Shown here piece by piece: positions 1 through 64,000 of a stretch of 64,000 bases of DNA. Position 1 is the stretch's first letter, and each line of letters starts with the position of its first letter. A program made the translations under genes and the position numbers. Source of the DNA: an uncultured Pseudomonadota bacterium (GTDB lineage: Bacteria > Pseudomonadota > Gammaproteobacteria > Steroidobacterales > Woeseiaceae); assembly GCA_913055625.1 (NCBI GenBank), contig CAJXJW010000009.1, positions 1-64,000 of the forward strand, read 5' to 3'. The notes below the pieces were generated by a model, which saw nothing but the letters and a program-made list of their open reading frames with translations, made no database searches and had not been told where the DNA came from.

Positions 1-385
1 GCTCGGGGCATGCGCTCAGCATGAAGGGGCGCCGAACTTCGGAACAGCGACATTCGTCGCGGCTTTGCACAGGAATGCGCAAGAGTGTGACTGTCCACGC
101 TTGGACCCGTCCCGTCCTTGGGTCGCCCGCGCGGCCGCTGTTCTCACGGCCATCGCGGTCATCGCGTGGCTGACACTGACGCCGGATGCACCTTTGCCGT
201 CGTCCACCATGGCCTACTCGACTGCGTGCATGTCCACCCGCGACTGCGGGCCGCCGGCCGGTGCTGCCGGGCCCCGATACGCGGCGCCGATGCCTGCGGC
301 ACCGCTCGCTGCCACCATCTACCCCGTGCCAGGGTCCGACCGGTGACGGGTCGGACGGCGGCATAAGTTAGACCGGCCGCTCAAT

Positions 386-415
386 TTGGGAATGGGCATT
401 CCCCTGGTTTAGAAT
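386..415 (+). promoter_or_regulatory. Putative sigma70 promoter of prpBCD
   Basis: TTGGGA (386-391) and TAGAAT (410-415) are separated by 18 bases, close to the sigma70 consensus, about 75 bases before prpB. The spacer contains most of a perfect palindrome (388-403), an arrangement typical of a repressed promoter. Sequence inspection only. Confidence 0.45.
388..403. promoter_or_regulatory. Palindromic operator 1 of prp promoter
   Basis: GGGAATG-GG-CATTCCC is a perfect inverted repeat with 7-base arms and a 2-base centre, lying across the -35 element and spacer of the putative prp promoter. Its core AATGGGCATT differs by one base from the core of the palindrome at 433-444. The centre-to-centre distance is 43 bases, about four helical turns. 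The binding protein is unknown. Confidence 0.45.
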
Positions 416-432
416 CTGGCGCCCGCCGATTC

Positions 433-444
433 TAATGCGCATTA
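433..444. promoter_or_regulatory. Palindromic operator 2 of prp promoter
   Basis: TAATGCGCATTA is a perfect 12-base palindrome just downstream of the predicted transcription start and upstream of prpB. It shares the AATG-N2-CATT core with the palindrome at 388-403. The pair suggests one regulator binding two sites on the same helix face. Confidence 0.45.
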
Positions 445-490
445 AAATCGCGCGGAATCGGACCCGTCGACCGATCTCCGAGGAGACGCC

Positions 491-1378
491 ATGAGTGCCG
501 GAATCCGCTTCCGGGCCGCGGTCGCGGCGGAGAATCCGCTGCAGATTGTCGGCACGATCAACGCATTTACCGCCCTGTTGGCCGCAGAAGCCGGCCACAA
601 GGCCATATACCTGTCCGGTGCCGGGGTGGCGAACGCGTCCTTCGGCCTGCCCGATCTCGCGATGACGACGCTGAACGACGTTTGCGAGGACATCCGCCGG
701 ATCACCGGCGCGACCGAGCTGCCGCTGCTCGTCGACGCGGACACCGGCTGGGGCAGCGCGTTCATGATCGGGCGCACGGTCGCCGAGATGACGCGCGCGG
801 GCGCCGCTGCCTGCCACCTGGAAGACCAGGTCGCCGCGAAGCGCTGCGGGCACCGCCCGGGCAAGGCGCTCGTCGAGACCGGCGAGATGTGCGATCGACT
901 GAAAGCCGCGGTCGATGGCCGCACCGAGGAGGCCTTCGTCGTGATGGCCCGCACCGACGCCCACGCGGTCGAGGGGCAGCAGGCAGCAATCGACCGGGCC
1001 GGCGCCTACGTCGAGGCCGGCGCGGATATGATCTTCGCGGAAGCGCTGACGACGCTGGACGAGTACCGGCAGTTCACGAGCGCCGTGAACGTCCCGGTGC
1101 TCGCGAACCTGACCGAGTTTGGCAAGACGCCGCTGTTCACGACGGCGGAGCTCGCCGACTGCGGCGTCGCGATGGCGCTGTACCCGCTGAGTGCATTCCG
1201 CGCGATGTCGAAAGCGGCGCTGAACGTCTATTCGGCGATCCGCAACGACGGTACGCAGAAAGCCGTGGTCGACACGATGCAGACGCGAGCGGAACTTTAC
1301 GACGTGCTGGACTACCAGGCCTACGAAGACAAGCTGGACGCGCTGTTCGCGGACCAGGGTTTGAAGACCGGCAACTAA
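491..1378 (+). CDS. prpB: 2-methylisocitrate lyase (PrpB)
   Basis: Member of the isocitrate lyase/PEP mutase superfamily (295 aa, normal for PrpB). It should cleave 2-methylisocitrate to pyruvate and succinate, the last step of the methylcitrate cycle for propionyl-CoA disposal. The catalytic loop KRCGH is at residues 117-121 and the Mg-binding DADTGWG segment at 82-88. Start ATG follows a GAGGAG ribosome site. It is the first gene of prpBCD, 27 bases before prpC. KRCGH is shared with true isocitrate lyases, but the short length and prpC/prpD neighbours make methylisocitrate lyase the best call. Confidence 0.93.
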
Positions 1379-1405
1379 GCAGGCTGCCGGGAGGAGAGGG
1401 CGACG

Positions 1406-2524
1406 ATGGCAACGACAAAAACCGGCGGGCTCGCCGGCGTAACCGCGGGGCAGACCGAACTCTGCACCGTCGGCAAGGAAGGCGCGGGCCTCACGTACCG
1501 CGGCTACGACATCTACGATCTCGCCGACAATGCGAGCTTCGAGGAGGTGGCGTACCTCCTGCTGTATGGCCGCCTGCCGAACCAGGCGGAGCTCGACGCC
1601 TACATCGCGAAGCTGATTTCACTGCGTGGCCTGCCGAAGTCGCTACGCACGGTGCTGGAGCTGATCCCCGGCGACGCGCACCCGATGGACGTGCTGCGCA
1701 CCGGCGTGTCGTTCCTCGGCAACGTCGCGCCGGAACGCGATTTCGACGCGCAGAACGACGTCGCCGACAAGCTCGTCGCGTGCCTGCCGTCGATGCTGCT
1801 CTACTGGTACCGCTTTCACACCGACGGCGATCGCATCGACACGAAGACCGAGGACGACAGTGTCGCCGGGCACTTCCTGTCGATGCTGCACGATGAAACC
1901 CCGGGCGAGCTGCAGCGCAAGTGTCTCGACACCACGCTGATCCTCTATGCCGAGCACGAGTTCAACGCATCGACGTTCACCGGCCGCGTCATCACGGCCA
2001 CGCTGTCCGACATGCACTCGGCCATCGCCGGCGCGATCGGCGCGCTGCGCGGGCCGTTGCACGGCGGCGCGAACGAGGCCGCGATGGAACTCATCGAGCG
2101 CTTCGACTCCGCCGAGGCGGCGACGAAGGGCATCCACGAAATGCTCGAGAAAAAGGAGCTGATCATGGGTTTCGGGCACCGCGTGTACACGACGTCCGAC
2201 CCGCGCAACAGCGTGAACAAGCGCATGTCGAAGCAGCTCGCAGACCTCGTCGGCGACACCGTGCTGTACCCGGTGTCGGAGGCGATCGAGAAAGTCATGT
2301 GGGACGAGAAGAAGCTGTTCGCGAACGCCGACTTCTACGCGGCGACCGTGTATCACTTCCTGGGCATCCCGACGAAACTGTTCACGCCGATCTTCGTGTG
2401 TTCGCGCGTGACGGGCTGGGCCGCGCACGTCATGGAACAGCGCGCCCACAACAAGCTCATCCGCCCGGCCGCCGACTACACCGGCCCCGGGCTGCAGGAC
2501 TGGCTGCCGATCGACCAGCGCTGA
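1406..2524 (+). CDS. prpC: 2-methylcitrate synthase (PrpC)
   Basis: Citrate-synthase family protein of 372 aa, the compact length of methylcitrate synthases rather than the roughly 430 aa hexameric GltA type. It should condense propionyl-CoA with oxaloacetate. Visible family motifs include GPLHGGANE (217-225, substrate His 219) and GFGHRVY (255-261, His 258), plus a C-terminal RPAADYTGP segment seen in PrpC proteins. It lies between prpB and prpD with short gaps, so co-transcription is likely. Some citrate synthase activity is possible, as in other PrpC enzymes. Confidence 0.93.
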
Positions 2525-2561
2525 GCTCGCGACGACCGAACCACAAGACTGGAGAATACTG

Positions 2562-4010
2562 ATGTCGACTTTTGACGCGCGCTCCGCAAAGCGCGCCGAC
2601 TGGGACCCGGCGCTCGTCGCCATCGCGGATTACGTCTGCGATGCCGAGATCACGTCCGACCTCGCCTTCGAGACCGCGCATTACTGCCTGATGGACACGC
2701 TGGCCTGCGGCTTCCAGGCGCTGGACTACCCGGCCTGCACGAAGCTGCTCGGCCCGGTCGTACCGGGCGCCACGCTGGCGGGCGGCGCGCGTGTGCCGGG
2801 CACGTCCTACGAGCTCGAGCCGGTCATGGCAGCGTTCAATATCGGCGCGCTGAACCGCTGGCTCGACTTCAACGACACGTGGCTCGCGGCGGAATGGGGC
2901 CACCCGTCCGACAACCTCGGCGGCATCCTGGCCGTTGCCGACTACCTGTCGCGCAAGGCGCGCGCCGAGGGCGGCACGCCGCTCACGATGAAGGACGTGC
3001 TCACCGCGATGGTGAAGGCGCACGAGATCCAGGGCGTGCTGGCACTCGAGAACAGCTATAACCGCGTCGGCCTCGATCACGTGTTGCTCGTCCGCATCGC
3101 CACGACCGCGGTCGTGACGCGCATGCTGGGCGGCACGCGCGAGCAGGTGCTGAACGCCGTGTCGAACGCATGGATCGACGGCGGCGCATTGCGCACCTAT
3201 CGCCACGCGCCGAACACCGGATCGCGCAAGAGCTGGGCGGCCGGCGATGCGACGAGCCGTGCCGTGCGGCTCGCGCTGATCGCGATGACCGGCGAGATGG
3301 GCTACCCGTCCGCGCTGTCGGCCCCGACCTGGGGCTTCCACGACGTGCTGTTCAAGGGCCGCGAGTTCCAGTTCCAGCGCCCCTACGGCAGCTATGTCAT
3401 GGAAAACGTGCTGTTCAAGATTTCCTATCCCGCCGAATTTCACGCGCAGACGGCCGTCGAAGCCGGCATGACGCTGCACGCCGCGGTGCGCGACCGCATC
3501 GACGACATCGAGACCATCGTCATCGAGACGCAGGAAGCCGGCTGCCGCATTATCGACAAGACCGGCCCGCTCGACAATCCGGCCGACCGCGATCACTGCA
3601 TCCAGTACATGGTCGCGATCCCGCTGATTTTCGGGCGCCTGACGGCGGCCGATTACGAGGACGATGTGGCGGGCGACCCGCGCGTGGATGCGCTGCGCGA
3701 CAGGATGACGGTGCGCGAGAACGAGAAGTTCACGAAGGACTACTTCGACCCGGAGAAGCGCTACATCGGCAACGCGGTGCAAGTGTTCTTCAAGGACGGC
3801 ACGAAGACGGACCGAGTGGAAGTGAATTTCCCGATCGGCCACCGCGAGCGTCGCGCGGAGGGCATCCCGGTGCTGAAGAAGAAGTTCGTCGACAGCGTGT
3901 CGCCGAAGCTGGCCGACGGCCAGTGGTCGGAATTGAAGAGCCTGACGGCAGACCGCGAAGCGCTGGCGGGCACCGACGTCGACGATTTCATGGCGTTGCT
4001 GGTCGCTTGA
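2562..4010 (+). CDS. prpD: 2-methylcitrate dehydratase (PrpD)
   Basis: MmgE/PrpD family protein of 482 aa, the standard length. It dehydrates 2-methylcitrate toward 2-methyl-cis-aconitate. It follows prpC by 37 bases with GGAG ahead of the ATG. No acnD or prpF is present in the window, so this looks like the prpD-type pathway, in which an aconitase encoded elsewhere would complete rehydration. No prpE (propionyl-CoA synthetase) is nearby either, suggesting that propionyl-CoA comes from degradation of odd-chain or branched compounds rather than free propionate. Confidence 0.92.
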
Positions 4011-4077
4011 ACGCGAGGTTTGGATGCGCCACGTATTCCGGTGACAATAGGTGCACTGAACAACAGGACCTGATGCA

Positions 4078-5115
4078 TTGACCCAGCAAACCATCGAAAC
4101 CGATGCCCTGATCGTGGGCGCCGGCCCCTGCGGCCTGTTCCAGGTGTTCGAGCTCGGCCTGCTCGGCATCAAGGCACACGTCGTCGACACCATGCGCGTC
4201 GTCGGCGGCCAGTGTGCGGAGCTCTACCCGGACAAGCCGATCTACGACATACCCGGCATCCCGAAGTGCTCCGGCCAGGAGCTCGTGGACAACCTGATGG
4301 CGCAGATCGAGCCGTTCGACGCTCAGTTCCACCTGGGCGAGGAAGTCAGCGTGGTTCGGCCACGCGACGATGGCGCGTTCGACGTCGAAACCGATGCCGG
4401 CACGAAATTCCTGGCGAAGACGGTCTTCATCGCAGGCGGCGTCGGCTCGTTCCAGCCGCGGCGCATGCGCCTGGAGGGCATCGACGCGCACGAGGAGAAG
4501 TCGCTGTTCTACCGCGTGCGCGAGCCGCAGCGCTTCGCCGGCAGGCACATCGTGATCCTGGGCGGCGGCGACTCTGCGCTGGACTGGACGCTCGCGCTGC
4601 AGCCGATCGCCGCGTCACTCACGCTGGTACACCGGCGCGCCGAGTACCGCGCGGCGCCCGCGACCGTGGCGCAGATGAAGGCGCTCGCGGCGGACGGCAA
4701 AATGCGGGAGATCACCGGCAAGGTCGGCGCCTTCCGCGCGGACGGCGACGGCATCGCCGGCATCACCGTCGACACGGACGACGGGCAGGTCGAGCTGGAC
4801 TGCGACACGCTGCTCGTCTTCTGGGGGCTGGCGCCGAAGCTCGGGCCGATCGCGGAGTGGGGCCTCGACATCAACCGCAAGACGATCAACGTCGATACGG
4901 AGAAGTTCGAGACGAGCGTGCCCGGCATCTACGCCATCGGCGACATCAATTACTACCCGGGCAAGAAGAAGCTGATCCTGTCAGGTTTCCACGAGGCGGC
5001 GCTGGCCGCGTTCGCGGCGAAGGAGCGCCTCGAACCGGGGCGCAAGGCGCACCTGCAATACACGACGACGAGCCCGATCATGCACGAGCGCCTCGGGGTC
5101 AGCGACGCGGACTGA
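4078..5115 (+). CDS. Ferredoxin/flavodoxin-NADP reductase, TrxR-like
   Basis: FAD/NAD(P)-binding oxidoreductase of 345 aa resembling the thioredoxin-reductase-like ferredoxin-NADP reductases (YumC type). The FAD motif GAGPCG is at residues 14-19, the NAD(P) motif GGGDSA at 162-167, and a C-terminal FAD-contacting [10 protein letters not shown] segment is present. The redox CxxC of true thioredoxin reductases is absent. The start is TTG at 4078; an ATG five bases upstream opens a two-codon frame (ATG CAT TGA) that overlaps it. It lies 67 bases after prpD on the same strand, so it may be co-transcribed with the prp genes. Its redox partner is not in the window. Confidence 0.85.
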
Positions 5116-5121
5116 ATCCGC

Positions 5122-5865
5122 TCACCGCGACGCGTGGGCGACGGAGTTGTACGGCTCGAAACGACCCGTGTAACCGCAGAGCTTCGCGAGACCGTCCCGG
5201 TCCGCGATCCGCACCTTGCCGTAGGCGATCTCGATCAGGCCGGCGGCTTCCAGCTCGCTGAAGGCGCGCCGCACCGACTGCGTCGACAACGACACCAGCT
5301 CGGCGAAGGAGTTCTGGTCGATCTGTACCCAGTCGTCTGAATGACTGAACAGCTGCTGCTGGAACAACAGCCGCAGGGCGACGCGATTCCTGGCGCCGCG
5401 GACCGCGAGGCAGCCGAGCAGCGCGAGGGTGACCGCGACGTTGTCATGCGACATGCGGTAAAAGTCCCCGACCAGCGAGGGCTGTTGCGCCATGAGCTCG
5501 CGGATCTCGTCGTTCGGCAGCTGCACGGCGGTCACGGCCGTGATCGTGCGCAGCGATACCAGCCGCTTCTGGCCGGCGAACAGCGCGAGATCGCCCACCC
5601 AGTAGCCGCTGTTGGCGCGATGCACGACGACTTCCTGGCCGTCGAGCGTCGGGATCAGCGTCTCGATCTGTCCGTCGACGAAACCGAACACGCCACCGGG
5701 CGGGTCGCCGGCCCGGTACACGTACTCCCCTTTCGAAAACCGGCGCAGCCGGCCGATCTGCCGCAACGACGCGCGAACACCGGCCGAACACGATGACAGC
5801 CAGCGGCTGGTCTCGAGCCGTTGCCAGGCCAGCGCCAGCACACCCTCCGCGCTCCCCTTACCCAT
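5122..5865 (-). CDS. Crp/Fnr family transcriptional regulator
   Basis: 247 aa with an N-terminal cyclic-nucleotide-binding-like beta-roll (about residues 35-125) and a C-terminal winged helix (about 170-235, with FAELVSLSTQSVRRAF as the recognition helix region). No Fnr-type N-terminal Cys cluster is seen, so it is probably not an Fe-S oxygen sensor. It converges on the reductase gene with a 6-base gap and is transcribed away from the arylsulfatase gene across a 157-base divergent promoter region. It could therefore control either the sulfatase cluster or more distant genes. The ligand is unknown. Confidence 0.85.
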   Translation of the reverse strand: MGKGSAEGVLALAWQRLETSRWLSSCSAGVRASLRQIGRLRRFSKGEYVYRAGDPPGGVFGFVDGQIETLIPTLDGQEVVVHRANSGYWVGDLALFAGQKRLVSLRTITAVTAVQLPNDEIRELMAQQPSLVGDFYRMSHDNVAVTLALLGCLAVRGARNRVALRLLFQQQLFSHSDDWVQIDQNSFAELVSLSTQSVRRAFSELEAAGLIEIAYGKVRIADRDGLAKLCGYTGRFEPYNSVAHASR

Positions 5866-6022
5866 CGTCCGTCACTGTTGCGATTCCGTTACGATTTGCT
5901 CAGGCGCTCAATACATACATTTGTTCAGCCCTTCTCACAAGGATTCGACTAGCCTTGCGCGTCTGCGCTTGCCGCATCCGGACACGACTTTACAAGAAGA
6001 ACTCAGCGTTGGAGAAGAAACC
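5866..6022. promoter_or_regulatory. Divergent intergenic region, regulator/arylsulfatase
   Basis: A 157-base region between the divergently transcribed Crp/Fnr regulator and the arylsulfatase gene. It is visibly more AT-rich than its flanks and must contain both promoters. I could not pick -35/-10 pairs with confidence. GGAGAAGAAACC precedes the sulfatase ATG. Confidence 0.4.
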
Positions 6023-7639
6023 ATGAAACCCAGTTCCGCACCGGCCCGCTGGCTGGCCGCGCACGTCGTCCTGTGCCTGCTCGTGGCATCGGGACTCGCA
6101 AATGCCCAGGACAAGAAGCCGAACATCCTCGTCATCTGGGGCGACGACATCGGCACCTGGAACATCAGTCACAACAGCCGCGGCATGATGGGATACCACA
6201 CGCCGAACATCGACCGCATTGCCGCCGAGGGCGTTTCCTTCACCGACTACTACGCGCAGCAGAGCTGCACGGCCGGCCGCGCGGCGTTCATCAGCGGCTC
6301 GGTACCGGTGCGCTCCGGCATGACCAAGGTCGGGCTTCCCGGGGCCGCCGAGGGCTGGCAGGAATCCGACGTCACGATGGCGACCGTCCTCAAGAGCCAG
6401 GGTTACGCGACAGGCCAGTTCGGCAAGAACCACCAAGGCGACCGTAACGAGCACCTGCCGACGAATCACGGCTTCGACGAGTTCTTCGGCAACCTGTATC
6501 ACCTGAACGCCGAGGAAGAACCGGAGAACTTCGACTACCCGGGCGACATGATACTGAAGAGTGGCAAGACCTTCCTCGAAACGTTCGGGCCGCGTGGCGT
6601 CATGCACTGCTACGCCACGGACACCGTGGACAAGACCGAGGATCCGCGCTTTGGCCGGATGGGCAAGCAGCGCTGCGAGGACACTGGTCCGCTGACTAAG
6701 AAGCGCATGGAGACCGTGGACGACGAGACGTCGAAGCGGGCGATGGAATTCATTCGGGAGCAGGTCAGCGCCGGTGTACCGTTCTTTGTCTGGTGGAACG
6801 GTACGCGAATGCATTTCCGCACCCACGTGCGTGACGAGCACCGCCACCCGGGCAACGACGAATACACGGACGGCATGATCGAGCACGACGTGCACGTCGG
6901 CCTGTTCCTCGACCTTCTCGACGAACTGGGGATCGCGGACAACACCATCGTCATGTACTCGACGGATAACGGCCCGCATTACAACACCTGGCCGGACGCC
7001 GGCACGACGCCGTTCCGCAGCGAGAAGAACTCCAACTGGGAAGGCGCCTATCGTGTCCCCGCGTTCGTCCGCTGGCCCGGGAAGTTCCCGGCGGGCACGA
7101 CGCTCAACGGCATCGTCGCCCACGAGGACTGGCTGCCGACGTTCGCGGCAATCGCGGGCAACGCCGACATCAAGCAGCAGCTGCTGGACGGCACAAGACT
7201 GAACGGACGAAAGTACCGGAACCACATCGACGGCTATAACCAGCTCGATTACCTGAGCGGCACCGTGGACGAGTCGCCGCGCCACGAGTTCTGGTACGTG
7301 AACGACGACGGCCAGATCGTCGCGGCGCGCTACGACGAATGGAAGGCCGTGTTCCTGGAGAACCGCGGCGAGGCATTCGGCGTGTGGCGGGAGCCGTTCA
7401 CCGAGCTCCGCGTGCCGCTCCTCTTTCACCTGCGACGTGATCCGTTCGAAAAGGCGCAGCACAACTCGAACACCTACGACGACTGGTTCCTGGACCGGCC
7501 GTACGTGCTCGTGCCCCTGCAGGCGCTGGCCGCGGAGTTCCTGAGGACAATGGAGGCATATCCGCCGAGCCAGACGCCGGGCTCTTTCAACCTGGCGAAG
7601 ATCGAGGAACAGCTGCGGTCGACCGCGGGCGGCCGCTAG
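6023..7639 (+). CDS. Exported arylsulfatase
   Basis: Alkaline-phosphatase-superfamily sulfatase of 538 aa with an N-terminal signal peptide (residues 1-28, cleavage after ANA). It hydrolyses sulfate esters in the periplasm or outside the cell. Metal-binding Asp41-Asp42 are in IWGDDIG. The formylglycine motif is Cys82 in CTAGR, fitting C-x-(P/A)-x-R, so it needs oxidative maturation by an FGE or AtsB enzyme not in this window. STDNGPHYN supplies further metal ligands. The frame is open upstream, but the ATG at 6023 is followed directly by the signal peptide and has a ribosome site. It is followed by a strong hairpin and then the HAD phosphatase gene. Confidence 0.9.
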   Translation: MKPSSAPARWLAAHVVLCLLVASGLANAQDKKPNILVIWGDDIGTWNISHNSRGMMGYHTPNIDRIAAEGVSFTDYYAQQSCTAGRAAFISGSVPVRSGMTKVGLPGAAEGWQESDVTMATVLKSQGYATGQFGKNHQGDRNEHLPTNHGFDEFFGNLYHLNAEEEPENFDYPGDMILKSGKTFLETFGPRGVMHCYATDTVDKTEDPRFGRMGKQRCEDTGPLTKKRMETVDDETSKRAMEFIREQVSAGVPFFVWWNGTRMHFRTHVRDEHRHPGNDEYTDGMIEHDVHVGLFLDLLDELGIADNTIVMYSTDNGPHYNTWPDAGTTPFRSEKNSNWEGAYRVPAFVRWPGKFPAGTTLNGIVAHEDWLPTFAAIAGNADIKQQLLDGTRLNGRKYRNHIDGYNQLDYLSGTVDESPRHEFWYVNDDGQIVAARYDEWKAVFLENRGEAFGVWREPFTELRVPLLFHLRRDPFEKAQHNSNTYDDWFLDRPYVLVPLQALAAEFLRTMEAYPPSQTPGSFNLAKIEEQLRSTAGGR

Positions 7640-7652
7640 CCAGGCAGTCACG

Positions 7653-7679
7653 GGAGCGGCCGCATCCGGCGGCCGCTCC
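7653..7679 (+). terminator. Strong GC hairpin after arylsulfatase
   Basis: A perfect 11-base inverted repeat (7653-7663 and 7669-7679) with a 5-base loop, 13 bases after the arylsulfatase stop and followed by TGGTTT. It lacks a real U-tract, so it may be a partial terminator or an mRNA-stabilising hairpin between sulfatase and HAD genes. Confidence 0.55.
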
Positions 7680-7702
7680 TGGTTTGACCGGAGGAAACCC
7701 GA

Positions 7703-8692
7703 ATGGTCCAGAGAATTGCGGCCCTGGTCGCGTTGTCGTTGTTGATGCCGGGCGTCGCAACGTCTGAACCCCTGCCGTCGTGGAATGACACCGCGTCACG
7801 CGCGCGGATCATCGAGTTCGTCGCGGCGGTTACCGATCCGGACAGCGCGGGGTTCGTCCCTGTCGAGGAGCGCATCGCCGTTTTCGACAACGATGGCACG
7901 CTCTGGTCGGAACAGCCGGCCTACTTCCAGCTTTTCTACGCGATGGATTTCGTCCGCCGGCATGCGGCGGAGTACCCGGCGTGGCGCGACGAGCAACCGT
8001 TCCGGGCGGTACTCGAGAACGACATGGACGCACTGCTCGCAAGTGGCGAGAAGGGAATTGTCGAGCTGGTCATGGCGAGCCACGCCGGAATGACGAGCGA
8101 GGAGTTCGACGCCTCGGTAAAGGCTTTTTTCGCGGCAAGCCGCCACCCGTCGAAGAAACGCCGTTACGACGAGCTCGTCTACCAGCCGATGCTCGAATTG
8201 CTCGTGTACCTGCGCGCGAACGGCTTCCAGACGTGGATCGTCTCCGGGGGCGGCATCGACTTCGTCCGGGCCTTCGCCGAGGATGCCTACGGCATACCGC
8301 CCGAGCAGGTCGTGGGCAGCCAGATCGAAATGGCGTACGAGCTCGTCGGCGGCAAGCCGACGATCGTCCGGCAGCCGGCGATCAACTTCATCGACGACAA
8401 GGCCGGCAAGCCCGTGGGTATCGCACGCCACATCGGGCGAAAGCCGATTGCAGCCTTCGGTAACTCCGACGGCGACCTGCAGATGCTCCAGTACACCTGC
8501 ATCGGCCGGCCCGGCACGCTGTGCGGCATCGTGCACCACACCGATGCGAAGCGCGAGTGGGCCTATGGGAAGGGCTCTCACATCGGCGGGCTCGACGCGG
8601 CGCTGGCCGAGGCTCGCCAGCGGAACTGGACGGTCATCGACATGGCCGGGGACTGGAAAGTCGTCTACCCATTCGAGGCCGTTTTTGAGTAG
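7703..8692 (+). CDS. Exported HAD-family phosphatase
   Basis: 329 aa with a signal peptide (about 1-21) and the haloacid-dehalogenase fold. Motif I is FDNDGTLW with nucleophile Asp62 and general acid Asp64, motif II is IVSGGG, and motif IV is the Asp pair in GNSDGDLQ. Probably a periplasmic phosphomonoesterase of unknown substrate. HAD proteins of this type are often found next to arylsulfatases, and here it follows one by 63 bases with a hairpin between, so the two may act on the same sulfated or phosphorylated compounds. The family is clear, the substrate is not. Confidence 0.85.
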   Translation: MVQRIAALVALSLLMPGVATSEPLPSWNDTASRARIIEFVAAVTDPDSAGFVPVEERIAVFDNDGTLWSEQPAYFQLFYAMDFVRRHAAEYPAWRDEQPFRAVLENDMDALLASGEKGIVELVMASHAGMTSEEFDASVKAFFAASRHPSKKRRYDELVYQPMLELLVYLRANGFQTWIVSGGGIDFVRAFAEDAYGIPPEQVVGSQIEMAYELVGGKPTIVRQPAINFIDDKAGKPVGIARHIGRKPIAAFGNSDGDLQMLQYTCIGRPGTLCGIVHHTDAKREWAYGKGSHIGGLDAALAEARQRNWTVIDMAGDWKVVYPFEAVFE

Positions 8693-8716
8693 AATCGGCG
8701 CCCGTAGAGCCTCGAC

Positions 8717-9541
8717 ATGACGACGAATACCCTGGTGAATAGAGCCCCAGGCAGGCTTTGCCTGTTGATCTCCACGGTCCTGTGGGCCACCGGCGCCCGC
8801 GCCGAGGAAAGCCACGCGGACCTCGCGATGCAGCTCTCCAACCCGGTTGCATCCCTGGTGTCCGTGCCGTTCCAGTTCAATGTCGACACGGACGTCGGGC
8901 CGGACGACAGCGGCGATCGCTTTCTGCTGAACATCCAGCCGGTGGTCCCCTTCAGTTATAACGACGACTGGAACCTGATCAGCCGGACGATCCTGCCGGT
9001 CGTCGCGCAGGACGACATCTTTCCGGGCGCCGGCGACCAGACCGGCACCGGGGACACGGTCCAGAGCCTGTTCTTCTCGCCGAAGGCGCCCAGCGACAGC
9101 GGCTGGATCTGGGGCGCGGGGCCGGTCATCGTGATTCCCACCGGCACGGACGACCTGCTCGGTTCCGACAAGTGGAGCCTTGGCCCGACCGCCGTGGCGC
9201 TGCGCCAGCAGGGGCCGTGGACCTACGGCGCCCTCGTGAACCAGGTCTGGTCGGTCGCCGGCAACGAGGACCGCAGCGACGTCAACGCGATGTTCCTGCA
9301 ACCGTTCCTGACCTACACGACGCCGTCGGCATGGACGTTCGTCGCCAACATGGAGGCGACGTTCGATTGGGAGAACGAGCAGGAAACCGTGCCGCTCAAC
9401 CTGTTCGTGAGCAAGGTGACGACGCTCGGCAACCAGCTCGTGCAGCTTGGCGGCGGGCTGCGATACTACCTCGACAGCCCCGACAGCGGTCCCGAAGGAC
9501 TCGGCTTCCGCTTCAGCTTCAGCCTGCTCTTCCCGCGCTGA
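8717..9541 (+). CDS. Outer-membrane beta-barrel, MetA-phenol-pathway-like
   Basis: 274 aa with a signal peptide (to about residue 27, ending ARA) and alternating hydrophobic strands ending in an aromatic-rich C-terminal strand (RFSFSLLF). These are the hallmarks of an outer-membrane beta-barrel. The pattern resembles proteins annotated as MetA-pathway-of-phenol-degradation or generic transporters; function in that family is poorly defined. It starts 24 bases after the HAD gene, so probably co-transcribed with it. It may provide entry or anchoring for the substrates of the exported hydrolases. Confidence 0.65.
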   Translation: MTTNTLVNRAPGRLCLLISTVLWATGARAEESHADLAMQLSNPVASLVSVPFQFNVDTDVGPDDSGDRFLLNIQPVVPFSYNDDWNLISRTILPVVAQDDIFPGAGDQTGTGDTVQSLFFSPKAPSDSGWIWGAGPVIVIPTGTDDLLGSDKWSLGPTAVALRQQGPWTYGALVNQVWSVAGNEDRSDVNAMFLQPFLTYTTPSAWTFVANMEATFDWENEQETVPLNLFVSKVTTLGNQLVQLGGGLRYYLDSPDSGPEGLGFRFSFSLLFPR

Positions 9542-9660
9542 CGCCGGCTTCACCCGCAGCGCATGCCGCTTGCGCAACGAGGGCATGCACGCGGGTGGCA
9601 AGACGCGCCCCGTTCGGCGTACAGTGATCGCCCGCCCCACGAACCCACGCTGGAGAAATC

Positions 9661-10071
9661 ATGAAAGACAAGCTTCTGACAACGATCGCGCTTCTCGGAC
9701 TGTCGGCCGGTGCATCGGCCGAGGTCGGCGTGGGCGACTACCTGGCCATATCCTGCGAGAGCGACCTCGTGAAATTCTGCTCCGACGTCACGCCGGGCGA
9801 GGGACGTCTGTTGAGCTGCATGGCGGCCTACAGCGACCAGCTTTCGACGCAGTGCCAGGACGCGGTGATCAACACGGCAAACCTCCTGATCGATCTGACG
9901 GGCCGCGTCGAGGTCCTTGCCGCAGCCTGTGAAGCCGAGCTCGAGCAGCATTGCCCGGACGTGGCGGTGGGCGAAGGCCGGGTACTCGCCTGCCTGAAAG
10001 TGAACACACCGTCGCTCGGCGACGAGTGCAAGGCGGCGCTCGAGGACCTGGTGGCGAGCGACGAAACCTGA
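9661..10071 (+). CDS. Secreted protein with two GLG1-type Cys repeats
   Basis: 136 aa with a signal peptide (1-20, ending ASA). The mature part contains two copies of the cysteine-rich repeat known from the eukaryotic Golgi protein GLG1 (CFR-1). Both copies show identical spacing, C-x7-C-x12-C-x11-C: Cys 32, 40, 53, 65 and Cys 90, 98, 111, 123. The eight Cys presumably form four disulfides in the periplasm. Bacterial members are known but uncharacterised. GGAGAAATC precedes the ATG. It is a separate unit between the barrel gene and the ion channel, with about 120 and 160 bases on either side. Confidence 0.75.
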   Translation: MKDKLLTTIALLGLSAGASAEVGVGDYLAISCESDLVKFCSDVTPGEGRLLSCMAAYSDQLSTQCQDAVINTANLLIDLTGRVEVLAAACEAELEQHCPDVAVGEGRVLACLKVNTPSLGDECKAALEDLVASDET

Positions 10072-10234
10072 GCGGCCGCCCGGCACCCGGCGGCAATGAA
10101 TAGCCCCGCCATTGCGGGTATCATCGGCCGGGAGGCGCGGCCCGGGCCAACCGGGCTGAAACAATAACAAGGCCGTTCCACCGGCTGCTCGAGCGGGGTT
10201 GGCGTAAATTGCTGCGACCGGGGCGTACCCAACG

Positions 10235-10690
10235 ATGATCATCCTGGTGCTGACGGCGCTGGTCGTCACGGCGTTGACCATCATTGCGCACGGGGTGGGA
10301 ACCTCCTGGTGGATTCACCGGATCGGCAAACGCTATCCGAACGCGAATATCTTCCTGACCCCGCCACGCAAGGCCGGCGTCATCATTCGCACGACGCTGT
10401 TTTTGATCATCCTGCATTTTGTCGAGATCATGATGTGGGCCTTGGCCTACGTGGTGGTCGCGAAGAACGAGCTCGAATCCCTCGAGGCCGCCATCTATTT
10501 TTCCGCCGTGACCTTCACGACACTCGGCTACGGCGACATCACGCTGAGCTCGCAGTGGCGGCTGCTGAGCGGCTTCGAGGCCATCAACGGCATCGTGCTC
10601 ATCGGCTGGACCACGGCGTTTCTCTACGCAATCCTGCAACGCATGTGGGAAGCGCAAATAGGTTCCAAAGAAGGAGGCAGCAATGGCTAG
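10235..10690 (+). CDS. Potassium-channel-like membrane protein
   Basis: 151 aa with an N-terminal membrane helix (about 2-20), a second (about 50-72), a pore loop and a last helix (about 110-132). The selectivity-filter sequence TLGYGD is at residues 96-101, as in two-TM potassium channels (Ion_trans_2 family). No RCK/TrkA-N domain is attached, so gating is unclear. Its 3' end overlaps the next gene by 8 bases, implying translational coupling with the AI-2E family permease. Confidence 0.8.
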   Translation: MIILVLTALVVTALTIIAHGVGTSWWIHRIGKRYPNANIFLTPPRKAGVIIRTTLFLIILHFVEIMMWALAYVVVAKNELESLEAAIYFSAVTFTTLGYGDITLSSQWRLLSGFEAINGIVLIGWTTAFLYAILQRMWEAQIGSKEGGSNG

Positions 10691-11783
10691 CCCAATCAGC
10701 GACGCCGACGAGCGCCGGTTCTCGCGCAACATGATGACGTCATTCATCCAGATCGCGACGCTCGTGATCCTGGTGTACGCCTGCCTGGTCATCCTCAGGC
10801 CCTTCGTCGCGATCATCGTGTGGGGCATCATCCTCGCCGTGGCCGTGTTCCCGCTGCACGGCAGCCTGACGGCGGCGCTCGGCGGGCGCGCGAAGTGGTC
10901 GGCCACGCTGATCACGCTGGTGGGGCTCGCGATCGTCATCGTGCCGGGCTGGCTGATCATCGACTCCAGCGTGGCGACCGCGCACTCACTGCAGGCCAAT
11001 ATCGCGGACGGCGGCCTGGACATTCCGCCGCCGAACGAGAAGGTGAAGGGCTGGCCCGTAATCGGGGAGAAGGCCTGGACCGTGTGGAGCAGCGCGTCCG
11101 GGAATCTCGAGGCCACGCTCGCGAAGTTCCAGCCGCAAGTCAAGGCGCTGGGCGAGAAGGCGTTTCACATGGCCGGCGGCCTCGTCTCCGGGATGCTGCA
11201 CTTCGTCGCTTCCGTGATCATCGCCGGGTTCCTGTTGATGTACGCGCGGCAGGGCTTCGATACCACGGCGGCGATCTGCGAACGCATCTCACCTGACCGC
11301 GGCACGCACATGGCGGGACTGATGGTGTCGACGGTACGCAGCGTGACGAACGGCGTGCTCGGCGTCGCGGTGATCCAGGCGGCGCTCGCCGGCATCGGTT
11401 TCGTGCTGATCGGCCTGCCGGCGCCGGGCGTGTTCACGATTCTGATCCTGATCGTCGCGATCGTTCAGATCCCGGCGGTGATCATCATGCTGCCGCTGAT
11501 CATCTGGGTGTTTTCCTTCGCGAGTGCGGGTGCGGCAACCGTGTTCGCTGTCTATGCGATCCTGGTCGCGCTGAGTGACAACGTGCTGAAGCCGCTGCTG
11601 CTCGGCCGAGGCGTGGACCTGCCGGTGCTGATCGTGTTGCTCGGCGCCATCGGCGGCATGATTGCGTTCGGCGTCATCGGCTTGTTCATCGGCGCCGTGA
11701 TTCTCGGCATCGCCTACCAGGTCATCTCGGACTGGATCTGGGGCCGCGAGTCCGGCGCCGTCGCCGAGCAGCCGGCTGCATAA
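10683..11783 (+). CDS. AI-2E family transporter
   Basis: 366 aa, the normal size for this family (PerM/TqsA/YdiK type), with paired N-terminal helices (about 22-60), further helices to about 100, a soluble central loop, and a cluster of C-terminal helices (about 160-355). Family members have been linked to autoinducer-2 export, Na+/H+ exchange and osmotic response, so the name does not fix the substrate. It overlaps the ion-channel gene by 8 bases; a joint role in ion homeostasis is an inference. GGAGG precedes the start. Confidence 0.85.
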   Translation: MASPISDADERRFSRNMMTSFIQIATLVILVYACLVILRPFVAIIVWGIILAVAVFPLHGSLTAALGGRAKWSATLITLVGLAIVIVPGWLIIDSSVATAHSLQANIADGGLDIPPPNEKVKGWPVIGEKAWTVWSSASGNLEATLAKFQPQVKALGEKAFHMAGGLVSGMLHFVASVIIAGFLLMYARQGFDTTAAICERISPDRGTHMAGLMVSTVRSVTNGVLGVAVIQAALAGIGFVLIGLPAPGVFTILILIVAIVQIPAVIIMLPLIIWVFSFASAGAATVFAVYAILVALSDNVLKPLLLGRGVDLPVLIVLLGAIGGMIAFGVIGLFIGAVILGIAYQVISDWIWGRESGAVAEQPAA

Positions 11784-11807
11784 CGGCGTGTTGCGGGACG
11801 CGCGGCA

Positions 11808-13361
11808 ATGACGCAGGGAGGCAGTCGCCGTCAGGCCATCGTCTGCGCGATCGGCGCATGGCTGTTGCTGGCCGGGTGCACGATGGTCGGGCCCGATTAC
11901 GAGCGACCGGCGTCGCCGCTCGGCCCCGAGTGGTACCAGGACGAGGTGGAGGGGCTGTCGACCACGCCGCAGTCCGAGGCCGCGTGGTGGACGCTCGTCG
12001 GCGACCCCGACCTCGAGCAACTGATCGAGAAAGCCTTCGAGACGAACAACACGCTGGAGGTCGCGGGGCTCAGGATCCTCGAGTCCCGCGCGCAGTTGGG
12101 CATCGCCACCGGGCTGCAGTACCCGCAGTCGCAGGTCGTGGCCGGCAGCGCCACCGGCCTGTCCGCGAGCCGGAATGCCGCCAATACCGCGGCCGGCGAT
12201 CTCGATTACCTGCAGTACAGCCTGGGCGCCTCGGTCACGTGGGAGATGGACTTCTGGGGCCGCTACCGCCGCGGCATCGAGGCCGCCGAGGCGCTCTACC
12301 GCCAGGCGCTCGCCACCTATGACGGCGCCGTCGTGCTGGTGGCCGCGCAGGTCGCGTTCTCGTACATCTCGATCCGCGCGCTCGAGGAACAGATCCGGAT
12401 CACGCGGGAAAACATCGCGAGCCAGCAGCGCAGCTTCGACATCGTCAACGTGTCGTTCCAGAACGGGCAGACGTCGGAGCTCGACGTGCTGCAGGCGCGG
12501 ACGCTGTTGTTGAGCACGCAGGCAACGCTGCCGACGCTGCAGGCGCAGCTCGAACAGGCGCGGCACTCGCTCGCGGTGCTGCTCGGCCTGCCGCCCGGCG
12601 ACGTCCGCGGCCTGCTGAGTGACGGCGCGCCGATTCCGGCGGTGCCGGACACGCTGGCCGTTGGAGTGCCCGCCGAGCTGCTGCGGCAGCGGCCGGACGT
12701 GCGCGCCGCGGAGTACCTTGCGATGGCGGCCAATGCAAGCGTCGGCCTGGCGACGGCGGATCTCTACCCGAGTTTCACACTGACCGGTTCGATCGGGCTC
12801 GCGGCGGCCGACAACACCGACACGACGCGGACCGGCGAGTCCGGAATCGGCGAGCTGTTCAGCAGCGACAGCCTGACCTGGTCCGCCGGGCCGGCCTTCG
12901 TCTGGCCGTTCCTCAACTACGGCCGCATCCGGAACAATGTTCGCGTGCAGGACGCGGTGCTGCAGCAGACGCTGACGGGGTACCGGGAGACGGTGCTGCA
13001 GGCCGCGCGGGAGGTCGAGGACGCGATCGCCGCGCTCGACGGTGCGCGTCGCCAGCATGTCCTGCTCGAGCAGACCGTGAGCGTCGCGCAACGAGCGACC
13101 GATGTCGCCATGTTGCGCTTCCAGGAAGGCTTCGCCGATTACCAGCGGGTGCTGGACGCGCAGACGGCGCTGTTCGCGCAGCAGGGCCGGCTCGTCGCGA
13201 GCCGCGGCGACATGGCGGCGGCGTTCGTCGCGCTGTACCTTGCGCTGGGTGGTGGCTGGCAGGCCGGCCCGGAAACCTACGTGCCGGAGGCGACGATCGA
13301 CACGATGCGCGAACGGACGAACTGGGGCGATCTTCTCGACGACGTCGAGCCGGCCCGATGA
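11808..13361 (+). CDS. Efflux outer-membrane lipoprotein, OprM/NodT type
   Basis: 517 aa RND/MFS-type outer-membrane factor. A lipobox (LLAGC, Cys24) indicates lipid attachment after export. It is followed by the typical MVGPDYERP start of OprM/NodT proteins and two internally repeated TolC-like halves rich in long helices (about 60-270 and 275-490). It forms the outer-membrane exit duct of the three-gene pump with the next two genes. Its last four bases overlap the adaptor start (ATGA), so translation is coupled. Confidence 0.92.
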   Translation: MTQGGSRRQAIVCAIGAWLLLAGCTMVGPDYERPASPLGPEWYQDEVEGLSTTPQSEAAWWTLVGDPDLEQLIEKAFETNNTLEVAGLRILESRAQLGIATGLQYPQSQVVAGSATGLSASRNAANTAAGDLDYLQYSLGASVTWEMDFWGRYRRGIEAAEALYRQALATYDGAVVLVAAQVAFSYISIRALEEQIRITRENIASQQRSFDIVNVSFQNGQTSELDVLQARTLLLSTQATLPTLQAQLEQARHSLAVLLGLPPGDVRGLLSDGAPIPAVPDTLAVGVPAELLRQRPDVRAAEYLAMAANASVGLATADLYPSFTLTGSIGLAAADNTDTTRTGESGIGELFSSDSLTWSAGPAFVWPFLNYGRIRNNVRVQDAVLQQTLTGYRETVLQAAREVEDAIAALDGARRQHVLLEQTVSVAQRATDVAMLRFQEGFADYQRVLDAQTALFAQQGRLVASRGDMAAAFVALYLALGGGWQAGPETYVPEATIDTMRERTNWGDLLDDVEPAR

Positions 13362-14503
13362 ATGACGTAACGGACGAGACCATGAACGAGCCAGAGCAAA
13401 ACGCGCCCGATGCCGCTGTTGAGGCCGCGCCGGTGAAGAAGGACCCGGTGAAGACCTGGACGCTGCGACTGCTGCTGCTGTCGCTGGTCATCCTGCTCGC
13501 GTACCTGGTCTTCGACCGCATGACCCCCTACACGAGCCAGGCGCGCGTGCACGCGCTCGTCGTGCCGGTGGCCGCGGAGGTGTCCGGCACGGTGATCGAG
13601 GTGTCGGTGGGCACCAACCAGCGCGTCGCCGCGGGCGACCCGCTGTTCCGCATCGACCCGACGCAGTACGAACTCGCGGTGGCCGGCGCGGAGGCGAGCC
13701 TGGAGGCCGCACGCCAGTCCGTGGGGGTCTCGGAAGCGGCAATACCTGCGGCCGAAGCCGGTGTCCGGTCCGCGGAAGCGACGCTCGAGAAGGCGCGCCA
13801 GGACGCCGTGCGCCTGCGCCGGATCAAGGAACAGGACCCGGGGGCGATTTCGGATCGGCGGCTCGAGGCCGCCGAGGCCACGCTGAAAGTGTCGAACGAG
13901 CAACTGGCCGCGGCGAAGGCGAACCTGGAGCAGGCACGGCAAAACCTCGGCCGCACCGGCGAACAGAACTCGCGCATCCAGCAGGCCATCTCGGCGCTGG
14001 AACAGGCCCGCGTGAACCTGGCGCGCACCTACGTGACCGCGCCGACGGACGGCGTCGTGACGGACGTGCGGGTGGACCGGGGCAACTTTGCCGGCGCCGG
14101 CGCGCCGCAGATGACGTTCGTGTCGACCGAGGACGTCTGGGTGCAGGCGGACCTGACCGAGAACAATCTCGGCAACGTCGACGTCGGGGACCGGGTCGGC
14201 GTCATCTTCGACGTGTATCCGGGACGGGTCTTCACGGGCAGCGTCCGGGACCTGGGCTACGGCGTGGCCGTTGACTCCGCGCCACTCGGCAGCCTGCCGT
14301 CGGTCGATAACAACCGCCAATGGTTGCGTGACGCGCAGCGCTTCCCGGTGGTCATCGATTTCGAGATGGCGCGGGACGATCTGCAACGCCTGCGCGTCGG
14401 CGCGCAGGCGTCGGTGATCGTCTACACGAACGAGAACATCATCCTGCGTGCGCTCGGCGCAATTTACCTGCGCATCGTGAGCCTGCTGTCCTTTGCCTAC
14501 TGA
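13358..14503 (+). CDS. HlyD/EmrA-like membrane fusion protein
   Basis: 381 aa periplasmic adaptor. It has a cytoplasmic N-terminus, one membrane anchor (about 35-53), a biotinyl-lipoyl-like segment (about 65-100), an Ala/Glu-rich coiled-coil hairpin (about 105-225) and a beta-barrel region ending near 370. It links the inner-membrane pump to the OprM-like duct. The gene overlaps its upstream neighbour by 4 bases and its downstream neighbour by 11, so the three are one operon. EmrA-type adaptors usually pair with MFS pumps, but here the partner is a FUSC/DUF2955-type protein, as in AaeAB-like systems. Confidence 0.9.
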   Translation: MNDVTDETMNEPEQNAPDAAVEAAPVKKDPVKTWTLRLLLLSLVILLAYLVFDRMTPYTSQARVHALVVPVAAEVSGTVIEVSVGTNQRVAAGDPLFRIDPTQYELAVAGAEASLEAARQSVGVSEAAIPAAEAGVRSAEATLEKARQDAVRLRRIKEQDPGAISDRRLEAAEATLKVSNEQLAAAKANLEQARQNLGRTGEQNSRIQQAISALEQARVNLARTYVTAPTDGVVTDVRVDRGNFAGAGAPQMTFVSTEDVWVQADLTENNLGNVDVGDRVGVIFDVYPGRVFTGSVRDLGYGVAVDSAPLGSLPSVDNNRQWLRDAQRFPVVIDFEMARDDLQRLRVGAQASVIVYTNENIILRALGAIYLRIVSLLSFAY

Positions 14504-15563
14504 CGCCGCATTCCTCGATGCGCTGCGACTGCGGCGCGCGGTCCGCCTCGCGGTCGGTGTCACGCTGGCCATGTGGATCTCGCAGGCGGTCGCCTGGACG
14601 CTATCGTTCCTCGCACCGATCCTGGCGGCGTTCATCCTGTCCATGCCGGTTAGCCGGCCGCCAGCGAAATTCTTCATCGGCATCGTCGTCGCGCTCGTTG
14701 CCAGCATCTACGGGTCGTTCATCTTCCTGCCGCTGCTGCTGCACCAGCCGCTCGCCGGGCTGATCATCGTCGGCGTCGTGCTTTTCCACACGTTCTACTT
14801 CACGGCTCGCGGAAAATCCGCCGCGATCGGCACGCTGCTGACGATCGGTATCACCGTGACCGTCGCCCTCGGCAGCGTGTCCGTGGACGTGTTGCTCGTC
14901 ATCGCGAAGGGGCTCATGTGGGGCGTGCTGGTCGGCGCGCTGGTCGCCTGGTGTGTGCACGCAGTGTTGCCGGATCCGCCGATGGAACGCCGGGCGCCAC
15001 CCGCAGCGCCTCCGCCGCTGCCGTACCCGGTGCGGCGGGCGCTGAGATCGCTTGCGATCGTCATGCCGGTCGCCGTCTGGTTCCTGATGTCGCCGGCGAG
15101 CGCGACGAACGTCGGCGTCATGATCAAGGTCGCGGCGATGGGGCAGGAGGCCACCGGCGCGAAGGCCGGCACCGCGGCCGGGTCACTGATCGCGTCCACG
15201 GTGATCGGTGGCATCGCGGCGGTCATCGGCTGGGAGGTGCTGTCCGCCTGGCCCTCGCTGACGATGTACGTGCTGATCACGGCGACGGCAACGCTTTGGT
15301 TCGGCGGGCGCATCTTCGCGGGCGCGGGCCTGTCGAAGCACGGCGACACCTGGAGCTTCGCGTTGCTCACGATGATCATCGTGCTCGCGCCGGCGGTGCT
15401 GGACACCCAGTTCGGCAGCGCGGCCGACGTCGCTTTCTACGATCGACTGATGATGTTCGCCGGGGCGTCGGCCTACGGCGTGGTCGCCGTCTACGTGTTC
15501 AACGCGTTCTGGCCGATCAGCGACACGGCGACCCCGGACGCGGCGCCCGCCGCCGGTCCGTAG
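14493..15563 (+). CDS. DUF2955/FUSC-like inner-membrane efflux protein
   Basis: 356 aa with two blocks of hydrophobic helices (about 15-165 and 180-345) separated by a Pro-rich linker (about 165-180). This is the duplicated architecture of FUSC/DUF2955 proteins related to AaeB, which exports aromatic carboxylic acids. The start is TTG at 14493, overlapping the adaptor gene by 11 bases; the next in-frame ATG (14571) would remove the first part of helix 1. With the preceding adaptor and outer-membrane factor it should make a complete envelope-spanning pump. The substrate is unknown; the downstream AraC gene may be its regulator. Confidence 0.8.
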   Translation: MPTDAAFLDALRLRRAVRLAVGVTLAMWISQAVAWTLSFLAPILAAFILSMPVSRPPAKFFIGIVVALVASIYGSFIFLPLLLHQPLAGLIIVGVVLFHTFYFTARGKSAAIGTLLTIGITVTVALGSVSVDVLLVIAKGLMWGVLVGALVAWCVHAVLPDPPMERRAPPAAPPPLPYPVRRALRSLAIVMPVAVWFLMSPASATNVGVMIKVAAMGQEATGAKAGTAAGSLIASTVIGGIAAVIGWEVLSAWPSLTMYVLITATATLWFGGRIFAGAGLSKHGDTWSFALLTMIIVLAPAVLDTQFGSAADVAFYDRLMMFAGASAYGVVAVYVFNAFWPISDTATPDAAPAAGP

Positions 15564-15582
15564 TCCCGCCCCGGGGAGAAAA

Positions 15583-15650
15583 ACCGCAAGGCCCCGAACG
15601 ATCGCCGGATGTCCTTCCAGTCCTCGCCCGCGCTCAACGGGCCTTGCGGT
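15583..15650. repeat. Long-loop 12-base perfect inverted repeat
   Basis: ACCGCAAGGCCC (15583-15594) and GGGCCTTGCGGT (15639-15650) are exact reverse complements separated by 44 bases, directly after the pump operon and before the AraC gene. It may be a terminator-like stem, a small RNA or the remnant of a small mobile repeat. No U-tract follows. Confidence 0.5.
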
Positions 15651-15847
15651 CACGTCATCGGGTCCCTGGGACGTACCGTCCGCCACGACGGCAAGCGTCA
15701 CACGGCGGCCGGCCGGTTCCTCGTGAACCGTCCGACACTGCGGAGTATGATCGACACAGGTGGGGGATTCTGACCATTTGGCGCCATACTGCCGTTGCCG
15801 GGACGGCCCGGCCGGGGCGGGCGCGCAGGGAGTGAGTACCGACGGTC

Positions 15848-16882
15848 ATGGGGAGTCGAGCCGACACGGGCGGGCCGCCGATCGTGCGGGCCGCGCACCT
15901 GATCGTCGCCTGCGACGTGCTCCGGGAGATCGGCGCACCCGTCGAGGGCGGACTCCGGCGCACCGGTCTGCCAGGGCTGATCGAGGAATTGCCGAACGAG
16001 TACGTCCTGATGCCGCTGGCCCTCGACTGGGTTCAGCGCTGCGGCCGCGACCTCGACCCGTCCGAACTCGGTTTTCTCGCGGCACAACGGTCATCGCTCG
16101 GCACGCTGGCGGCCCCGCTGCGGCAAGCCGTTCTCGACGCGCCCACCGGTTTCGCGAGAATCGCCGCGTTCCGGCGGCTCGCGCACCACGAGAACTGCAG
16201 CCTGCACATCGAGCCGCAGCGCGTGGGCACGAACCTGCGCATCGCCGCGGACACGGATCGTTGCCGGGGGCATGGTGCGCACGTCGCGTCCGAGTGGCTT
16301 CAGCTCCAGGCGATCGTGTCCGTCGTGCGCAGCGTCGCGGGGCCCGACTGGGTGCCGGAGGAAATGACCTTCGCCTGCGGGGCGGCGCGCATACCCGCGG
16401 CAGCGCGCGCCGAATACCCGAACACGCGCTTCGTTGTCGGCCGTGCGCACACGTCGGTGCTCGTCCCGGCGGCGCTGCTGTCGCTGCCGGTGCCGGACAG
16501 CGAGATCCCGACGGATCCGCGGTCCGGCGGCTCGCTGCCGAAAGACGACCCGTGTTACGTGCGCCGCCTTCGGCGCATCGTTCGTCCCTACCTGGCGCAG
16601 GGCAATCCCGGCATCGACCGGCTGGCGGAGGTCGTCGGCACGAGCCGGCGGAGTTTCCAGCGCAAGCTGTCGCAACACGGGACGACGTGGAGCGGCGTGC
16701 TGACCAGTGCGCGTCACGAGCTGGCGTGCGAGCTGCTGGCCGACAGCTCGTACAAGGTGATCGACGTGGCCTACGCGACGGGCTACGAGCACGCGCAGCA
16801 CTTCGCCCGGGCGTTCCGCCAACTCGCCGGCGTATCGCCGCGCACGTACCGTTCGGAACTCCGGCGCCGGTCCGTGGCATGA
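15848..16882 (+). CDS. AraC family transcriptional regulator
   Basis: 344 aa. An N-terminal effector domain of the arabinose-binding-like type seen in OruR/ArgR-like AraC proteins occupies about residues 15-200. A C-terminal pair of helix-turn-helix motifs follows (about 245-335), including the conserved GYEHAQHFARAFRQLAGVSP signature. It is located 284 bases downstream of the efflux operon on the same strand, with its own upstream region. It is a plausible regulator of the pump, but no binding site was identified. Confidence 0.88.
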   Translation: MGSRADTGGPPIVRAAHLIVACDVLREIGAPVEGGLRRTGLPGLIEELPNEYVLMPLALDWVQRCGRDLDPSELGFLAAQRSSLGTLAAPLRQAVLDAPTGFARIAAFRRLAHHENCSLHIEPQRVGTNLRIAADTDRCRGHGAHVASEWLQLQAIVSVVRSVAGPDWVPEEMTFACGAARIPAAARAEYPNTRFVVGRAHTSVLVPAALLSLPVPDSEIPTDPRSGGSLPKDDPCYVRRLRRIVRPYLAQGNPGIDRLAEVVGTSRRSFQRKLSQHGTTWSGVLTSARHELACELLADSSYKVIDVAYATGYEHAQHFARAFRQLAGVSPRTYRSELRRRSVA

Positions 16883-16961
16883 CGAACGGCCGGGATGGTT
16901 TAGCGGCCTGCGGGCGAGTAGAGTCGGGACGTGGCCGACGACCGTCGGCGCGGAGAACCTG

Positions 16962-17327
16962 ATGGACGAGACGGACGCGAACAAACCGGCAGCGACAGCA
17001 AGCCACCCCGCCTGGCAAAGGCACCTGGACGGTATCGCCGATGAGCTCGTGCGGCTGACCGCGGTCTGCGACGTGGACCTGCGCGCGCCTGGTGCGATCG
17101 ATCGGGTCCTGAAAGGCGACGAAGGCGTGTGCGGCCGGCACAACCCGGTCGGGTTCCGGAAGCTGAAGAGCCTGCTGACCGCCGCCTACGATTCGCTGAA
17201 CAAGGCGGTCGACCGCATCGGCAAGGACGACACGCGGGCGCTTGCGGCGGAGATCATGACGCGGGTGGACGCACACCGCGCGGCCGGCGGGCAGAAGAAA
17301 GGCGGCTCGGACAACCCGTTCGGCTAG
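16962..17327 (+). CDS. Small conserved-looking hypothetical protein
   Basis: 121 aa soluble protein that I do not recognise. It has no signal peptide or membrane helix. It is mostly charged helices, with a Lys/Gly-rich C-terminal tail ending in DNPFG. Two Cys (in TAVCDVD and EGVCGRH) flank the middle. GGAG lies seven bases before the ATG. It lies between the AraC gene and the convergent PPK2 gene, 12 bases from the latter's stop. Codon use matches its neighbours, so it looks like a real gene of unknown function. Confidence 0.6.
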   Translation: MDETDANKPAATASHPAWQRHLDGIADELVRLTAVCDVDLRAPGAIDRVLKGDEGVCGRHNPVGFRKLKSLLTAAYDSLNKAVDRIGKDDTRALAAEIMTRVDAHRAAGGQKKGGSDNPFG

Positions 17328-17339
17328 TTCATTTCCCCG

Positions 17340-18134
17340 TCAGTACCTCGAGGGAATGAACTTGAATGCGTACGAGGACTCCTCGTCCGCGATCTCGCGC
17401 GCCGGCAGCTCGACGGCCACGGGTTCCGGCTTCTCGTAGGGCACCTGCTCCAGGAAGTGCGACAGGATGTTCAGTCGCGCGCTGCGCTTGTTGTCCGAGA
17501 CCGCGACGTACCACGGCGCGTAACCCGTGTCGCTGGCGACGAACATGTCATCCCGCGCCGCCGAGTAATCGTCCCAGCGGGTGTAGGACTGCACGTCCAT
17601 TGGCGACAGTTTCCAGTTCTTGCGCGGATCGTCGATGCGGTCCTGCAGCCGCCGGGTCTGCTCCTCCGGGGAGACCTCGAGCCAGTACTTGATGAGCGTG
17701 ATGCCGGACGTGACCATGGCCTTCTCGACCAGCGGCACGACCGCGAGGAACTGCCGCAGTTCCTCGTCGCTGCAGAAGCCCATGACGCGCTCGACGCCCG
17801 CGCGGTTGTACCAGCTGCGGTCGAAGATCACGACCTCGCCCGCGGCGGGCAGGTGCGGCAGGTAACGCTGGATATACATCTGGCTCTTCTCACGCTCGGT
17901 CGGGGCCGGCAGCGCGACGACGCGGAAGACGCGTGGGCTGACGCGGTCCGTCAGCGCCTTGATCGTGCCGCCCTTGCCGGCGCCGTCCCGGCCCTCGAAG
18001 ACGATGCAAATCTTCGCGCCCTCGCGGACGACCCACTCCTGCAGTGCGACGAGCTCGACTTGCAACTTCCCGAGCGCCTTTTCGTACGCCTTGCGGTCCA
18101 GTTTCGCTTTGTCCTTCTTCTTGTCGGCGCTCAT
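17340..18134 (-). CDS. ppk2: Polyphosphate kinase 2
   Basis: 264 aa, the length of single-domain class I PPK2 enzymes, which phosphorylate ADP or GDP from polyphosphate. Walker A GRDGAGKGG is at 48-56 and Walker B FDRSWYNR at 104-111, with the lid-region Arg cluster after SPEEQ. The frame is open further upstream (to 18266), but the ATG at 18134 is the sensible start because the extension is not PPK2-like and overlaps the divergent gene's upstream region. A PPK1 gene lies elsewhere in this window (60.2-62.3 kb), so synthesis and use of polyphosphate are both encoded. Confidence 0.93.
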   Translation of the reverse strand: MSADKKKDKAKLDRKAYEKALGKLQVELVALQEWVVREGAKICIVFEGRDGAGKGGTIKALTDRVSPRVFRVVALPAPTEREKSQMYIQRYLPHLPAAGEVVIFDRSWYNRAGVERVMGFCSDEELRQFLAVVPLVEKAMVTSGITLIKYWLEVSPEEQTRRLQDRIDDPRKNWKLSPMDVQSYTRWDDYSAARDDMFVASDTGYAPWYVAVSDNKRSARLNILSHFLEQVPYEKPEPVAVELPAREIADEESSYAFKFIPSRY

Positions 18135-18277
18135 GCTGATTCTTCCGGGGCAGATTGACGGGTGGCCGGCAGCGCTTGCTGCCAGCCGGCGGAGAATCGT
18201 ATATCGTCTGCCGATTGGCGGCTGTCGGCAAGTTCGCATTGCCGGGCCCGTCCCGCAAGAAAACACGGGAGTACGGC

Positions 18278-19405
18278 ATGGTGGCGAAAGGCGTCCCGAA
18301 AGAACGCATCGCGACGATCGACTGGATGCGCGGCTTCGTGATGCTGCTCATGGTCATCGACCACGCGTCGATGGCTTTCGACGGCGAGCACATCGCGCAC
18401 GATTCGGCGTTCTTCCCCGATGCGGGAACGATGGCGCTGCCGACCGCGGAGTTCCTGACGCGCTGGATCACGCACCTGTGTGCGCCGACGTTCGTCTTCC
18501 TGGCCGGCACATCGCTCGCGATCAGCATCGAGCGTCGTGTCGCCCGCGGCCTGCCGGCCCGGGACATCGACCGGAATATCCTGATCCGCGGCGCCATCAT
18601 CGCGCTGCTGGACCTGACCGTCGTGTCACTGGGCTCCGGCCGCTGGACGTTCGGCGTCCTGTACGCGATCGGCGTGTCGATGATGTGCATGGCGGGCCTC
18701 CGCCGGCTGCCGACCTGGGGCCTGTGCGCGGTGGCGATCGGCTGGATGGCGCTCGGCGAGCTGGTCGTCGGTGCCGTGTGGAACCCCCCCGGCGGCACGT
18801 CGATCGTGTCCGCGCTGACGATCGGCTACTACCGCAGCGACAGCCTGTTCATCATCTACCCGTTCGTGCACTGGCTCGCCATCATGATGCTGGGCTGGGT
18901 CTTCGGCCGGCACCTTATCCAGCACGCCGCCGGCGAACGCCGCGTCTCGGGCAAGGCGGTGTTGTGGATCGCCGGCGTAGCCGGCCTGCTGGTGTTCGTC
19001 GCGGTGCGCTATGCCGCGGGCTACGGCGACATGTTCCTGCACCGCGCGGACGGCAGCTGGCAACAGTGGCTGCACGTGAGCAAGTACCCGCCGTCCATCA
19101 CGTACCTGGGCCTCGAGCTCGGCATCCTGTTCCTGTGTCTCGCGTTGCTGCGGACACTGGAGCCGATCATCGGCGTGCGCCGCAACGGCATACTGCTGGT
19201 CTTCGGCGAGACGGCGATGTTCTACTACCTCGTGCACCGGCTCGTGCTGGAGGTGCCGGCAACGTGGTTCGGTTTGCGCGGCATGGGCGACATCACGACG
19301 ACCTACGTCGTCTCGGCGGTGCTGGTCGTGCTGCTGTACCCGGCCTGCCTGTGGTATCGCGGGTTCAAGAAGGCACACCCGGACACGTTCCTGAAATACC
19401 TTTAA
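18278..19405 (+). CDS. DUF1624/HGSNAT-like membrane acyltransferase
   Basis: 375 aa with about 9-10 membrane helices. It begins with a segment typical of the heparan-alpha-glucosaminide N-acetyltransferase catalytic family and DUF1624 (TIDWMRGFVMLLMVIDHAS, residues 14-32, with the conserved His). Such proteins transfer acyl groups across the membrane to sugars or other acceptors; the substrate here is unknown. Start ATG at 18278 was chosen: the frame is open to a TTG at 18155, but that extension is not membrane-like. It is divergent from ppk2 and convergent with the transglycosylase gene (4-base overlap of the ends). Confidence 0.8.
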   Translation: MVAKGVPKERIATIDWMRGFVMLLMVIDHASMAFDGEHIAHDSAFFPDAGTMALPTAEFLTRWITHLCAPTFVFLAGTSLAISIERRVARGLPARDIDRNILIRGAIIALLDLTVVSLGSGRWTFGVLYAIGVSMMCMAGLRRLPTWGLCAVAIGWMALGELVVGAVWNPPGGTSIVSALTIGYYRSDSLFIIYPFVHWLAIMMLGWVFGRHLIQHAAGERRVSGKAVLWIAGVAGLLVFVAVRYAAGYGDMFLHRADGSWQQWLHVSKYPPSITYLGLELGILFLCLALLRTLEPIIGVRRNGILLVFGETAMFYYLVHRLVLEVPATWFGLRGMGDITTTYVVSAVLVVLLYPACLWYRGFKKAHPDTFLKYL

Positions 19406-20193
19406 TCCACCCGGAACCCGGCGCGTTGCAACACCCGGGCGCCGTCCTCGAACGCGTCCTTGTCGGCGTACGTGAAGACGACGTCGAAGCGGCCCACGCC
19501 GGTGCGGAACCAGTCGACCTGGATCGGCGTGCCGCCGTCGGGGAGGCGGTCCTCGACGAGCGCGACGAAGGCCTCGGCGCGATACGGCTCGCCGAAGCTC
19601 ACGAGCAGCGACCGGCCGAGCTCCGAGTACAGCGAGGACCCCGCGAGACCCGGCACGCCGCCGCCGAGCACGAAACCCAGGTGCCGGTAGATGTAGGCGC
19701 TGTACCAGCGCGCGCCCGACGGAATACGCGTGGCGCCGGGCCGGATGCGCCCGGGCCCGTAGTTGTAGGCAGCCAGCGCGAGGTGCAGGTCGCCGTCGTA
19801 GCGGTCGAGGAGCTCGACGAGGTAGCGCGCGCCGGCGTCGATGTTGACGCACGGATCGTAGAGCTGGGACAGGCGCTGTATGCCCAGGTGCTTCGCGGTA
19901 CCGGGCCACTGGATCTGCATCACGCCGTGTGCGTTCGCACGCGACTTGGCGACCGGGTCGAAGTCGCTCTCGCCGCGGGCGACCGCGAGCAGCAGCGTCA
20001 GCGGCAGCGAGTGATCGCGCGCGGCGCGCCGGAAGCAGTCGGAGTGCGGGAACGTGTAGCCCGGCTCCAGCGTGGACGCCGACGCCATGTACTGCGCCCA
20101 GGCGCGTGCCGGGTCTTCGGCCGTTCCGCTCGCCGCCGCCGGCGCGGCGCAACCCGTGACCAGCCAGAGTACCGCGAGCGCGCGCGTGCTCAC
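19402..20193 (-). CDS. Lytic transglycosylase lipoprotein (SLT domain)
   Basis: 263 aa. A short signal peptide with lipobox (LVTGC, Cys15) indicates membrane anchoring. The SLT/lysozyme-like domain spans about 50-180, with catalytic Glu75 in ARGESDFDP, then GVMQIQ (90-95) and AAYNYGPG. It should cleave glycan strands of peptidoglycan to anhydro-muropeptides. A C-terminal part of about 70 residues resembles small alpha/beta glycan-binding domains. The GTG start at 20193 overlaps the upstream gene's stop by 4 bases. It is the last gene of a seven-gene envelope operon, suggesting local wall opening for that system. Confidence 0.88.
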   Translation of the reverse strand: MSTRALAVLWLVTGCAAPAAASGTAEDPARAWAQYMASASTLEPGYTFPHSDCFRRAARDHSLPLTLLLAVARGESDFDPVAKSRANAHGVMQIQWPGTAKHLGIQRLSQLYDPCVNIDAGARYLVELLDRYDGDLHLALAAYNYGPGRIRPGATRIPSGARWYSAYIYRHLGFVLGGGVPGLAGSSLYSELGRSLLVSFGEPYRAEAFVALVEDRLPDGGTPIQVDWFRTGVGRFDVVFTYADKDAFEDGARVLQRAGFRVD

Positions 20194-20711
20194 GGCCGCT
20201 CCGCCGCGAGGTCGAGACCCGTCGCGGCGGCGATCTGTTCGAGCCCGGCGTCGAGACCCGTTGCGTCGTCGTAGGCGAACGCGACCTGCCACGCGCCCTT
20301 GCCGAGCTTCTGCACGCGGTAGTCGAGACCCGTCACGCTCTCGAGCCGGCTGACAAAACCGCGCGCCGCGATCTCCGTGCGAAACGGCGTCCAGATCGCG
20401 TGCCATTCGGGCTGCGTCAGCACGAAGGGCGGCTCCTCCGAAACGTCCGGTTGCTCCGGCGCGGCGGTGTCGACGGCCGACGGGGGCGTCGCGTCCGGCC
20501 GCGCCTGGGTCAGGGCGGGTTCGACAAGCTCGACGGGCTCCGGGGGCTCGCGCTCCTCCCACCGGCTCTGCGCGTTCTCGATCGCGGCGACCATGCGCGC
20601 CTGGTTCGCATCCCCGGCGTCGTCCCGGTGGAACTCGGGGATGCCCAGGAGCAGGACGAGCGCGCTGGCGGCCAGGAACGCGCCGACGACGATGCCGAGT
20701 ATCCTGATCAT
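20190..20711 (-). CDS. Single-pass protein with SPOR-like C-terminus
   Basis: 173 aa. One membrane helix (about 5-22) is followed by a Pro/Glu-rich linker (about 55-110) and a compact C-terminal domain (about 112-170). The pattern of that domain (ARGFVSRLESVTGLDYRVQK, then a short beta strand and a helix) resembles SPOR domains that bind denuded glycan strands. That assignment is by eye. ATG at 20711 was preferred over an upstream ATG at 20756 because the membrane helix starts here. It overlaps the transglycosylase start by 4 bases, so both are probably made together. Confidence 0.7.
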   Translation of the reverse strand: MIRILGIVVGAFLAASALVLLLGIPEFHRDDAGDANQARMVAAIENAQSRWEEREPPEPVELVEPALTQARPDATPPSAVDTAAPEQPDVSEEPPFVLTQPEWHAIWTPFRTEIAARGFVSRLESVTGLDYRVQKLGKGAWQVAFAYDDATGLDAGLEQIAAATGLDLAAERP

Positions 20712-20722
20712 CGGCGGCCCAC

Positions 20723-22207
20723 TCAGAGCACGGCCCGGGTGCGAACCGCGCGCCACGCGACGTCGTCCGACCGCGCTTTAAGCACGGCGCGCAGGCCGCG
20801 GAGCCAGTGCTCGAGCGCCGCGCCGTCGAGCCCCGGCCGAACGGCGTCGGAACAACGGGCGGGCAGTGTCGCGACGTGCTTCGAGATTTCGCGTGCCGAC
20901 TCGCCGTCGGCGGTCGCAATGGCGAAGTAGACCTCACCGCCGGGCGCCGGGGTCCAGCCGGGCACGGGCGACCACGTCGCATCGTCGATGGCGACGAGGT
21001 CCGGTACCCGCACGGTCAGCGACTCGCCCTTCCGCAGCACGTGCGGACGGGGACGGATGGTGCAGCTGTCGTCGTCGAGGCGGACGAGACCGAGATTCTG
21101 CTGGTGGTTGAGGATGAAGACGACCGCGTCGTCGGCGGCCGTCACCCGGAGTGCCGCGCAGCGCTCGCCGCTGCGCGACAGCAGGGTGGCGGTCGTGCCG
21201 GCCTGCCGGCACACGGGGCTGCCGGAAAGGCGGACCAGGCGCATGTCGCTCAGGAGCGTCGTCGTCGACACCGGCATCTCCGGCGCGTTGTCAACGACGT
21301 GGGGCGCCTGCGACGACAGCTCGACGTACACGCTGCTCGCGAGCGGCTGCAGGTCGCCCTGCGTGCCGACCGGTTCCAGCACCAGCCAGTACTGGTGCAG
21401 GTCCCCGGCAACGGGGTGCAGCGCGCCGTTCAACGCGGCGTTTGCTGCGCTCGCACTGGACGTCAGCCGGAGCGAGCTGATCCCGCCAACCTGGTGAGAG
21501 ACGAGTTTCGGCACGGCCCCAAGGGCATTGTCGTCGCTAGGCTCGTCATTCACCGCGAGCCGGTACTCGCCCGACACCCGGCGCATGAGTTGGCAGCGCA
21601 GGTCGCGGGCCAGGTGACTCGCGATCAGGTCCGTTTCGGACGCGTCGTAGGGCACGTCGCGCCGACCGAGGTAGGCGCGGTCGACGGCGGCGGTGGCGAA
21701 CGCGCGTTGTTGCCCGGCCGAAAGGCGGCCCTCCCATTCGCGGCCGAAGCCCGGCACCCAGCGATGCTCTGTATCGTCGAGGGCACGGACGTTGACGACC
21801 GCCGTGCCGTCGCGCGCCGCGCGGACCTCGATTCCGACGAGCAGGTCGGGGTGCATGGCCTTGCAGTCCTCTGCGGTTACCGGCGCCTGCCGCAACGCCT
21901 GGTCGGGATCCGGCTGCCAGCCGAGACGAATGTCGCGCCGTCCGGCGAGACTCCGTCGCAGGCTGTTGCGCAGCGCGAGCGACAACTCGTCCGTGCGGGA
22001 CGCGGGCTGGTCGCCCGCGAAGACGACCAGTTCGACCGACGCGCCGGCGAAGCGGGGCGAGGTCGTCAGCCGCGCATACACGTAGTCGGCGAGTTCGCCC
22101 GAGACCCAGTCCTCGACATCACGGGTGGCGGGCACCGCCGGGTCCGCGAACGACAACAGCGCGATCGCGAGTGCCGCGAGCAGGGGATCGGGACGTCGCG
22201 TGAACAT
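20723..22207 (-). CDS. Periplasmic protein of unknown family
   Basis: 494 aa with a signal peptide (about 1-27). The N-terminal part (about 30-200) alternates strands and helices in a way that recalls the LpoB/FlgO/TolB-N group of periplasmic proteins (ELSLALRNSLRRSLAGRRDI, then LLVGIEVRA), but I cannot place it firmly. The C-terminal 280 residues look like one or two beta-sandwich domains, with Cys in pairs. No catalytic motif was seen. It is the largest member of the seven-gene operon, 3 bases after the ExbD-like gene and 11 before the SPOR-like gene, so probably the core periplasmic part of the system. Confidence 0.65.
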   Translation of the reverse strand: MFTRRPDPLLAALAIALLSFADPAVPATRDVEDWVSGELADYVYARLTTSPRFAGASVELVVFAGDQPASRTDELSLALRNSLRRSLAGRRDIRLGWQPDPDQALRQAPVTAEDCKAMHPDLLVGIEVRAARDGTAVVNVRALDDTEHRWVPGFGREWEGRLSAGQQRAFATAAVDRAYLGRRDVPYDASETDLIASHLARDLRCQLMRRVSGEYRLAVNDEPSDDNALGAVPKLVSHQVGGISSLRLTSSASAANAALNGALHPVAGDLHQYWLVLEPVGTQGDLQPLASSVYVELSSQAPHVVDNAPEMPVSTTTLLSDMRLVRLSGSPVCRQAGTTATLLSRSGERCAALRVTAADDAVVFILNHQQNLGLVRLDDDSCTIRPRPHVLRKGESLTVRVPDLVAIDDATWSPVPGWTPAPGGEVYFAIATADGESAREISKHVATLPARCSDAVRPGLDGAALEHWLRGLRAVLKARSDDVAWRAVRTRAVL

Positions 22208-22210
22208 GTG

Positions 22211-22888
22211 CTACTCCCGCCGCAACGTGCCGTTCGTGGTGATGACGAGTTCGCCGCTGCCGCCACCGGCGACGCGGGCATCGATTTCGCGGGAAAGACG
22301 CGGCGGCAGCGTGACGCCCCAGCGTGAGGCGCCGCCGGCCGCCGCGATGTCGGACGGCACCGTCGCCGCCTCCATCTCGTGGAACACGGTCGGCATCGAC
22401 GCTTTCCAGAAGACCGGCCGGCCGCTCTCGAGCCGCAGACGGCGCGCATCGGCGTCCTGCATCGCGTAGAGACCGACTTCGCCGCGGGCGACCAGCGACT
22501 TCAGGGCAACATCCGATTCGAAGCGCAGTGTGAAGCCGTCGTCCGCGGGCGGGGCTGTCGCGGGCGCCGCGACGGGCGCCGCGGTTGTGGCGGCCGCGGG
22601 TACGCGCGCGCGGGCCGGCGGCGGTTTGACGGGCTCGACGGTCACGGGTTCGGCAACCGGCGCGCCTCGGGTGACCGGCGTCGGTGCTTCGCGTGCCGGC
22701 GCCTCGGGTGTCGGCGGTTCCGCCGCGGGGGTCTGCTCCATCGGCACCGACTGCACGAGCGCGAAGATCGCCACCAGGCACAGGGCGAGTATCGCCATGA
22801 AGCGCATGACGTCGGTCTGCAGGTCCGCGGCGCCGCCGGCGTCAGCGGTGAACCACGGCGCCGGGAAGCCGTGCGGCAGGCGCGTCAC
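22211..22888 (-). CDS. ExbD/TolR-like single-pass protein
   Basis: 225 aa starting at GTG 22888, which overlaps the stop of the ExbB-like gene by 4 bases. One membrane helix (about 27-48) is preceded by Asp26 in LQTDVMRFMAILALCLVAIF. This mirrors the Asp-Val-Met start of the ExbD/TolR helix, where Asp carries protons. It is followed by a long Pro/Ala-rich linker (about 50-115) and a soluble periplasmic domain (about 118-225). Architecture, order and overlap all fit an ExbB-ExbD type stator pair. Similarity is by motif only and sequence identity to known ExbD proteins would be low. Confidence 0.62.
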   Translation of the reverse strand: MTRLPHGFPAPWFTADAGGAADLQTDVMRFMAILALCLVAIFALVQSVPMEQTPAAEPPTPEAPAREAPTPVTRGAPVAEPVTVEPVKPPPARARVPAAATTAAPVAAPATAPPADDGFTLRFESDVALKSLVARGEVGLYAMQDADARRLRLESGRPVFWKASMPTVFHEMEAATVPSDIAAAGGASRWGVTLPPRLSREIDARVAGGGSGELVITTNGTLRRE

Positions 22889-23529
22889 CGTTCGCCTCCG
22901 CCACGGCCGAAGGTCCGGACCTGCTGCTCGATCCGGTGCAGCACGTCGCGGATGCTCGACGAGTCGACGCGTGCGGCTGCGTTGTAGTGCTGCTGCAGGC
23001 GCGAACCGAGCGTGACCGACTTGTAGACGCGCATGAGGTAGCCGCCGACGCCGCCGAAGATCGTCGTCGACAGCGCGAGCAGGATCCCGCCGTCCACCAG
23101 CCGCCGCAGTACGTTGATGGCGCCGGTGTCGATCGAGACGTCGGGGTTGCCGAGCGCGCTGATCAGGGCGCTGCGCATGCCGATCGCCGTCCAGATCACG
23201 CCGGTGCCGAAGAACAGCGCGGTCCAGGTGTCCGACAGGTGATCGAGCTGGACGATGCGTTCGATCGGCCGCTCGTTGTCGAGCGCGTGACGCAGCCGCA
23301 GTAGCGTGATGACCCAGGCGGCGAGCAGCAGGGCGAAGACCGGAATCGACGAACCGAGATTCGCTTTCGCCCATCCGAGCCAGGCATCGACGCCGGGCAG
23401 CAGTGAATCGGAAAACCTGATCCACGCCTGCTGCTCCAGCAGGTAGAGGAGTGTGCCGGCGATGGCGAACGTGCCGGCCGCGCCCGCGCCCAGTCCCTCG
23501 AGAAAATGGCGGCCGGTGCCGCGGGTCAT
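22885..23529 (-). CDS. MotA/TolQ/ExbB-like proton channel protein
   Basis: 214 aa with four membrane segments (about 13-30, 62-78, 103-122, 147-166) and a cytoplasmic tail. Two helices carry features of the MotA/TolQ/ExbB core: FFGTGVIWTAIG (107-118), resembling the GLLGTVxGI helix, and LALSTTIFGGVGGYL (151-165) with the Thr-Thr pair of the proton path. It should pair with the following ExbD-like protein to convert proton flow into motion. Standard ExbB has three helices; the extra N-terminal one resembles some TolQ relatives. Assignment is by motif and context. Confidence 0.62.
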   Translation of the reverse strand: MTRGTGRHFLEGLGAGAAGTFAIAGTLLYLLEQQAWIRFSDSLLPGVDAWLGWAKANLGSSIPVFALLLAAWVITLLRLRHALDNERPIERIVQLDHLSDTWTALFFGTGVIWTAIGMRSALISALGNPDVSIDTGAINVLRRLVDGGILLALSTTIFGGVGGYLMRVYKSVTLGSRLQQHYNAAARVDSSSIRDVLHRIEQQVRTFGRGGGER

Positions 23530-23539
23530 CGCGCCGTCC

Positions 23540-24088
23540 TCAGCGTCCGGCGCGCGCGGCGCACGCGGTGCAGGTCGCTTCCAGCACGAGCTCGACCTCG
23601 CGATAGAGCTCGTCCGACCGGTAGTAGGCGGCGTTGTCCTCGGTGATCCGGATCAGCCCGCGTTCCTTGTCGGACAGCTCCCGCTCCATGCTGAGCATCA
23701 CCTGGTCGCGCCGCGGGCAGGTGTACGAGCAGTTGTTGTAGTCGCCGGCGAGCGAGACGAACTTCACGTTGAAATAGCGGTTGTAGTGGTCGCGCGCCTG
23801 CTGCTTGCTCAGGATGCCCTCGTCGGACGCCCAGACCAGGAACTCGCTGAACTGCCGCTTGTTGCCGGGCTTCGGGTCGCCCTCGGCGATCGTGAGCAGG
23901 TCGTCGAAGTAGCGGTCGAAGTGTGCTGCGCAGCTGCCGCCGAGACTGGACTTCGCCTGCGCAAACGCGGCGTCGAGGTTACGCGTTGCGATGCCGCCGC
24001 AATCGGGCGGCGCGCTGGCACAACCGGCGAGCGTGAACACGAGCGGCGCGAACAGCGAGAGGAAAAGCCGATGAGTTTGCTTGAACAT
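23540..24088 (-). CDS. Cys-rich lipoprotein of envelope operon
   Basis: 182 aa with a clear lipobox (TLAGC, Cys23), so a membrane-anchored lipoprotein. The mature part is helical and rich in Cys: one just after the lipid site, one in GGSCAAHF, two in NNCSYTCPRR and two near the C-terminus in EATCTACAAR, suggesting disulfides or a metal or heme-like site. CxxC-H is absent, so it is not a c-type cytochrome. No family recognised. It is the second gene of the operon, 10 bases from each neighbour. Confidence 0.65.
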   Translation of the reverse strand: MFKQTHRLFLSLFAPLVFTLAGCASAPPDCGGIATRNLDAAFAQAKSSLGGSCAAHFDRYFDDLLTIAEGDPKPGNKRQFSEFLVWASDEGILSKQQARDHYNRYFNVKFVSLAGDYNNCSYTCPRRDQVMLSMERELSDKERGLIRITEDNAAYYRSDELYREVELVLEATCTACAARAGR

Positions 24089-24098
24089 GGTGGTCTCC

Positions 24099-24935
24099 CT
24101 AGTTCGCGAGCGGGCTGATCCAGGCTTCTTCCGTGTGCGACGGTGGCGGCGCGGAAACCGCGTAGTCCATCGCCTCGTCGCCGAACAGGATCGACTTGAC
24201 GCCGCCGACGACCTCCATCATCTCGGGCGTGATCGCGCCGAACGACTGGTTGAGCTGTTCGACGAGCGTCGCGCGGGCGATTTCCTCGCGCGTCCTCGCG
24301 ATCAGCACCGACGTCTCGTCCATGTCGAGGTAGATGTCCGAGGCGAGGACGGCGAGCGACTGGTCGGTGCTGCCGCCGGACGAGGCGACGAGCTGGTAGT
24401 ACTGGCGGAAGCGTTCGCTCAGGCGCATGCCGGACCGGCCGCGCAGCGTCGGGCCCGCGGTCGACGACGACGTCGCGTCGCTCGTCGTGCCGCCGAGGAG
24501 CATCTCCTGCAGCGACCACGGCGTCATCTTGTTGCCGATCTCGCTCTGCAGCCGCTTCTCGAGGCTGAGCCGCGTGTTGTTGACGGTGTGTTCCATGTCG
24601 GGCAGCCGCTCCTCCATGATGCCGAGCATCTCGAGGTAGGTGGCGCCGATCTGCCGGGCGAGCCGTTCGCAGCCGGGGTCGCTGTCCGCGCCTTCGCACT
24701 TGCTGCCGAGGTAGAGCTCGCGCTGCTGGTCGAGCCGCCCGATCACTTCCTGCAGGCCGGTCTCCATTTCCTTCGCCACGGAGCTCGTCTGCTTCAGGTC
24801 CTCGACCACGGTGGTCGGGAACAGCCGTATGGTCGGCGAGCTGCCTTGCGGCGAGTTTGCAGGCGCGTTACCGGAGAGGAGCAGTCCGGCGGCGAGCAGG
24901 ACTGCCAGTGGCGCTGACGTCTTCGTAACGTGCAT
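24099..24935 (-). CDS. Exported helical protein, first gene of envelope operon
   Basis: 278 aa with a signal peptide (about 1-27, ending APANS). The mature protein is largely long amphipathic helices (about 35-125 and 160-240) with coiled-coil character. Two Cys about 11 residues apart sit in a loop (SKCEGADSDPGCERL). No known family was recognised. The frame is open upstream, but ATG 24935 directly precedes the signal peptide and has GGGAGGG as a ribosome site. It is the first gene of the operon running to 19402, with the promoter expected in 24936-25091. Confidence 0.65.
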   Translation of the reverse strand: MHVTKTSAPLAVLLAAGLLLSGNAPANSPQGSSPTIRLFPTTVVEDLKQTSSVAKEMETGLQEVIGRLDQQRELYLGSKCEGADSDPGCERLARQIGATYLEMLGIMEERLPDMEHTVNNTRLSLEKRLQSEIGNKMTPWSLQEMLLGGTTSDATSSSTAGPTLRGRSGMRLSERFRQYYQLVASSGGSTDQSLAVLASDIYLDMDETSVLIARTREEIARATLVEQLNQSFGAITPEMMEVVGGVKSILFGDEAMDYAVSAPPPSHTEEAWISPLAN

Positions 24936-25106
24936 CGGTCCACCCTCCCACGATCGGATTATTGAAAGACTTGTCGGGTTCTGGGGTGACCGTACCGGCC
25001 AATCCCTGAATGCAAGCTGAATGCCGGTCAGGGCGCCAGATTTCGATACCGGCCGGCGCCGGATTGCGTTAGCGTTAGCGGCACTTACGCCGTGGAGCAT
25101 GCACCC
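24936..25106. promoter_or_regulatory. Divergent control region of envelope operon
   Basis: A region of about 170 bases between the minus-strand seven-gene operon and the plus-strand barrel gene. It must hold both promoters. On the minus strand an AATAAT-like -10 is visible near 24960, and GGCGCC repeats lie near 25030-25065. I could not define a convincing -35 for either direction. Confidence 0.3.
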
Positions 25107-25895
25107 GTGACGACCCGCCCGTACCGGAACCTTCCTGCACTGATTGCCCTGCTCACGATCGCGCTGCCGGCGGCGGCGGACAGCGTCCCGGGCTGGGAGC
25201 CCGGCCTGACGATCGTGCCCTACGGCTGGCTCGCCGGTATGAAAGGGAAAATCGGGACCAACTCCGCTGACCTCGATCCTGGCGGCGACCTCGGGCTGCC
25301 GCGGCGCGTCGACGTGATCGTCGACGACGAACTCGAGGAAATCGGGTTCATGTTCTTCGGCGAATGGCGCGGCGAGCGCTGGCACGCATTCTTCGATTCG
25401 GTGTGGGCCAACGTGGCGCAGGACGGGGACATCCGCTTTGGAAACATCCTGCCGGGTACGGCCGTGCGGGCGGGCATCGACGGCAACGTCTACCAGCTGG
25501 CCGTCGGATACCGGCTGTTCGGGGGGGCGGCGGGCTCGATGTCGCTGTACGGCGGCGCGCGCTATTACGATCTCCTCGCCGAGGCCGAATTCCAGGGCGG
25601 CCTGCTGCCGGGCGGCGCGACGGCGTCGGCGTCGCAGTCGTGGACGGACGGCGTGATCGGCGCCCGCTGGGGCTATCGCATCAACGACACCTGGCAGGGC
25701 CTCGTTCTAACCGACGTCGGCATCGGCGAGTCGGACCTGTCCTGGCAGGTGTTCGCGACCATCGCCTGGCGCTTCAATGAATGGGGCGCGGTCGCCGGCG
25801 GCTACCGCTACCTCGCCCTCGACTACGAAACGGCGGACTACAAGGCCGACCTGTCGCTCCAGGGACCGGCGATCGGCCTGTCGATCCGGTTCTGA
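25107..25895 (+). CDS. Outer-membrane beta-barrel protein
   Basis: 262 aa with a signal peptide (ending about PAAADS), repeated amphipathic strands with Gly/Tyr/Trp girdles (for example VYQLAVGYRLFGG and WGAVAGGYRYLALDY) and a C-terminal Phe (SIRF), all typical of an outer-membrane barrel. The start was set at GTG 25107 because GGAG lies nine bases upstream; an in-frame GTG at 25092 is the alternative. It is divergent from the envelope operon. No specific function can be assigned; OmpW-sized barrels and hypothetical surface proteins share this look. Confidence 0.65.
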   Translation: MTTRPYRNLPALIALLTIALPAAADSVPGWEPGLTIVPYGWLAGMKGKIGTNSADLDPGGDLGLPRRVDVIVDDELEEIGFMFFGEWRGERWHAFFDSVWANVAQDGDIRFGNILPGTAVRAGIDGNVYQLAVGYRLFGGAAGSMSLYGGARYYDLLAEAEFQGGLLPGGATASASQSWTDGVIGARWGYRINDTWQGLVLTDVGIGESDLSWQVFATIAWRFNEWGAVAGGYRYLALDYETADYKADLSLQGPAIGLSIRF

Positions 25896-25996
25896 CGACG
25901 GGGCCGAGCCGGTCTACGGTCTGCTGTCGTCGGGCCGGTCGCCCGCCGCGGCACTGGTCAGGACACTGAAACGGGACATCTGCCAGAATCGCCGTC

Positions 25997-27040
25997 GTGC
26001 ATCGCGATTCGATCGACAGGACGGGATACCGGGTTCGACGGCGAGGGGGCCTCGCCCTGTCGCTCCTTGCGTGCGGCGCTGCCGGCGCGGACGGTGCGGA
26101 ATCGCGCTTCGATGTCGGGTGGCTGGCGTTCGGCGACCTGTACGCGGTGCCGGCCTATCACGACCCGGACGGCGAGGACGCGATGGGCCTTGTCATGCGC
26201 CGCGCCTATCTGACGCTGGACGCGGACTTCGCGACGCACTGGTTCGGACGCCTGCGCGTCGAGGCCAACCAGGCCGGCGCATTCGAAGACTACGACGTCG
26301 ATATCGACTTCAAGGACGCGTACGTCGGCCGCGATTTCGGTGAGCACCGCCTCGTCATCGGCCTGTCCCCGACACTCACGTTCGACCTGATCGAGGACTT
26401 CTGGGGCCTGCGCTACCTCGCGAAGACGCCGATGGATTTGCAGGGACTGCCGAGTCGCGACACCGGCATCGCGCTGCGCGGTCCGCTGACCGCGGACGGG
26501 CGGTTCCGCTACCGGGTCATGCTCGGCGACGGTGACGAGTTCGGCACCGACTCGGGCGACGGCGTCAAGACCATGGCGGCGATGAGCTGGCACCCGGATT
26601 CGCGCTGGACGGTCGATCTGTTTGCCGACTACGAGGTACTGCCGGGCCCCGCGGACCGGACGACCCTGCAGGGTTTTGTCGGCTACGAGACGGAGGCGTT
26701 CCGCTGGGGCCTGCAATACTCGCACCAGGACCGCGAGGATGACCCGGCGCTCGAACTCGCGTCCGGCTTCTTCGTCGCGCGCACCGGGAAGCGCACGAGC
26801 CTGATCGCCCGCATCGATCGCCTGTTGAAACCGAGCCCCGAGGGCGACACTATCGACTACCTGCCGTTTGATCCGTCGGCGAAGGCCACGATGTTCATCG
26901 GTGCCCTGGAGGTCCGCTACAACGAACACTACGCGCTGACGCCGAACGTCGTCGTCAAGCGCTACGACGAAAACGACGCCGGAGAGCGGCCGGACACCGA
27001 CCTGCACCTGCGGCTGACGCTATTCATCGACTTCGACTAG
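25997..27040 (+). CDS. Porin, phosphate-selective OprO/OprP-like
   Basis: 347 aa with a signal peptide (about 1-33), then a series of beta strands with the RRAYLTLDADF segment found in OprO/OprP-type porins. It ends in an aromatic C-terminal strand (RLTLFIDFD). It probably forms a diffusion pore in the outer membrane; the ion or solute is unknown. GTG start, with weak ribosome-binding sequence and a CAGAAT -10-like element just upstream. About 100 bases after the previous barrel gene, 31 before the exported glutaminase. Confidence 0.72.
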   Translation: MHRDSIDRTGYRVRRRGGLALSLLACGAAGADGAESRFDVGWLAFGDLYAVPAYHDPDGEDAMGLVMRRAYLTLDADFATHWFGRLRVEANQAGAFEDYDVDIDFKDAYVGRDFGEHRLVIGLSPTLTFDLIEDFWGLRYLAKTPMDLQGLPSRDTGIALRGPLTADGRFRYRVMLGDGDEFGTDSGDGVKTMAAMSWHPDSRWTVDLFADYEVLPGPADRTTLQGFVGYETEAFRWGLQYSHQDREDDPALELASGFFVARTGKRTSLIARIDRLLKPSPEGDTIDYLPFDPSAKATMFIGALEVRYNEHYALTPNVVVKRYDENDAGERPDTDLHLRLTLFIDFD

Positions 27041-27071
27041 GCGAGTCGATCAACGGGAAAGGATGGGGACC

Positions 27072-28094
27072 ATGAAAACCACTCCGACGTGCGTCACAGT
27101 CGTGCTGATCGCCGGCCTCGCGCTGGCAACCGCAGCCCAGGCCCAGTCCGCGAAAGACATCCAGTCGGCACTGGATGCGGCTTACACGAAATACCGGGAC
27201 CTGCAGGAGGGCACGAATGCCGACTACATACCGGCGCTCGCAAAGGTAGACCCGGACCTCTACGGCATCGCGCTCGTCACCCGGGACGGTACGGTGTACA
27301 CGGCGGGCGACGCCGCGTCGCGAGTCTCCATACAGTCGATATCGAAAGTCTTCACGCTGGCCAAGGTGATCGAGGAGCAGGGGCCGGACGTGATCGCGAA
27401 CACGATCGGCGTCGATGCGACCGGCATGCGCTTCAATTCGATCGTCTCGATCGAGTTTTCTCAGAAGGCGCTCGGCGGCCCGGAGATGAACTCGCTCGTC
27501 AATCCGGGTGCCATCGCGACGACGGCGATGCTGCAGGGCGCGACGCGCGACGAGATCTGGAACAGCCTGCTTGCGTTCTATTCCGACTTCGCCGGCCGTC
27601 CCCTGTCGGTGGACCAGGACGTGTTCCGGTCGGAGTCGGACACGAACCAGCGCAACCAGGCGATCGGTTACCTGATGTACGCCTACGGCTACATCAGGGA
27701 GGAACCTTTGCGCGCGACCGACATCTATACCGAGCAATGCTCGGTGGCCGTCAATGCAAGAGACCTCGCGATCATGGCGGGCACGCTTGCGAACGGCGGG
27801 ACGAACCCGGTAACGAAGAAGGCGGTGATGTCCGCCGGGAACGTGCCGGAGGTGCTGGCCGTCATGGCGACCGCCGGGCTGTACGACGACTCCGGCAAGT
27901 GGCTGTACCGAACCGGGCTGCCGGGCAAGAGCGGCGTCGGCGGGGGGGTCATCGCGGTGTCGCCCGGCAGGTTCGGCATCGCCGTGGTTTCTCCGCCGCT
28001 CGACGAGGCCGGCAACAGCGTGCGCGCCCAAAAAGCCATTGCCGATATCTCAGCGGCGCTCGGCGGGAATCCGCTGGCGGCCGCGAGCCGCTGA
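27072..28094 (+). CDS. glsA: Exported glutaminase
   Basis: 340 aa beta-lactamase-fold glutaminase (GlsA family), hydrolysing glutamine to glutamate and ammonia. The Ser-x-x-Lys catalytic pair is Ser89/Lys92 in SIQSISKVF, with the conserved FNSIV and NPGAIAT segments further on. It has a clear signal peptide (1-25, ending AAQAQ), whereas most bacterial GlsA proteins are cytoplasmic, so this one should act in the periplasm. ATG 27072 was chosen over ATG 27063 because of GGATGGGG upstream and because the signal peptide starts there. It follows the porin gene closely, so uptake and hydrolysis may be linked. Confidence 0.88.
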   Translation: MKTTPTCVTVVLIAGLALATAAQAQSAKDIQSALDAAYTKYRDLQEGTNADYIPALAKVDPDLYGIALVTRDGTVYTAGDAASRVSIQSISKVFTLAKVIEEQGPDVIANTIGVDATGMRFNSIVSIEFSQKALGGPEMNSLVNPGAIATTAMLQGATRDEIWNSLLAFYSDFAGRPLSVDQDVFRSESDTNQRNQAIGYLMYAYGYIREEPLRATDIYTEQCSVAVNARDLAIMAGTLANGGTNPVTKKAVMSAGNVPEVLAVMATAGLYDDSGKWLYRTGLPGKSGVGGGVIAVSPGRFGIAVVSPPLDEAGNSVRAQKAIADISAALGGNPLAAASR

Positions 28095-28142
28095 CGTATA
28101 GTAGTGCTGGCGGCTTGATCAGCAATGCAATGGGACATGCGT

Positions 28143-28793
28143 ATGAGGGTTAAGGGTTTTCGGCGGATTCGTGCAATCTTTTCGGCTCGCGCCTTCGGGC
28201 TGCTGGTTCCCGGGCTGGTCGTCCTCGGACTCGCGGCGTGTGCGGCGCCGGGCGGGGTCGACCGCGCGGATGCGCCGTTCCGGCTGGCGCTCGTGGCACT
28301 CGTCGACGACCCGGGCACGCGGGCCTCGTTCGAAGACAGCCTGGCGGCGAAGCTGCGGGCTGCGAACTACGACGCCGTACCGAGCCACGGCATCGTGACG
28401 GACACGTCGGACTTCGACGATGGCGGATTCGTGCCGCGCCTGTCGGCGGCGGGCGTCGACGGCATTGTCATGATGCAGCCGGTCGCGCTTGGCCCGGGCG
28501 CCTCGCTGGCGTCAGTGCGGAGCGAGGTGTCGGCGGAGGTCTACAGCAACATGCAGGCGTTCGCGCGCCATATCAGCCCGGGCGGCGACGACGAACTGGT
28601 CGCTGTCGTCCACACCGCGGTCTACATGCTGAAGGGACAGAGCGCGGACCTGCTGTCGTCCGGTGCCGTCTGGCTGGACGAGCCGCCGGCGTCGCGGGCG
28701 GACGGCGTGGAAAAACTCCAGGATCTCATCGTCACGAACATGAACCGGGCGCGGCCGGCTGTTCGCGAGTACCTCGGCTTGCCGCCGCTGTAA
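28143..28793 (+). CDS. Hypothetical lipoprotein
   Basis: 216 aa with an Arg-rich n-region, a hydrophobic core and lipobox (GLAAC near residue 34). The mature domain (about 40-215) shows alternating strands and helices with a Gly-Val-Asp-Gly-Ile-Val segment, as in small alpha/beta periplasmic proteins. I do not recognise it. Three in-frame ATGs lie close together (28125, 28137, 28143); GGGA seven bases before 28143 favours the last. It lies just after the glutaminase gene, convergent with the next small gene. Confidence 0.6.
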   Translation: MRVKGFRRIRAIFSARAFGLLVPGLVVLGLAACAAPGGVDRADAPFRLALVALVDDPGTRASFEDSLAAKLRAANYDAVPSHGIVTDTSDFDDGGFVPRLSAAGVDGIVMMQPVALGPGASLASVRSEVSAEVYSNMQAFARHISPGGDDELVAVVHTAVYMLKGQSADLLSSGAVWLDEPPASRADGVEKLQDLIVTNMNRARPAVREYLGLPPL

Positions 28794-28799
28794 CCTGGC

Positions 28800-29213
28800 T
28801 CAGCGCCCCGGCAGCGGCGTGCACGCGGCGAACGCGACGACGCTCCGGTCTTCACCCACCGAGGCGAACGACGCCAGCCCCGTCAGCTCCGGCACCAGCA
28901 TCGTGAACGCGCGCTCCTGCTCGTAACCGTGCAGCAGGAGGTGCCCGTCTTTGCGTGAGACCGATTCGATGGGCGTCTGGCGGTTCTCGCCGCTGGCCGC
29001 GGTGGTCGACAGGCGCTTCGCCTTGATATCGATCTCGATGAACTGAGGAACATTCAACGAGGACGGCGGGATGTTCGTGCACTCGACTTCTGCGAAGCAG
29101 AGTGATGTCTGCAGGATGCTGCACAGCAGCTTGTCGGCACCGCGGATGTCGTCCGCGGAGGCGCTGAGCGTGAGCAGTGAGGCGAGCAGTAACCAGCGGC
29201 GGTTCTTGTTCAT
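28800..29213 (-). CDS. Small exported hypothetical protein
   Basis: 137 aa with a signal peptide (about 1-20, ending SASA). The mature part has four Cys (LLCSILQTSLCFAEVEC and near the end AFAACTP) and looks like a small beta-rich domain. It is similar in style to uncharacterised gammaproteobacterial periplasmic proteins but is not assigned. It lies 44 bases downstream of the outer-membrane barrel gene on the same strand, so the two could be one unit. Confidence 0.6.
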   Translation of the reverse strand: MNKNRRWLLLASLLTLSASADDIRGADKLLCSILQTSLCFAEVECTNIPPSSLNVPQFIEIDIKAKRLSTTAASGENRQTPIESVSRKDGHLLLHGYEQERAFTMLVPELTGLASFASVGEDRSVVAFAACTPLPGR

Positions 29214-29257
29214 GCCTGTTCCGTCCTGTTGTTGGTCTTGTCGGTAAACGCGGGCGA

Positions 29258-30079
29258 TCAGAAGTCGAACTTGAGGTAAAGCATTGCGCCGGCATAGCCC
29301 CAGTCGAGGTCGCCGCTCAGGCGGTCGTCGCTGAACCCGAGGTCGAACTGGACAGCATTGAAACCGAGGCCCAGCGAGACGAGATCATTGAAGCCGTAGT
29401 CGATGCCGGCAAACACGTCGTACAGCGCGCCGTCGAACGCGTCGTACTCGAACACGAACAACTCCGCGCTGCCGCGAACGGACCAGCGCTCGGTGAAGTA
29501 CCAGGCGCCCCGCAGGCCGAACACCGGCAGCGGCGCGGTAATGTCGTTCGACTCAGGGTTCACGCCAAACGGCCCCCGGAACTGCGTCCCGATGTCGGCG
29601 ACGTACAGGCCGGCGCTCGCGCCCAGGAAGTTGCGCCCGGTGCGTTTGAACATCCAGGTGTAGGCAAGCTTGTAGATGTTCAGGTCGAGGTTGCCCTCGA
29701 CCGACGTGTCGATCTCGTAGGTCGTGTCGCCGATCGTGATCTCGCGTTCGATGGTCTTGACCGCGTCGCGCGAGAGATCGAAGGCGCTGAAGTCGATGCG
29801 ATGGTTTTGCGCGAACCGCCAGGAGCCGTCCAGCCGGAAGACGGTGTCCGACTTGTCGAAGCCGAGATCGTTCTCGAGATCGATGTCCGAGCCGAGACCG
29901 CCGTCACCGTCGATCCGGGTGTCGCTGTCGCGATCGGTGAAAAATGCGCCCAGGCTGATGCTGAACGCCGAATCGTCGTCGGACTGCGCCGACGCGGTCC
30001 CGGCGGCCAGCAGCAGTGCCACGACCGGCAGTGTCCACGCCGATCGGCAACGGGCGGTCCAAAAGGCGGAAGTGCCCAT
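29258..30079 (-). CDS. Outer-membrane beta-barrel protein
   Basis: 273 aa with a signal peptide (about 1-31, ending ASAQ). Mature strands alternate with acidic loops, and the C-terminus GAMLYLKFDF ends in Phe as required for BAM-dependent insertion. An acidic, Asp/Gly-rich stretch near residues 45-70 could bind divalent ions. No function is known. The frame is open upstream, but ATG 30079 has AAGGAGA and leads straight into the signal peptide. It lies between the glycine-zipper gene and the small exported protein, all on the minus strand. Confidence 0.7.
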   Translation of the reverse strand: MGTSAFWTARCRSAWTLPVVALLLAAGTASAQSDDDSAFSISLGAFFTDRDSDTRIDGDGGLGSDIDLENDLGFDKSDTVFRLDGSWRFAQNHRIDFSAFDLSRDAVKTIEREITIGDTTYEIDTSVEGNLDLNIYKLAYTWMFKRTGRNFLGASAGLYVADIGTQFRGPFGVNPESNDITAPLPVFGLRGAWYFTERWSVRGSAELFVFEYDAFDGALYDVFAGIDYGFNDLVSLGLGFNAVQFDLGFSDDRLSGDLDWGYAGAMLYLKFDF

Positions 30080-30135
30080 GAGAATCTCCTTCACGTTTTC
30101 GGCCCGGCGTCCTCGCGCGCCGCCCGGCCCCGGCG

Positions 30136-30678
30136 TCAATACTTGACGAGGTAGTCCTTGGCTTCAAGGCAGGCGCTGAACGCCTTCTTGAAGTTACCCA
30201 TTTTTTCGGCGGTCGCTTCGGCGTTCGACGCCGCCTGCGACGCCACTTCCTGCTGGGCCTCGTGGCTGGCCCGGCGCGCCGAACGGCGGGAGTGGATCAG
30301 GCCGGCCGCAGCGCCCCAGGCCGCGCCTTCGCTGGCATCGTCGCTGGCGATTTCGCCGACGAGTGCTCCGACGGCGGCGCCGCCGACCGCGCCACGCGCG
30401 CCGGCGCCCTTGCCGGCCTGCTGGGCCTGCGCCATCGCGGCTTCGCTCTGGGCCTCGTCGGCCTCTTCCTTCTTCGCGAGATCGAACGGGTCGACGCCCG
30501 CGTTGTCGACGGCCCACTTGTAGCACTCGGCCTCGTCCTTCGACTGCTGGGACGCGTCCTGGCCGTCGGCCGGGAACGCGTACACGTCCAGCGTGGACGA
30601 CAGGCTCTTCTGGGGCTCCTGTGCCAGGAGCGCGACGGGGATGGCGACCATGGCGCCGATAGCGAGCTTGAGTTTCAT
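30136..30678 (-). CDS. Exported glycine-zipper protein
   Basis: 180 aa with a signal peptide (about 1-20, ending LLAQ). A central glycine-zipper (about 92-127) has repeated small residues such as GAVGGAAVGALVG and GAAWGAAAGLI, predicted to insert in or associate with membranes. It is flanked by an Ala/Glu-rich helical segment and a C-terminal region with a pair of distant Cys (AECYKWA and SACLEAK). Such proteins are common envelope components of unclear function. It is divergent from rsmG, where mnmG would usually lie. Confidence 0.7.
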   Translation of the reverse strand: MKLKLAIGAMVAIPVALLAQEPQKSLSSTLDVYAFPADGQDASQQSKDEAECYKWAVDNAGVDPFDLAKKEEADEAQSEAAMAQAQQAGKGAGARGAVGGAAVGALVGEIASDDASEGAAWGAAAGLIHSRRSARRASHEAQQEVASQAASNAEATAEKMGNFKKAFSACLEAKDYLVKY

Positions 30679-30752
30679 TATTATGATCCTCGCGGTACCG
30701 GTGACGAATTGTACTGCAATTGCCGGCCGACCGGCGAGACGCTTCGGCGTTC

Positions 30753-30758
30753 TATACT
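30753..30758 (+). promoter_or_regulatory. Possible -10 element of rsmG
   Basis: TATACT sits eight bases before the rsmG ATG (30766). If used, the transcript would begin at or next to the start codon, giving a leaderless mRNA. No good -35 is visible, so the call is weak. Confidence 0.3.
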
Positions 30759-30765
30759 TGCGCCG

Positions 30766-31389
30766 ATGGACGCTGCAAGCATCAGGAATGCACTCGCTAC
30801 GGTCGACGCACCCGCCGACGCAGGTGAGGCCGAACGCTGCGCGACGCTGCTCGCCGAGCTCGAACGCTGGAACCGGACGGTCAATCTGACCGCGATCCGG
30901 GATCCGGACGAGATGGTGACGGCCCACCTCCTCGACAGCCTCGTCGCCCGCGGCCTGCTGCACGGCGTCGCCGTGCTGGACGTCGGCACCGGCGCCGGCT
31001 TCCCCGGCCTGCCGCTCGCGATCGCGGAGCCCGACCGGCACTTCTGGCTGCTGGACAGTACCGCGAAGAAGATTCGCTTCGTCGAGCATGCCGCCGCCCT
31101 GCTCGGGCTCGGCAACGTGACGGCTGTGGCGGCGCGGGCCGAAGACTATGCACCCGGGCGGCGCTTTGATACCGTGATCGCCCGGGCCGTCGCCACCGTG
31201 CCGCGGCTGCTGGGCCTGGCGGGTCACCACGTGGGAGAGGACGGGGTGTTCATCGCGCTGAAGGGGCGCGATCCCGCCGAAGAACTTGAAGCATTGCCCG
31301 CGGGGTGGGCTTATGACGTCATTCCACTGGCGGTTCCGGGGCTTGCCCCGGGGTCGCGGCATGCCGTCGTCCTGCGGCGGGCCGGCTGA
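30766..31389 (+). CDS. rsmG: 16S rRNA (guanine-N7) methyltransferase RsmG
   Basis: 207 aa, normal RsmG length. It methylates N7 of G527 in 16S rRNA. NLTAIRD (40-46) and HLLDSL (54-59) are family signatures. The SAM-binding DVGTGAGFPG is at 72-81, and IARAVATV lies in the later core. The frame is open far upstream, but ATG 30766 begins the family sequence. It is first of rsmG-parA-parB, the origin-proximal set; the usual upstream partner mnmG (gidA) is missing and replaced by a divergent glycine-zipper gene. Confidence 0.95.
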   Translation: MDAASIRNALATVDAPADAGEAERCATLLAELERWNRTVNLTAIRDPDEMVTAHLLDSLVARGLLHGVAVLDVGTGAGFPGLPLAIAEPDRHFWLLDSTAKKIRFVEHAAALLGLGNVTAVAARAEDYAPGRRFDTVIARAVATVPRLLGLAGHHVGEDGVFIALKGRDPAEELEALPAGWAYDVIPLAVPGLAPGSRHAVVLRRAG

Positions 31390-31419
31390 ACCGAACGGCC
31401 GCAGAGACCGGTACGGCTT

Positions 31420-32205
31420 ATGACAAGAATCATCGCCATCGCAAACCAGAAGGGCGGCGTCGGGAAGACCACGACGGCCGTAAACCTTGCCGCGTCGCTC
31501 GCCGCGACGCAGCGGCGCGTGCTGCTCGTCGACATGGACCCGCAGGGCAACGCGACGATGGGCTGCGGCATCGACAAGCGCGATGTCGAGAACTCGGCCT
31601 GCGACGTGCTGCTCGGCGACGCGACCGCGGCCGACACGATCGTGTCCGCGCCGGAGGGCAACTTCGCGGTGCTGCCAGGCAACGAGGACCTGACGCTCGC
31701 CGAGGTGAAGCTGTTGCAGGAGATCGGCCGCGAGATGCGCCTCAGGCAGGCGCTCGCGCCGGTGGTCGGCATGTACGACTTCATCCTCATCGACTGTCCG
31801 CCGTCGATCAACATGCTGACGGTGAACGCGCTGACGGCGGCGGACGGCGTGCTGATCCCGATGCAGTGCGAGTACTACGCGCTCGAGGGGCTGTCTGCGC
31901 TGCTGAACACGATCGACCAGGTCCGGCAGACCGTGAACCCCGGCATCGGCGTGTTCGGCATCCTGCGCACGATGTTCGACCCGCGCGTGAACCTGTCGAA
32001 CGAGGTGTCGATGCAGCTTATCGAGCACTTCGAGCAGAAGGTGTTCCGGACGGTCATTCCGCGGAACATCCGGCTCGCCGAGGCGCCGAGCTTCGGCCGG
32101 CCCGCGTTGCTGCATGACCGCTCGTCGCGGGGTGCGATATCCTACCTGGCCCTGGCCGGCGAGATATTGAGGCGCGAAGACGCGCGCATGGCCGAGGCAG
32201 TCTGA
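31420..32205 (+). CDS. parA: Chromosome partitioning ATPase ParA (Soj)
   Basis: 261 aa deviant-Walker ATPase. KGGVGKTT (11-18) carries the signature Lys11 and the P-loop; DMDPQGN and IDCPPSI complete the nucleotide site. ParA-ATP coats the nucleoid and moves ParB-parS complexes, segregating origins. It has no N-terminal DNA-binding extension, as for chromosomal Soj. It lies 30 bases after rsmG and 10 before parB. Confidence 0.95.
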
Positions 32206-32215
32206 CGGGAATCCC

Positions 32216-33121
32216 ATGAACGCAAGAAAGAAACGTCTCGGGCGCGGACTGGACGCGCTGCTGTCGAAGCCGGCGAGTACCGCGCCCGAGCCGCCGGCCG
32301 CCGGGCCGACTGCCGGCAAGGACGCGCTGAAGACCGTCCCGGTCGACCTGCTGCAGCGCGGCCAGTACCAGCCACGCGTCGACATGCGCCAGGACTCGCT
32401 GGACGAGCTCGCCCGGTCGATCCGGGCGCAGGGCGTCGTGCAGCCGATCGTCGTGCGGCCGGTCGGTCCTGCCGGCGGCCCGAGCCAGCGCTACGAGATC
32501 GTCGCGGGCGAGCGTCGCTGGCGCGCCGCGCAGCTCGCGGGCCTGCAGGAGATCCCGGCCGTCATCCGCGACATCGCCGACGAAGACGCGATCGCGATGG
32601 CGCTGATCGAGAACATTCAGCGCGAGGACCTGAACCCGCTGGAGGAGTCGCGCGCCCTCGACCGCCTCATCCGGGAGTTCGAGCTCACGCACCAGGAAGC
32701 GGCCGACGCGGTCGGCCGCTCGCGCGCCACGGTCACGAACCTGCTGCGCCTGCAGGAGCTGTCGTCGAAGGTGCGCCCGCTGCTCGAAGATCGCCAGCTC
32801 GACATGGGCCATGCCCGTGCGCTGCTGGCCATCACGAACCCGGTGCAGCAGTTCGATGCGGCACGACAGGTCGTGAAGAACGGGCTGTCCGTGCGCGCGA
32901 CCGAGCGGCTCGTGAAGTCGATGCTCGAGCCGCCGAAAGCGAAGAAGCCCGCGTCGCAGGCCCCGGCAGCGAACGCCGACATCCGCCGCCTCGAAATGGA
33001 CGTGTCCGAGAAGCTCGGCGCGAAGGTGAAGCTGGAACATTCCAGCAAGGGCGCCGGCAAGCTCGTCATCAGCTACAACAACCTCGACGAGCTCGACGGC
33101 ATCCTGAAGCACATCAAGTAA
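32216..33121 (+). CDS. parB: Chromosome partitioning protein ParB (Spo0J)
   Basis: 301 aa. It starts with the typical KKRLGRGLDALLS peptide that stimulates ParA, followed by a ParB/sulfiredoxin-like CTPase domain with GERRWRAA, a helix-turn-helix (about 155-205, THQEAADAVGRSRATVTNLL) and a C-terminal dimerisation domain. It binds parS and spreads as a CTP clamp. I did not find a clear parS copy (TGTTNCACGTGAAACA type) in this window. The next plus-strand gene is atpI, 3.8 kb on, because a reversed AsmA gene intervenes. Confidence 0.95.
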   Translation: MNARKKRLGRGLDALLSKPASTAPEPPAAGPTAGKDALKTVPVDLLQRGQYQPRVDMRQDSLDELARSIRAQGVVQPIVVRPVGPAGGPSQRYEIVAGERRWRAAQLAGLQEIPAVIRDIADEDAIAMALIENIQREDLNPLEESRALDRLIREFELTHQEAADAVGRSRATVTNLLRLQELSSKVRPLLEDRQLDMGHARALLAITNPVQQFDAARQVVKNGLSVRATERLVKSMLEPPKAKKPASQAPAANADIRRLEMDVSEKLGAKVKLEHSSKGAGKLVISYNNLDELDGILKHIK

Positions 33122-33156
33122 TTGCCGGCCCGTCCTGACCGGCCGTTCGACGCCGG

Positions 33157-36100
33157 CTATTTCGTCGAGGCCGGCGGCGCCGCGGCCTGCGGTACGTCGA
33201 GATCCGGCAAACGATCGCCGAGACGCTCCTGGCCCGCCTGCACCGCCTGGCCGCAGGGATCGTTGCCGCGGCTCAGCCGGTTCCATACTCCCTGCGCCAG
33301 GATCGTCAGCCCTCCGGTCGCGACCGCCGCGCCACCGGTGATCAGCACGCCCTTCTGATCCACGGCGAGCCGCGGTTTCGCCATCGTGCCGACAACCGCG
33401 ATGTACGGATTGATGATCTCGCCGGCACTGATGCTGAGCCGGCGCTTGGGCTCGGTACGAAACCCGAGCTCGATCTTCTCGGTGCCGAGGTCCGCCAGCA
33501 CGCGCGCAACGATGAGCAATTTGTCCGAGCTGAAGAGCGAGGTCGGCGCGGATTCGAGCTTTCCGCTGTTGATCTCCGTTGCGACTATGATGCACTCGAT
33601 CGCTGTATACGGCTCGGTCTTGCGGAACGGATTCACCGTATTGAGAATCTCCTCCAGCACATCCCCGTAGAGCATGCTCAATACGCGGTTGCCCCGGTCG
33701 ATACGCCCGCCGAAGCGGCGAACGAAAACGATGCCGTCCGTGTTCGACAGTGCCGAACGCAGGTCCATACCGGTGAATTCGAGATTCACGTCCCAGTCGC
33801 CGTGCGGCCGTGCATCGGCATCCGTACCCACGGTGCCGAAGTAGATATTGCGGCCGACCGCGCGCAGGTAGCCCGTGCCGCCGCCGGCGGGGTCCAGTCG
33901 CAGCTGCGCCCTGGCCGAACCGCTTACCGGATCGAAGCTGAAATTCGACACATCGAGAACGCCATCGGCAACGGTTGCGTCCATCGACACGTTTCGCAAC
34001 ACCAGGTTCTCGTGCTGGAAGTGGCCGACGTCGATGTCGACCGCCGCGTTGAACGTCGCGAGCGCGTCATACGGCATGGCGATATCCGGAATCATCCGGC
34101 CGTCGCTTTGCAGTGCAACGGGTTCGGACGGTGTCGCCGGAGCCTCGAGGAACGGCGCGATGACGACGGAATTCGAAGTGACGACGAGATCGACCATCGG
34201 AACATCCCCGGCCTGCACTTCCAGCGTGCCGTGCAAATCGCTCTCGCCGATCTTCAAGTTGAGTCTTTCGGCCGACAACACGCCGCTTCCGCCCCGTATT
34301 TCCGTGTCGAGCGCCAGCGCCTGATCGCGAAATGCGCGTTCGCCGAAGCGCCCGAATCCGGCAAGGCTCGGAATCGCCACCTGCAGGTTGAAGCGCGCAG
34401 TCGAGGTGCTTCCGCGTAAGTCGATTACGCCGTCCGCGGTCGCAACCGCATCGCCCACCTCCGCCTTCGCATCGAGGAACGACCAGCGGTCACCCTGGCG
34501 GCTGCCCTCGACCTGCAGCGAGAACGGCAGCGCCAGGAGATCGAATCCACCCTTGCCATGGAACAGGTCGCGGATGTCGCCGCCACTGGCGCGCGCATTG
34601 AATGTCATCCACTGCCCGGACGCCGACCTGCCCATCTCGAGATCCAGCTTCGCGCGACCGCCCGGCCGTTCGAGATCGATCTGCTCGAGCATGATGGCGT
34701 CCGCGCTGAACGCGATGCTGCCCGACAGGCGGAACGGGCCCCGGCGGACCCGCAGGCCCGCGAACGAATTCTCGAGCTCCTCGAACGCGGGGCCGCTGGC
34801 GCTTGCGGAGAAACGCGAGCCGTGGATGCTGCTCGTGAACGCGAGCAGGCCGTCGCCTTCGATCGACGCACTGCCCAGCGACCCGGCCACCTTCTGAATC
34901 CGCAAGCCGCCGGCGTCCAGGAGCACGGCCGCGTCGACCTCGAAGGGCTGATTCGGTACGTATGCCGCATCGGCAAAACCGCCGACCAGCGTCGCGAGAC
35001 TCCCACCGCGGGCCTCCAGATCGGCACGGCCGCCCTGCAGGCCGGCCGTGAGCGGAATCGAGGCCTCCATGCTCACCGCGTTGTCGGCGAGCTTGATGAG
35101 CGCGGGTTTCGTCGTGCGAATGGCGCCCTCTTCCACGGCCAGCGCGGCGTCGATACCTGCCGGCCAGTCGGGCATCTTCGCCTCGAGCCCGTACGTCGCC
35201 ATCAGCTTCGACACGCTGCCGATCTCGGCCGATACCTCGAGGTCCGTCCCGGCAAACTTCGGTCCCGAGCCGACCTGACCCCGAACTTGCGCCCTGCCGA
35301 GCGGTGAATGGGCATTCAGCGTCAGTTGCGGGCGCGCGGAACCGCTGCTCGCGACACCGAGCGAGAGATCGAACGGCCCCGAGGCCACGGCCGGCAGGCC
35401 GGCGGCGGATAGGAGGCGCTCCAGGGCCTCGCCCGTGACGTGCAGCTCGGCATTGCCCTCATCAACGCCCGGAAATCGTGGCAGGCGCCCGCTTGCCGTG
35501 AAGCGGGTGCCCGCAAATGTTCCCTCCGCCTTGCGGATCTCGAGCAGCGCCCCGCGTCGTTCGGCGTCGATGACGATTTCCAGGGGTGCATCGCGCACAT
35601 TGTGTATGCCCGCGATGCGCAGCGCGCGACCGAGATCCGGCGCCGACGCGCGCAGGTTGAGATCGACCGTCCGGTAATCCCGCAGGTTCGTAACGGCGCC
35701 TTGCGATTCGATGGACGTCAGGCCGATGTTGCCGTTGACGGCGAAATGCACCAGGCCGTCGTCTCCGGGCCCGACCTTGCCGTTCAGGGTGATGTCACCC
35801 TCGCCTTCGTCACCGATCGCGAGCATCCGGGTCACGTCGTCGATGTCGGGTGCCGTCGCCGTGAATTCGATCTCGGGTCGGCGCAGGTCGGCGAGGTCGT
35901 CGACCCGCCCGCTCATGGACACTTGCAGCGTGTCGAGGGCGGCCGTGATGTCGAAACGGATGTCCCTTCCCGACAGCAGCGCCTCCCAGGTGCCCGATTC
36001 GCCGTCGAGGCTGATGCTGCGCCCGTTCAGCGTCGCATCGAACCCGAAGTCGAGAAAACCGTCTTCCCGGAGATGCTGATCGAGCGATTCGACCTTCAGT

Positions 36101-36624
36101 TCGAGCGGGCCGTCGCGGTGCACGCTCTCGTAGCGCAGCTCGATGTTCCGGGCGTTTGCGTGGCGGATGCGCATGCCCGTGACGGCCGGGGTGCGCGTTT
36201 CCTCCGGCGCCTTCTTCGGGTTGCCTGCGGGTGCTTGCAGTTGCCAGTTCGGATCCTGGCCTTCCGCCCGTGCCAGGTGGACCCGGACATTCTCGATGTC
36301 GATCAGCTCAAAGGTGACCGGGCCGGAGAAGACGGTCCAAAGGTCGACGCGGGCCTCTATCCTGCCCACGCTGATCATTTCCGGCTCGTCAGCCCAAGTC
36401 GCATTCCCGAGACGGATGCCTTCGGCCACGATCACGCTGTGGCGCGCGAGATCGATGCTGAGGTGGCCGTCGATCCTGAACTCCCGACCGGTTGCCTCGC
36501 TGACGAATCGCTCGATCTGCGGTTTGAGCACGCCGAGGTCGGCGAACCACAGCAAGGCGACAAGCAGCAAGGCGACGGCGACGAGCCCGGCCGCGGCCCA
36601 TGCAGAGAATCGTTTCAGGCGCAT
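33157..36624 (-). CDS. AsmA family protein, large
   Basis: 1155 aa. An N-terminal membrane helix (about 8-30) is followed by the AsmA family start (FVSEATGREFRIDGHLSIDL) and a very long, repetitive beta-rich periplasmic body with Gly/Asp-rich turns. The C-terminal AsmA_2-like region (about 850-1130) includes ISAGEIINPYIAVVGTMAKP. AsmA-like proteins are VPS13-related bridge-like lipid carriers between inner and outer membranes. Start ATG 36624 was chosen at the membrane helix. The gene lies in reverse between parB and the atp operon, where many relatives have no gene. Confidence 0.88.
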   Translation of the reverse strand: MRLKRFSAWAAAGLVAVALLLVALLWFADLGVLKPQIERFVSEATGREFRIDGHLSIDLARHSVIVAEGIRLGNATWADEPEMISVGRIEARVDLWTVFSGPVTFELIDIENVRVHLARAEGQDPNWQLQAPAGNPKKAPEETRTPAVTGMRIRHANARNIELRYESVHRDGPLELKVESLDQHLREDGFLDFGFDATLNGRSISLDGESGTWEALLSGRDIRFDITAALDTLQVSMSGRVDDLADLRRPEIEFTATAPDIDDVTRMLAIGDEGEGDITLNGKVGPGDDGLVHFAVNGNIGLTSIESQGAVTNLRDYRTVDLNLRASAPDLGRALRIAGIHNVRDAPLEIVIDAERRGALLEIRKAEGTFAGTRFTASGRLPRFPGVDEGNAELHVTGEALERLLSAAGLPAVASGPFDLSLGVASSGSARPQLTLNAHSPLGRAQVRGQVGSGPKFAGTDLEVSAEIGSVSKLMATYGLEAKMPDWPAGIDAALAVEEGAIRTTKPALIKLADNAVSMEASIPLTAGLQGGRADLEARGGSLATLVGGFADAAYVPNQPFEVDAAVLLDAGGLRIQKVAGSLGSASIEGDGLLAFTSSIHGSRFSASASGPAFEELENSFAGLRVRRGPFRLSGSIAFSADAIMLEQIDLERPGGRAKLDLEMGRSASGQWMTFNARASGGDIRDLFHGKGGFDLLALPFSLQVEGSRQGDRWSFLDAKAEVGDAVATADGVIDLRGSTSTARFNLQVAIPSLAGFGRFGERAFRDQALALDTEIRGGSGVLSAERLNLKIGESDLHGTLEVQAGDVPMVDLVVTSNSVVIAPFLEAPATPSEPVALQSDGRMIPDIAMPYDALATFNAAVDIDVGHFQHENLVLRNVSMDATVADGVLDVSNFSFDPVSGSARAQLRLDPAGGGTGYLRAVGRNIYFGTVGTDADARPHGDWDVNLEFTGMDLRSALSNTDGIVFVRRFGGRIDRGNRVLSMLYGDVLEEILNTVNPFRKTEPYTAIECIIVATEINSGKLESAPTSLFSSDKLLIVARVLADLGTEKIELGFRTEPKRRLSISAGEIINPYIAVVGTMAKPRLAVDQKGVLITGGAAVATGGLTILAQGVWNRLSRGNDPCGQAVQAGQERLGDRLPDLDVPQAAAPPASTK

Positions 36625-36673
36625 CGGCCGATTATGGCTCAACCCGCGACCCGGGCAATCGCGGTGACCGGAG

Positions 36674-36710
36674 AAAACCCCCGTTTTTCCCGGAAAAAAC
36701 AGGGGGTTTT
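36674..36710. repeat. Long near-perfect hairpin upstream of atp promoter
   Basis: Outer arms AAAACCCCC (36674-36682) and GGGGGTTTT (36702-36710) pair for 9 bases. Inner arms GTTTTT (36683-36688) and AAAAAC (36695-36700) add 6 more, with a single bulged A (36701) and a 6-base loop. On both strands it ends in Ts, so it could act as a bidirectional terminator isolating the atp promoter, or as an attenuator in the AsmA leader. Confidence 0.6.
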
Positions 36711-36736
36711 GCGTCAAATCGCGGGTTGTTTTTGTG

Positions 36737-36765
36737 TTGCCATGCCGGAGGGGTGCCTCTATAAT
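36737..36765 (+). promoter_or_regulatory. Sigma70 promoter of the atp operon
   Basis: TTGCCA (36737-36742) and TATAAT (36760-36765) with an exactly 17-base spacer, one mismatch to the -35 consensus and none to the -10. A GC-rich discriminator (GCGCACGC) follows directly, as expected of growth-rate-controlled promoters. It is the strongest promoter-like sequence in the window. Confidence 0.8.
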
Positions 36766-36880
36766 GCGCACGCTACACGCGAGCTCGCCTGGATAACAGC
36801 AACGAAGCACCGCAATCGAAGCGCCACCAACCGCCGGATTTTCCTGTGGACGTGGCGTTTTTAGTGCCAGAGGCAAACGA

Positions 36881-38111
<1,231 letters not shown>

Positions 38112-38156
38112 GAATTTTGTATTAACTTTCAACACGTTGGACACGATCCTCTTTAG

Positions 38157-38444
<288 letters not shown>

Positions 38445-38482
38445 TTCGTTGGCGCGGTTGCAAGGCCGCGCGCCTGCTGAAA

Positions 38483-38495
38483 CCCGCTTTGCGGG
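38483..38495 (+). other. Small hairpin between atpE and atpF
   Basis: CCCGC-TTT-GCGGG forms a 5-base stem with a 3-base loop in the 78-base gap after atpE. It may set transcript ends or stability so that atpE mRNA is in excess over the downstream genes. The stem is short, so the role is speculative. Confidence 0.35.
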
Positions 38496-38522
38496 CGATC
38501 ACCAACGGCACAGGTAAGAAAC

Positions 38523-38993
38523 GTGGACATTAATCTGACACTCATCGGCCAGACGATCGCGATGATCGTGTTCGTCGGGTTCTGCATGAAGTTCATCTGG
38601 CCGCCGATCCTCAATGCGATCGAGGAGCGGCAAAAGCAGATCGAGCACGGCCTCGCGGCCGCCGATCGCGGCGAAGAGAAGCTGAAGCAGGCACAGGCCG
38701 AGGCCGAGGACATCATCGCCGACGCGCGGCGCCAGGCGACGTCGATCATCGACCAGGCGAACGCCCGGGCGAACGAGATCGTGGCCGACGGCAAGGCCGC
38801 TGGCCAGAAGGAACGCGAGCGCCAGCTCGCGGCGGCGGAAGCCGAGATCCAGGCCGAGACGAACCGGGCGCGCGAAGAGCTGCGCGGACAGGTATCGGCC
38901 GTGGCAATCGCCGGCGCCGAGAAGATCCTGATGCGCGAGATCGACGCGAACGCGCACGAGGATATCCTGGGCAAACTGGCTCAGGAGCTGTAA
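38523..38993 (+). CDS. atpF: ATP synthase Fo subunit b
   Basis: 156 aa, the E. coli length. One N-terminal membrane helix (about 5-25) is followed by a long charged, Ala/Glu-rich coiled coil that forms the peripheral stalk dimer. The start is GTG at 38523. It sits between atpE and atpH, with 6 bases to atpH. Confidence 0.95.
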   Translation: MDINLTLIGQTIAMIVFVGFCMKFIWPPILNAIEERQKQIEHGLAAADRGEEKLKQAQAEAEDIIADARRQATSIIDQANARANEIVADGKAAGQKERERQLAAAEAEIQAETNRAREELRGQVSAVAIAGAEKILMREIDANAHEDILGKLAQEL

Positions 38994-38999
38994 GCCCTC

Positions 39000-39563
39000 A
39001 TGGCTGACAACAACACGATCGCACGGCCCTACGCCCAGGCTATCTTCGACGTCGCGCGCGAGAACGACGCACTCGGCGAGCTGTCGACGGCGCTGAACGC
39101 GGCGGCCGGGTTGCTCGCCGACGGCCAGGTCGCGGAGTTCCTGCAGACGCCGACGCTGACGGATGCGCAGCGCCTCGAGTTCCTGCAGGGGCTGTTCACC
39201 CGCGCGATGGGCGACGGTTCCGTGCTGGCCGGCGGCAGCCGCCACGGCACGAACTTCCTGAAGCTCCTGATCGAGTACGACCGGGTCGGCGTGCTGCCGG
39301 AAATCGCCACGCACTTCGATGCGCTGAAGGCGGCAGTGGAGAACACGGTCGACGTGACCGTCCGCTCGGCCACCGCGCTGTCGGACAAGGACCGGGCTGC
39401 CTACACGGCGGCGCTCGAGAAGCGCTTCGGCCGCAAGGTCAGCCTGACCACCGAACTGGACGAAGACCTCATTGGCGGTGCCGTGATCCGCGCCGGCGAT
39501 GTCGTGATTGACGGATCACTGCGGGCCAGGCTCTCGGGCCTCGCCACCGCGCTGATCAACTGA
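39000..39563 (+). CDS. atpH: ATP synthase F1 subunit delta
   Basis: 187 aa (OSCP/delta family, usual length about 178). An N-terminal helical domain ([12 protein letters not shown]) binds alpha, and a C-terminal part contacts subunit b, including the conserved end [20 protein letters not shown]. It joins the stalk to the top of F1. It starts 6 bases after atpF and is followed after 13 bases by atpA. Confidence 0.95.
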
Positions 39564-39576
39564 CGAGGAAAAAACC

Positions 39577-41118
<1,542 letters not shown>

Positions 41119-41206
41119 GGGGAGTGGTGCCGCGCGGGGGTACCTGCGAGGCGCACTGTCCACTCGAAGTAACGGCAGCGCACGACGGATGAGTAAAGGC
41201 AGTTAG

Positions 41207-42079
41207 ATGGCAGGTGAAAAGGAAATACGCTCGAAGATCGCTTCTGTAAAGAACATGCAGAAGATCACGAGCGCGATGGAGAAGGTCGCCGCGAGCAAGA
41301 TTCGAAAGGCGCAGAAGCAGATGGAGGCGTCGCGCCCGTACGCGGAGCGCATCCGACGCGTCATCGGCCACCTGTCGCACGCGAACCCGGACTACAAGCA
41401 CCCGTACATGACGGAGCGCGAGGTCAAGCGGGTCGGCTTCATCATCATTTCCACGGACCGCGGGCTGTGCGGCGGCCTGAACATCAACCTGTTCAAGCGC
41501 ATCATCGGCGAGATGGCGGAGTGGCAGGGCAAGAATGTCGACGTCGACCTGGCGCTGGTCGGCGCGAAGTCGGTGCAGTTCTTCCGTCGCATCGGCGGTA
41601 ACGTACTCGGCACGGCAACGCACCTGGGCGACCGGCCGTCGGTCAACGACCTGCTCGGCTCGATCAAGGTCATGCTCGATGCGTACGAGGACGGCAAGAT
41701 CGACCGGCTGTTCCTCGCGAACAACGTATTCGTGAGCGCGATGAGCCAGAAGCCCACGATCACCACGCTGCTGCCGATCAGCGCGATCGACCTCGGCGAC
41801 GAGTCGCTGCAGGACCACTGGGATTACATCTACGAGCCGGACGCCGGCGAGCTGCTCGACGACGTACTGATGCGCTACATCGAGTCGCAGGTCTACCGCG
41901 GCGCGGTCGAGAATTTCGCGAGCGAGATGGCGGCGAAGATGGTCGCGATGAAATCGGCGACGGACAACGCCGGCGAGATCATCGAGAGCCTGCAGCTCGA
42001 GTACAACAAGGCGCGCCAGGCGGCCATCACGCAGGAAATTTCGGAAATCGTCGGCGGTGCCGCCGCGGTTTCGGGTTAG
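41207..42079 (+). CDS. atpG: ATP synthase F1 subunit gamma
   Basis: 290 aa rotor shaft. The N-terminal helix with [20 protein letters not shown] and the C-terminal helix (about 245-288) form the coiled coil inside the hexamer; the Rossmann-like middle carries [10 protein letters not shown]. Length matches E. coli (287). It is 16-20 bases before atpD. Confidence 0.97.
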
Positions 42080-42086
42080 GACTTAA

Positions 42087-43478
<1,392 letters not shown>

Positions 43479-43490
43479 CGGTCAACAAAG

Positions 43491-43907
43491 ATGGCCACGA
43501 TCAAAGTCGACATCGTTTCCGCGGAAGGCGAAATCCATTCGGGCGAGGCCCGGATGGTGTACGCGCCGGCACAGATGGGCGAGGTGGGCATCGCGCCCCG
43601 CCACGCGCCGCTGCTGACGGCGCTCAGCCCCGGCGAAGTGCGCATCGAGGATACCGACGGCAAGGAGCACGGCTTCTACATCACCGGCGGGATGCTCGAG
43701 GTCCAGCCGCACCTCGTCACGGTGCTGGCCGACACCGCGCTGCGCGGCGACCAGCTCGACGAGGCGGCCGCGCTGGCCGCGAAGCAGCAGGCAGAGGAAG
43801 CGCTGAAGGGCGTGTCGAGCGACACGGATCTCCGGCAGGCGCAGGCGGAGCTCGCCGAGGCCTCTGCCCGCTATCGTGCCGCGCAGAAACTGAAGGGCAA
43901 GCGCTAG
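43491..43907 (+). CDS. atpC: ATP synthase F1 subunit epsilon
   Basis: 138 aa. An N-terminal beta-sandwich (1-85, GEVGIAPRHAPLLTAL) and a C-terminal helical hairpin (about 90-138) can inhibit ATP hydrolysis. It is last in the operon; the convergent symporter gene ends 10 bases away, with no clear terminator in between. Confidence 0.95.
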   Translation: MATIKVDIVSAEGEIHSGEARMVYAPAQMGEVGIAPRHAPLLTALSPGEVRIEDTDGKEHGFYITGGMLEVQPHLVTVLADTALRGDQLDEAAALAAKQQAEEALKGVSSDTDLRQAQAELAEASARYRAAQKLKGKR

Positions 43908-43917
43908 CGCTGAGGCC

Positions 43918-45363
43918 TCAGGAGACCCGGTGCGAGATCTCGACCGGGTTGCCGTCGCGATCGAGCAACGGCCGCGGGGGATCCAGCCTCTGGGTCAGCG
44001 GCACCGCGAACAGCATCGTCACGAGCGACACGCCCAGGCCGATGAAGTCGCCGGGCAGTGCCGGGAAGTAGATCGACGTCACGATCCAGCTCACGATACC
44101 GGCGAACATTGCGCACAGCGCGCCGGCCCGGTTTGCCTTCTTCCACCAGACACCGAGGATGAACGGCACGATGACGGCGGACAGCATCAGCAGGTTCGCG
44201 TCGAGCATCGTGTCGAAGACGACCTGGGCGTTCAGCGCGATGGCGACCGCGATCGCGCCGCAGCCCGGGATGCCCCAGCGCACGACAGACAGCTGCAACC
44301 GATCCGAAGGGTCCTTCTTCACGAACGGCAAGAGGTTCGTGCTGACGATGCTCGCCGAGGCAAGCAGCGCGCTGTCGCAGGAGCTCATGATCGCGGCGAG
44401 TATCGCACCGACGAACACGGCGATTGCCGCCGGGTGCAGGTGCTCGAACGCGAGCGCCGGGATGACGGACTCCGAATCGAGCAGGCCGGGCAGGGTGACG
44501 GACCCGATGATGCCCAGCAACACCGGTACCATCGCAAAACCGAGATAACCCACCGCGCCGAGCAGGAAAGACTGCTGCGCCACGTCTTCGGACTTCGCGG
44601 CCAGCGCACGGCCCATCAGCGACTGCGACGCGATGTCGGCGATGCCGAAGATCATCCACGCGCGAAGGTAGTTCAGCCACTGCTCGCCGCTGTGCTCGAT
44701 CGGCAGCATCCGGAACGTGTGCTCGGGAAGCCGGTCGGCGATCGGCGCCCAGCCACCGGCGTCGACCAGTACGACGACGAACAGGATGACGAGGCCCACC
44801 GCGATCACGATGAGCTGGACGAAATCAGTGAGCGCGACCGCGAGCATGCCGCCCATCGTCGTGTACAGGATCACGACGATAGAGCCGCCCAGTATCCCGG
44901 TGACTTTCGGGATGCCGGTGAGCGTCTCGAACACGATGCCGAAAGCGACCAGCATGCCGGCTACCCAGAAGATGCTGGAGGCGAGCCCGGCCAGCGACGC
45001 AATGAACGAGGCCGTCTTCCCGAAGCGCTGCTCGACAAACTCGACGAACGTGAACAGCTTCAGTCGCCGGAAGATGCGCACGAAGAACAGGCCGGACAGC
45101 ACGAGGCACAGCGTCGCGCCGAACGGGTCCGCGATGACGCCCAGCATGCCGTCGTCGTAGGCGGCGCCGGCGCCGCCGATCATCATGCCACCGCCGAACC
45201 AGGTCGCAATGATCGTCGCCGTGCACAGCCAGAGCGGCAGCGTCCGGCCCGCGACGATGAACTCCGCCGCCGAGTGCGTCCTGCGCGCCGCGTAGATGCC
45301 GACCGCCACCATGATCACGATGTAGATCGCGACGCCGACGAAGATGGTGTTCTCTGTGCTTAT
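43918..45363 (-). CDS. Sodium/solute symporter (SSS family)
   Basis: 481 aa with about 13 membrane helices and the SSS family pattern: an early SAAEFIVAGRTLP segment, a GGMMIGG stretch in helix 2, and a conserved core through MSSCDSALLASASI with Na+-site Ser residues. It resembles the proline/pantothenate/unknown-solute branch. No ATG, GTG or TTG fits the expected N-terminus. An ATA at 45363-45361 overlaps the stop of the upstream lipoprotein gene as ATAA, where ATGA is usual. The alternatives are GTG at 45423 (20 extra residues) or GTG inside helix 1. I annotate the ATA start tentatively. Confidence 0.82.
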   Translation of the reverse strand: MSTENTIFVGVAIYIVIMVAVGIYAARRTHSAAEFIVAGRTLPLWLCTATIIATWFGGGMMIGGAGAAYDDGMLGVIADPFGATLCLVLSGLFFVRIFRRLKLFTFVEFVEQRFGKTASFIASLAGLASSIFWVAGMLVAFGIVFETLTGIPKVTGILGGSIVVILYTTMGGMLAVALTDFVQLIVIAVGLVILFVVVLVDAGGWAPIADRLPEHTFRMLPIEHSGEQWLNYLRAWMIFGIADIASQSLMGRALAAKSEDVAQQSFLLGAVGYLGFAMVPVLLGIIGSVTLPGLLDSESVIPALAFEHLHPAAIAVFVGAILAAIMSSCDSALLASASIVSTNLLPFVKKDPSDRLQLSVVRWGIPGCGAIAVAIALNAQVVFDTMLDANLLMLSAVIVPFILGVWWKKANRAGALCAMFAGIVSWIVTSIYFPALPGDFIGLGVSLVTMLFAVPLTQRLDPPRPLLDRDGNPVEISHRVS

Positions 45364-45899
45364 TCTTCTTGTTCCGCGATGGGGCTCGCCTCGATAGTAC
45401 GGCCGGCGTCCGCATAATTCCACGAGCCCGTGATGCGCGTGACCGGGCGATGGCCCCGAAGATGCGCGCGGCGCCAGTCGTCGAATGCGGGCAGGTTCAC
45501 CTCGGCCGGCACCTGCCAGTCCTTGCGACCGAAATAGTGCACGACGTACTCGTCCAGGTAGCCCGCGTCGCGGATGGCGGCGAGCTCGTCCAGGTAGCGA
45601 TCGGCGAGGCCCGGGTCTCCGGCCCGCGCCCCGTCCCAGCGCTCGAGCAGCAGCTCGCGCGCCTGGAACTCGCAGCCGTAGGTGCTGACCCGTGACGGGA
45701 TAGGCCCGCCGACCTCGAGTTGGCAGGCGCTCCTCGCGAGGCTGTAGGTCACCCAGCTCTGCACCGCCGGGTCGTCGCTGAACGTCGCCTGTTGCGACAG
45801 GTAGAACGTATCCCCGTCCGTCACGCCGTCGACGGTATAGATGGAGCGGTTGCAGCCGGCGAACGCGAGCAGCACCAGGAGCGGCAGGGGGCGGACCAT
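45360..45899 (-). CDS. Hypothetical lipoprotein next to symporter
   Basis: 179 aa. A signal peptide with lipobox (AFAGC, Cys15) is followed by a segment TVDGVTDGDTFYL that resembles the start of staphylococcal-nuclease-like (thermonuclease) domains. The rest does not show the SNase catalytic Arg/Glu set clearly and is Trp/Asp-rich, so enzymatic function is doubtful. It is upstream of and overlapping the symporter gene, so it could be an accessory surface protein or simply co-transcribed. Confidence 0.65.
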   Translation of the reverse strand: MVRPLPLLVLLAFAGCNRSIYTVDGVTDGDTFYLSQQATFSDDPAVQSWVTYSLARSACQLEVGGPIPSRVSTYGCEFQARELLLERWDGARAGDPGLADRYLDELAAIRDAGYLDEYVVHYFGRKDWQVPAEVNLPAFDDWRRAHLRGHRPVTRITGSWNYADAGRTIEASPIAEQEE

Positions 45900-46015
45900 C
45901 GGCCGAGCATACCGCGGCGCGCTGAACGGCGGCTGAAAACCGCGCGCCTCGAGGCACGATCGGGACCGGATTCACACTCCGGGCGGCCGATCGTGCGCCG
46001 CAACGGGATAGGCAC

Positions 46016-46021
46016 TAGAAT
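46016..46021 (+). promoter_or_regulatory. Likely -10 element of glmU-glmS
   Basis: TAGAAT followed by GCGCACGC, the same 8-base discriminator as after the atp -10. It lies about 40 bases before glmU. The -35 region is poor, so activation or weak basal strength is possible. Confidence 0.45.
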
Positions 46022-46059
46022 GCGCACGCACACCCCCCGCAACGCCGAAGGAGCCCCGC

Positions 46060-47424
46060 TTGGGCCTCAGCATCGTCATTCTCGCCGCCGGACAGGGCAC
46101 GCGCATGCGCTCGTCCCTGCCGAAGGTCCTGCAACCCCTCGCCGGCCGTCCGCTGCTGGGCCACGTGATCGACTGCGCGCGCGCCCTGGGCGCCGGCGAC
46201 GTCTGCGTGGTGCACGGCTTCGGCGGGGAGGCCGTGCGGGCGGCGTTCGGGGGCGCGGGCCTGCGCTGGGCGCTGCAGGCAGAACAGCTGGGGACAGGCC
46301 ACGCCGTCATGCAGGCCATGCCCGGCACGGACGACGCCAATCGGGTGCTGATCCTGTTCGGCGACGTGCCGCTGATGCGGCCGTCGACTTTGGAGCAGCT
46401 GCTCCAGATTACGGGTGAGGACGACCTCGGCGTACTGACCGTCGACATGGACGACCCGACGGGCTACGGGCGCATCGTGCGGGAAAACGGCGACGTCGTC
46501 CGCAACGTGGAACAGAAGGATGCGAGCGCCGCGGAGCAGGCCATCCGGGAGATCAACACCGGCGTCATGCTGGCACCCGCGGGCCGCATGAAAGGCTGGC
46601 TGGACCGGCTCGGCAACGACAACGCACAGGGCGAGTACTACCTCACCGACGTGATCGCAATGGCGGTGGCGGACGGCGTCCGCGTGCACGGCGTCAAGGC
46701 GCCGAACCAGGAAGACGTCATGGGCATCAACGACAAGAAGCAACTGGCGGAAGCAGAGCGCGCGCTACAGCGGCGCCTCGTCGACGAACTGATGGCCGAG
46801 GGCGTCGGTTTCGCCGACCCGGCCCGCGTCGACATCCGGGGCCGGCTCACCTGCGGCCGCGACGTGTATATCGACGTGAACGCCGTGTTCGAGGGCGACG
46901 TGACGCTCGGTGACGGCGTGCGCATCGAGTCCAATAACCTGATTCGTGACAGCCGTCTGGGTTCCGGCACCGTGGTTCATTCAAACTGCCACATCGAGGG
47001 CTCGACGACTGGTTCCGAATGTGAAGTCGGTCCTTTCGCGCGGCTGCGGCCCGGCGCGGAGCTGGCCGACAATGTGAAGGTCGGCAACTTCGTCGAGATC
47101 AAGAAGAGCCGCGTCGCCGACGGCAGCAAGGTGAACCACCTGACCTACATCGGCGACTGCGACATCGGTACCGGCGTGAACGTCGGTGCGGGCACCATCA
47201 CCTGCAACTACGACGGTGCCAACAAACACCGGACCGTGATCGGCGACGGCGCGTTCATCGGCTCGGGCACGATGCTGGTGGCGCCGGTGAACATCGGCAA
47301 AGGCTCGACGATCGGCGCCGGTTCGACCATCACGAAGCCGGTCGGTGACGACGAACTCGCGCTGGAGCGTTCGAAACAGGTATCGATCAAGGGCTGGAAA
47401 CGCCCGGTGAAGAAAGGGAGCTAG
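46060..47424 (+). CDS. glmU: Bifunctional GlmU (UDP-GlcNAc synthesis)
   Basis: 454 aa, the E. coli length. The N-terminal pyrophosphorylase domain has LAAGQGTRM (8-16). The C-terminal left-handed beta-helix acetyltransferase has hexapeptide repeats (about 250-435). It makes UDP-N-acetylglucosamine for peptidoglycan and LPS. The start is TTG at 46060 with AAGGAG seven bases upstream. It sits 6 bases before glmS, forming the glmUS operon downstream of atp. Confidence 0.96.
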   Translation: MGLSIVILAAGQGTRMRSSLPKVLQPLAGRPLLGHVIDCARALGAGDVCVVHGFGGEAVRAAFGGAGLRWALQAEQLGTGHAVMQAMPGTDDANRVLILFGDVPLMRPSTLEQLLQITGEDDLGVLTVDMDDPTGYGRIVRENGDVVRNVEQKDASAAEQAIREINTGVMLAPAGRMKGWLDRLGNDNAQGEYYLTDVIAMAVADGVRVHGVKAPNQEDVMGINDKKQLAEAERALQRRLVDELMAEGVGFADPARVDIRGRLTCGRDVYIDVNAVFEGDVTLGDGVRIESNNLIRDSRLGSGTVVHSNCHIEGSTTGSECEVGPFARLRPGAELADNVKVGNFVEIKKSRVADGSKVNHLTYIGDCDIGTGVNVGAGTITCNYDGANKHRTVIGDGAFIGSGTMLVAPVNIGKGSTIGAGSTITKPVGDDELALERSKQVSIKGWKRPVKKGS

Positions 47425-47430
47425 CCAGGC

Positions 47431-49263
47431 ATGTGCGGTATCGTCGGCGCGGTCGCTGAAAGGAACATCGTCCCCATCCTCGTCGAGGGCCTGCGGCGCC
47501 TCGAATACCGGGGCTATGATTCGGCGGGCGTCGCCGTCGTCGACAATGGCGGTGACATCGGGCTGTGTCGCACCGTGGGCAAGGTCTCCGAACTGCAGGA
47601 CAAGCTCTCGGCATCGCCGCTGAACGGCCGGATCGGCGTCGCGCACACGCGCTGGGCGACGCACGGTGGTGTCACCGAGGCGAACGCGCACCCGCACCTG
47701 TCGGGCAAACGCGTTGCCGTTATCCACAACGGCATCATCGAGAACTTCCAGGCCATCAAGGACGACCTCGAGTCGAAGGGTTACTCGTTTGCCTCGGAAA
47801 CGGACACCGAGGTCGCCGCGCACCTCGTGCACGACTACCTGAAGCAGGGCCTGGACCTCGTCGAGGCGGTCACGAAAGCGACGTCGAGCTTCGAGGGTGC
47901 CTATGCACTGCTCGTCGTCGACAGCGAGGACCCGGACCGAATCGTCGTGAGCCGCGTCGCGAGCCCTCTCGTCATCGGCCTCGGCCTCGGCGAGAACTTC
48001 GTCGCGAGCGGCGTGCCGGCGCTGCTGCCGGTCACCCAGCGCTTCATCTACCTCGAGCAGGGCGACATCGCGGAGATCCGCCGCGAGGGTGTGACGATCT
48101 TCGACGCCGACGGCACGCAGGTCGAGCGCGAGGTGCACGAAACGCAGTGGGACAGCGAGTCGGCGGAGAAGGGGCCGTATCGGCACTTCATGCTGAAGGA
48201 GATCTTCGAGCAGCCGAGCGCGCTCGCCGACACGTTGTACGGACGCGTCGAGAACCAACGGGTCGTGCCGCAGTCGCTCGGCCCGCGCGCCGCGGACCTG
48301 CTGCCGCAGATCGAGAACATCCACATCGTCGCGTGCGGCACAAGCTACCACGCGGGTTGCGTGGGCAAGTACTGGCTCGAATCCATCGCAAAAATCCCGA
48401 CGCAGGTCGAGATTGCCAGCGAGTACCGCTACCGCAACGTCGTCGTGCCGAAGAACACGTTGTTCGTCACGCTGTCGCAGTCCGGCGAAACGGCCGACAC
48501 GCTCGAGGCGCTGCGCCTTGCGAAGGAGTCCGGGTACCTCGGCACGCTCACGATCTGCAACAGCGCACACAGTTCGATGGTGCGCGAATCGGATCTCGTC
48601 ATGATGACCCAGGCGGGCCCGGAGATCGGCGTGGCCAGCACGAAGGCGTTCACGACGCAGCTCCTGTCCGTGCTGCTGGTCACGCTCATGATCGCGCGGC
48701 ACCACGGCCTCGATGCGGCGCGGGAGCGCGAATTCGTCAAGCACCTGACGCACGCCGCCGTCGCCTCCGACCAGGCGCTGAAGATGAACGACATGCTCAA
48801 GGACCTGGCCGAGGACTTCGCCGAAAAGCACCACACGCTGTTCCTCGGGCGCGGCCCGATGTGGCCGATCGCAATGGAAGGCGCGCTGAAGCTGAAGGAG
48901 ATCTCGTACATCCACGCCGAGGCCTATGCCGCCGGCGAACTGAAGCACGGCCCGCTCGCGCTGATCGACGAGGAAATGCCGGTTGTCGTCGTGGCCCCGA
49001 ACAACGACCTGCTCGACAAGCTGAAGTCGAACATGCAGGTCGTCCGCGCCCGCGGCGGCCAGCTCTACGTTTTCGCCGACAAGGAAACCGGCATCAGGTC
49101 CGAAGAGGGCATGAAGGTCATCGAAATGCCGCACGTGGACCGGCTGATTACACCGATCGTCTACACGGTGCCGCTGCAGCTACTCTCGTACCACGTCGCC
49201 GTGCTGAAGGGCACGGACGTGGACCAGCCGAGGAACCTCGCGAAGTCGGTGACGGTGGAGTAG
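47431..49263 (+). CDS. glmS: Glucosamine-6-phosphate synthase (GlmS)
   Basis: 610 aa. N-terminal glutaminase domain with nucleophile Cys2 (MCGIVGAV), two SIS isomerase domains (about 285-430 and 455-600) and the C-terminal catalytic end AKSVTVE. It converts fructose-6-phosphate and glutamine to glucosamine-6-phosphate, feeding GlmM/GlmU. It follows glmU after 6 bases. I see no GlmZ-type pairing site or glmS ribozyme. Confidence 0.97.
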
Positions 49264-49424
49264 GCGGGCATTGCCTGGGGCTGCCAAGCGGTCGGGGTCA
49301 GCACCTGGTGGTTGGACAGCGATGCATGACCTGAACCTCAGCTCTTGTAGAATGCAGCCTTTAGCGTTGCGCTAGCCGCAAGTTCTTCGACCGCCGGTAT
49401 ATCAGTGCGTTTGCTGGAGAAGTG

Positions 49425-49826
49425 ATGGGGATTGCTGAAAACAAGCAGGTTGTTCTTGATTTCTACGCGGCCGGGGCGCGTGGTGATACGGATGGATGTT
49501 TCGCCCTGCTAGCGGATGACATTACGTGGACAAACATCGGCACCACGAAGTTCTCGGGCACCTACGTCGGCAAGCAGGCTCTTGGTGATAATCTCCTTGG
49601 CCCCTTGTTCAGTCAGCTGAAGGCAGGAATCTCTTCCCAAATCGAGCGACTGACAGCAGAGGGTGACATTGTCGTTGCTCAAACGTCTGGAACTGCGGAG
49701 ACCACCGAAGGCGTCCCCTACAACAACACTTACTGCCAGGTCATTACCATCAAGGACGGCAAGTTTGCGGCCGTGACGGAATACATGGATACGGCGCTCA
49801 TTGATTCGGTGTTCGGCGTGAAGTGA
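49425..49826 (+). CDS. NTF2/SnoaL-like protein
   Basis: 133 aa with the NTF2-like alpha+beta cone: an N-terminal helix (ENKQVVLDFYAAGARGDTDG), a strand with the conserved Trp in DDITWTNIG, then three strands, typical of SnoaL-like proteins, some of which are isomerases or hydrolases. No signal peptide. The coding sequence is visibly less GC-rich and uses more A/T-ending codons than its neighbours, as does the 160-base gap before it, so it may be a recent arrival. A TAGAAT -10-like element lies at 49348. Confidence 0.75.
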   Translation: MGIAENKQVVLDFYAAGARGDTDGCFALLADDITWTNIGTTKFSGTYVGKQALGDNLLGPLFSQLKAGISSQIERLTAEGDIVVAQTSGTAETTEGVPYNNTYCQVITIKDGKFAAVTEYMDTALIDSVFGVK

Positions 49827-49833
49827 GCGTCTG

Positions 49834-50385
49834 CTACCGCCCCCGCCGCCGGTAATCTATCACCCAACCGTCCCGGGTCTCGATCGTGCAGCAGTCGAGC
49901 AACTCCGCTTTGACCATGGCGCGCCCACGGGCCGCGCGACTCTTGATCGCGGACACCGATCGGCCCTCTGCTGCGGCGACGTCGCTCATGCTCCGCCCCT
50001 CCAGGTCGGTCGCGATCAGCGTGTCCCGGTACAGCGTGGGGAGACGCTCGATCATCGGCCGCAGGCAGGCGGCCAGGTCCTGGTGCCGTCGCGTCTCGTC
50101 CGTGTCGTCGGCGGGTATCGAGTCGTCGAGCTCCACCGTCGGCGCACCGCGCGCCCGGTAGAAATCCGCGAGCGTGGTCCGCGTCGTCGTAAACAACCAT
50201 GCGCCGAGGTTGTCGATCCTGCGGCCGGCCTGCAGGGCCGACAGCGCCTTCACGAACACGTCGTGCAGCAGGTCGTCGGCTTGCGACGGATCGGCCAGGC
50301 GGCCTCGCAGATAGCTGTGCAGGCGCTCGCGCAAGTCCGCGAACGCCTGCTCGACTCCCGCCGCGGCCGCCTGCGACTCAGTCAC
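49834..50385 (-). CDS. RNA polymerase sigma factor, SigZ-like ECF
   Basis: 183 aa ECF sigma factor with sigma region 2 (about 15-85, DDLLHDVFVKAL and the -10 recognition segment NLGAWLFTTTRTTLADFYR) and region 4 (about 120-170, SMSDVAAAEGRSVSAIKSRAARGR). It resembles SigZ-type sigma factors that lack a dedicated anti-sigma gene. A C-terminal extension of about 25 residues contains Cys-Cys (LLDCCTIETRDGW), which could sense metals or thiols. It starts 3 bases after the ArsI-like gene, as one transcript. Confidence 0.82.
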   Translation of the reverse strand: MTESQAAAAGVEQAFADLRERLHSYLRGRLADPSQADDLLHDVFVKALSALQAGRRIDNLGAWLFTTTRTTLADFYRARGAPTVELDDSIPADDTDETRRHQDLAACLRPMIERLPTLYRDTLIATDLEGRSMSDVAAAEGRSVSAIKSRAARGRAMVKAELLDCCTIETRDGWVIDYRRRGR

Positions 50386-50388
50386 GGG

Positions 50389-50886
50389 TCAGCCGCAGCA
50401 AGGCTCGGCCTTGTTGCTCTGGGCCTCGCCCGGTACGCAGCAGTCGCCGGTCCCGTCCGCGTCGCTCCGCAGCGGTACGCAACACGCCGTCATCGGCGTG
50501 CCCGTGTCCGTGCCGTAGGTTTCCGCATCGTCCATCGTCAGGAAATGCTCCCAGGCAATGCCCTGCGGGTCGACGGTCCAGTGTTTCTCGCTGCGTGCGT
50601 AGCAGCAGGCGGCCTCGCCCTGGTCCAGTGTCGTCTCGTTGGACGCCGCGTCGGCATACTCCCGAAGCCTCGCGAGTTCCCCGGTGTCGGAGACCTGCAC
50701 GCCGAGGTGATTCACACCAACCTCGTGGCCGCGGGTAGAGATCGCGAAATTCACCGCGGGGTCGTCGAGCATCCACTTGGCGTAGTCGACGCGCTGCTTG
50801 GCGGGTTCGCTGCCGAACAGCTTGCTGTAGAACTCGATGTTCGCCGCCAGGTCTTCGACGGCGATGTGGACGTGAAATCGTTTCAT
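50389..50886 (-). CDS. ArsI/CadI family VOC metalloenzyme
   Basis: 165 aa vicinal-oxygen-chelate protein. Candidate Fe(II) ligands are His7, His60 and Glu113, and the vicinal pair Cys94-Cys95 in AACCYA is the arsenic-binding motif of ArsI C-As lyases, which demethylate trivalent organoarsenicals. The family also includes CadI (cadmium-induced). A Cys-rich tail holds three more Cys-Cys pairs. It is first in a two-gene unit with the sigma factor. An arsenic or heavy-metal role is probable; no other ars gene is nearby. Confidence 0.82.
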   Translation of the reverse strand: MKRFHVHIAVEDLAANIEFYSKLFGSEPAKQRVDYAKWMLDDPAVNFAISTRGHEVGVNHLGVQVSDTGELARLREYADAASNETTLDQGEAACCYARSEKHWTVDPQGIAWEHFLTMDDAETYGTDTGTPMTACCVPLRSDADGTGDCCVPGEAQSNKAEPCCG

Positions 50887-51146
50887 GATGGCCTCCTTTG
50901 TTGCCGATCATCGCTGAAATTGCATCGCGTTACTAAAGACGCGGAGGCGGCCGCACGGTCGCAAACTTTGCCGGCCAGCCATTAGACCAGATGGAAAGTA
51001 TCTCGTCATGCCCTGGTAATGACCGACAACGACAATCACCCAGGCGGTTGCCGCGCGTGCGCCGGATTGTCTTGCACCTGCCGCGCGCCCTACAATCCCG
51101 GGCTGCCGCAAGAACAACAAACCGGTCCCTGATCAGAGGAGGACTC
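50887..51146. promoter_or_regulatory. Divergent region with promoter for DUF3604 gene
   Basis: 260 bases between the ArsI-like and DUF3604 genes. On the plus strand TTGTCT (51067-51072) and TACAAT (51091-51096) are 18 bases apart, followed by a GC-rich discriminator, about 45 bases before the DUF3604 start. Nothing else recognisable was seen. Confidence 0.45.
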
Positions 51147-53099
51147 ATGAAGGCTGCCCCGATCGCGACGCTGTTGCGTGTTGCCGCGTGTGCGACTGCA
51201 CTCCTGGTTTCCGCGGCAAGCGTTGCCCAGACCGCGAATACCGATGCCGGCACGCTGTCGGCCGACAAGGCGAAAGAGGCTCACGGCGCGCGCCCGTACT
51301 CGCCGTACGCCGGGCGTAGCTTTCCGACCCGGCCGTTCTTCGGGGATACGCACCTGCACACGTCGTTCTCAATGGACGCCGGCGCGTTCGGCGCGCGTCT
51401 GACGCCGCGGGACGCCTACCGCTTCGCCCGCGGCGAGGAGATCATGGCGTCCAGCGGACAGCCGGTGAAGTTGTCACGCCCGCTGGATTTCCTGGTCGTC
51501 GCCGATCACTCGGACAACATGGGCTTTTTCCCGGACCTGTTCGCCGGCAAGCCGAACGTCCTCGCGAACGAGCAGGGCCGCGAATGGTACGACATGATCC
51601 AGTCCGGCCGGGGCAACGATGCCGCGATAGAGATCATCGTCGCGTTCTCGCACAACAAGTTCCCGACGGACATCATGTACTTCCCCGGCACCACGTCGTA
51701 CCGCAATGCCTGGCAGGAAACGATCGATAGTGCCGAGGCTTTCAACGAGCCAGGTACGTTCACGGCTTTCATCGGCTACGAGTGGACGTCGAATACCGGT
51801 GGCAACAACCTGCACCGCAACGTCATCTTCCGCGACAACGGGGACAAGGCGAGCCAGGTCGAGCCGTTCACCGTGTACCCGCCCTACGGCAGCGACAACC
51901 CCGTCGATCTCTGGAAGTGGATGAACGACTACGAGAGCAAGACGGGCGGACGGGTGCTGGCGATCGCGCACAACGGCAACCTGAGCAACGGGCGGATGTT
52001 CCCGGACAAGGAGGCCTTCGGCAAGCGCCTCGACCGCGGCTACGTGGAAACACGGGCCCGTTGGGAGCGCCTGTACGAGGCGACCCAGACGAAAGGCGAC
52101 GGCGAAGCGCACCCGCGGCTCTCGCCGAACGACGAGTTCGCCGACTTCGAGACCTGGGACAAGGGCAATCTCGACGGCAGCGTCGCGAAGACCGACGACA
52201 TGCTGCCGGGGGAATACGTGCGCTCGGGCCTGCAGCGCGGACTGCAACTCGGGGTGCGGCTCGGCACGAACCCGTACAAGTTCGGTGTCGTGGGCAGCAC
52301 CGACGCGCATACCGGCCTGATGTCGATCGAAGAAAACAACTTCTTCGGCAAAACGACGCCGCAGGAGCCGAGCCCGGAGCGCCTGACCGCCGTGTTCGTC
52401 GACAACCCGGCGACGGGCGTCCGCGTCATGGATTGGGAAGTCGGCTCTGCGGGATACGCCGCGGTGTGGGCCGAGGAGAATACGCGCGCCTCGATCTGGG
52501 ATGCGATGCAGCGCAAGGAGACCTATGCGACGACCGGGTCGCGCATGGTCGTGCGCTTCTTCGGCGGCTTCGCCTTCGATGCCGTCGACGCCCACGGCCG
52601 GGAGCCGGCGCTCATCGGCTACACGAAGGGCGTGCCAATGGGCGGCGACCTCCCCGCCGCGCCGTCCGACGCGGCTCCGAGCTTCCTCGTGGCGGCGATG
52701 AAGGACCCGCTGAGCGGCAACCTCGATCGCATCCAGATCATCAAGGGCTGGCTGGACGACGACGGCGAGCTGCACGAGAAGGTGTACGACGTCGCCTGGA
52801 GCGACGGCCGGCAAATGGGCGCCGACGGCAAGCTGCCGCCGGTCGGGAACACCGTCGACGTCGCAAACGCGACGTGGACCAACACGATCGGTGCTCCGGA
52901 GCTGATCACAGTGTGGGAGGACCCGGACTTCGATGCCGACGAGCACGCGTTCTACTACGCGCGCGTTATCGAGATCCCCACGCCGCGGTGGACGGCCTAC
53001 GACGCGAAGTACTACGGCACGACGCCGTTACCCGGCACCCGCATGACCGTGACCGAGCGCGCGTACACGTCCGCGATCTGGTACACGCCGGCGGACTGA
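51147..53099 (+). CDS. Exported DUF3604 (PHP-like) protein
   Basis: 650 aa with a signal peptide (about 1-27, ending VAQ). It matches the DUF3604 family: FFGDTHLHTSFS (about 70-81) and LVVADHSDNMGFF are PHP-type metal-binding segments, with further His/Asp in IAHNGNLSNG and GSTDAHTG. A binuclear metallohydrolase in the periplasm is likely, but substrates are unknown. Start ATG 51147 has GAGGAGG just upstream. Monocistronic; downstream it converges with the NhaC-type gene. Confidence 0.85.
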   Translation: MKAAPIATLLRVAACATALLVSAASVAQTANTDAGTLSADKAKEAHGARPYSPYAGRSFPTRPFFGDTHLHTSFSMDAGAFGARLTPRDAYRFARGEEIMASSGQPVKLSRPLDFLVVADHSDNMGFFPDLFAGKPNVLANEQGREWYDMIQSGRGNDAAIEIIVAFSHNKFPTDIMYFPGTTSYRNAWQETIDSAEAFNEPGTFTAFIGYEWTSNTGGNNLHRNVIFRDNGDKASQVEPFTVYPPYGSDNPVDLWKWMNDYESKTGGRVLAIAHNGNLSNGRMFPDKEAFGKRLDRGYVETRARWERLYEATQTKGDGEAHPRLSPNDEFADFETWDKGNLDGSVAKTDDMLPGEYVRSGLQRGLQLGVRLGTNPYKFGVVGSTDAHTGLMSIEENNFFGKTTPQEPSPERLTAVFVDNPATGVRVMDWEVGSAGYAAVWAEENTRASIWDAMQRKETYATTGSRMVVRFFGGFAFDAVDAHGREPALIGYTKGVPMGGDLPAAPSDAAPSFLVAAMKDPLSGNLDRIQIIKGWLDDDGELHEKVYDVAWSDGRQMGADGKLPPVGNTVDVANATWTNTIGAPELITVWEDPDFDADEHAFYYARVIEIPTPRWTAYDAKYYGTTPLPGTRMTVTERAYTSAIWYTPAD

Positions 53100-53123
53100 C
53101 GGCGGGAGTCGGTACCAACCGCG

Positions 53124-54605
53124 TCAGTCACCGTCCGTGCCCGGCGCCAGGCGCGTGATCGTCACGTCGAACATGCCGTACAGGATCGACACAACCGGGT
53201 TGATCAGGTTGAAGAACGCAAACGGCAGGTAGGCGAACGTCGCGACGCCGAGCGCGGCGGCCATGTACGCCCCGCAGGTGTTCCACGGGACGAGCGGCGA
53301 CGTGAGCGTCCCGCAGTCCTCGATGACGCGGGACAGGTTGCGGGCGTCGAGGCCGCGGCGTTTGAACTCGGCGCGGAACATGCGTCCCGGCAGCACGATG
53401 GCCATGTACTGATCGGCGGCGACGATATTCGCGCCGATACATGTAAGGCCGGTCGTCAGGATCAGGCTGCCGGTAGACCGCGCCGCCGCGACCGCCGAGC
53501 GGATGAGGCGCGCCAGCATGCCGGCGTGTTCCAGGATGGCGCCGAACGACAGCGCGCAGATGATCAGCCAGATTGTCGTCAGCATGCTCGCCATGCCGCC
53601 GCGTGACAGCAGGTCATCGACCGCGGGCACCCCGGTCGCCGAGACGTAGCCGCTCGACAACGCGATCCACCCGCCCTTGGCGAGTGCGAGCGGCGTGGAC
53701 AGCGCGGCGTCGCCCGCCAGTGCGATGACGACGCCGGGCTGCAGGAACACGGCCATCAGCACACCGAGCAATGCGCCGGTAAGTATCGTCGGCAGCGGCG
53801 GCAGCTTTTTCATGGCCATGAGCAATACGACGAGCAACGGCAGCAGTGCCAACGGCGAGATGGCGAACGACGCCCGCAGCGTGTCGGTCATCGCCGCCAG
53901 TGTCGGTGAGTTCGCGTCGATGTCGACCTGCCAGCCGACGATCGCGAAGACCAGCACCGCCAGCAGGAACGACGGCGTCGTCGTGTAGGCCATGTGGCGG
54001 ATGTGGGTGAAGAGGTCAGTGCCCGCGACGGCCGGCGCCAGGTTCGTCGTGTCCGACAGCGGCGACATCTTGTCGCCGAAGTAGGCGCCACTGACCACCG
54101 CGCCCGCCGTCACGGCCGGTGAGATGCCGAAGCCCATCGCGACGCCGATCAGGCCGACGCCGAGCGTGCCGGCGACCGTCCACGAGCTGCCGGTGCTGAT
54201 CGATGCGACCGCGCAGATGATGCAGGCGGCGGCGTAGAAGAACTTCGGGTGCAGGAGCTGCAGTCCGTAGTAGATCATCGCGGGCACCGTGCCCGCCGCG
54301 AGCCAGGCGCCGATCAGCGCGCCAACGGCCAGCAGGATGAGCATCGCGCCCATTGCGGTGCCGATGCCGTCGATGATCGCACGCTGCAGGTCGTCCCAGG
54401 GATGGCCGTTGATGCCCGCGATAATGGCCGCGACCGCCGTCGCAAGAATGAGCGCGATCTGGTTCGCGCCGCCGGAGGAATCCGAGCCGAACAGGTACAC
54501 GGAGCCGGCAAGCAATACGACCAGCACCGCGATCGGGGTGGCCGCCTGCAGCAGGCTCGGCTCGCGGATCCCCGGGCCTGCGTGATGCTCCTTCGCGCGA
54601 CTCAC
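53124..54605 (-). CDS. NhaC-family antiporter/transporter
   Basis: 493 aa with about 11-12 membrane helices, NhaC family (conserved GSSWTVAGTLGVGLIG and GAVVSGAYFGDKMSPLSDTT). Members exchange Na+ for H+, or malate for lactate (MleN), or carry amino acids. It is the last gene of a six-gene operon, starting 4 bases before the end of the DmpA-type peptidase gene. By context it may import the operon's amino substrate rather than control pH. Confidence 0.85.
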   Translation of the reverse strand: MSRAKEHHAGPGIREPSLLQAATPIAVLVVLLAGSVYLFGSDSSGGANQIALILATAVAAIIAGINGHPWDDLQRAIIDGIGTAMGAMLILLAVGALIGAWLAAGTVPAMIYYGLQLLHPKFFYAAACIICAVASISTGSSWTVAGTLGVGLIGVAMGFGISPAVTAGAVVSGAYFGDKMSPLSDTTNLAPAVAGTDLFTHIRHMAYTTTPSFLLAVLVFAIVGWQVDIDANSPTLAAMTDTLRASFAISPLALLPLLVVLLMAMKKLPPLPTILTGALLGVLMAVFLQPGVVIALAGDAALSTPLALAKGGWIALSSGYVSATGVPAVDDLLSRGGMASMLTTIWLIICALSFGAILEHAGMLARLIRSAVAAARSTGSLILTTGLTCIGANIVAADQYMAIVLPGRMFRAEFKRRGLDARNLSRVIEDCGTLTSPLVPWNTCGAYMAAALGVATFAYLPFAFFNLINPVVSILYGMFDVTITRLAPGTDGD

Positions 54606-55756
54606 GGCTGCCGCAGCCGCCCGTGCTGCCGCAGCAGGTCGCGCACCCGGTCGTGGTCGAGGCCGGATACCCGGTGGCCGAGGTCGCCGGTCATGTCGCG
54701 CCCGGCCACGAGCGCATTGATGATGGCTTCTTCCGTCGCCTGCACCGTGGCTTCGAACAACGGATCGAGTGTGTGGTTCGGCAGGGACTGAATGACGGCG
54801 CCGGCTTCGCCGCGGCCGGCCGCCGCGTTCGCCGTCGAGAACGCCATAAAGATGTCACCGGAGCCGTTGTGCGCGATGCCGCCGGTGCGCGCGACCCCCA
54901 GCGACACGCGGCGCGCGATCCGGTCGAGCTGGTGCGGCAGCAACGGCGCGTCGGTCGCAACGACGGCGATGATCGAGCTGTTGCCGTCGGGCGGTTCGTC
55001 GTCGGTGTACACCGGCACGCCGGGCATCGACGGGCCGACCGGGACTCCCGCGATGCGCAGCTCCGCGCGCACGCCGAAATTCGCCTGCACGAGCACGCCA
55101 AGCGTGTACGCATTGCCATGAACGTCGACCAGCCGAGACGCGGTGCCGATGCCGCACTTCAGCTCGAAGCACATCATGCCGGTCCCGCCGCCGACACCGC
55201 CCTCGGCGACCGGCCCGCTCGTCGCGGCATCGAGCGCTTTCCCGGCGTGCGCCGGCCGCACGTGAAAGCTGTTGATGTCGTTCAGCCAGCCGTCCCAGGT
55301 CTCGGCCACGACGGGCAGCGACCAGAAGTAACCGGTCGCGTCGGCGCCGTCCTGCGCGACGCGCCAGCGGATCGTCCCCTCGTGCACGGCGCCGACGCTG
55401 TGTGTGTTCGTGATCATGACGGGGCCCTCGAGGAAACCGCTCTCGGAGACCCACGTCGTGCCGGTCATCTCGCCATTGCCGTTCAGCGCGGTCCAGCCGG
55501 CGTACACCTGCACGTTCATCGAGTCGCGCCCGCGCGGCAGGACTGCGGTCACGCCGGTGCGCGCCGCGCGCCCGTCCGGCAGGTCGGCGACGATCGTCTC
55601 GTGCCCGACGGTCACCCCGGCGACATCGGTGATCGCGTTCAGCCGCCCGGGGGTGCCGTCGAACGGAATCCCGAGGTCGCGGGCCCGCGGCGCTTCCGCC
55701 GCCGCCGGTAGTGTGGCGGCCAGCAGCGCGCCGACGATCAATGCTCTCGCGGTCAT
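54602..55756 (-). CDS. Exported P1 family (DmpA-like) aminopeptidase
   Basis: 384 aa with a signal peptide (about 1-22). It belongs to peptidase family P1/S58 (DmpA, BapA), N-terminal nucleophile hydrolases that self-cleave; several prefer peptides with N-terminal beta-amino acids or D-residues. GVGGGTGM (187-194) and the VATDAPLLPHQL segment (267-278) are family marks. The nucleophile should be Ser261 in NSSII; the residue before it is Ser, whereas in DmpA I recall Gly. It is located in an operon with a beta-keto-acid pathway, which suits release of beta-amino acids in the periplasm. It overlaps the transporter start by 4 bases. Confidence 0.85.
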   Translation of the reverse strand: MTARALIVGALLAATLPAAAEAPRARDLGIPFDGTPGRLNAITDVAGVTVGHETIVADLPDGRAARTGVTAVLPRGRDSMNVQVYAGWTALNGNGEMTGTTWVSESGFLEGPVMITNTHSVGAVHEGTIRWRVAQDGADATGYFWSLPVVAETWDGWLNDINSFHVRPAHAGKALDAATSGPVAEGGVGGGTGMMCFELKCGIGTASRLVDVHGNAYTLGVLVQANFGVRAELRIAGVPVGPSMPGVPVYTDDEPPDGNSSIIAVVATDAPLLPHQLDRIARRVSLGVARTGGIAHNGSGDIFMAFSTANAAAGRGEAGAVIQSLPNHTLDPLFEATVQATEEAIINALVAGRDMTGDLGHRVSGLDHDRVRDLLRQHGRLRQP

Positions 55757-55784
55757 GCAAAACTCTCCTGTCCGATTCTCATCG

Positions 55785-56804
55785 TCAGCGAATAAAGGCG
55801 CCGAGGGCGGCGACGAGGTTGTCGCCGAGTGCCTCCGACGGGTATCCGCCCTCCTGCACCAGCACGGTCGGCAGCCCGAGCGCGTGGATGCGTTCGCCGA
55901 TCGCGCCGAAGTCGTCCGTCGTGAGCGCGAGCCCGGTCAGCGGGTCGCCGGCGTAGGCGTCGAGGCCGAGCGCGACGACGAGCGCGCCGGCGCCGAAGCG
56001 TGCGACGGCATCCAGCGCGTCCTCGAGCGCGTCGAGGTACTCGTCGCCGGCGGTCCCGCGCGGCAGCGGCAGGTTCAGGTTGCAGCCTTCGCCGGCGCCG
56101 GTGCCGCGCTCGTCCGCGGCGCCCCAGAAGAACGGGTAGAAGCGCACCGGGTCGGCGTGCAGCGAAATCGTCAGCACGTCGGCCCGGTCGTAGAACACGT
56201 CCTGCGTGCCGTTGCCGTGGTGCACATCCACGTCCAGGACCGCGACCCGCTCGTAGTCGCCGCGCAGCACCTGGGCCGCGATCGCGGAATTGCTGAGATA
56301 ACAGAAGCCGCCCGCGATCTCCTTCCCGGCGTGGTGGCCGGGCGGCCGGCACAGGGCATAGCAGGACGGCGCGCCGGCAGTCACCTCGCGGGCTGCGTGC
56401 ACCGCGGTCCACGCGCTTGCAAGGGAACTGTGCCACGTGTCGCGCGTGATGGGTGCCGCGCCGTCGAACACGTGGTAGCCGACCTGGCCGACCGCCGATG
56501 CCGGGTACACGGTGTCCGCCGCGTTCGGGTGCACGTTCGGGAAGATGACCGCCGACGCACCCGGCACGCGCTGCCAGCGCGCGTGGATGTTCTCGAGGAA
56601 GCGCAGGTAGCGCCCGGTGTGCACGGCGGCAAGCGGCTCCATGCCGGCGTCGGCGGGCAGCTCGTGCGTGAGGCCCGCGGCCGTGGCGGCCGCCAGCAGG
56701 CGCTCGGCGCGCGCGGGAATCTCGTGGGCCGCCTCCATGACGCCCGACGACATGATCTCCGGCGGCGCGTGCCGCAGCTGCTCCGGTGAGAAAATGACTT
56801 TCAA
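55785..56804 (-). CDS. Acetylpolyamine amidohydrolase-like deacetylase
   Basis: 339 aa of the histone deacetylase/AcuC/AphA superfamily. Zn and charge-relay residues are seen in RPPGHHA, DVDVHHGNGTQ, SLHADP and GLDAYAGDP. The start MKVIFSPEQ and the PVRFYPFFWGAADE loop resemble acetylpolyamine amidohydrolases (AphA/AphB) more than AcuC. It should remove acetyl groups from primary amines such as acetylputrescine, acetylcadaverine or 4-acetamidobutyrate. It overlaps the GNAT gene end by 4 bases, so an acetyltransferase and a deacetylase are coupled in one operon, which implies temporary amine protection. Confidence 0.85.
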   Translation of the reverse strand: MKVIFSPEQLRHAPPEIMSSGVMEAAHEIPARAERLLAAATAAGLTHELPADAGMEPLAAVHTGRYLRFLENIHARWQRVPGASAVIFPNVHPNAADTVYPASAVGQVGYHVFDGAAPITRDTWHSSLASAWTAVHAAREVTAGAPSCYALCRPPGHHAGKEIAGGFCYLSNSAIAAQVLRGDYERVAVLDVDVHHGNGTQDVFYDRADVLTISLHADPVRFYPFFWGAADERGTGAGEGCNLNLPLPRGTAGDEYLDALEDALDAVARFGAGALVVALGLDAYAGDPLTGLALTTDDFGAIGERIHALGLPTVLVQEGGYPSEALGDNLVAALGAFIR

Positions 56805-57313
56805 GCGAGCTCCGTCAATGCATCGAACGCATCCGCATCGGCCTCGAAGATGCGCTCGGTCGCCGACAGCGCGAGCCCGCAGCGCTCGTAGAAGCGAATG
56901 GCGTGCGTGTTGTCGTGCTGCACTGACAGGCGCAGGTACGTGGCGCCGCGTTGTTGCGCACGTCGCGCCGTTTCCGCCAGCAGTCGCTCACCGACCCGGC
57001 CGCCGCGCGCAGCGCTGTCGACGACGAGGTCCTGCACGTACACGCCGGCGGAACCGCGCCAGCTCGAGTAGGAATAGAAGTACAGGCAAAGGCCGATGAC
57101 CCCGCCGTCGCGCTCGGCGACCAGGGTCTGGAAAAGGGGGCTGCCGGAGAAGCCGTCGCGGCGCAGGTCCTCTTCGCTCGCGTGGAACTTGCCGGTGAGG
57201 CCGGTGGCGTCGGCGAGCTGTGCCAGCAGGCGGTGAACGTCCGCGATGTCTTGTTCCGTGGCCGGGCGGATCACGGTGTCCAATAATGCTGCGTGGTCCC
57301 CGGCGGCACTCAT
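56801..57313 (-). CDS. GNAT family N-acetyltransferase
   Basis: 170 aa GCN5-related acetyltransferase. The acceptor side is N-terminal; YVQDLVVDSAARGGRVGERLL (about 95-115) is the acetyl-CoA loop region with R-G-G-x-G-x-x-L, and FYERCGL near the end is the last motif. It is similar in pattern to diamine acetyltransferases (SSAT-like). The frame is open upstream, but ATG 57313 overlaps the BKACE stop as TGATG. The likely acceptor is a primary amine of the pathway intermediate, for example the terminal amine of beta-lysine. Confidence 0.82.
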   Translation of the reverse strand: MSAAGDHAALLDTVIRPATEQDIADVHRLLAQLADATGLTGKFHASEEDLRRDGFSGSPLFQTLVAERDGGVIGLCLYFYSYSSWRGSAGVYVQDLVVDSAARGGRVGERLLAETARRAQQRGATYLRLSVQHDNTHAIRFYERCGLALSATERIFEADADAFDALTELA

Positions 57314-58242
57314 CAGAAATTCACCTGGTCCGCGCCCTTGAGGCCGAGCATGGCGCGTGCCTCGTCGGGCGTCGCGATTTCGTAGCCGAGTTCCTCGAGC
57401 ACGCGCCGGATCTTGCCGACCTGCTCCGCGTTGCTCGTGGCGAGCCGGCCGCGGCCGATGAGCAGGCTGTCCTCGAGCCCGACGCGGACGCTGCCGCCCA
57501 TGATCGCGCCGAGCGTGGCGAGCGGCATCTGCAGCCGGCCCGCGCACAGCACGGAGAAGCGGTAGTTCGAGCCGAGCAGCCGGTCGGCCGTCGCCTTCAT
57601 GTGCATCAGGTTCTCGGGTGCCGCGTCGATGCCCCCGAGCACGCCGAGCACGAACTGCACGAACAGCGGCTCGCGGATGAGGCCCTCGCGCAGGTAGAAC
57701 GCGAGCGTCTGGATGTGCCCGACGTCGTAGCACTCGAACTCGAAGCGCGTGCCGTAGCGGTCGCCGAGCTGGTGAAAAATCTGCTCGATATCTGCGAACG
57801 TGTTGCGAAACACGACTTCCTTCGTCTTGTCGAGCAGCGCGGGTTCCCAGTCGAACAGCCAGTCCTCGTGGCGCTTCTTCATCGGGAACAGGCCGAAGTT
57901 CATCGAGCCCATGTTCAGCGACGCCATTTCCGGCTGCACCCGGTTCGGCGCCGCGAGACGCTCCTCGAGCGTCATCAGCGAGCTGCCGCCGGTCGTGATG
58001 TTGATGACGGCGTCGCAGCCGGACCTGATCGCCGGCAGGAACTGCATGAACACGTCCGGGTCTGCCGTCGGCTGGCCGGTGTCGGGGTCGCGCGCGTGCA
58101 GGTGCAGGATCGCGGCCCCGGCGTCGGCCGCGGCTATCGCCTGCCGCGCGATGTCTTCCGGGCGGTACGGCAGGTGCGGGCTCATCGTCGGCGTGTGGAT
58201 CGAGCCGGTGACGGCGCAGGTGATGATGACCTTCTGACTCAC
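57313..58242 (-). CDS. Beta-keto acid cleavage enzyme (BKACE)
   Basis: 309 aa, DUF849/Kce family. These Zn enzymes cleave a beta-keto acid with acetyl-CoA to give acetoacetate and a shorter acyl-CoA. Zn-binding HLHAR (His47, His49) and the conserved VRVGLED Glu are present; the N-terminal ITCAVTGSIHTPTMSPHLP is typical. The prototype acts on 3-keto-5-aminohexanoate of lysine fermentation, but the family has many substrates. The GTG start at 58242 was chosen; upstream residues are not family-like. It follows the aminotransferase by 10 bases, which could supply its keto substrate from a beta-amino acid. Confidence 0.9.
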   Translation of the reverse strand: MSQKVIITCAVTGSIHTPTMSPHLPYRPEDIARQAIAAADAGAAILHLHARDPDTGQPTADPDVFMQFLPAIRSGCDAVINITTGGSSLMTLEERLAAPNRVQPEMASLNMGSMNFGLFPMKKRHEDWLFDWEPALLDKTKEVVFRNTFADIEQIFHQLGDRYGTRFEFECYDVGHIQTLAFYLREGLIREPLFVQFVLGVLGGIDAAPENLMHMKATADRLLGSNYRFSVLCAGRLQMPLATLGAIMGGSVRVGLEDSLLIGRGRLATSNAEQVGKIRRVLEELGYEIATPDEARAMLGLKGADQVNF

Positions 58243-58252
58243 GTGGTTTCCT

Positions 58253-59593
58253 CTACGGGCCGACCGGCAGTCCGGCATCGGCCGCGAACGCATCGAGGCT
58301 GTCCGCCAGGATGCCCGTGATTTCGTCCACGTCGGCGTCCGTGACGATCAGCGGCGGGCAGACCATGAAGTGATCGCCCACCGTGCCGCCGCGGGTCCGG
58401 CGCGAATAGATGATCAGGCCCCGCCGGTACGCTTCCTCGACCAGCCGCACGTGCGCTTCCAGCGCCGGCGGCAGGGGCTCCATCGTCTCACGGTCCGCGA
58501 CCAGTTCGAAAGCGAGCAGCAGGCCCTTGCCGCGCACGTCCCCGATGAACGGATAGCGTTGCATGAGGCCCTCCAGCGCTTGCCGGAGCCGCGCGCCCTG
58601 TTCCGCCGCATTCCCCACCAGGCCCTGCCCGAGCACCTCCTGCAACACCGCGTGACCGGCCGCGCAGGCCAGGGGGTTGCCGGCGTAGGTGTAGCCGTGG
58701 GCGAATCCACCGCTGGCGAGCACCGCGTCCACGATGCGGCGGTCCGCGGCCATGGCGCCGAGCGGCGCGTAGCCGGCCGCGAAACCCTTGGCCATCGCGA
58801 TGATGTCCGGCCGAAGGTCCCAGTGTTCGCAGGCGAGGAAGGCGCCGGTGCGGCCGGCACCGGTCATGACCTCGTCCGCGATCAGCAGCACGCCGTACTG
58901 TTTGCAGATGTCGCGAATCTCGCGGTACCAGCTGTCCGGCGGCACCAGCGCGCCCGTCGACGCGCCGCCGACCGGTTCCATGATGAATGCGAGCACGGTC
59001 TCCGGGCCCTGGCGCTCGATCTCCTCGCGCAGCTTTCGCGCATAGCGCCGGCCGCGCTCCTCGAGCGACAGCGCGTCCCGGTCGAGGTAGCAGGTCGCAG
59101 CCGGGATCTTCGGCATCACGCGAATCATGTCGGCGAATGGCTCGGTGAACGGGTGCATGCCGGTCACAGCGGTCGCCCCGAGCGTGGAGCCGTGGTACGA
59201 CGGGAACAGCGAGATGACTTTCCAGCGCTCTCTCTGGCCGCTCACCCACGCGTACTGGCGCGCGAGTTTCAGGCAGGACTCGACGGCCTCGGACCCGCCG
59301 GAGACGAAAAAGATCCGGTCCATGCCTTCCGGCATCAGCGACGCGGTGAGCGTGGCGAGGTCTTCCGCGGCGTCGTTCTCGAAGTGCAGACGGTAGGCGA
59401 ACGTCGTGCGTTCCATCTGCGCCCGCATGGCCGCGAGTACGCGCGGGTTCGAGTGGCCGATGTTGGACACCATCGGGCCGCTGGACGCGTCGATGTAGCG
59501 CTTGCCGTCGACGTCCCACAGGCAAATGCCCTCGGCCCGCGCAACGCGCGGCCGCCGCGCACCCGTCTGGTAGAAAAGATGGCTCTTGCTCAT
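58253..59593 (-). CDS. Class III PLP-dependent aminotransferase
   Basis: 446 aa omega-/beta-aminotransferase family. The PLP Lys is Lys269 in AMAKGFAAGYAPLGA, Asp240 (ADEVMTGAGRTG) contacts the pyridine nitrogen, and FVSGGSEAVE is the cofactor-phosphate loop. It could deaminate a beta- or omega-amino acid with pyruvate or 2-oxoglutarate as acceptor. It is first gene of the six-gene operon, divergent from the thioesterase. With a BKACE next door, a beta-amino acid substrate giving a beta-keto acid is favoured. Confidence 0.88.
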   Translation of the reverse strand: MSKSHLFYQTGARRPRVARAEGICLWDVDGKRYIDASSGPMVSNIGHSNPRVLAAMRAQMERTTFAYRLHFENDAAEDLATLTASLMPEGMDRIFFVSGGSEAVESCLKLARQYAWVSGQRERWKVISLFPSYHGSTLGATAVTGMHPFTEPFADMIRVMPKIPAATCYLDRDALSLEERGRRYARKLREEIERQGPETVLAFIMEPVGGASTGALVPPDSWYREIRDICKQYGVLLIADEVMTGAGRTGAFLACEHWDLRPDIIAMAKGFAAGYAPLGAMAADRRIVDAVLASGGFAHGYTYAGNPLACAAGHAVLQEVLGQGLVGNAAEQGARLRQALEGLMQRYPFIGDVRGKGLLLAFELVADRETMEPLPPALEAHVRLVEEAYRRGLIIYSRRTRGGTVGDHFMVCPPLIVTDADVDEITGILADSLDAFAADAGLPVGP

Positions 59594-59757
59594 GAACCTG
59601 CCGTGCCGAGTCCTGCCGGCAACGGCGTCGGCCCGCGGCCGGCGTGACTGCCGAACCGCGCTAGCATACGGCAGGCCCGCGAGCGGGCGCCATACCGGCG
59701 CGCGCCGGCAGATCGTTATAATGCCGGCTTGTGCCGAGACAGGGTGAGGAGCGGCCG
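59594..59757. promoter_or_regulatory. Divergent promoter region, aminotransferase/thioesterase
   Basis: About 165 bases. A perfect TATAAT (59717-59722) lies 41 bases before the favoured thioesterase start. It lacks a good -35. The promoter for the minus-strand catabolic operon must also be here but was not resolved. Confidence 0.4.
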
Positions 59758-60201
59758 GTGTTCGAGCAGACGATGATCGTCGGGTGGGCGCAAACGGATC
59801 TCAACGCCCACCTGCGCAACAGCGCGTACCTGGACATGTGTTCCGACGTGCGCATGCTGTATTTCGAGGCGAACAGGTTTTCGGCCGCCGGGTTCGACGC
59901 GCAGCGCTTCGGCCCGGTCGTGCTCACCGACAGCATCCAGTACTTTCGCGAGGTGCGGCTGCTGGACCGTGTGCGGGTGACGCTCCGGGCGGCGGGGCAG
60001 TCCGAAGACGGCCGCCGCTGGCGCCTGCAGAACGACTTCTACCGGCCGGACGGGGAACTGTCGGCCACCGTGGTCAGCAACGGGGGCTGGCTGAGTTTCG
60101 AGGACCGCAAGCTGAGGATACCGCCGGCGCCGATCCTGGACGCGATGAACCGGCTCGTGCGCACGGACGACTACGAGGTGTTGCCGGGGCGGCGACGCTG
60201 A
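59758..60201 (+). CDS. Hotdog-fold acyl-CoA thioesterase
   Basis: 147 aa 4HBT-like hotdog protein with the TDLNAHLRNSAYLDM helix (Asp/Asn/His positions as in YbgC/4HBT-II thioesterases). It hydrolyses acyl-CoA thioesters; the exact acyl group is unknown. GTG 59758 is favoured over GTG 59731 because GAGGAG precedes it and the upstream TATAAT would put the transcript start at 59731. It is divergent from the BKACE operon, so it could serve its acyl-CoA product. Confidence 0.78.
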   Translation: MFEQTMIVGWAQTDLNAHLRNSAYLDMCSDVRMLYFEANRFSAAGFDAQRFGPVVLTDSIQYFREVRLLDRVRVTLRAAGQSEDGRRWRLQNDFYRPDGELSATVVSNGGWLSFEDRKLRIPPAPILDAMNRLVRTDDYEVLPGRRR

Positions 60202-62346
60202 TCAGTCCGGGCGCCGCATCGTGTCCGTGTTGTCCAGGGCCGCCGTCGCGCTGTTGCGCGTGCGGTCGATCATGACGAGCTGCGACGGGCGGTCGCCGTC
60301 CGCGGGCCGCAGCTTCGTGTAGCGGCCTTCCGAGTCCATCTCCCAGGCGCCGCAGCGATCCGTGAGCTGCAGGTCCAGGAACTCGCGCAGCTCCGCTTGC
60401 AGGTCGAGGTCGCGTACCGGCGCCAGCGCCTCGACGCGCGCGACGAGGTTGCGGCTCATCAGGTCGGCCGAGCCGATGTAATACTCTTCTTCGCCCGCAT
60501 TGTGAAAATAGTAGATGCGGGAGTGCTCGAGGAAGCGCCCGACGATGCTGATCACGCGCGCGGTCTCGGACAGCCCCGGCAGCCCGGGCCGCAGGCGGCA
60601 GGTATCGCGGATGATCAGGTCGACCGCGACGCCGGCACGGGTCGCCTCGTACAGGTTGCGGACGATGTCCGGGTCTTCCAGCGCGTTCGTCTTGAGCTGG
60701 ATCAGCCCGTTGCCGTTCGCTTCGTGGTGCTCGATCTCCCGGCGGATCTTCTCGATCAGCGCCGACTTCATCTGCAGCGGCGCGACGAGCAGTTCGTCGT
60801 AGCGACGTCCGCTCAACGAGCCGGAGGTCATCAGGTTGAACAGCTCCGTCGCATCGTGCGCCATGACCTTCTCGGAGGACAGCAGGCCGAGGTCGGAGTA
60901 CTGGCGGGCCGTGACGGAATTGTAGTTGCCGGTGCCGATGTGCACGTAGCGCCGCAGCTTGCCGCCGGGCATCTTGCGCAGCACGAGCATCGCCTTCGTG
61001 TGCGTCTTGTAGCCGACCACGCCGTAGGATACGTGAATGCCGGCCTCTTCGAGCCGGTTTGCCCAGCGAATGTTCGCCGCTTCGTCGAAGCGGGCCTGCA
61101 GCTCGACGACGACCGCGACCTGCTTGCCCTGCTGCACCGCCTCGATCAGTAGCGGCACGATCTCCGTCTCCTCCGACGTCCGGTACACGGTGGTCTTGAT
61201 CGCGAGCACGTTCGGGTCGACGACGGCCTCCTTGAGGAAGCGCGTCACCGACCGGTCGAACGACTGGTACGGGTACTTGAGCAGCATCGGCCCGTTTGCG
61301 TCGAGCTCGGCGAAGATCGACTTGCCGCGACCCAAACGCGGGTGATCGATGGGCTCGTGCGGCGGGTACTTCAGGTCGGGCCGGTCGAGCGAGAGAAGCT
61401 GCATCAGGTCACGTGTCGCGAGCACGTCAGTGACTTCGTAGATATCTTCCGGCCCGCTGAACGCGAGTTCGCGGACGAGGTGCCGGCGCAGCTCCGGCCG
61501 AAGGTTCGCCGCAACCTCGAGGCGCACGACCGGGGCGAAGCGGCGGTCGCGGAGCTCCGCTTCGATCATCTCGAGCAGGTCGTTCGCGAGCTCTTCGGCG
61601 CGTTCGACGATCGCGTTTCGCGTGACGCGGAAAAAGCCGACCGAGAGTATGTCCGCGCCCGGCAGCAGCAGGTCCAGGTTGCCGGCGATGATCTCCTCGA
61701 GCCGCACGAAGCGGTTCTCGTTGCCGATCCGCATCAGGCGCGGCATGCGGCTGGAACTCGGCGTCTTGATGCGCACGAGGTGAGGGTCCTTCTCCGCGGG
61801 GTCGTGCACCTCGATCAGCAGGTTGACCGACAGGTTCGAGATGAACGGAAACGGGTGCGCCTCGTCGATCGCCAGCGGTGTGACGAGCGGCAGCACCGAT
61901 TCGCGGTATTGCTTGCGCACGATGTGCCGCGATTCTTCGTCGAGGTCCGCGTACGGCTCGACGCGGATGTCGTTCGCGGCGAGTTCGTCGATCAGGCGCC
62001 CCAGGACGACCGTGCGTTCCGCGAGCATCTCGACGATCGCGGCGCGGCACTCCTCGAGCTGCTGTTGCGGCGTGCGGCCGTCCACGGTCGGCGTGGTCAT
62101 GCCGGCGCCGAACTGCTGCTTCAGCCCGCCAATGCGCTTCATGAAGAACTCGTCGAGGTTCGAGTCGAAGATCGCGAGGAACTTGACGCGCTCGAGGAGC
62201 GGGTTCGACGCGTCTTCGGCTTCCGCCAGCACGCGACGGTTGAACGCGAGCCAGGTCAGCTCGCGGTTCAGGTACAGCGCCGGGTCTCCCAGGTCCCATT
62301 CGGGCCGGAGGCTGGCGGTGTCGTCGAGTGGCGGAACGCTGGACAT
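60202..62346 (-). CDS. ppk1: Polyphosphate kinase 1
   Basis: 714 aa, typical PPK1 with four domains: N domain (LYLNRELTWLAFNRRVLAEA), head, and two catalytic C domains. The phosphorylated His lies in RYVHIGTGNYN and the second conserved His in GRFLEHSRIYYF. It makes polyphosphate from ATP. ATG 62346 was chosen over 62424 because the extra residues are not part of the family. Its stop is adjacent to the thioesterase stop. No ppx follows. Confidence 0.95.
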   Translation of the reverse strand: MSSVPPLDDTASLRPEWDLGDPALYLNRELTWLAFNRRVLAEAEDASNPLLERVKFLAIFDSNLDEFFMKRIGGLKQQFGAGMTTPTVDGRTPQQQLEECRAAIVEMLAERTVVLGRLIDELAANDIRVEPYADLDEESRHIVRKQYRESVLPLVTPLAIDEAHPFPFISNLSVNLLIEVHDPAEKDPHLVRIKTPSSSRMPRLMRIGNENRFVRLEEIIAGNLDLLLPGADILSVGFFRVTRNAIVERAEELANDLLEMIEAELRDRRFAPVVRLEVAANLRPELRRHLVRELAFSGPEDIYEVTDVLATRDLMQLLSLDRPDLKYPPHEPIDHPRLGRGKSIFAELDANGPMLLKYPYQSFDRSVTRFLKEAVVDPNVLAIKTTVYRTSEETEIVPLLIEAVQQGKQVAVVVELQARFDEAANIRWANRLEEAGIHVSYGVVGYKTHTKAMLVLRKMPGGKLRRYVHIGTGNYNSVTARQYSDLGLLSSEKVMAHDATELFNLMTSGSLSGRRYDELLVAPLQMKSALIEKIRREIEHHEANGNGLIQLKTNALEDPDIVRNLYEATRAGVAVDLIIRDTCRLRPGLPGLSETARVISIVGRFLEHSRIYYFHNAGEEEYYIGSADLMSRNLVARVEALAPVRDLDLQAELREFLDLQLTDRCGAWEMDSEGRYTKLRPADGDRPSQLVMIDRTRNSATAALDNTDTMRRPD

Positions 62347-62517
62347 CGGGGGCCCTGTGAGTTCAACGGGACCCCCTACGATACGGAGGCGGGGTGTCCG
62401 CCGCAATCGACTCCGTCTCATCATTACGGGGAGGTTGCGAAGCGGGGCGGCCGGCGCCGGTTTTCGGCCACGATGCGTGCGATACTGCGCGGACCCGGAC
62501 TGATCTCGAGGGCGCCG

Positions 62518-62997
62518 ATGACCGATTCGACAGAGGCCTGCGAGGGCCGGTGCACGTGCGGAAACGTGCGCTATCGCATTTCATCGAGGCCGCTGGTCGT
62601 GCATTGCTGCCATTGCCGGTGGTGCCAGCGGGAATCCGGCGCGTCCTACGCGCTCAATGCACTGATCGAGACCGACCGCCTGACCGTCGTCGACGGCATG
62701 CCCGAGAAGGTGATGCTGCCGTCCAACAGCGGCAAGGGGCAGGCGGTGCTGCGCTGCCCGGACTGCAGGGTCGCGCTGTGGAGTCACTACGGCGGGGGCG
62801 GCGACCGGCTCGCGTTCATTCGCGTCGGCACGCTGGATGCACCGGACGACTATCCGCCCGACGTGCACATCTACACCGAGTCGAAGCAGCCCTGGGTGGT
62901 CATCCCCGACAAGGTGCCTGCCTTCCCGCAGTACTACCGTGGCAGCGACGTCTGGTCCGCCGAGAGCCTCGAGCGCCGGAAGCGCCTGTTCGACTGA
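62518..62997 (+). CDS. GFA/CENP-V-like zinc protein
   Basis: 159 aa GFA-family (glutathione-dependent formaldehyde-activating-like) protein with Cys zinc ligands in EGRCTCGNVRYR, VHCCHCRWCQRESG and LRCPDCRVALWSHY. Biochemical role in most members is unclear. A longer frame exists upstream, but ATG 62518 begins the conserved domain; ATG 62473 (16 codons earlier) is an alternative. It is divergent from ppk1 and its stop lies next to the TauE/SafE stop. Confidence 0.82.
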   Translation: MTDSTEACEGRCTCGNVRYRISSRPLVVHCCHCRWCQRESGASYALNALIETDRLTVVDGMPEKVMLPSNSGKGQAVLRCPDCRVALWSHYGGGGDRLAFIRVGTLDAPDDYPPDVHIYTESKQPWVVIPDKVPAFPQYYRGSDVWSAESLERRKRLFD

Positions 62998-62998
62998 A

Positions 62999-64000
62999 TC
63001 ACGCGCGGCGTCGCGCCGCCCGGCGAGTGCCGATCTCGAACAGGTAGTGGAACACGACGTTCATGGCCAGTACGCCGCCGATCGCGAGCATGAGCCCCCA
63101 GCCGCCGACGCGGTCGTTGACCATCGTCCACACGAACTGGCCGATGCACAGCGCGGACACGATCAGCAGCGTGGGCGTGCGCGGCAGTCGATTCACGACC
63201 CAGGCGCCGAATGGCGCGCCGACCGCGACGACCGGCGCCGCCGCGAGCCAGTTGTAGAACACCTCGGCCGGCACGTCGTAGACGTCCGGCCAGGCGGCGG
63301 ACAGCGCCAGGTTCGTGACGATGCCGACCAGCGACGTGAATGCCATGATCAACACGGACGTCGGTATCGCGATACGCAGGTCGGCGCGATAAAGCAGCAC
63401 GAGCATCGCGTACAGCAGCATGTCGACGCCGACCCCCGTCATCGACGACACGATGCCACCGAAAAAGCCCACCGCCAGGCCGAGCGGGACGTCGACGCCG
63501 TGCCATTCGGCGGCGTTGCCGTTCGCGGCGACGATCGGGCGGATGCGAACGAAATGCATGACACCGAAGCTCGCCCAGATTACGGCGAACATCAGCTTCA
63601 CGGCGAGGTCCGGCACGTGCGGCGCCACGAAGGCGCAACCAAGCGGGGTGCCCAGCAGCGCGCCCGTGAGCGCCGGCCGAAGCAGGTGCCAGTCGAGCGG
63701 CCTGCGCGTTGCGAGGATGTAGATGCTGGCCGAGACCATGCCGACGGACTGCACGGCCAAGGCGAAGTCGCGGCCGAGCGACGCGGGCTGGTCGAACAGC
63801 AGGACGAGCACCGGGAACCCGACCGTGCCGCCGCCCATCGGGGTCGATCCGGCGAAGTAGGAGCCCAGCGCCATCGCCAGCGCGATCGGCCAGTGCGCAA
63901 CGGTCTCGCCGATGTAATCGCCGAAGACGACGATCGCGAACCAGGCGACGTAAAAGACGCCGAGCCAGGCGAAGAACAGGCGAACGCGGGAAGGCGGTGG
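62999..64000 (-). CDS. TauE/SafE family permease, 5' end cut by window
   Basis: At least 334 aa; the reading frame stays open from 63874 to the window edge with membrane-type residues (for example AWLGVFYVAWFAIVVFGDYI), so the ATG at 63874 is internal and the true start lies beyond 64000. It has about 8-9 helices and the family signature with duplicated GxxGxxxP-like segments (TPMGGGTVGFP, GGIVSSMTGVGVDMLLY). Members export or import sulfonates, sulfite or other anions. Confidence 0.85.
   Translation of the reverse strand, partial: PPPSRVRLFFAWLGVFYVAWFAIVVFGDYIGETVAHWPIALAMALGSYFAGSTPMGGGTVGFPVLVLLFDQPASLGRDFALAVQSVGMVSASIYILATRRPLDWHLLRPALTGALLGTPLGCAFVAPHVPDLAVKLMFAVIWASFGVMHFVRIRPIVAANGNAAEWHGVDVPLGLAVGFFGGIVSSMTGVGVDMLLYAMLVLLYRADLRIAIPTSVLIMAFTSLVGIVTNLALSAAWPDVYDVPAEVFYNWLAAAPVVAVGAPFGAWVVNRLPRTPTLLIVSALCIGQFVWTMVNDRVGGWGLMLAIGGVLAMNVVFHYLFEIGTRRAARRRA

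Follow-up and report, generated by a model that had tools for sequence, protein, structure and literature searches.

A conserved seven-gene envelope operon as a candidate proton-driven trans-envelope machine with a putative two-component operator

Introduction

ExbBD, TolQR, MotAB and ZorAB are 5:2 motors, and many trans-envelope systems driven by such motors are still to be discovered, according to the available part of Williams-Jones et al. 2025 (PMC12204202). The same text describes TolQ-like motors with vWA-type transpore-helix transducers, where the Asp-bearing helix protein is the proposed force transducer and neither TolA nor TonB takes part; tolQ-like and vWA genes are named there, and wall proteins like those described below do not feature in the available part. 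In the Tol-Pal system (TolQ-TolR-TolA-TolB-Pal-CpoB), TolA is reported in that part to be Pro-rich or helical depending on lineage (PMC12204202). On the regulatory side, a PepSY protein appears to adjoin the response regulator and kinase in both BqsRS of Pseudomonas aeruginosa and DbfQRS of Vibrio cholerae. The accessible text on the former describes a response to Fe(II) and a BqsR operator of two directly repeated pentamers separated by six bases, TTAAG-N6-TTAAG (PMC4682146), and that on the latter a response to outer-membrane damage, apparent autoregulation, and a reporter unaffected by added iron (PMC12714742).

Here we analyze a 64,000-nucleotide stretch of DNA, hereafter the window, that carries a minus-strand operon of seven genes, g1 to g7. 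Like Tol-Pal, it combines in one operon a TolQ-like channel, a single-pass partner, a TolB-N-like domain, a lipoprotein and a periplasmic helical protein, all assigned by predicted or remote resemblance; it differs in carrying the arm on the Asp-bearing subunit itself and in adding a transglycosylase and SPOR-like proteins. With the 5:2 motors it has in common two channel-type motifs and an Asp in a transmembrane helix, although the two candidate motor subunits, g3 and g4, fall below the family cut-offs and no partner of flagellar, Ton or Zorya type exceeds its cut-off in the operon; with the vWA-type motors it shares the proposed use of an Asp-bearing helix protein as force transducer, although no vWA domain was recognized in it. 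We lean toward the reading that the operon encodes a trans-envelope machine that is driven by protons, controlled by envelope stress and distinct from the TolQ/TolR/TolB-type locus of the same genome. It would thus be a candidate for one of the systems still to be discovered, with its likely partners and the lytic and wall-binding proteins in one block.

Operon Architecture and Conservation

The seven minus-strand genes follow one another at spacings of 10, 10, -4, 3, 11 and -4 bases, and the ORF coordinates thereby bear out the gaps of 3-11 bases and 4-base overlaps described in an earlier, sequence-only reading of this DNA; third-position G+C lies between 0.87 and 0.92 in all seven. That reading had also taken every product to be exported or membrane-bound, which agrees with the lipobox, transmembrane or signal-like N-termini of the products, with the caution that in a simple hydropathy scan no segment passed in g1 or g7 and only two of the four predicted helices passed in g3. 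Strand and gene order are identical in 80 of 80 public loci, which are mostly gammaproteobacterial MAGs and related to each other, and the complete set is present in 53 of the 54 loci with sufficiently long intact sequence; L118 has no recognizable g6. All 18 related genomes L028-L045, a set overlapping the 80 loci, have the seven genes, a few of them cut by contig ends, and a first impression that g5-g7 are absent from L109 and L112 was dropped because the sequence there runs into Ns. The surroundings, by comparison, are varied, with 34 different upstream neighbors, singletons counted, across the 73 loci for which an upstream gene was called. Judged from these loci, the block is a real conserved unit, in support of the earlier reading.

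A rather improbable alternative is that the operon groups separate envelope proteins that are merely coexpressed and form no single machine. It draws on the fact that sequence gives reasons for joint action only within the g3-g4 and g6-g7 pairs, but the near-absolute conservation of order, the overlaps and the varied surroundings argue against it, as does the high correlation between gene-distance matrices (pairwise r 0.88-0.96 over 53 operons), although common descent alone also yields such correlation. The operon is nonetheless dispensable, since it was detected in only 24 of 60 genomes, a g3 match being absent from 36. A g1 profile run against 398 genomes of the phylum recovered only the genome of origin and one 42-residue match (E 9.1e-4), and viral contigs held no g3 relative.

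Profile searches with all seven proteins brought g7 alone over a Pfam cut-off and left the other six below. PADLOC gave no family match to any of them, which speaks against Zorya or other defense systems, defense having been among the roles suggested earlier; a secretion role is likewise unsupported, none of the seven proteins reaching the cut-off of a secretion family. Flagellar motility was rejected because 9 of the 24 operon-bearing genomes, some of them incomplete, have no FliG match (operon-FliG association, p 0.065). Nor is the operon a Tol replacement, as 53 of the 60 genomes, among them that of the window, have a TolB match over cut-off; in the window's own genome, contig C4 carries a separate locus with neighboring matches to MotA_ExbB, ExbD and TolB, the three families sought. 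With no Pfam or NCBIfam match to the TolB propeller, OmpA-type Pal or TolA in the seven proteins, the earlier view that the operon is neither Tol-Pal, Ton nor flagella as such stands. Alignments of g1-g6 searched against PDB sequences returned nothing credible, RNA families at gathering score and tRNAs were absent from the window, a consensus promoter scan across 19000-25300 was negative, and in the openly licensed literature we recognized no paper describing this seven-gene operon.

Motor-Like Subunits

The g3 product (22885-23529, minus strand; 214 aa) is a membrane protein in which four long helices are predicted, two of which are adjacent and bear conserved Thr-containing motifs, as in TolQ/ExbB: GVxWTAxG in 76 of 76 family members and GGILxALx[TS]T in 75 of 76. 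In profile-profile comparison, hhalign places these motifs on those of TolQ and scores 25.9 against TolQ/ExbB, compared with a maximum of 21.8 in 100 column shuffles, at a probability of only 6%. An AlphaFold2 model (pLDDT 84.7) aligns from about residue 46 to 214 with TolQ, ExbB and ZorA chains, and its first two Foldseek rows are ExbB 6ye4 and TolQ 8vlw (E 0.16); VIA-align gives TolQ 9ddn a Z of 10.0 (rmsd 5.1, 146 residues aligned), tied with unrelated helical proteins and below the Z of 13 under which we do not accept helical models as proof of fold. Searching 39 g3 members at E 0.1 gave no match to the MotA_ExbB family PF01618, and the window protein has no Pfam match at E 1.

The neighboring g4 (22211-22888, minus strand; 225 aa), which starts with GTG and overlaps g3 by 4 bases, encodes a single-pass ExbD/MotB-like protein composed of one transmembrane helix, a long arm and a C-terminal domain. 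Its transmembrane Asp26 is an Asp in 70 of 70 members, and the window protein has one hydropathy segment, at 27-45. The C-terminal domain scores 26.2 against ExbD in hhalign (100-shuffle maximum 23.1), no ExbD alignment is obtained for the transmembrane part by itself, and PF02472 (ExbD) is not among the best 25 of 34 families for 39 g4 members, the window protein again having no Pfam match at E 1. PDB sequence searches with g3 and g4 returned nothing, and PHROGs matched g4 and g6 no more than weakly. The earlier assignment of an ExbB/TolQ-like channel and an ExbD/TolR-like partner is thus carried by the motifs and the invariant Asp, but the likeness, as far as sequence comparison reaches, is remote and below family cut-offs.

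The g4 arm, 69 residues long and Pro-rich in the window protein, is Pro-rich in 51 of the 70 members (median length 91 aa); in 10 it is poor in Pro with a coiled-coil-like composition (median length 133.5 aa, near-identical endosymbiont rows making up five of the 10), and in 9 it is intermediate (42-167 aa). Across the aligned family its length is kept long while its type varies, a further likeness to Tol-Pal, where TolA is said to vary in the same way by lineage. Extended polypeptide covers about 0.31 nm per residue. In the machine that we favor, a 5:2-type ion motor would provide the drive: a channel ring of g3 in the inner membrane would enclose two g4 helices, whose conserved Asp would carry protons. 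The arm itself would then be the force transducer, needing neither TolA nor TonB, because its 69 residues, if extended, could span about 21 nm.

Periplasmic and Wall-Associated Components

Three further proteins could receive force from the arm. The best conserved of the seven is g1 (24099-24935, minus strand; 278 aa), an exported helical protein with 59-73% identity among 20 aligned rows and invariant Cys80 and Cys89; it matches no Pfam, NCBIfam or PADLOC family above cut-off and no PDB entry credibly by sequence. The lipoprotein g2 (23540-24088, minus strand; 182 aa) has its lipobox Cys at residue 23 and invariant Cys at 23, 30, 53, 120, 124, 173 and 176 in 29 rows. By the Lol rule, the residue after the lipobox Cys (Asp or not) bears on membrane destination; as the lipobox is present in 69 of 78 family members and an Asp follows the Cys in just one, the sequences suggest an outer-membrane location. 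The third, g5 (20723-22207, minus strand; 494 aa), is a large periplasmic protein whose AlphaFold2 model (pLDDT 86.6) points to an LpoB/TolB-N-like N-domain and an Ig-like C-terminal part. LpoB rows top the structural list for residues about 32-162 (Z 7.5, 6.5 and 6.5; the best with rmsd 5.8 over 112 aligned residues), TolB (Z 5.7) and PelC (Z 5.4) score lower for the same domain, and Ig-like rows (Z at most 6.0) begin at about residue 310. Foldseek found nothing for g5 at E 0.001, DUF4384 matches weakly in 2 of 38 members, and a lipobox occurs in 15 of 63 relatives. We propose that the g4 arm acts on g1, g2 and the LpoB/TolB-N-like g5, which would make up the periplasmic and outer-membrane parts of the assembly.

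The last two genes encode candidate wall proteins. The single-pass g6 (20190-20711, minus strand; 173 aa) has a transmembrane segment at 4-22 and a C-terminal domain that recurs in g7 (hhalign probability 96, E 4.6e-9). The earlier notion of a SPOR-like single-pass protein is supported, but the SPOR resemblance itself is weak by profile comparison: two g6 members out of 39 match PF05036 weakly (best E 0.045), the window protein does not, the hhalign alignment of g6 with SPOR appears out of register, and the g7 domain aligns across the SPOR length at E 0.0029 and a probability of 10.8. For g7 itself (19402-20193, minus strand; 263 aa), previously read as a lytic transglycosylase lipoprotein, the enzyme family is backed by an SLT match (PF01464, E 1.5e-25), by transglycosylase-type PHROGs matches and by a catalytic-type Glu-Ser in 56 of 56 members (50 by pattern and six exceptions, ESNW, by eye); with a lipobox in only 4 of 56, it is not generally a lipoprotein. 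Through their common SPOR-like domain, g6 and g7 may be brought to the same wall sites, where g7 would cut glycan strands, either making room for the machine or being coupled to it.

The domain common to g6 and g7, the transglycosylase and the LpoB/TolB-N-like domain of g5 would also suit a Tol-like constriction device, brought to the septum by SPOR-like domains and helping to draw in the outer membrane independently of stress. We regard such a division machine as unlikely: the genome already has its TolQ/TolR/TolB-type locus, 36 of 60 genomes do without a g3 match, and the repeat common to the operon and a two-component operon, described below, points to conditional expression.

Putative Transcriptional Control

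A perfect operator-like direct repeat, TTCAG-N6-TTCAG, lies at 25006-25021 on the minus strand, 71-86 bases 5' of the g1 start. Upstream of g1, it matches in at least 9 of 10 positions in 75 of 80 regions, compared with about 1% of Markov controls, the repeat having been selected after inspection of those same regions; in the other five operons it is present further upstream. In the same genome it recurs at G000:C4:49998-50013, before an operon of UmoD-like, PepSY-like, regulator and kinase genes, and in relatives it is found at 29 of 30 regulator loci (2% of controls). All 12 long-form UmoD-like genes belonging to the regulator cluster, 175-239 aa in length, are preceded by it. Hence, as far as the sequences go, the seven-gene operon and the two-component operon have a putative operator repeat in common. 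The regulator has PF00072 and PF00486 and the kinase HATPase_c over cut-off, their best NCBIfam models being PhoP and PhoQ, below the cut-offs of both. The leading glycine-zipper gene is UmoD-like by a weak label (NCBIfam UmoD 20.6 bits against a cut-off of 150, the best model being a hypothetical), and PepSY is found in the companion gene of L107, the own-genome PepSY-like gene having no Pfam match. Regulator matches at E 1e-50 or better occur in 23 of 24 operon bearers versus 27 of 36 other genomes (Fisher p 0.04).

The layout is that of the BqsR operator, with TTCAG here in place of TTAAG, and the gene neighborhood resembles BqsRS and DbfQRS, although a UmoD-like leader gene and best models of the PhoP/PhoQ type set it apart. 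We propose that the PhoP/PhoQ-like regulator and kinase, with their UmoD-like and PepSY-like companions, turn on the operon by binding of the regulator to the repeat, and that the machine would serve to restore order in the envelope during outer-membrane or cation stress; alternatively, another OmpR-type regulator could bind there. An idea that the repeat co-varies in spelling between the two promoters was dropped, as the two promoters differ in several relatives, TTCAT standing at one and TTCAG at the other. Fur control of the operon was also set aside, for the Fur-like box occurs in loci where feoA diverges from g1 and may be feoA's own.

The ferrous-iron transporter genes feoAB adjoin the operon in 25 of the 73 loci that have a called upstream gene and, together with the Fe(II) responsiveness described for the related BqsRS system in the available text (PMC4682146) and a motor-like pair with a long arm, they would fit an energized transporter that exports or imports lipid, metal or polymer along a path of g1, g2 and g5. 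This we consider improbable: none of the operon's products scores over cut-off against a family of outer-membrane barrels, permeases or ATPases, the feoAB neighborhood is limited to part of the loci, where the Fur-like box may belong to feoA, and the DbfQRS reporter did not respond to iron in the available account (PMC12714742).

Returning to the stress-controlled machine, the repeat predicts when the operon is expressed and makes an unannotated block directly testable; a PepSY-linked two-component system tied to a candidate machine would, moreover, shed light on the targets of such widespread regulators. More tentatively, gammaproteobacteria might possess in this operon another energized trans-envelope system alongside Ton and Tol. 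Its Asp-bearing motor subunit would itself span the periplasm as transducer, a transglycosylase guided by SPOR-like domains would open the wall for it, and synthesis would occur on demand via a PepSY-linked two-component system for outer-membrane stress.

Counted genome-wide, the TTCAG-N6-TTCAG pattern occurs 7 times versus 4 for a reversed control; its two sites in the window are not above chance, as 40 of 100 shuffles reach two at no more than one mismatch. Both the conserved direct repeat and the two-component link lie outside positions 19402-24935, the span of the sequence-only reading.

Conservation of the seven-gene operon

The seven minus-strand genes at 19402-24935 (g1 to g7 in transcription order) lie on contig C9 of a 3.6-Mb genome in 20 contigs. 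They are real genes, with a third-position G+C of 0.87-0.92, and are packed as closely as the sequence-only reading had described, at spacings of 10, 10, -4, 3, 11 and -4 bases. A search with g3 finds the operon in 24 of 60 genomes, its own counted, and all seven genes recur in identical order in 18 related genomes (L028-L045), where a few are cut by contig ends. From a pattern-based scan of an 84,980-species collection with the g1 alignment we obtained 119 relatives and kept 80 loci, a set that overlaps the 18 genomes. Strand and order are preserved in 80/80, and the complete set is present in 53 of the 54 loci that run for 6 kb or more past g1 and contain no Ns, the lone exception being without g6; the co-occurrence in other genomes on which the single-machine idea had been made to depend is thus borne out. 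The commonest g3-g4 spacing across loci is a 4-base overlap, the surroundings differ (34 distinct upstream neighbours over 73 loci, singletons included), and between-operon distances correlate at r 0.88-0.96 for every gene pair. The seven genes are one unit.

In its own genome the operon is suggested to lie near the replication origin, because positions 30766-43907 hold genes that look RsmG-, ParA-, ParB- and ATP-synthase-like; three genes at 491-4010 resemble those of the methylcitrate pathway. Upstream of g1, feoA and feoB occur in 25 of 73 loci (e.g. L065, L069 and L074), with representatives matching FeoA, FeoB_N and FeoB_C, and in several loci a Fur-like box lies between them and g1; a link to Fe(II) is possible.

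A motor-like pair among envelope proteins

The g3 model (pLDDT 84.7) has four long predicted helices (residues 5-33, 47-84, 89-126 and 137-209), two of which exceed a simple hydropathy threshold. The motifs GVxWTAxG (76/76 members) and GGILxALx[TS]T (75/76) align in hhalign onto those of TolQ/ExbB, with a score of 25.9, above both the best of 100 column shuffles (21.8) and the reversed control (12.7), at a probability of only 6%. ExbB and TolQ are the top two Foldseek rows (E 0.16), and VIA-align places TolQ at Z 10.0 (rmsd 5.1, 146 aligned), where unrelated helical chains tie. Given this low probability, the E-value and the ties, we describe g3 as resembling TolQ/ExbB channels rather than as a family member; the proposed MotA/TolQ/ExbB-like reading stands as a likeness. 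Its partner g4 has a single transmembrane helix with an Asp in 70/70 members. Fifty-one members have a Pro-rich arm (median 91 aa), 10 one of low Pro content with a coiled-coil-like composition (median 133.5 aa; five are near-identical endosymbiont rows) and nine an intermediate one. The g4 C-terminal domain scores 26.2 against ExbD, with shuffles reaching at most 23.1; the transmembrane part alone gives no score against ExbD.

A Pfam cut-off is passed by g7 alone among the seven proteins (SLT, E 1.5e-25), in agreement with its reading as a lytic transglycosylase, and the description of g2 as a Cys-rich lipoprotein holds, with a lipobox in 69/78 members. The C-terminal part of g7 and g6 are mutually homologous (probability 96, E 4.6e-9) and share a weak SPOR likeness, which leaves the SPOR-like label of g6 in place as a weak resemblance common to both proteins. 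For g5 (pLDDT 86.6), the structural list of the N-terminal domain is headed by LpoB (Z 7.5, 6.5 and 6.5), with TolB and PelC lower; the Foldseek rows include TolB, CsgG and GNA1162, of which none reaches E 0.001. The most strongly conserved protein is g1, for which no known relative was found. In 11 loci (L097, L100-L102, L104, L111, L114, L115, L118, L122 and L134) g7 is followed on its strand by an eighth gene, which encodes a short exported UmoD-like protein; other loci have similar small genes, c86 and c93.

The operon fits best as a conditional, energised envelope machine, which would combine the motor-like pair, a periplasm-long arm, an outer-membrane-type lipoprotein, an LpoB/TolB-N-like protein and a pair of wall proteins that have a domain in common. 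It is not Tol-Pal as such, as had been argued, and is distinct from a TolQ/TolR/TolB-type locus that the genome carries as well. A tie to flagella was rejected on the lack of a FliG match in 9 of the 24 operon-bearing genomes, some of which are incomplete. The machine, a candidate member of the 5:2-motor systems, would work similarly to them; the closest idea in print is a motor whose Asp-bearing helix protein doubles as transducer (PMC12204202).

A direct repeat shared with a two-component operon

The direct repeat TTCAG-N6-TTCAG precedes g1 in the window at 25006-25021 (-). In the 250 bases upstream of g1, compared for the window and 79 loci (80 in all; L096, with too short an upstream, was left out), it matches at 10 of 10 letters in 51 and at 9 of 10 in a further 24, as against about 1% of Markov controls scoring 9 or better. 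In L065 and L081 the best listed repeat is at -152, with an additional 9-of-10 copy at -63. The five regions lacking it (L123, L126, L127, L131 and L132) each have a 9-of-10 copy further upstream, at -623 to -919, which precedes a clustered UmoD-like gene in L123, L127 and L132 and a gene similar to UmoD-like by eye in L131; no gene is called between this copy and g1 in L126. In 1.25 Mb of loci, 49 of 62 perfect sites fall within 150 bases before g1, and the reversed pattern has no perfect site.

As the pattern was picked from the same g1-upstream regions in which it was counted, independent support comes from a second operon. In the window's own genome a perfect repeat (C4:49998-50013) precedes UmoD-like (glycine zipper PF05433), PepSY-like, regulator and kinase genes. 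The term UmoD-like is a short label only: the top NCBIfam match, to a hypothetical-protein model, falls just short of the cut-off, and that to UmoD itself is weak; PhoP and PhoQ are the best models for regulator and kinase, both below cut-offs. The regulator has matches in 50/60 genomes at E 1e-50, namely in 23/24 operon-bearing genomes versus 27/36 others. Among the 30 regulator loci listed, 29 have the repeat at 9 of 10 or better within 1,400 bases upstream (18/18 operon-bearing, 11/12 without the operon; controls 2%). Eight loci have genes for a PhoQ-like kinase and a PhoP-like regulator close to the seven-gene operon, along with a long UmoD-like gene; seven of these loci also have a clustered PepSY-type gene. 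Every one of the UmoD-like genes in long form (175-239 aa; 12/12) has the repeat, at 9 of 10 or better, no more than 200 bases away; the 11 short ones, lying after g7 inside the operon, have no such copy (scores 6-8) and thus serve as an internal control.

The Pseudomonas aeruginosa BqsR operator, TTAAG-N6-TTAAG (PMC4682146), has an identical layout and differs by a single base per half. Vibrio cholerae DbfQRS comprises a PepSY protein, a regulator and a kinase; according to PMC12714742, LPS defects, polymyxin B and thymol activate it, added iron drew no response, and it appears to be under positive autoregulation. By analogy, we infer that the operon may be controlled as in BqsRS/DbfQRS.

A short lipoprotein-like gene with no Pfam match (45360-45899, -) follows, at a distance of 22 bases, a second perfect copy in the window (45922-45937, -). 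This gene may belong to the regulon or carry the repeat by chance, since two sites in the window are not above chance (40/100 shuffles reach 2 at one mismatch or fewer). Elsewhere in the genome, a DUF2799 lipoprotein-like gene is preceded at some 120 bases by a perfect repeat (L230, C1:574339-574354), which makes it another candidate target.

Distribution and descent

In the operon tree the window copy falls inside a fork (support 100) containing all 16 Woeseiales-labelled rows; Woeseiales-, Chromatiales- and Pseudomonadales-labelled rows each form a single group, 30 of the 53 rows having no order label. Together with the conserved unit and the co-varying distances, these order-wise groups make the block look old, mostly co-inherited and frequently lost. 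Searches with g1, own genome counted, match 57/296 genomes of the order and 6/369 of the class; among 398 genomes of the phylum there is none beyond our own and one weak 42-residue match. Short g1 matches containing stop codons (G004:C10, G011:C91 and G904:C43, of which two lie in 1.5-Mb genomes) resemble decayed copies. In one genome, G400, g1 is matched twice, on separate contigs (C144 and C82), and a second copy or type may be present there.
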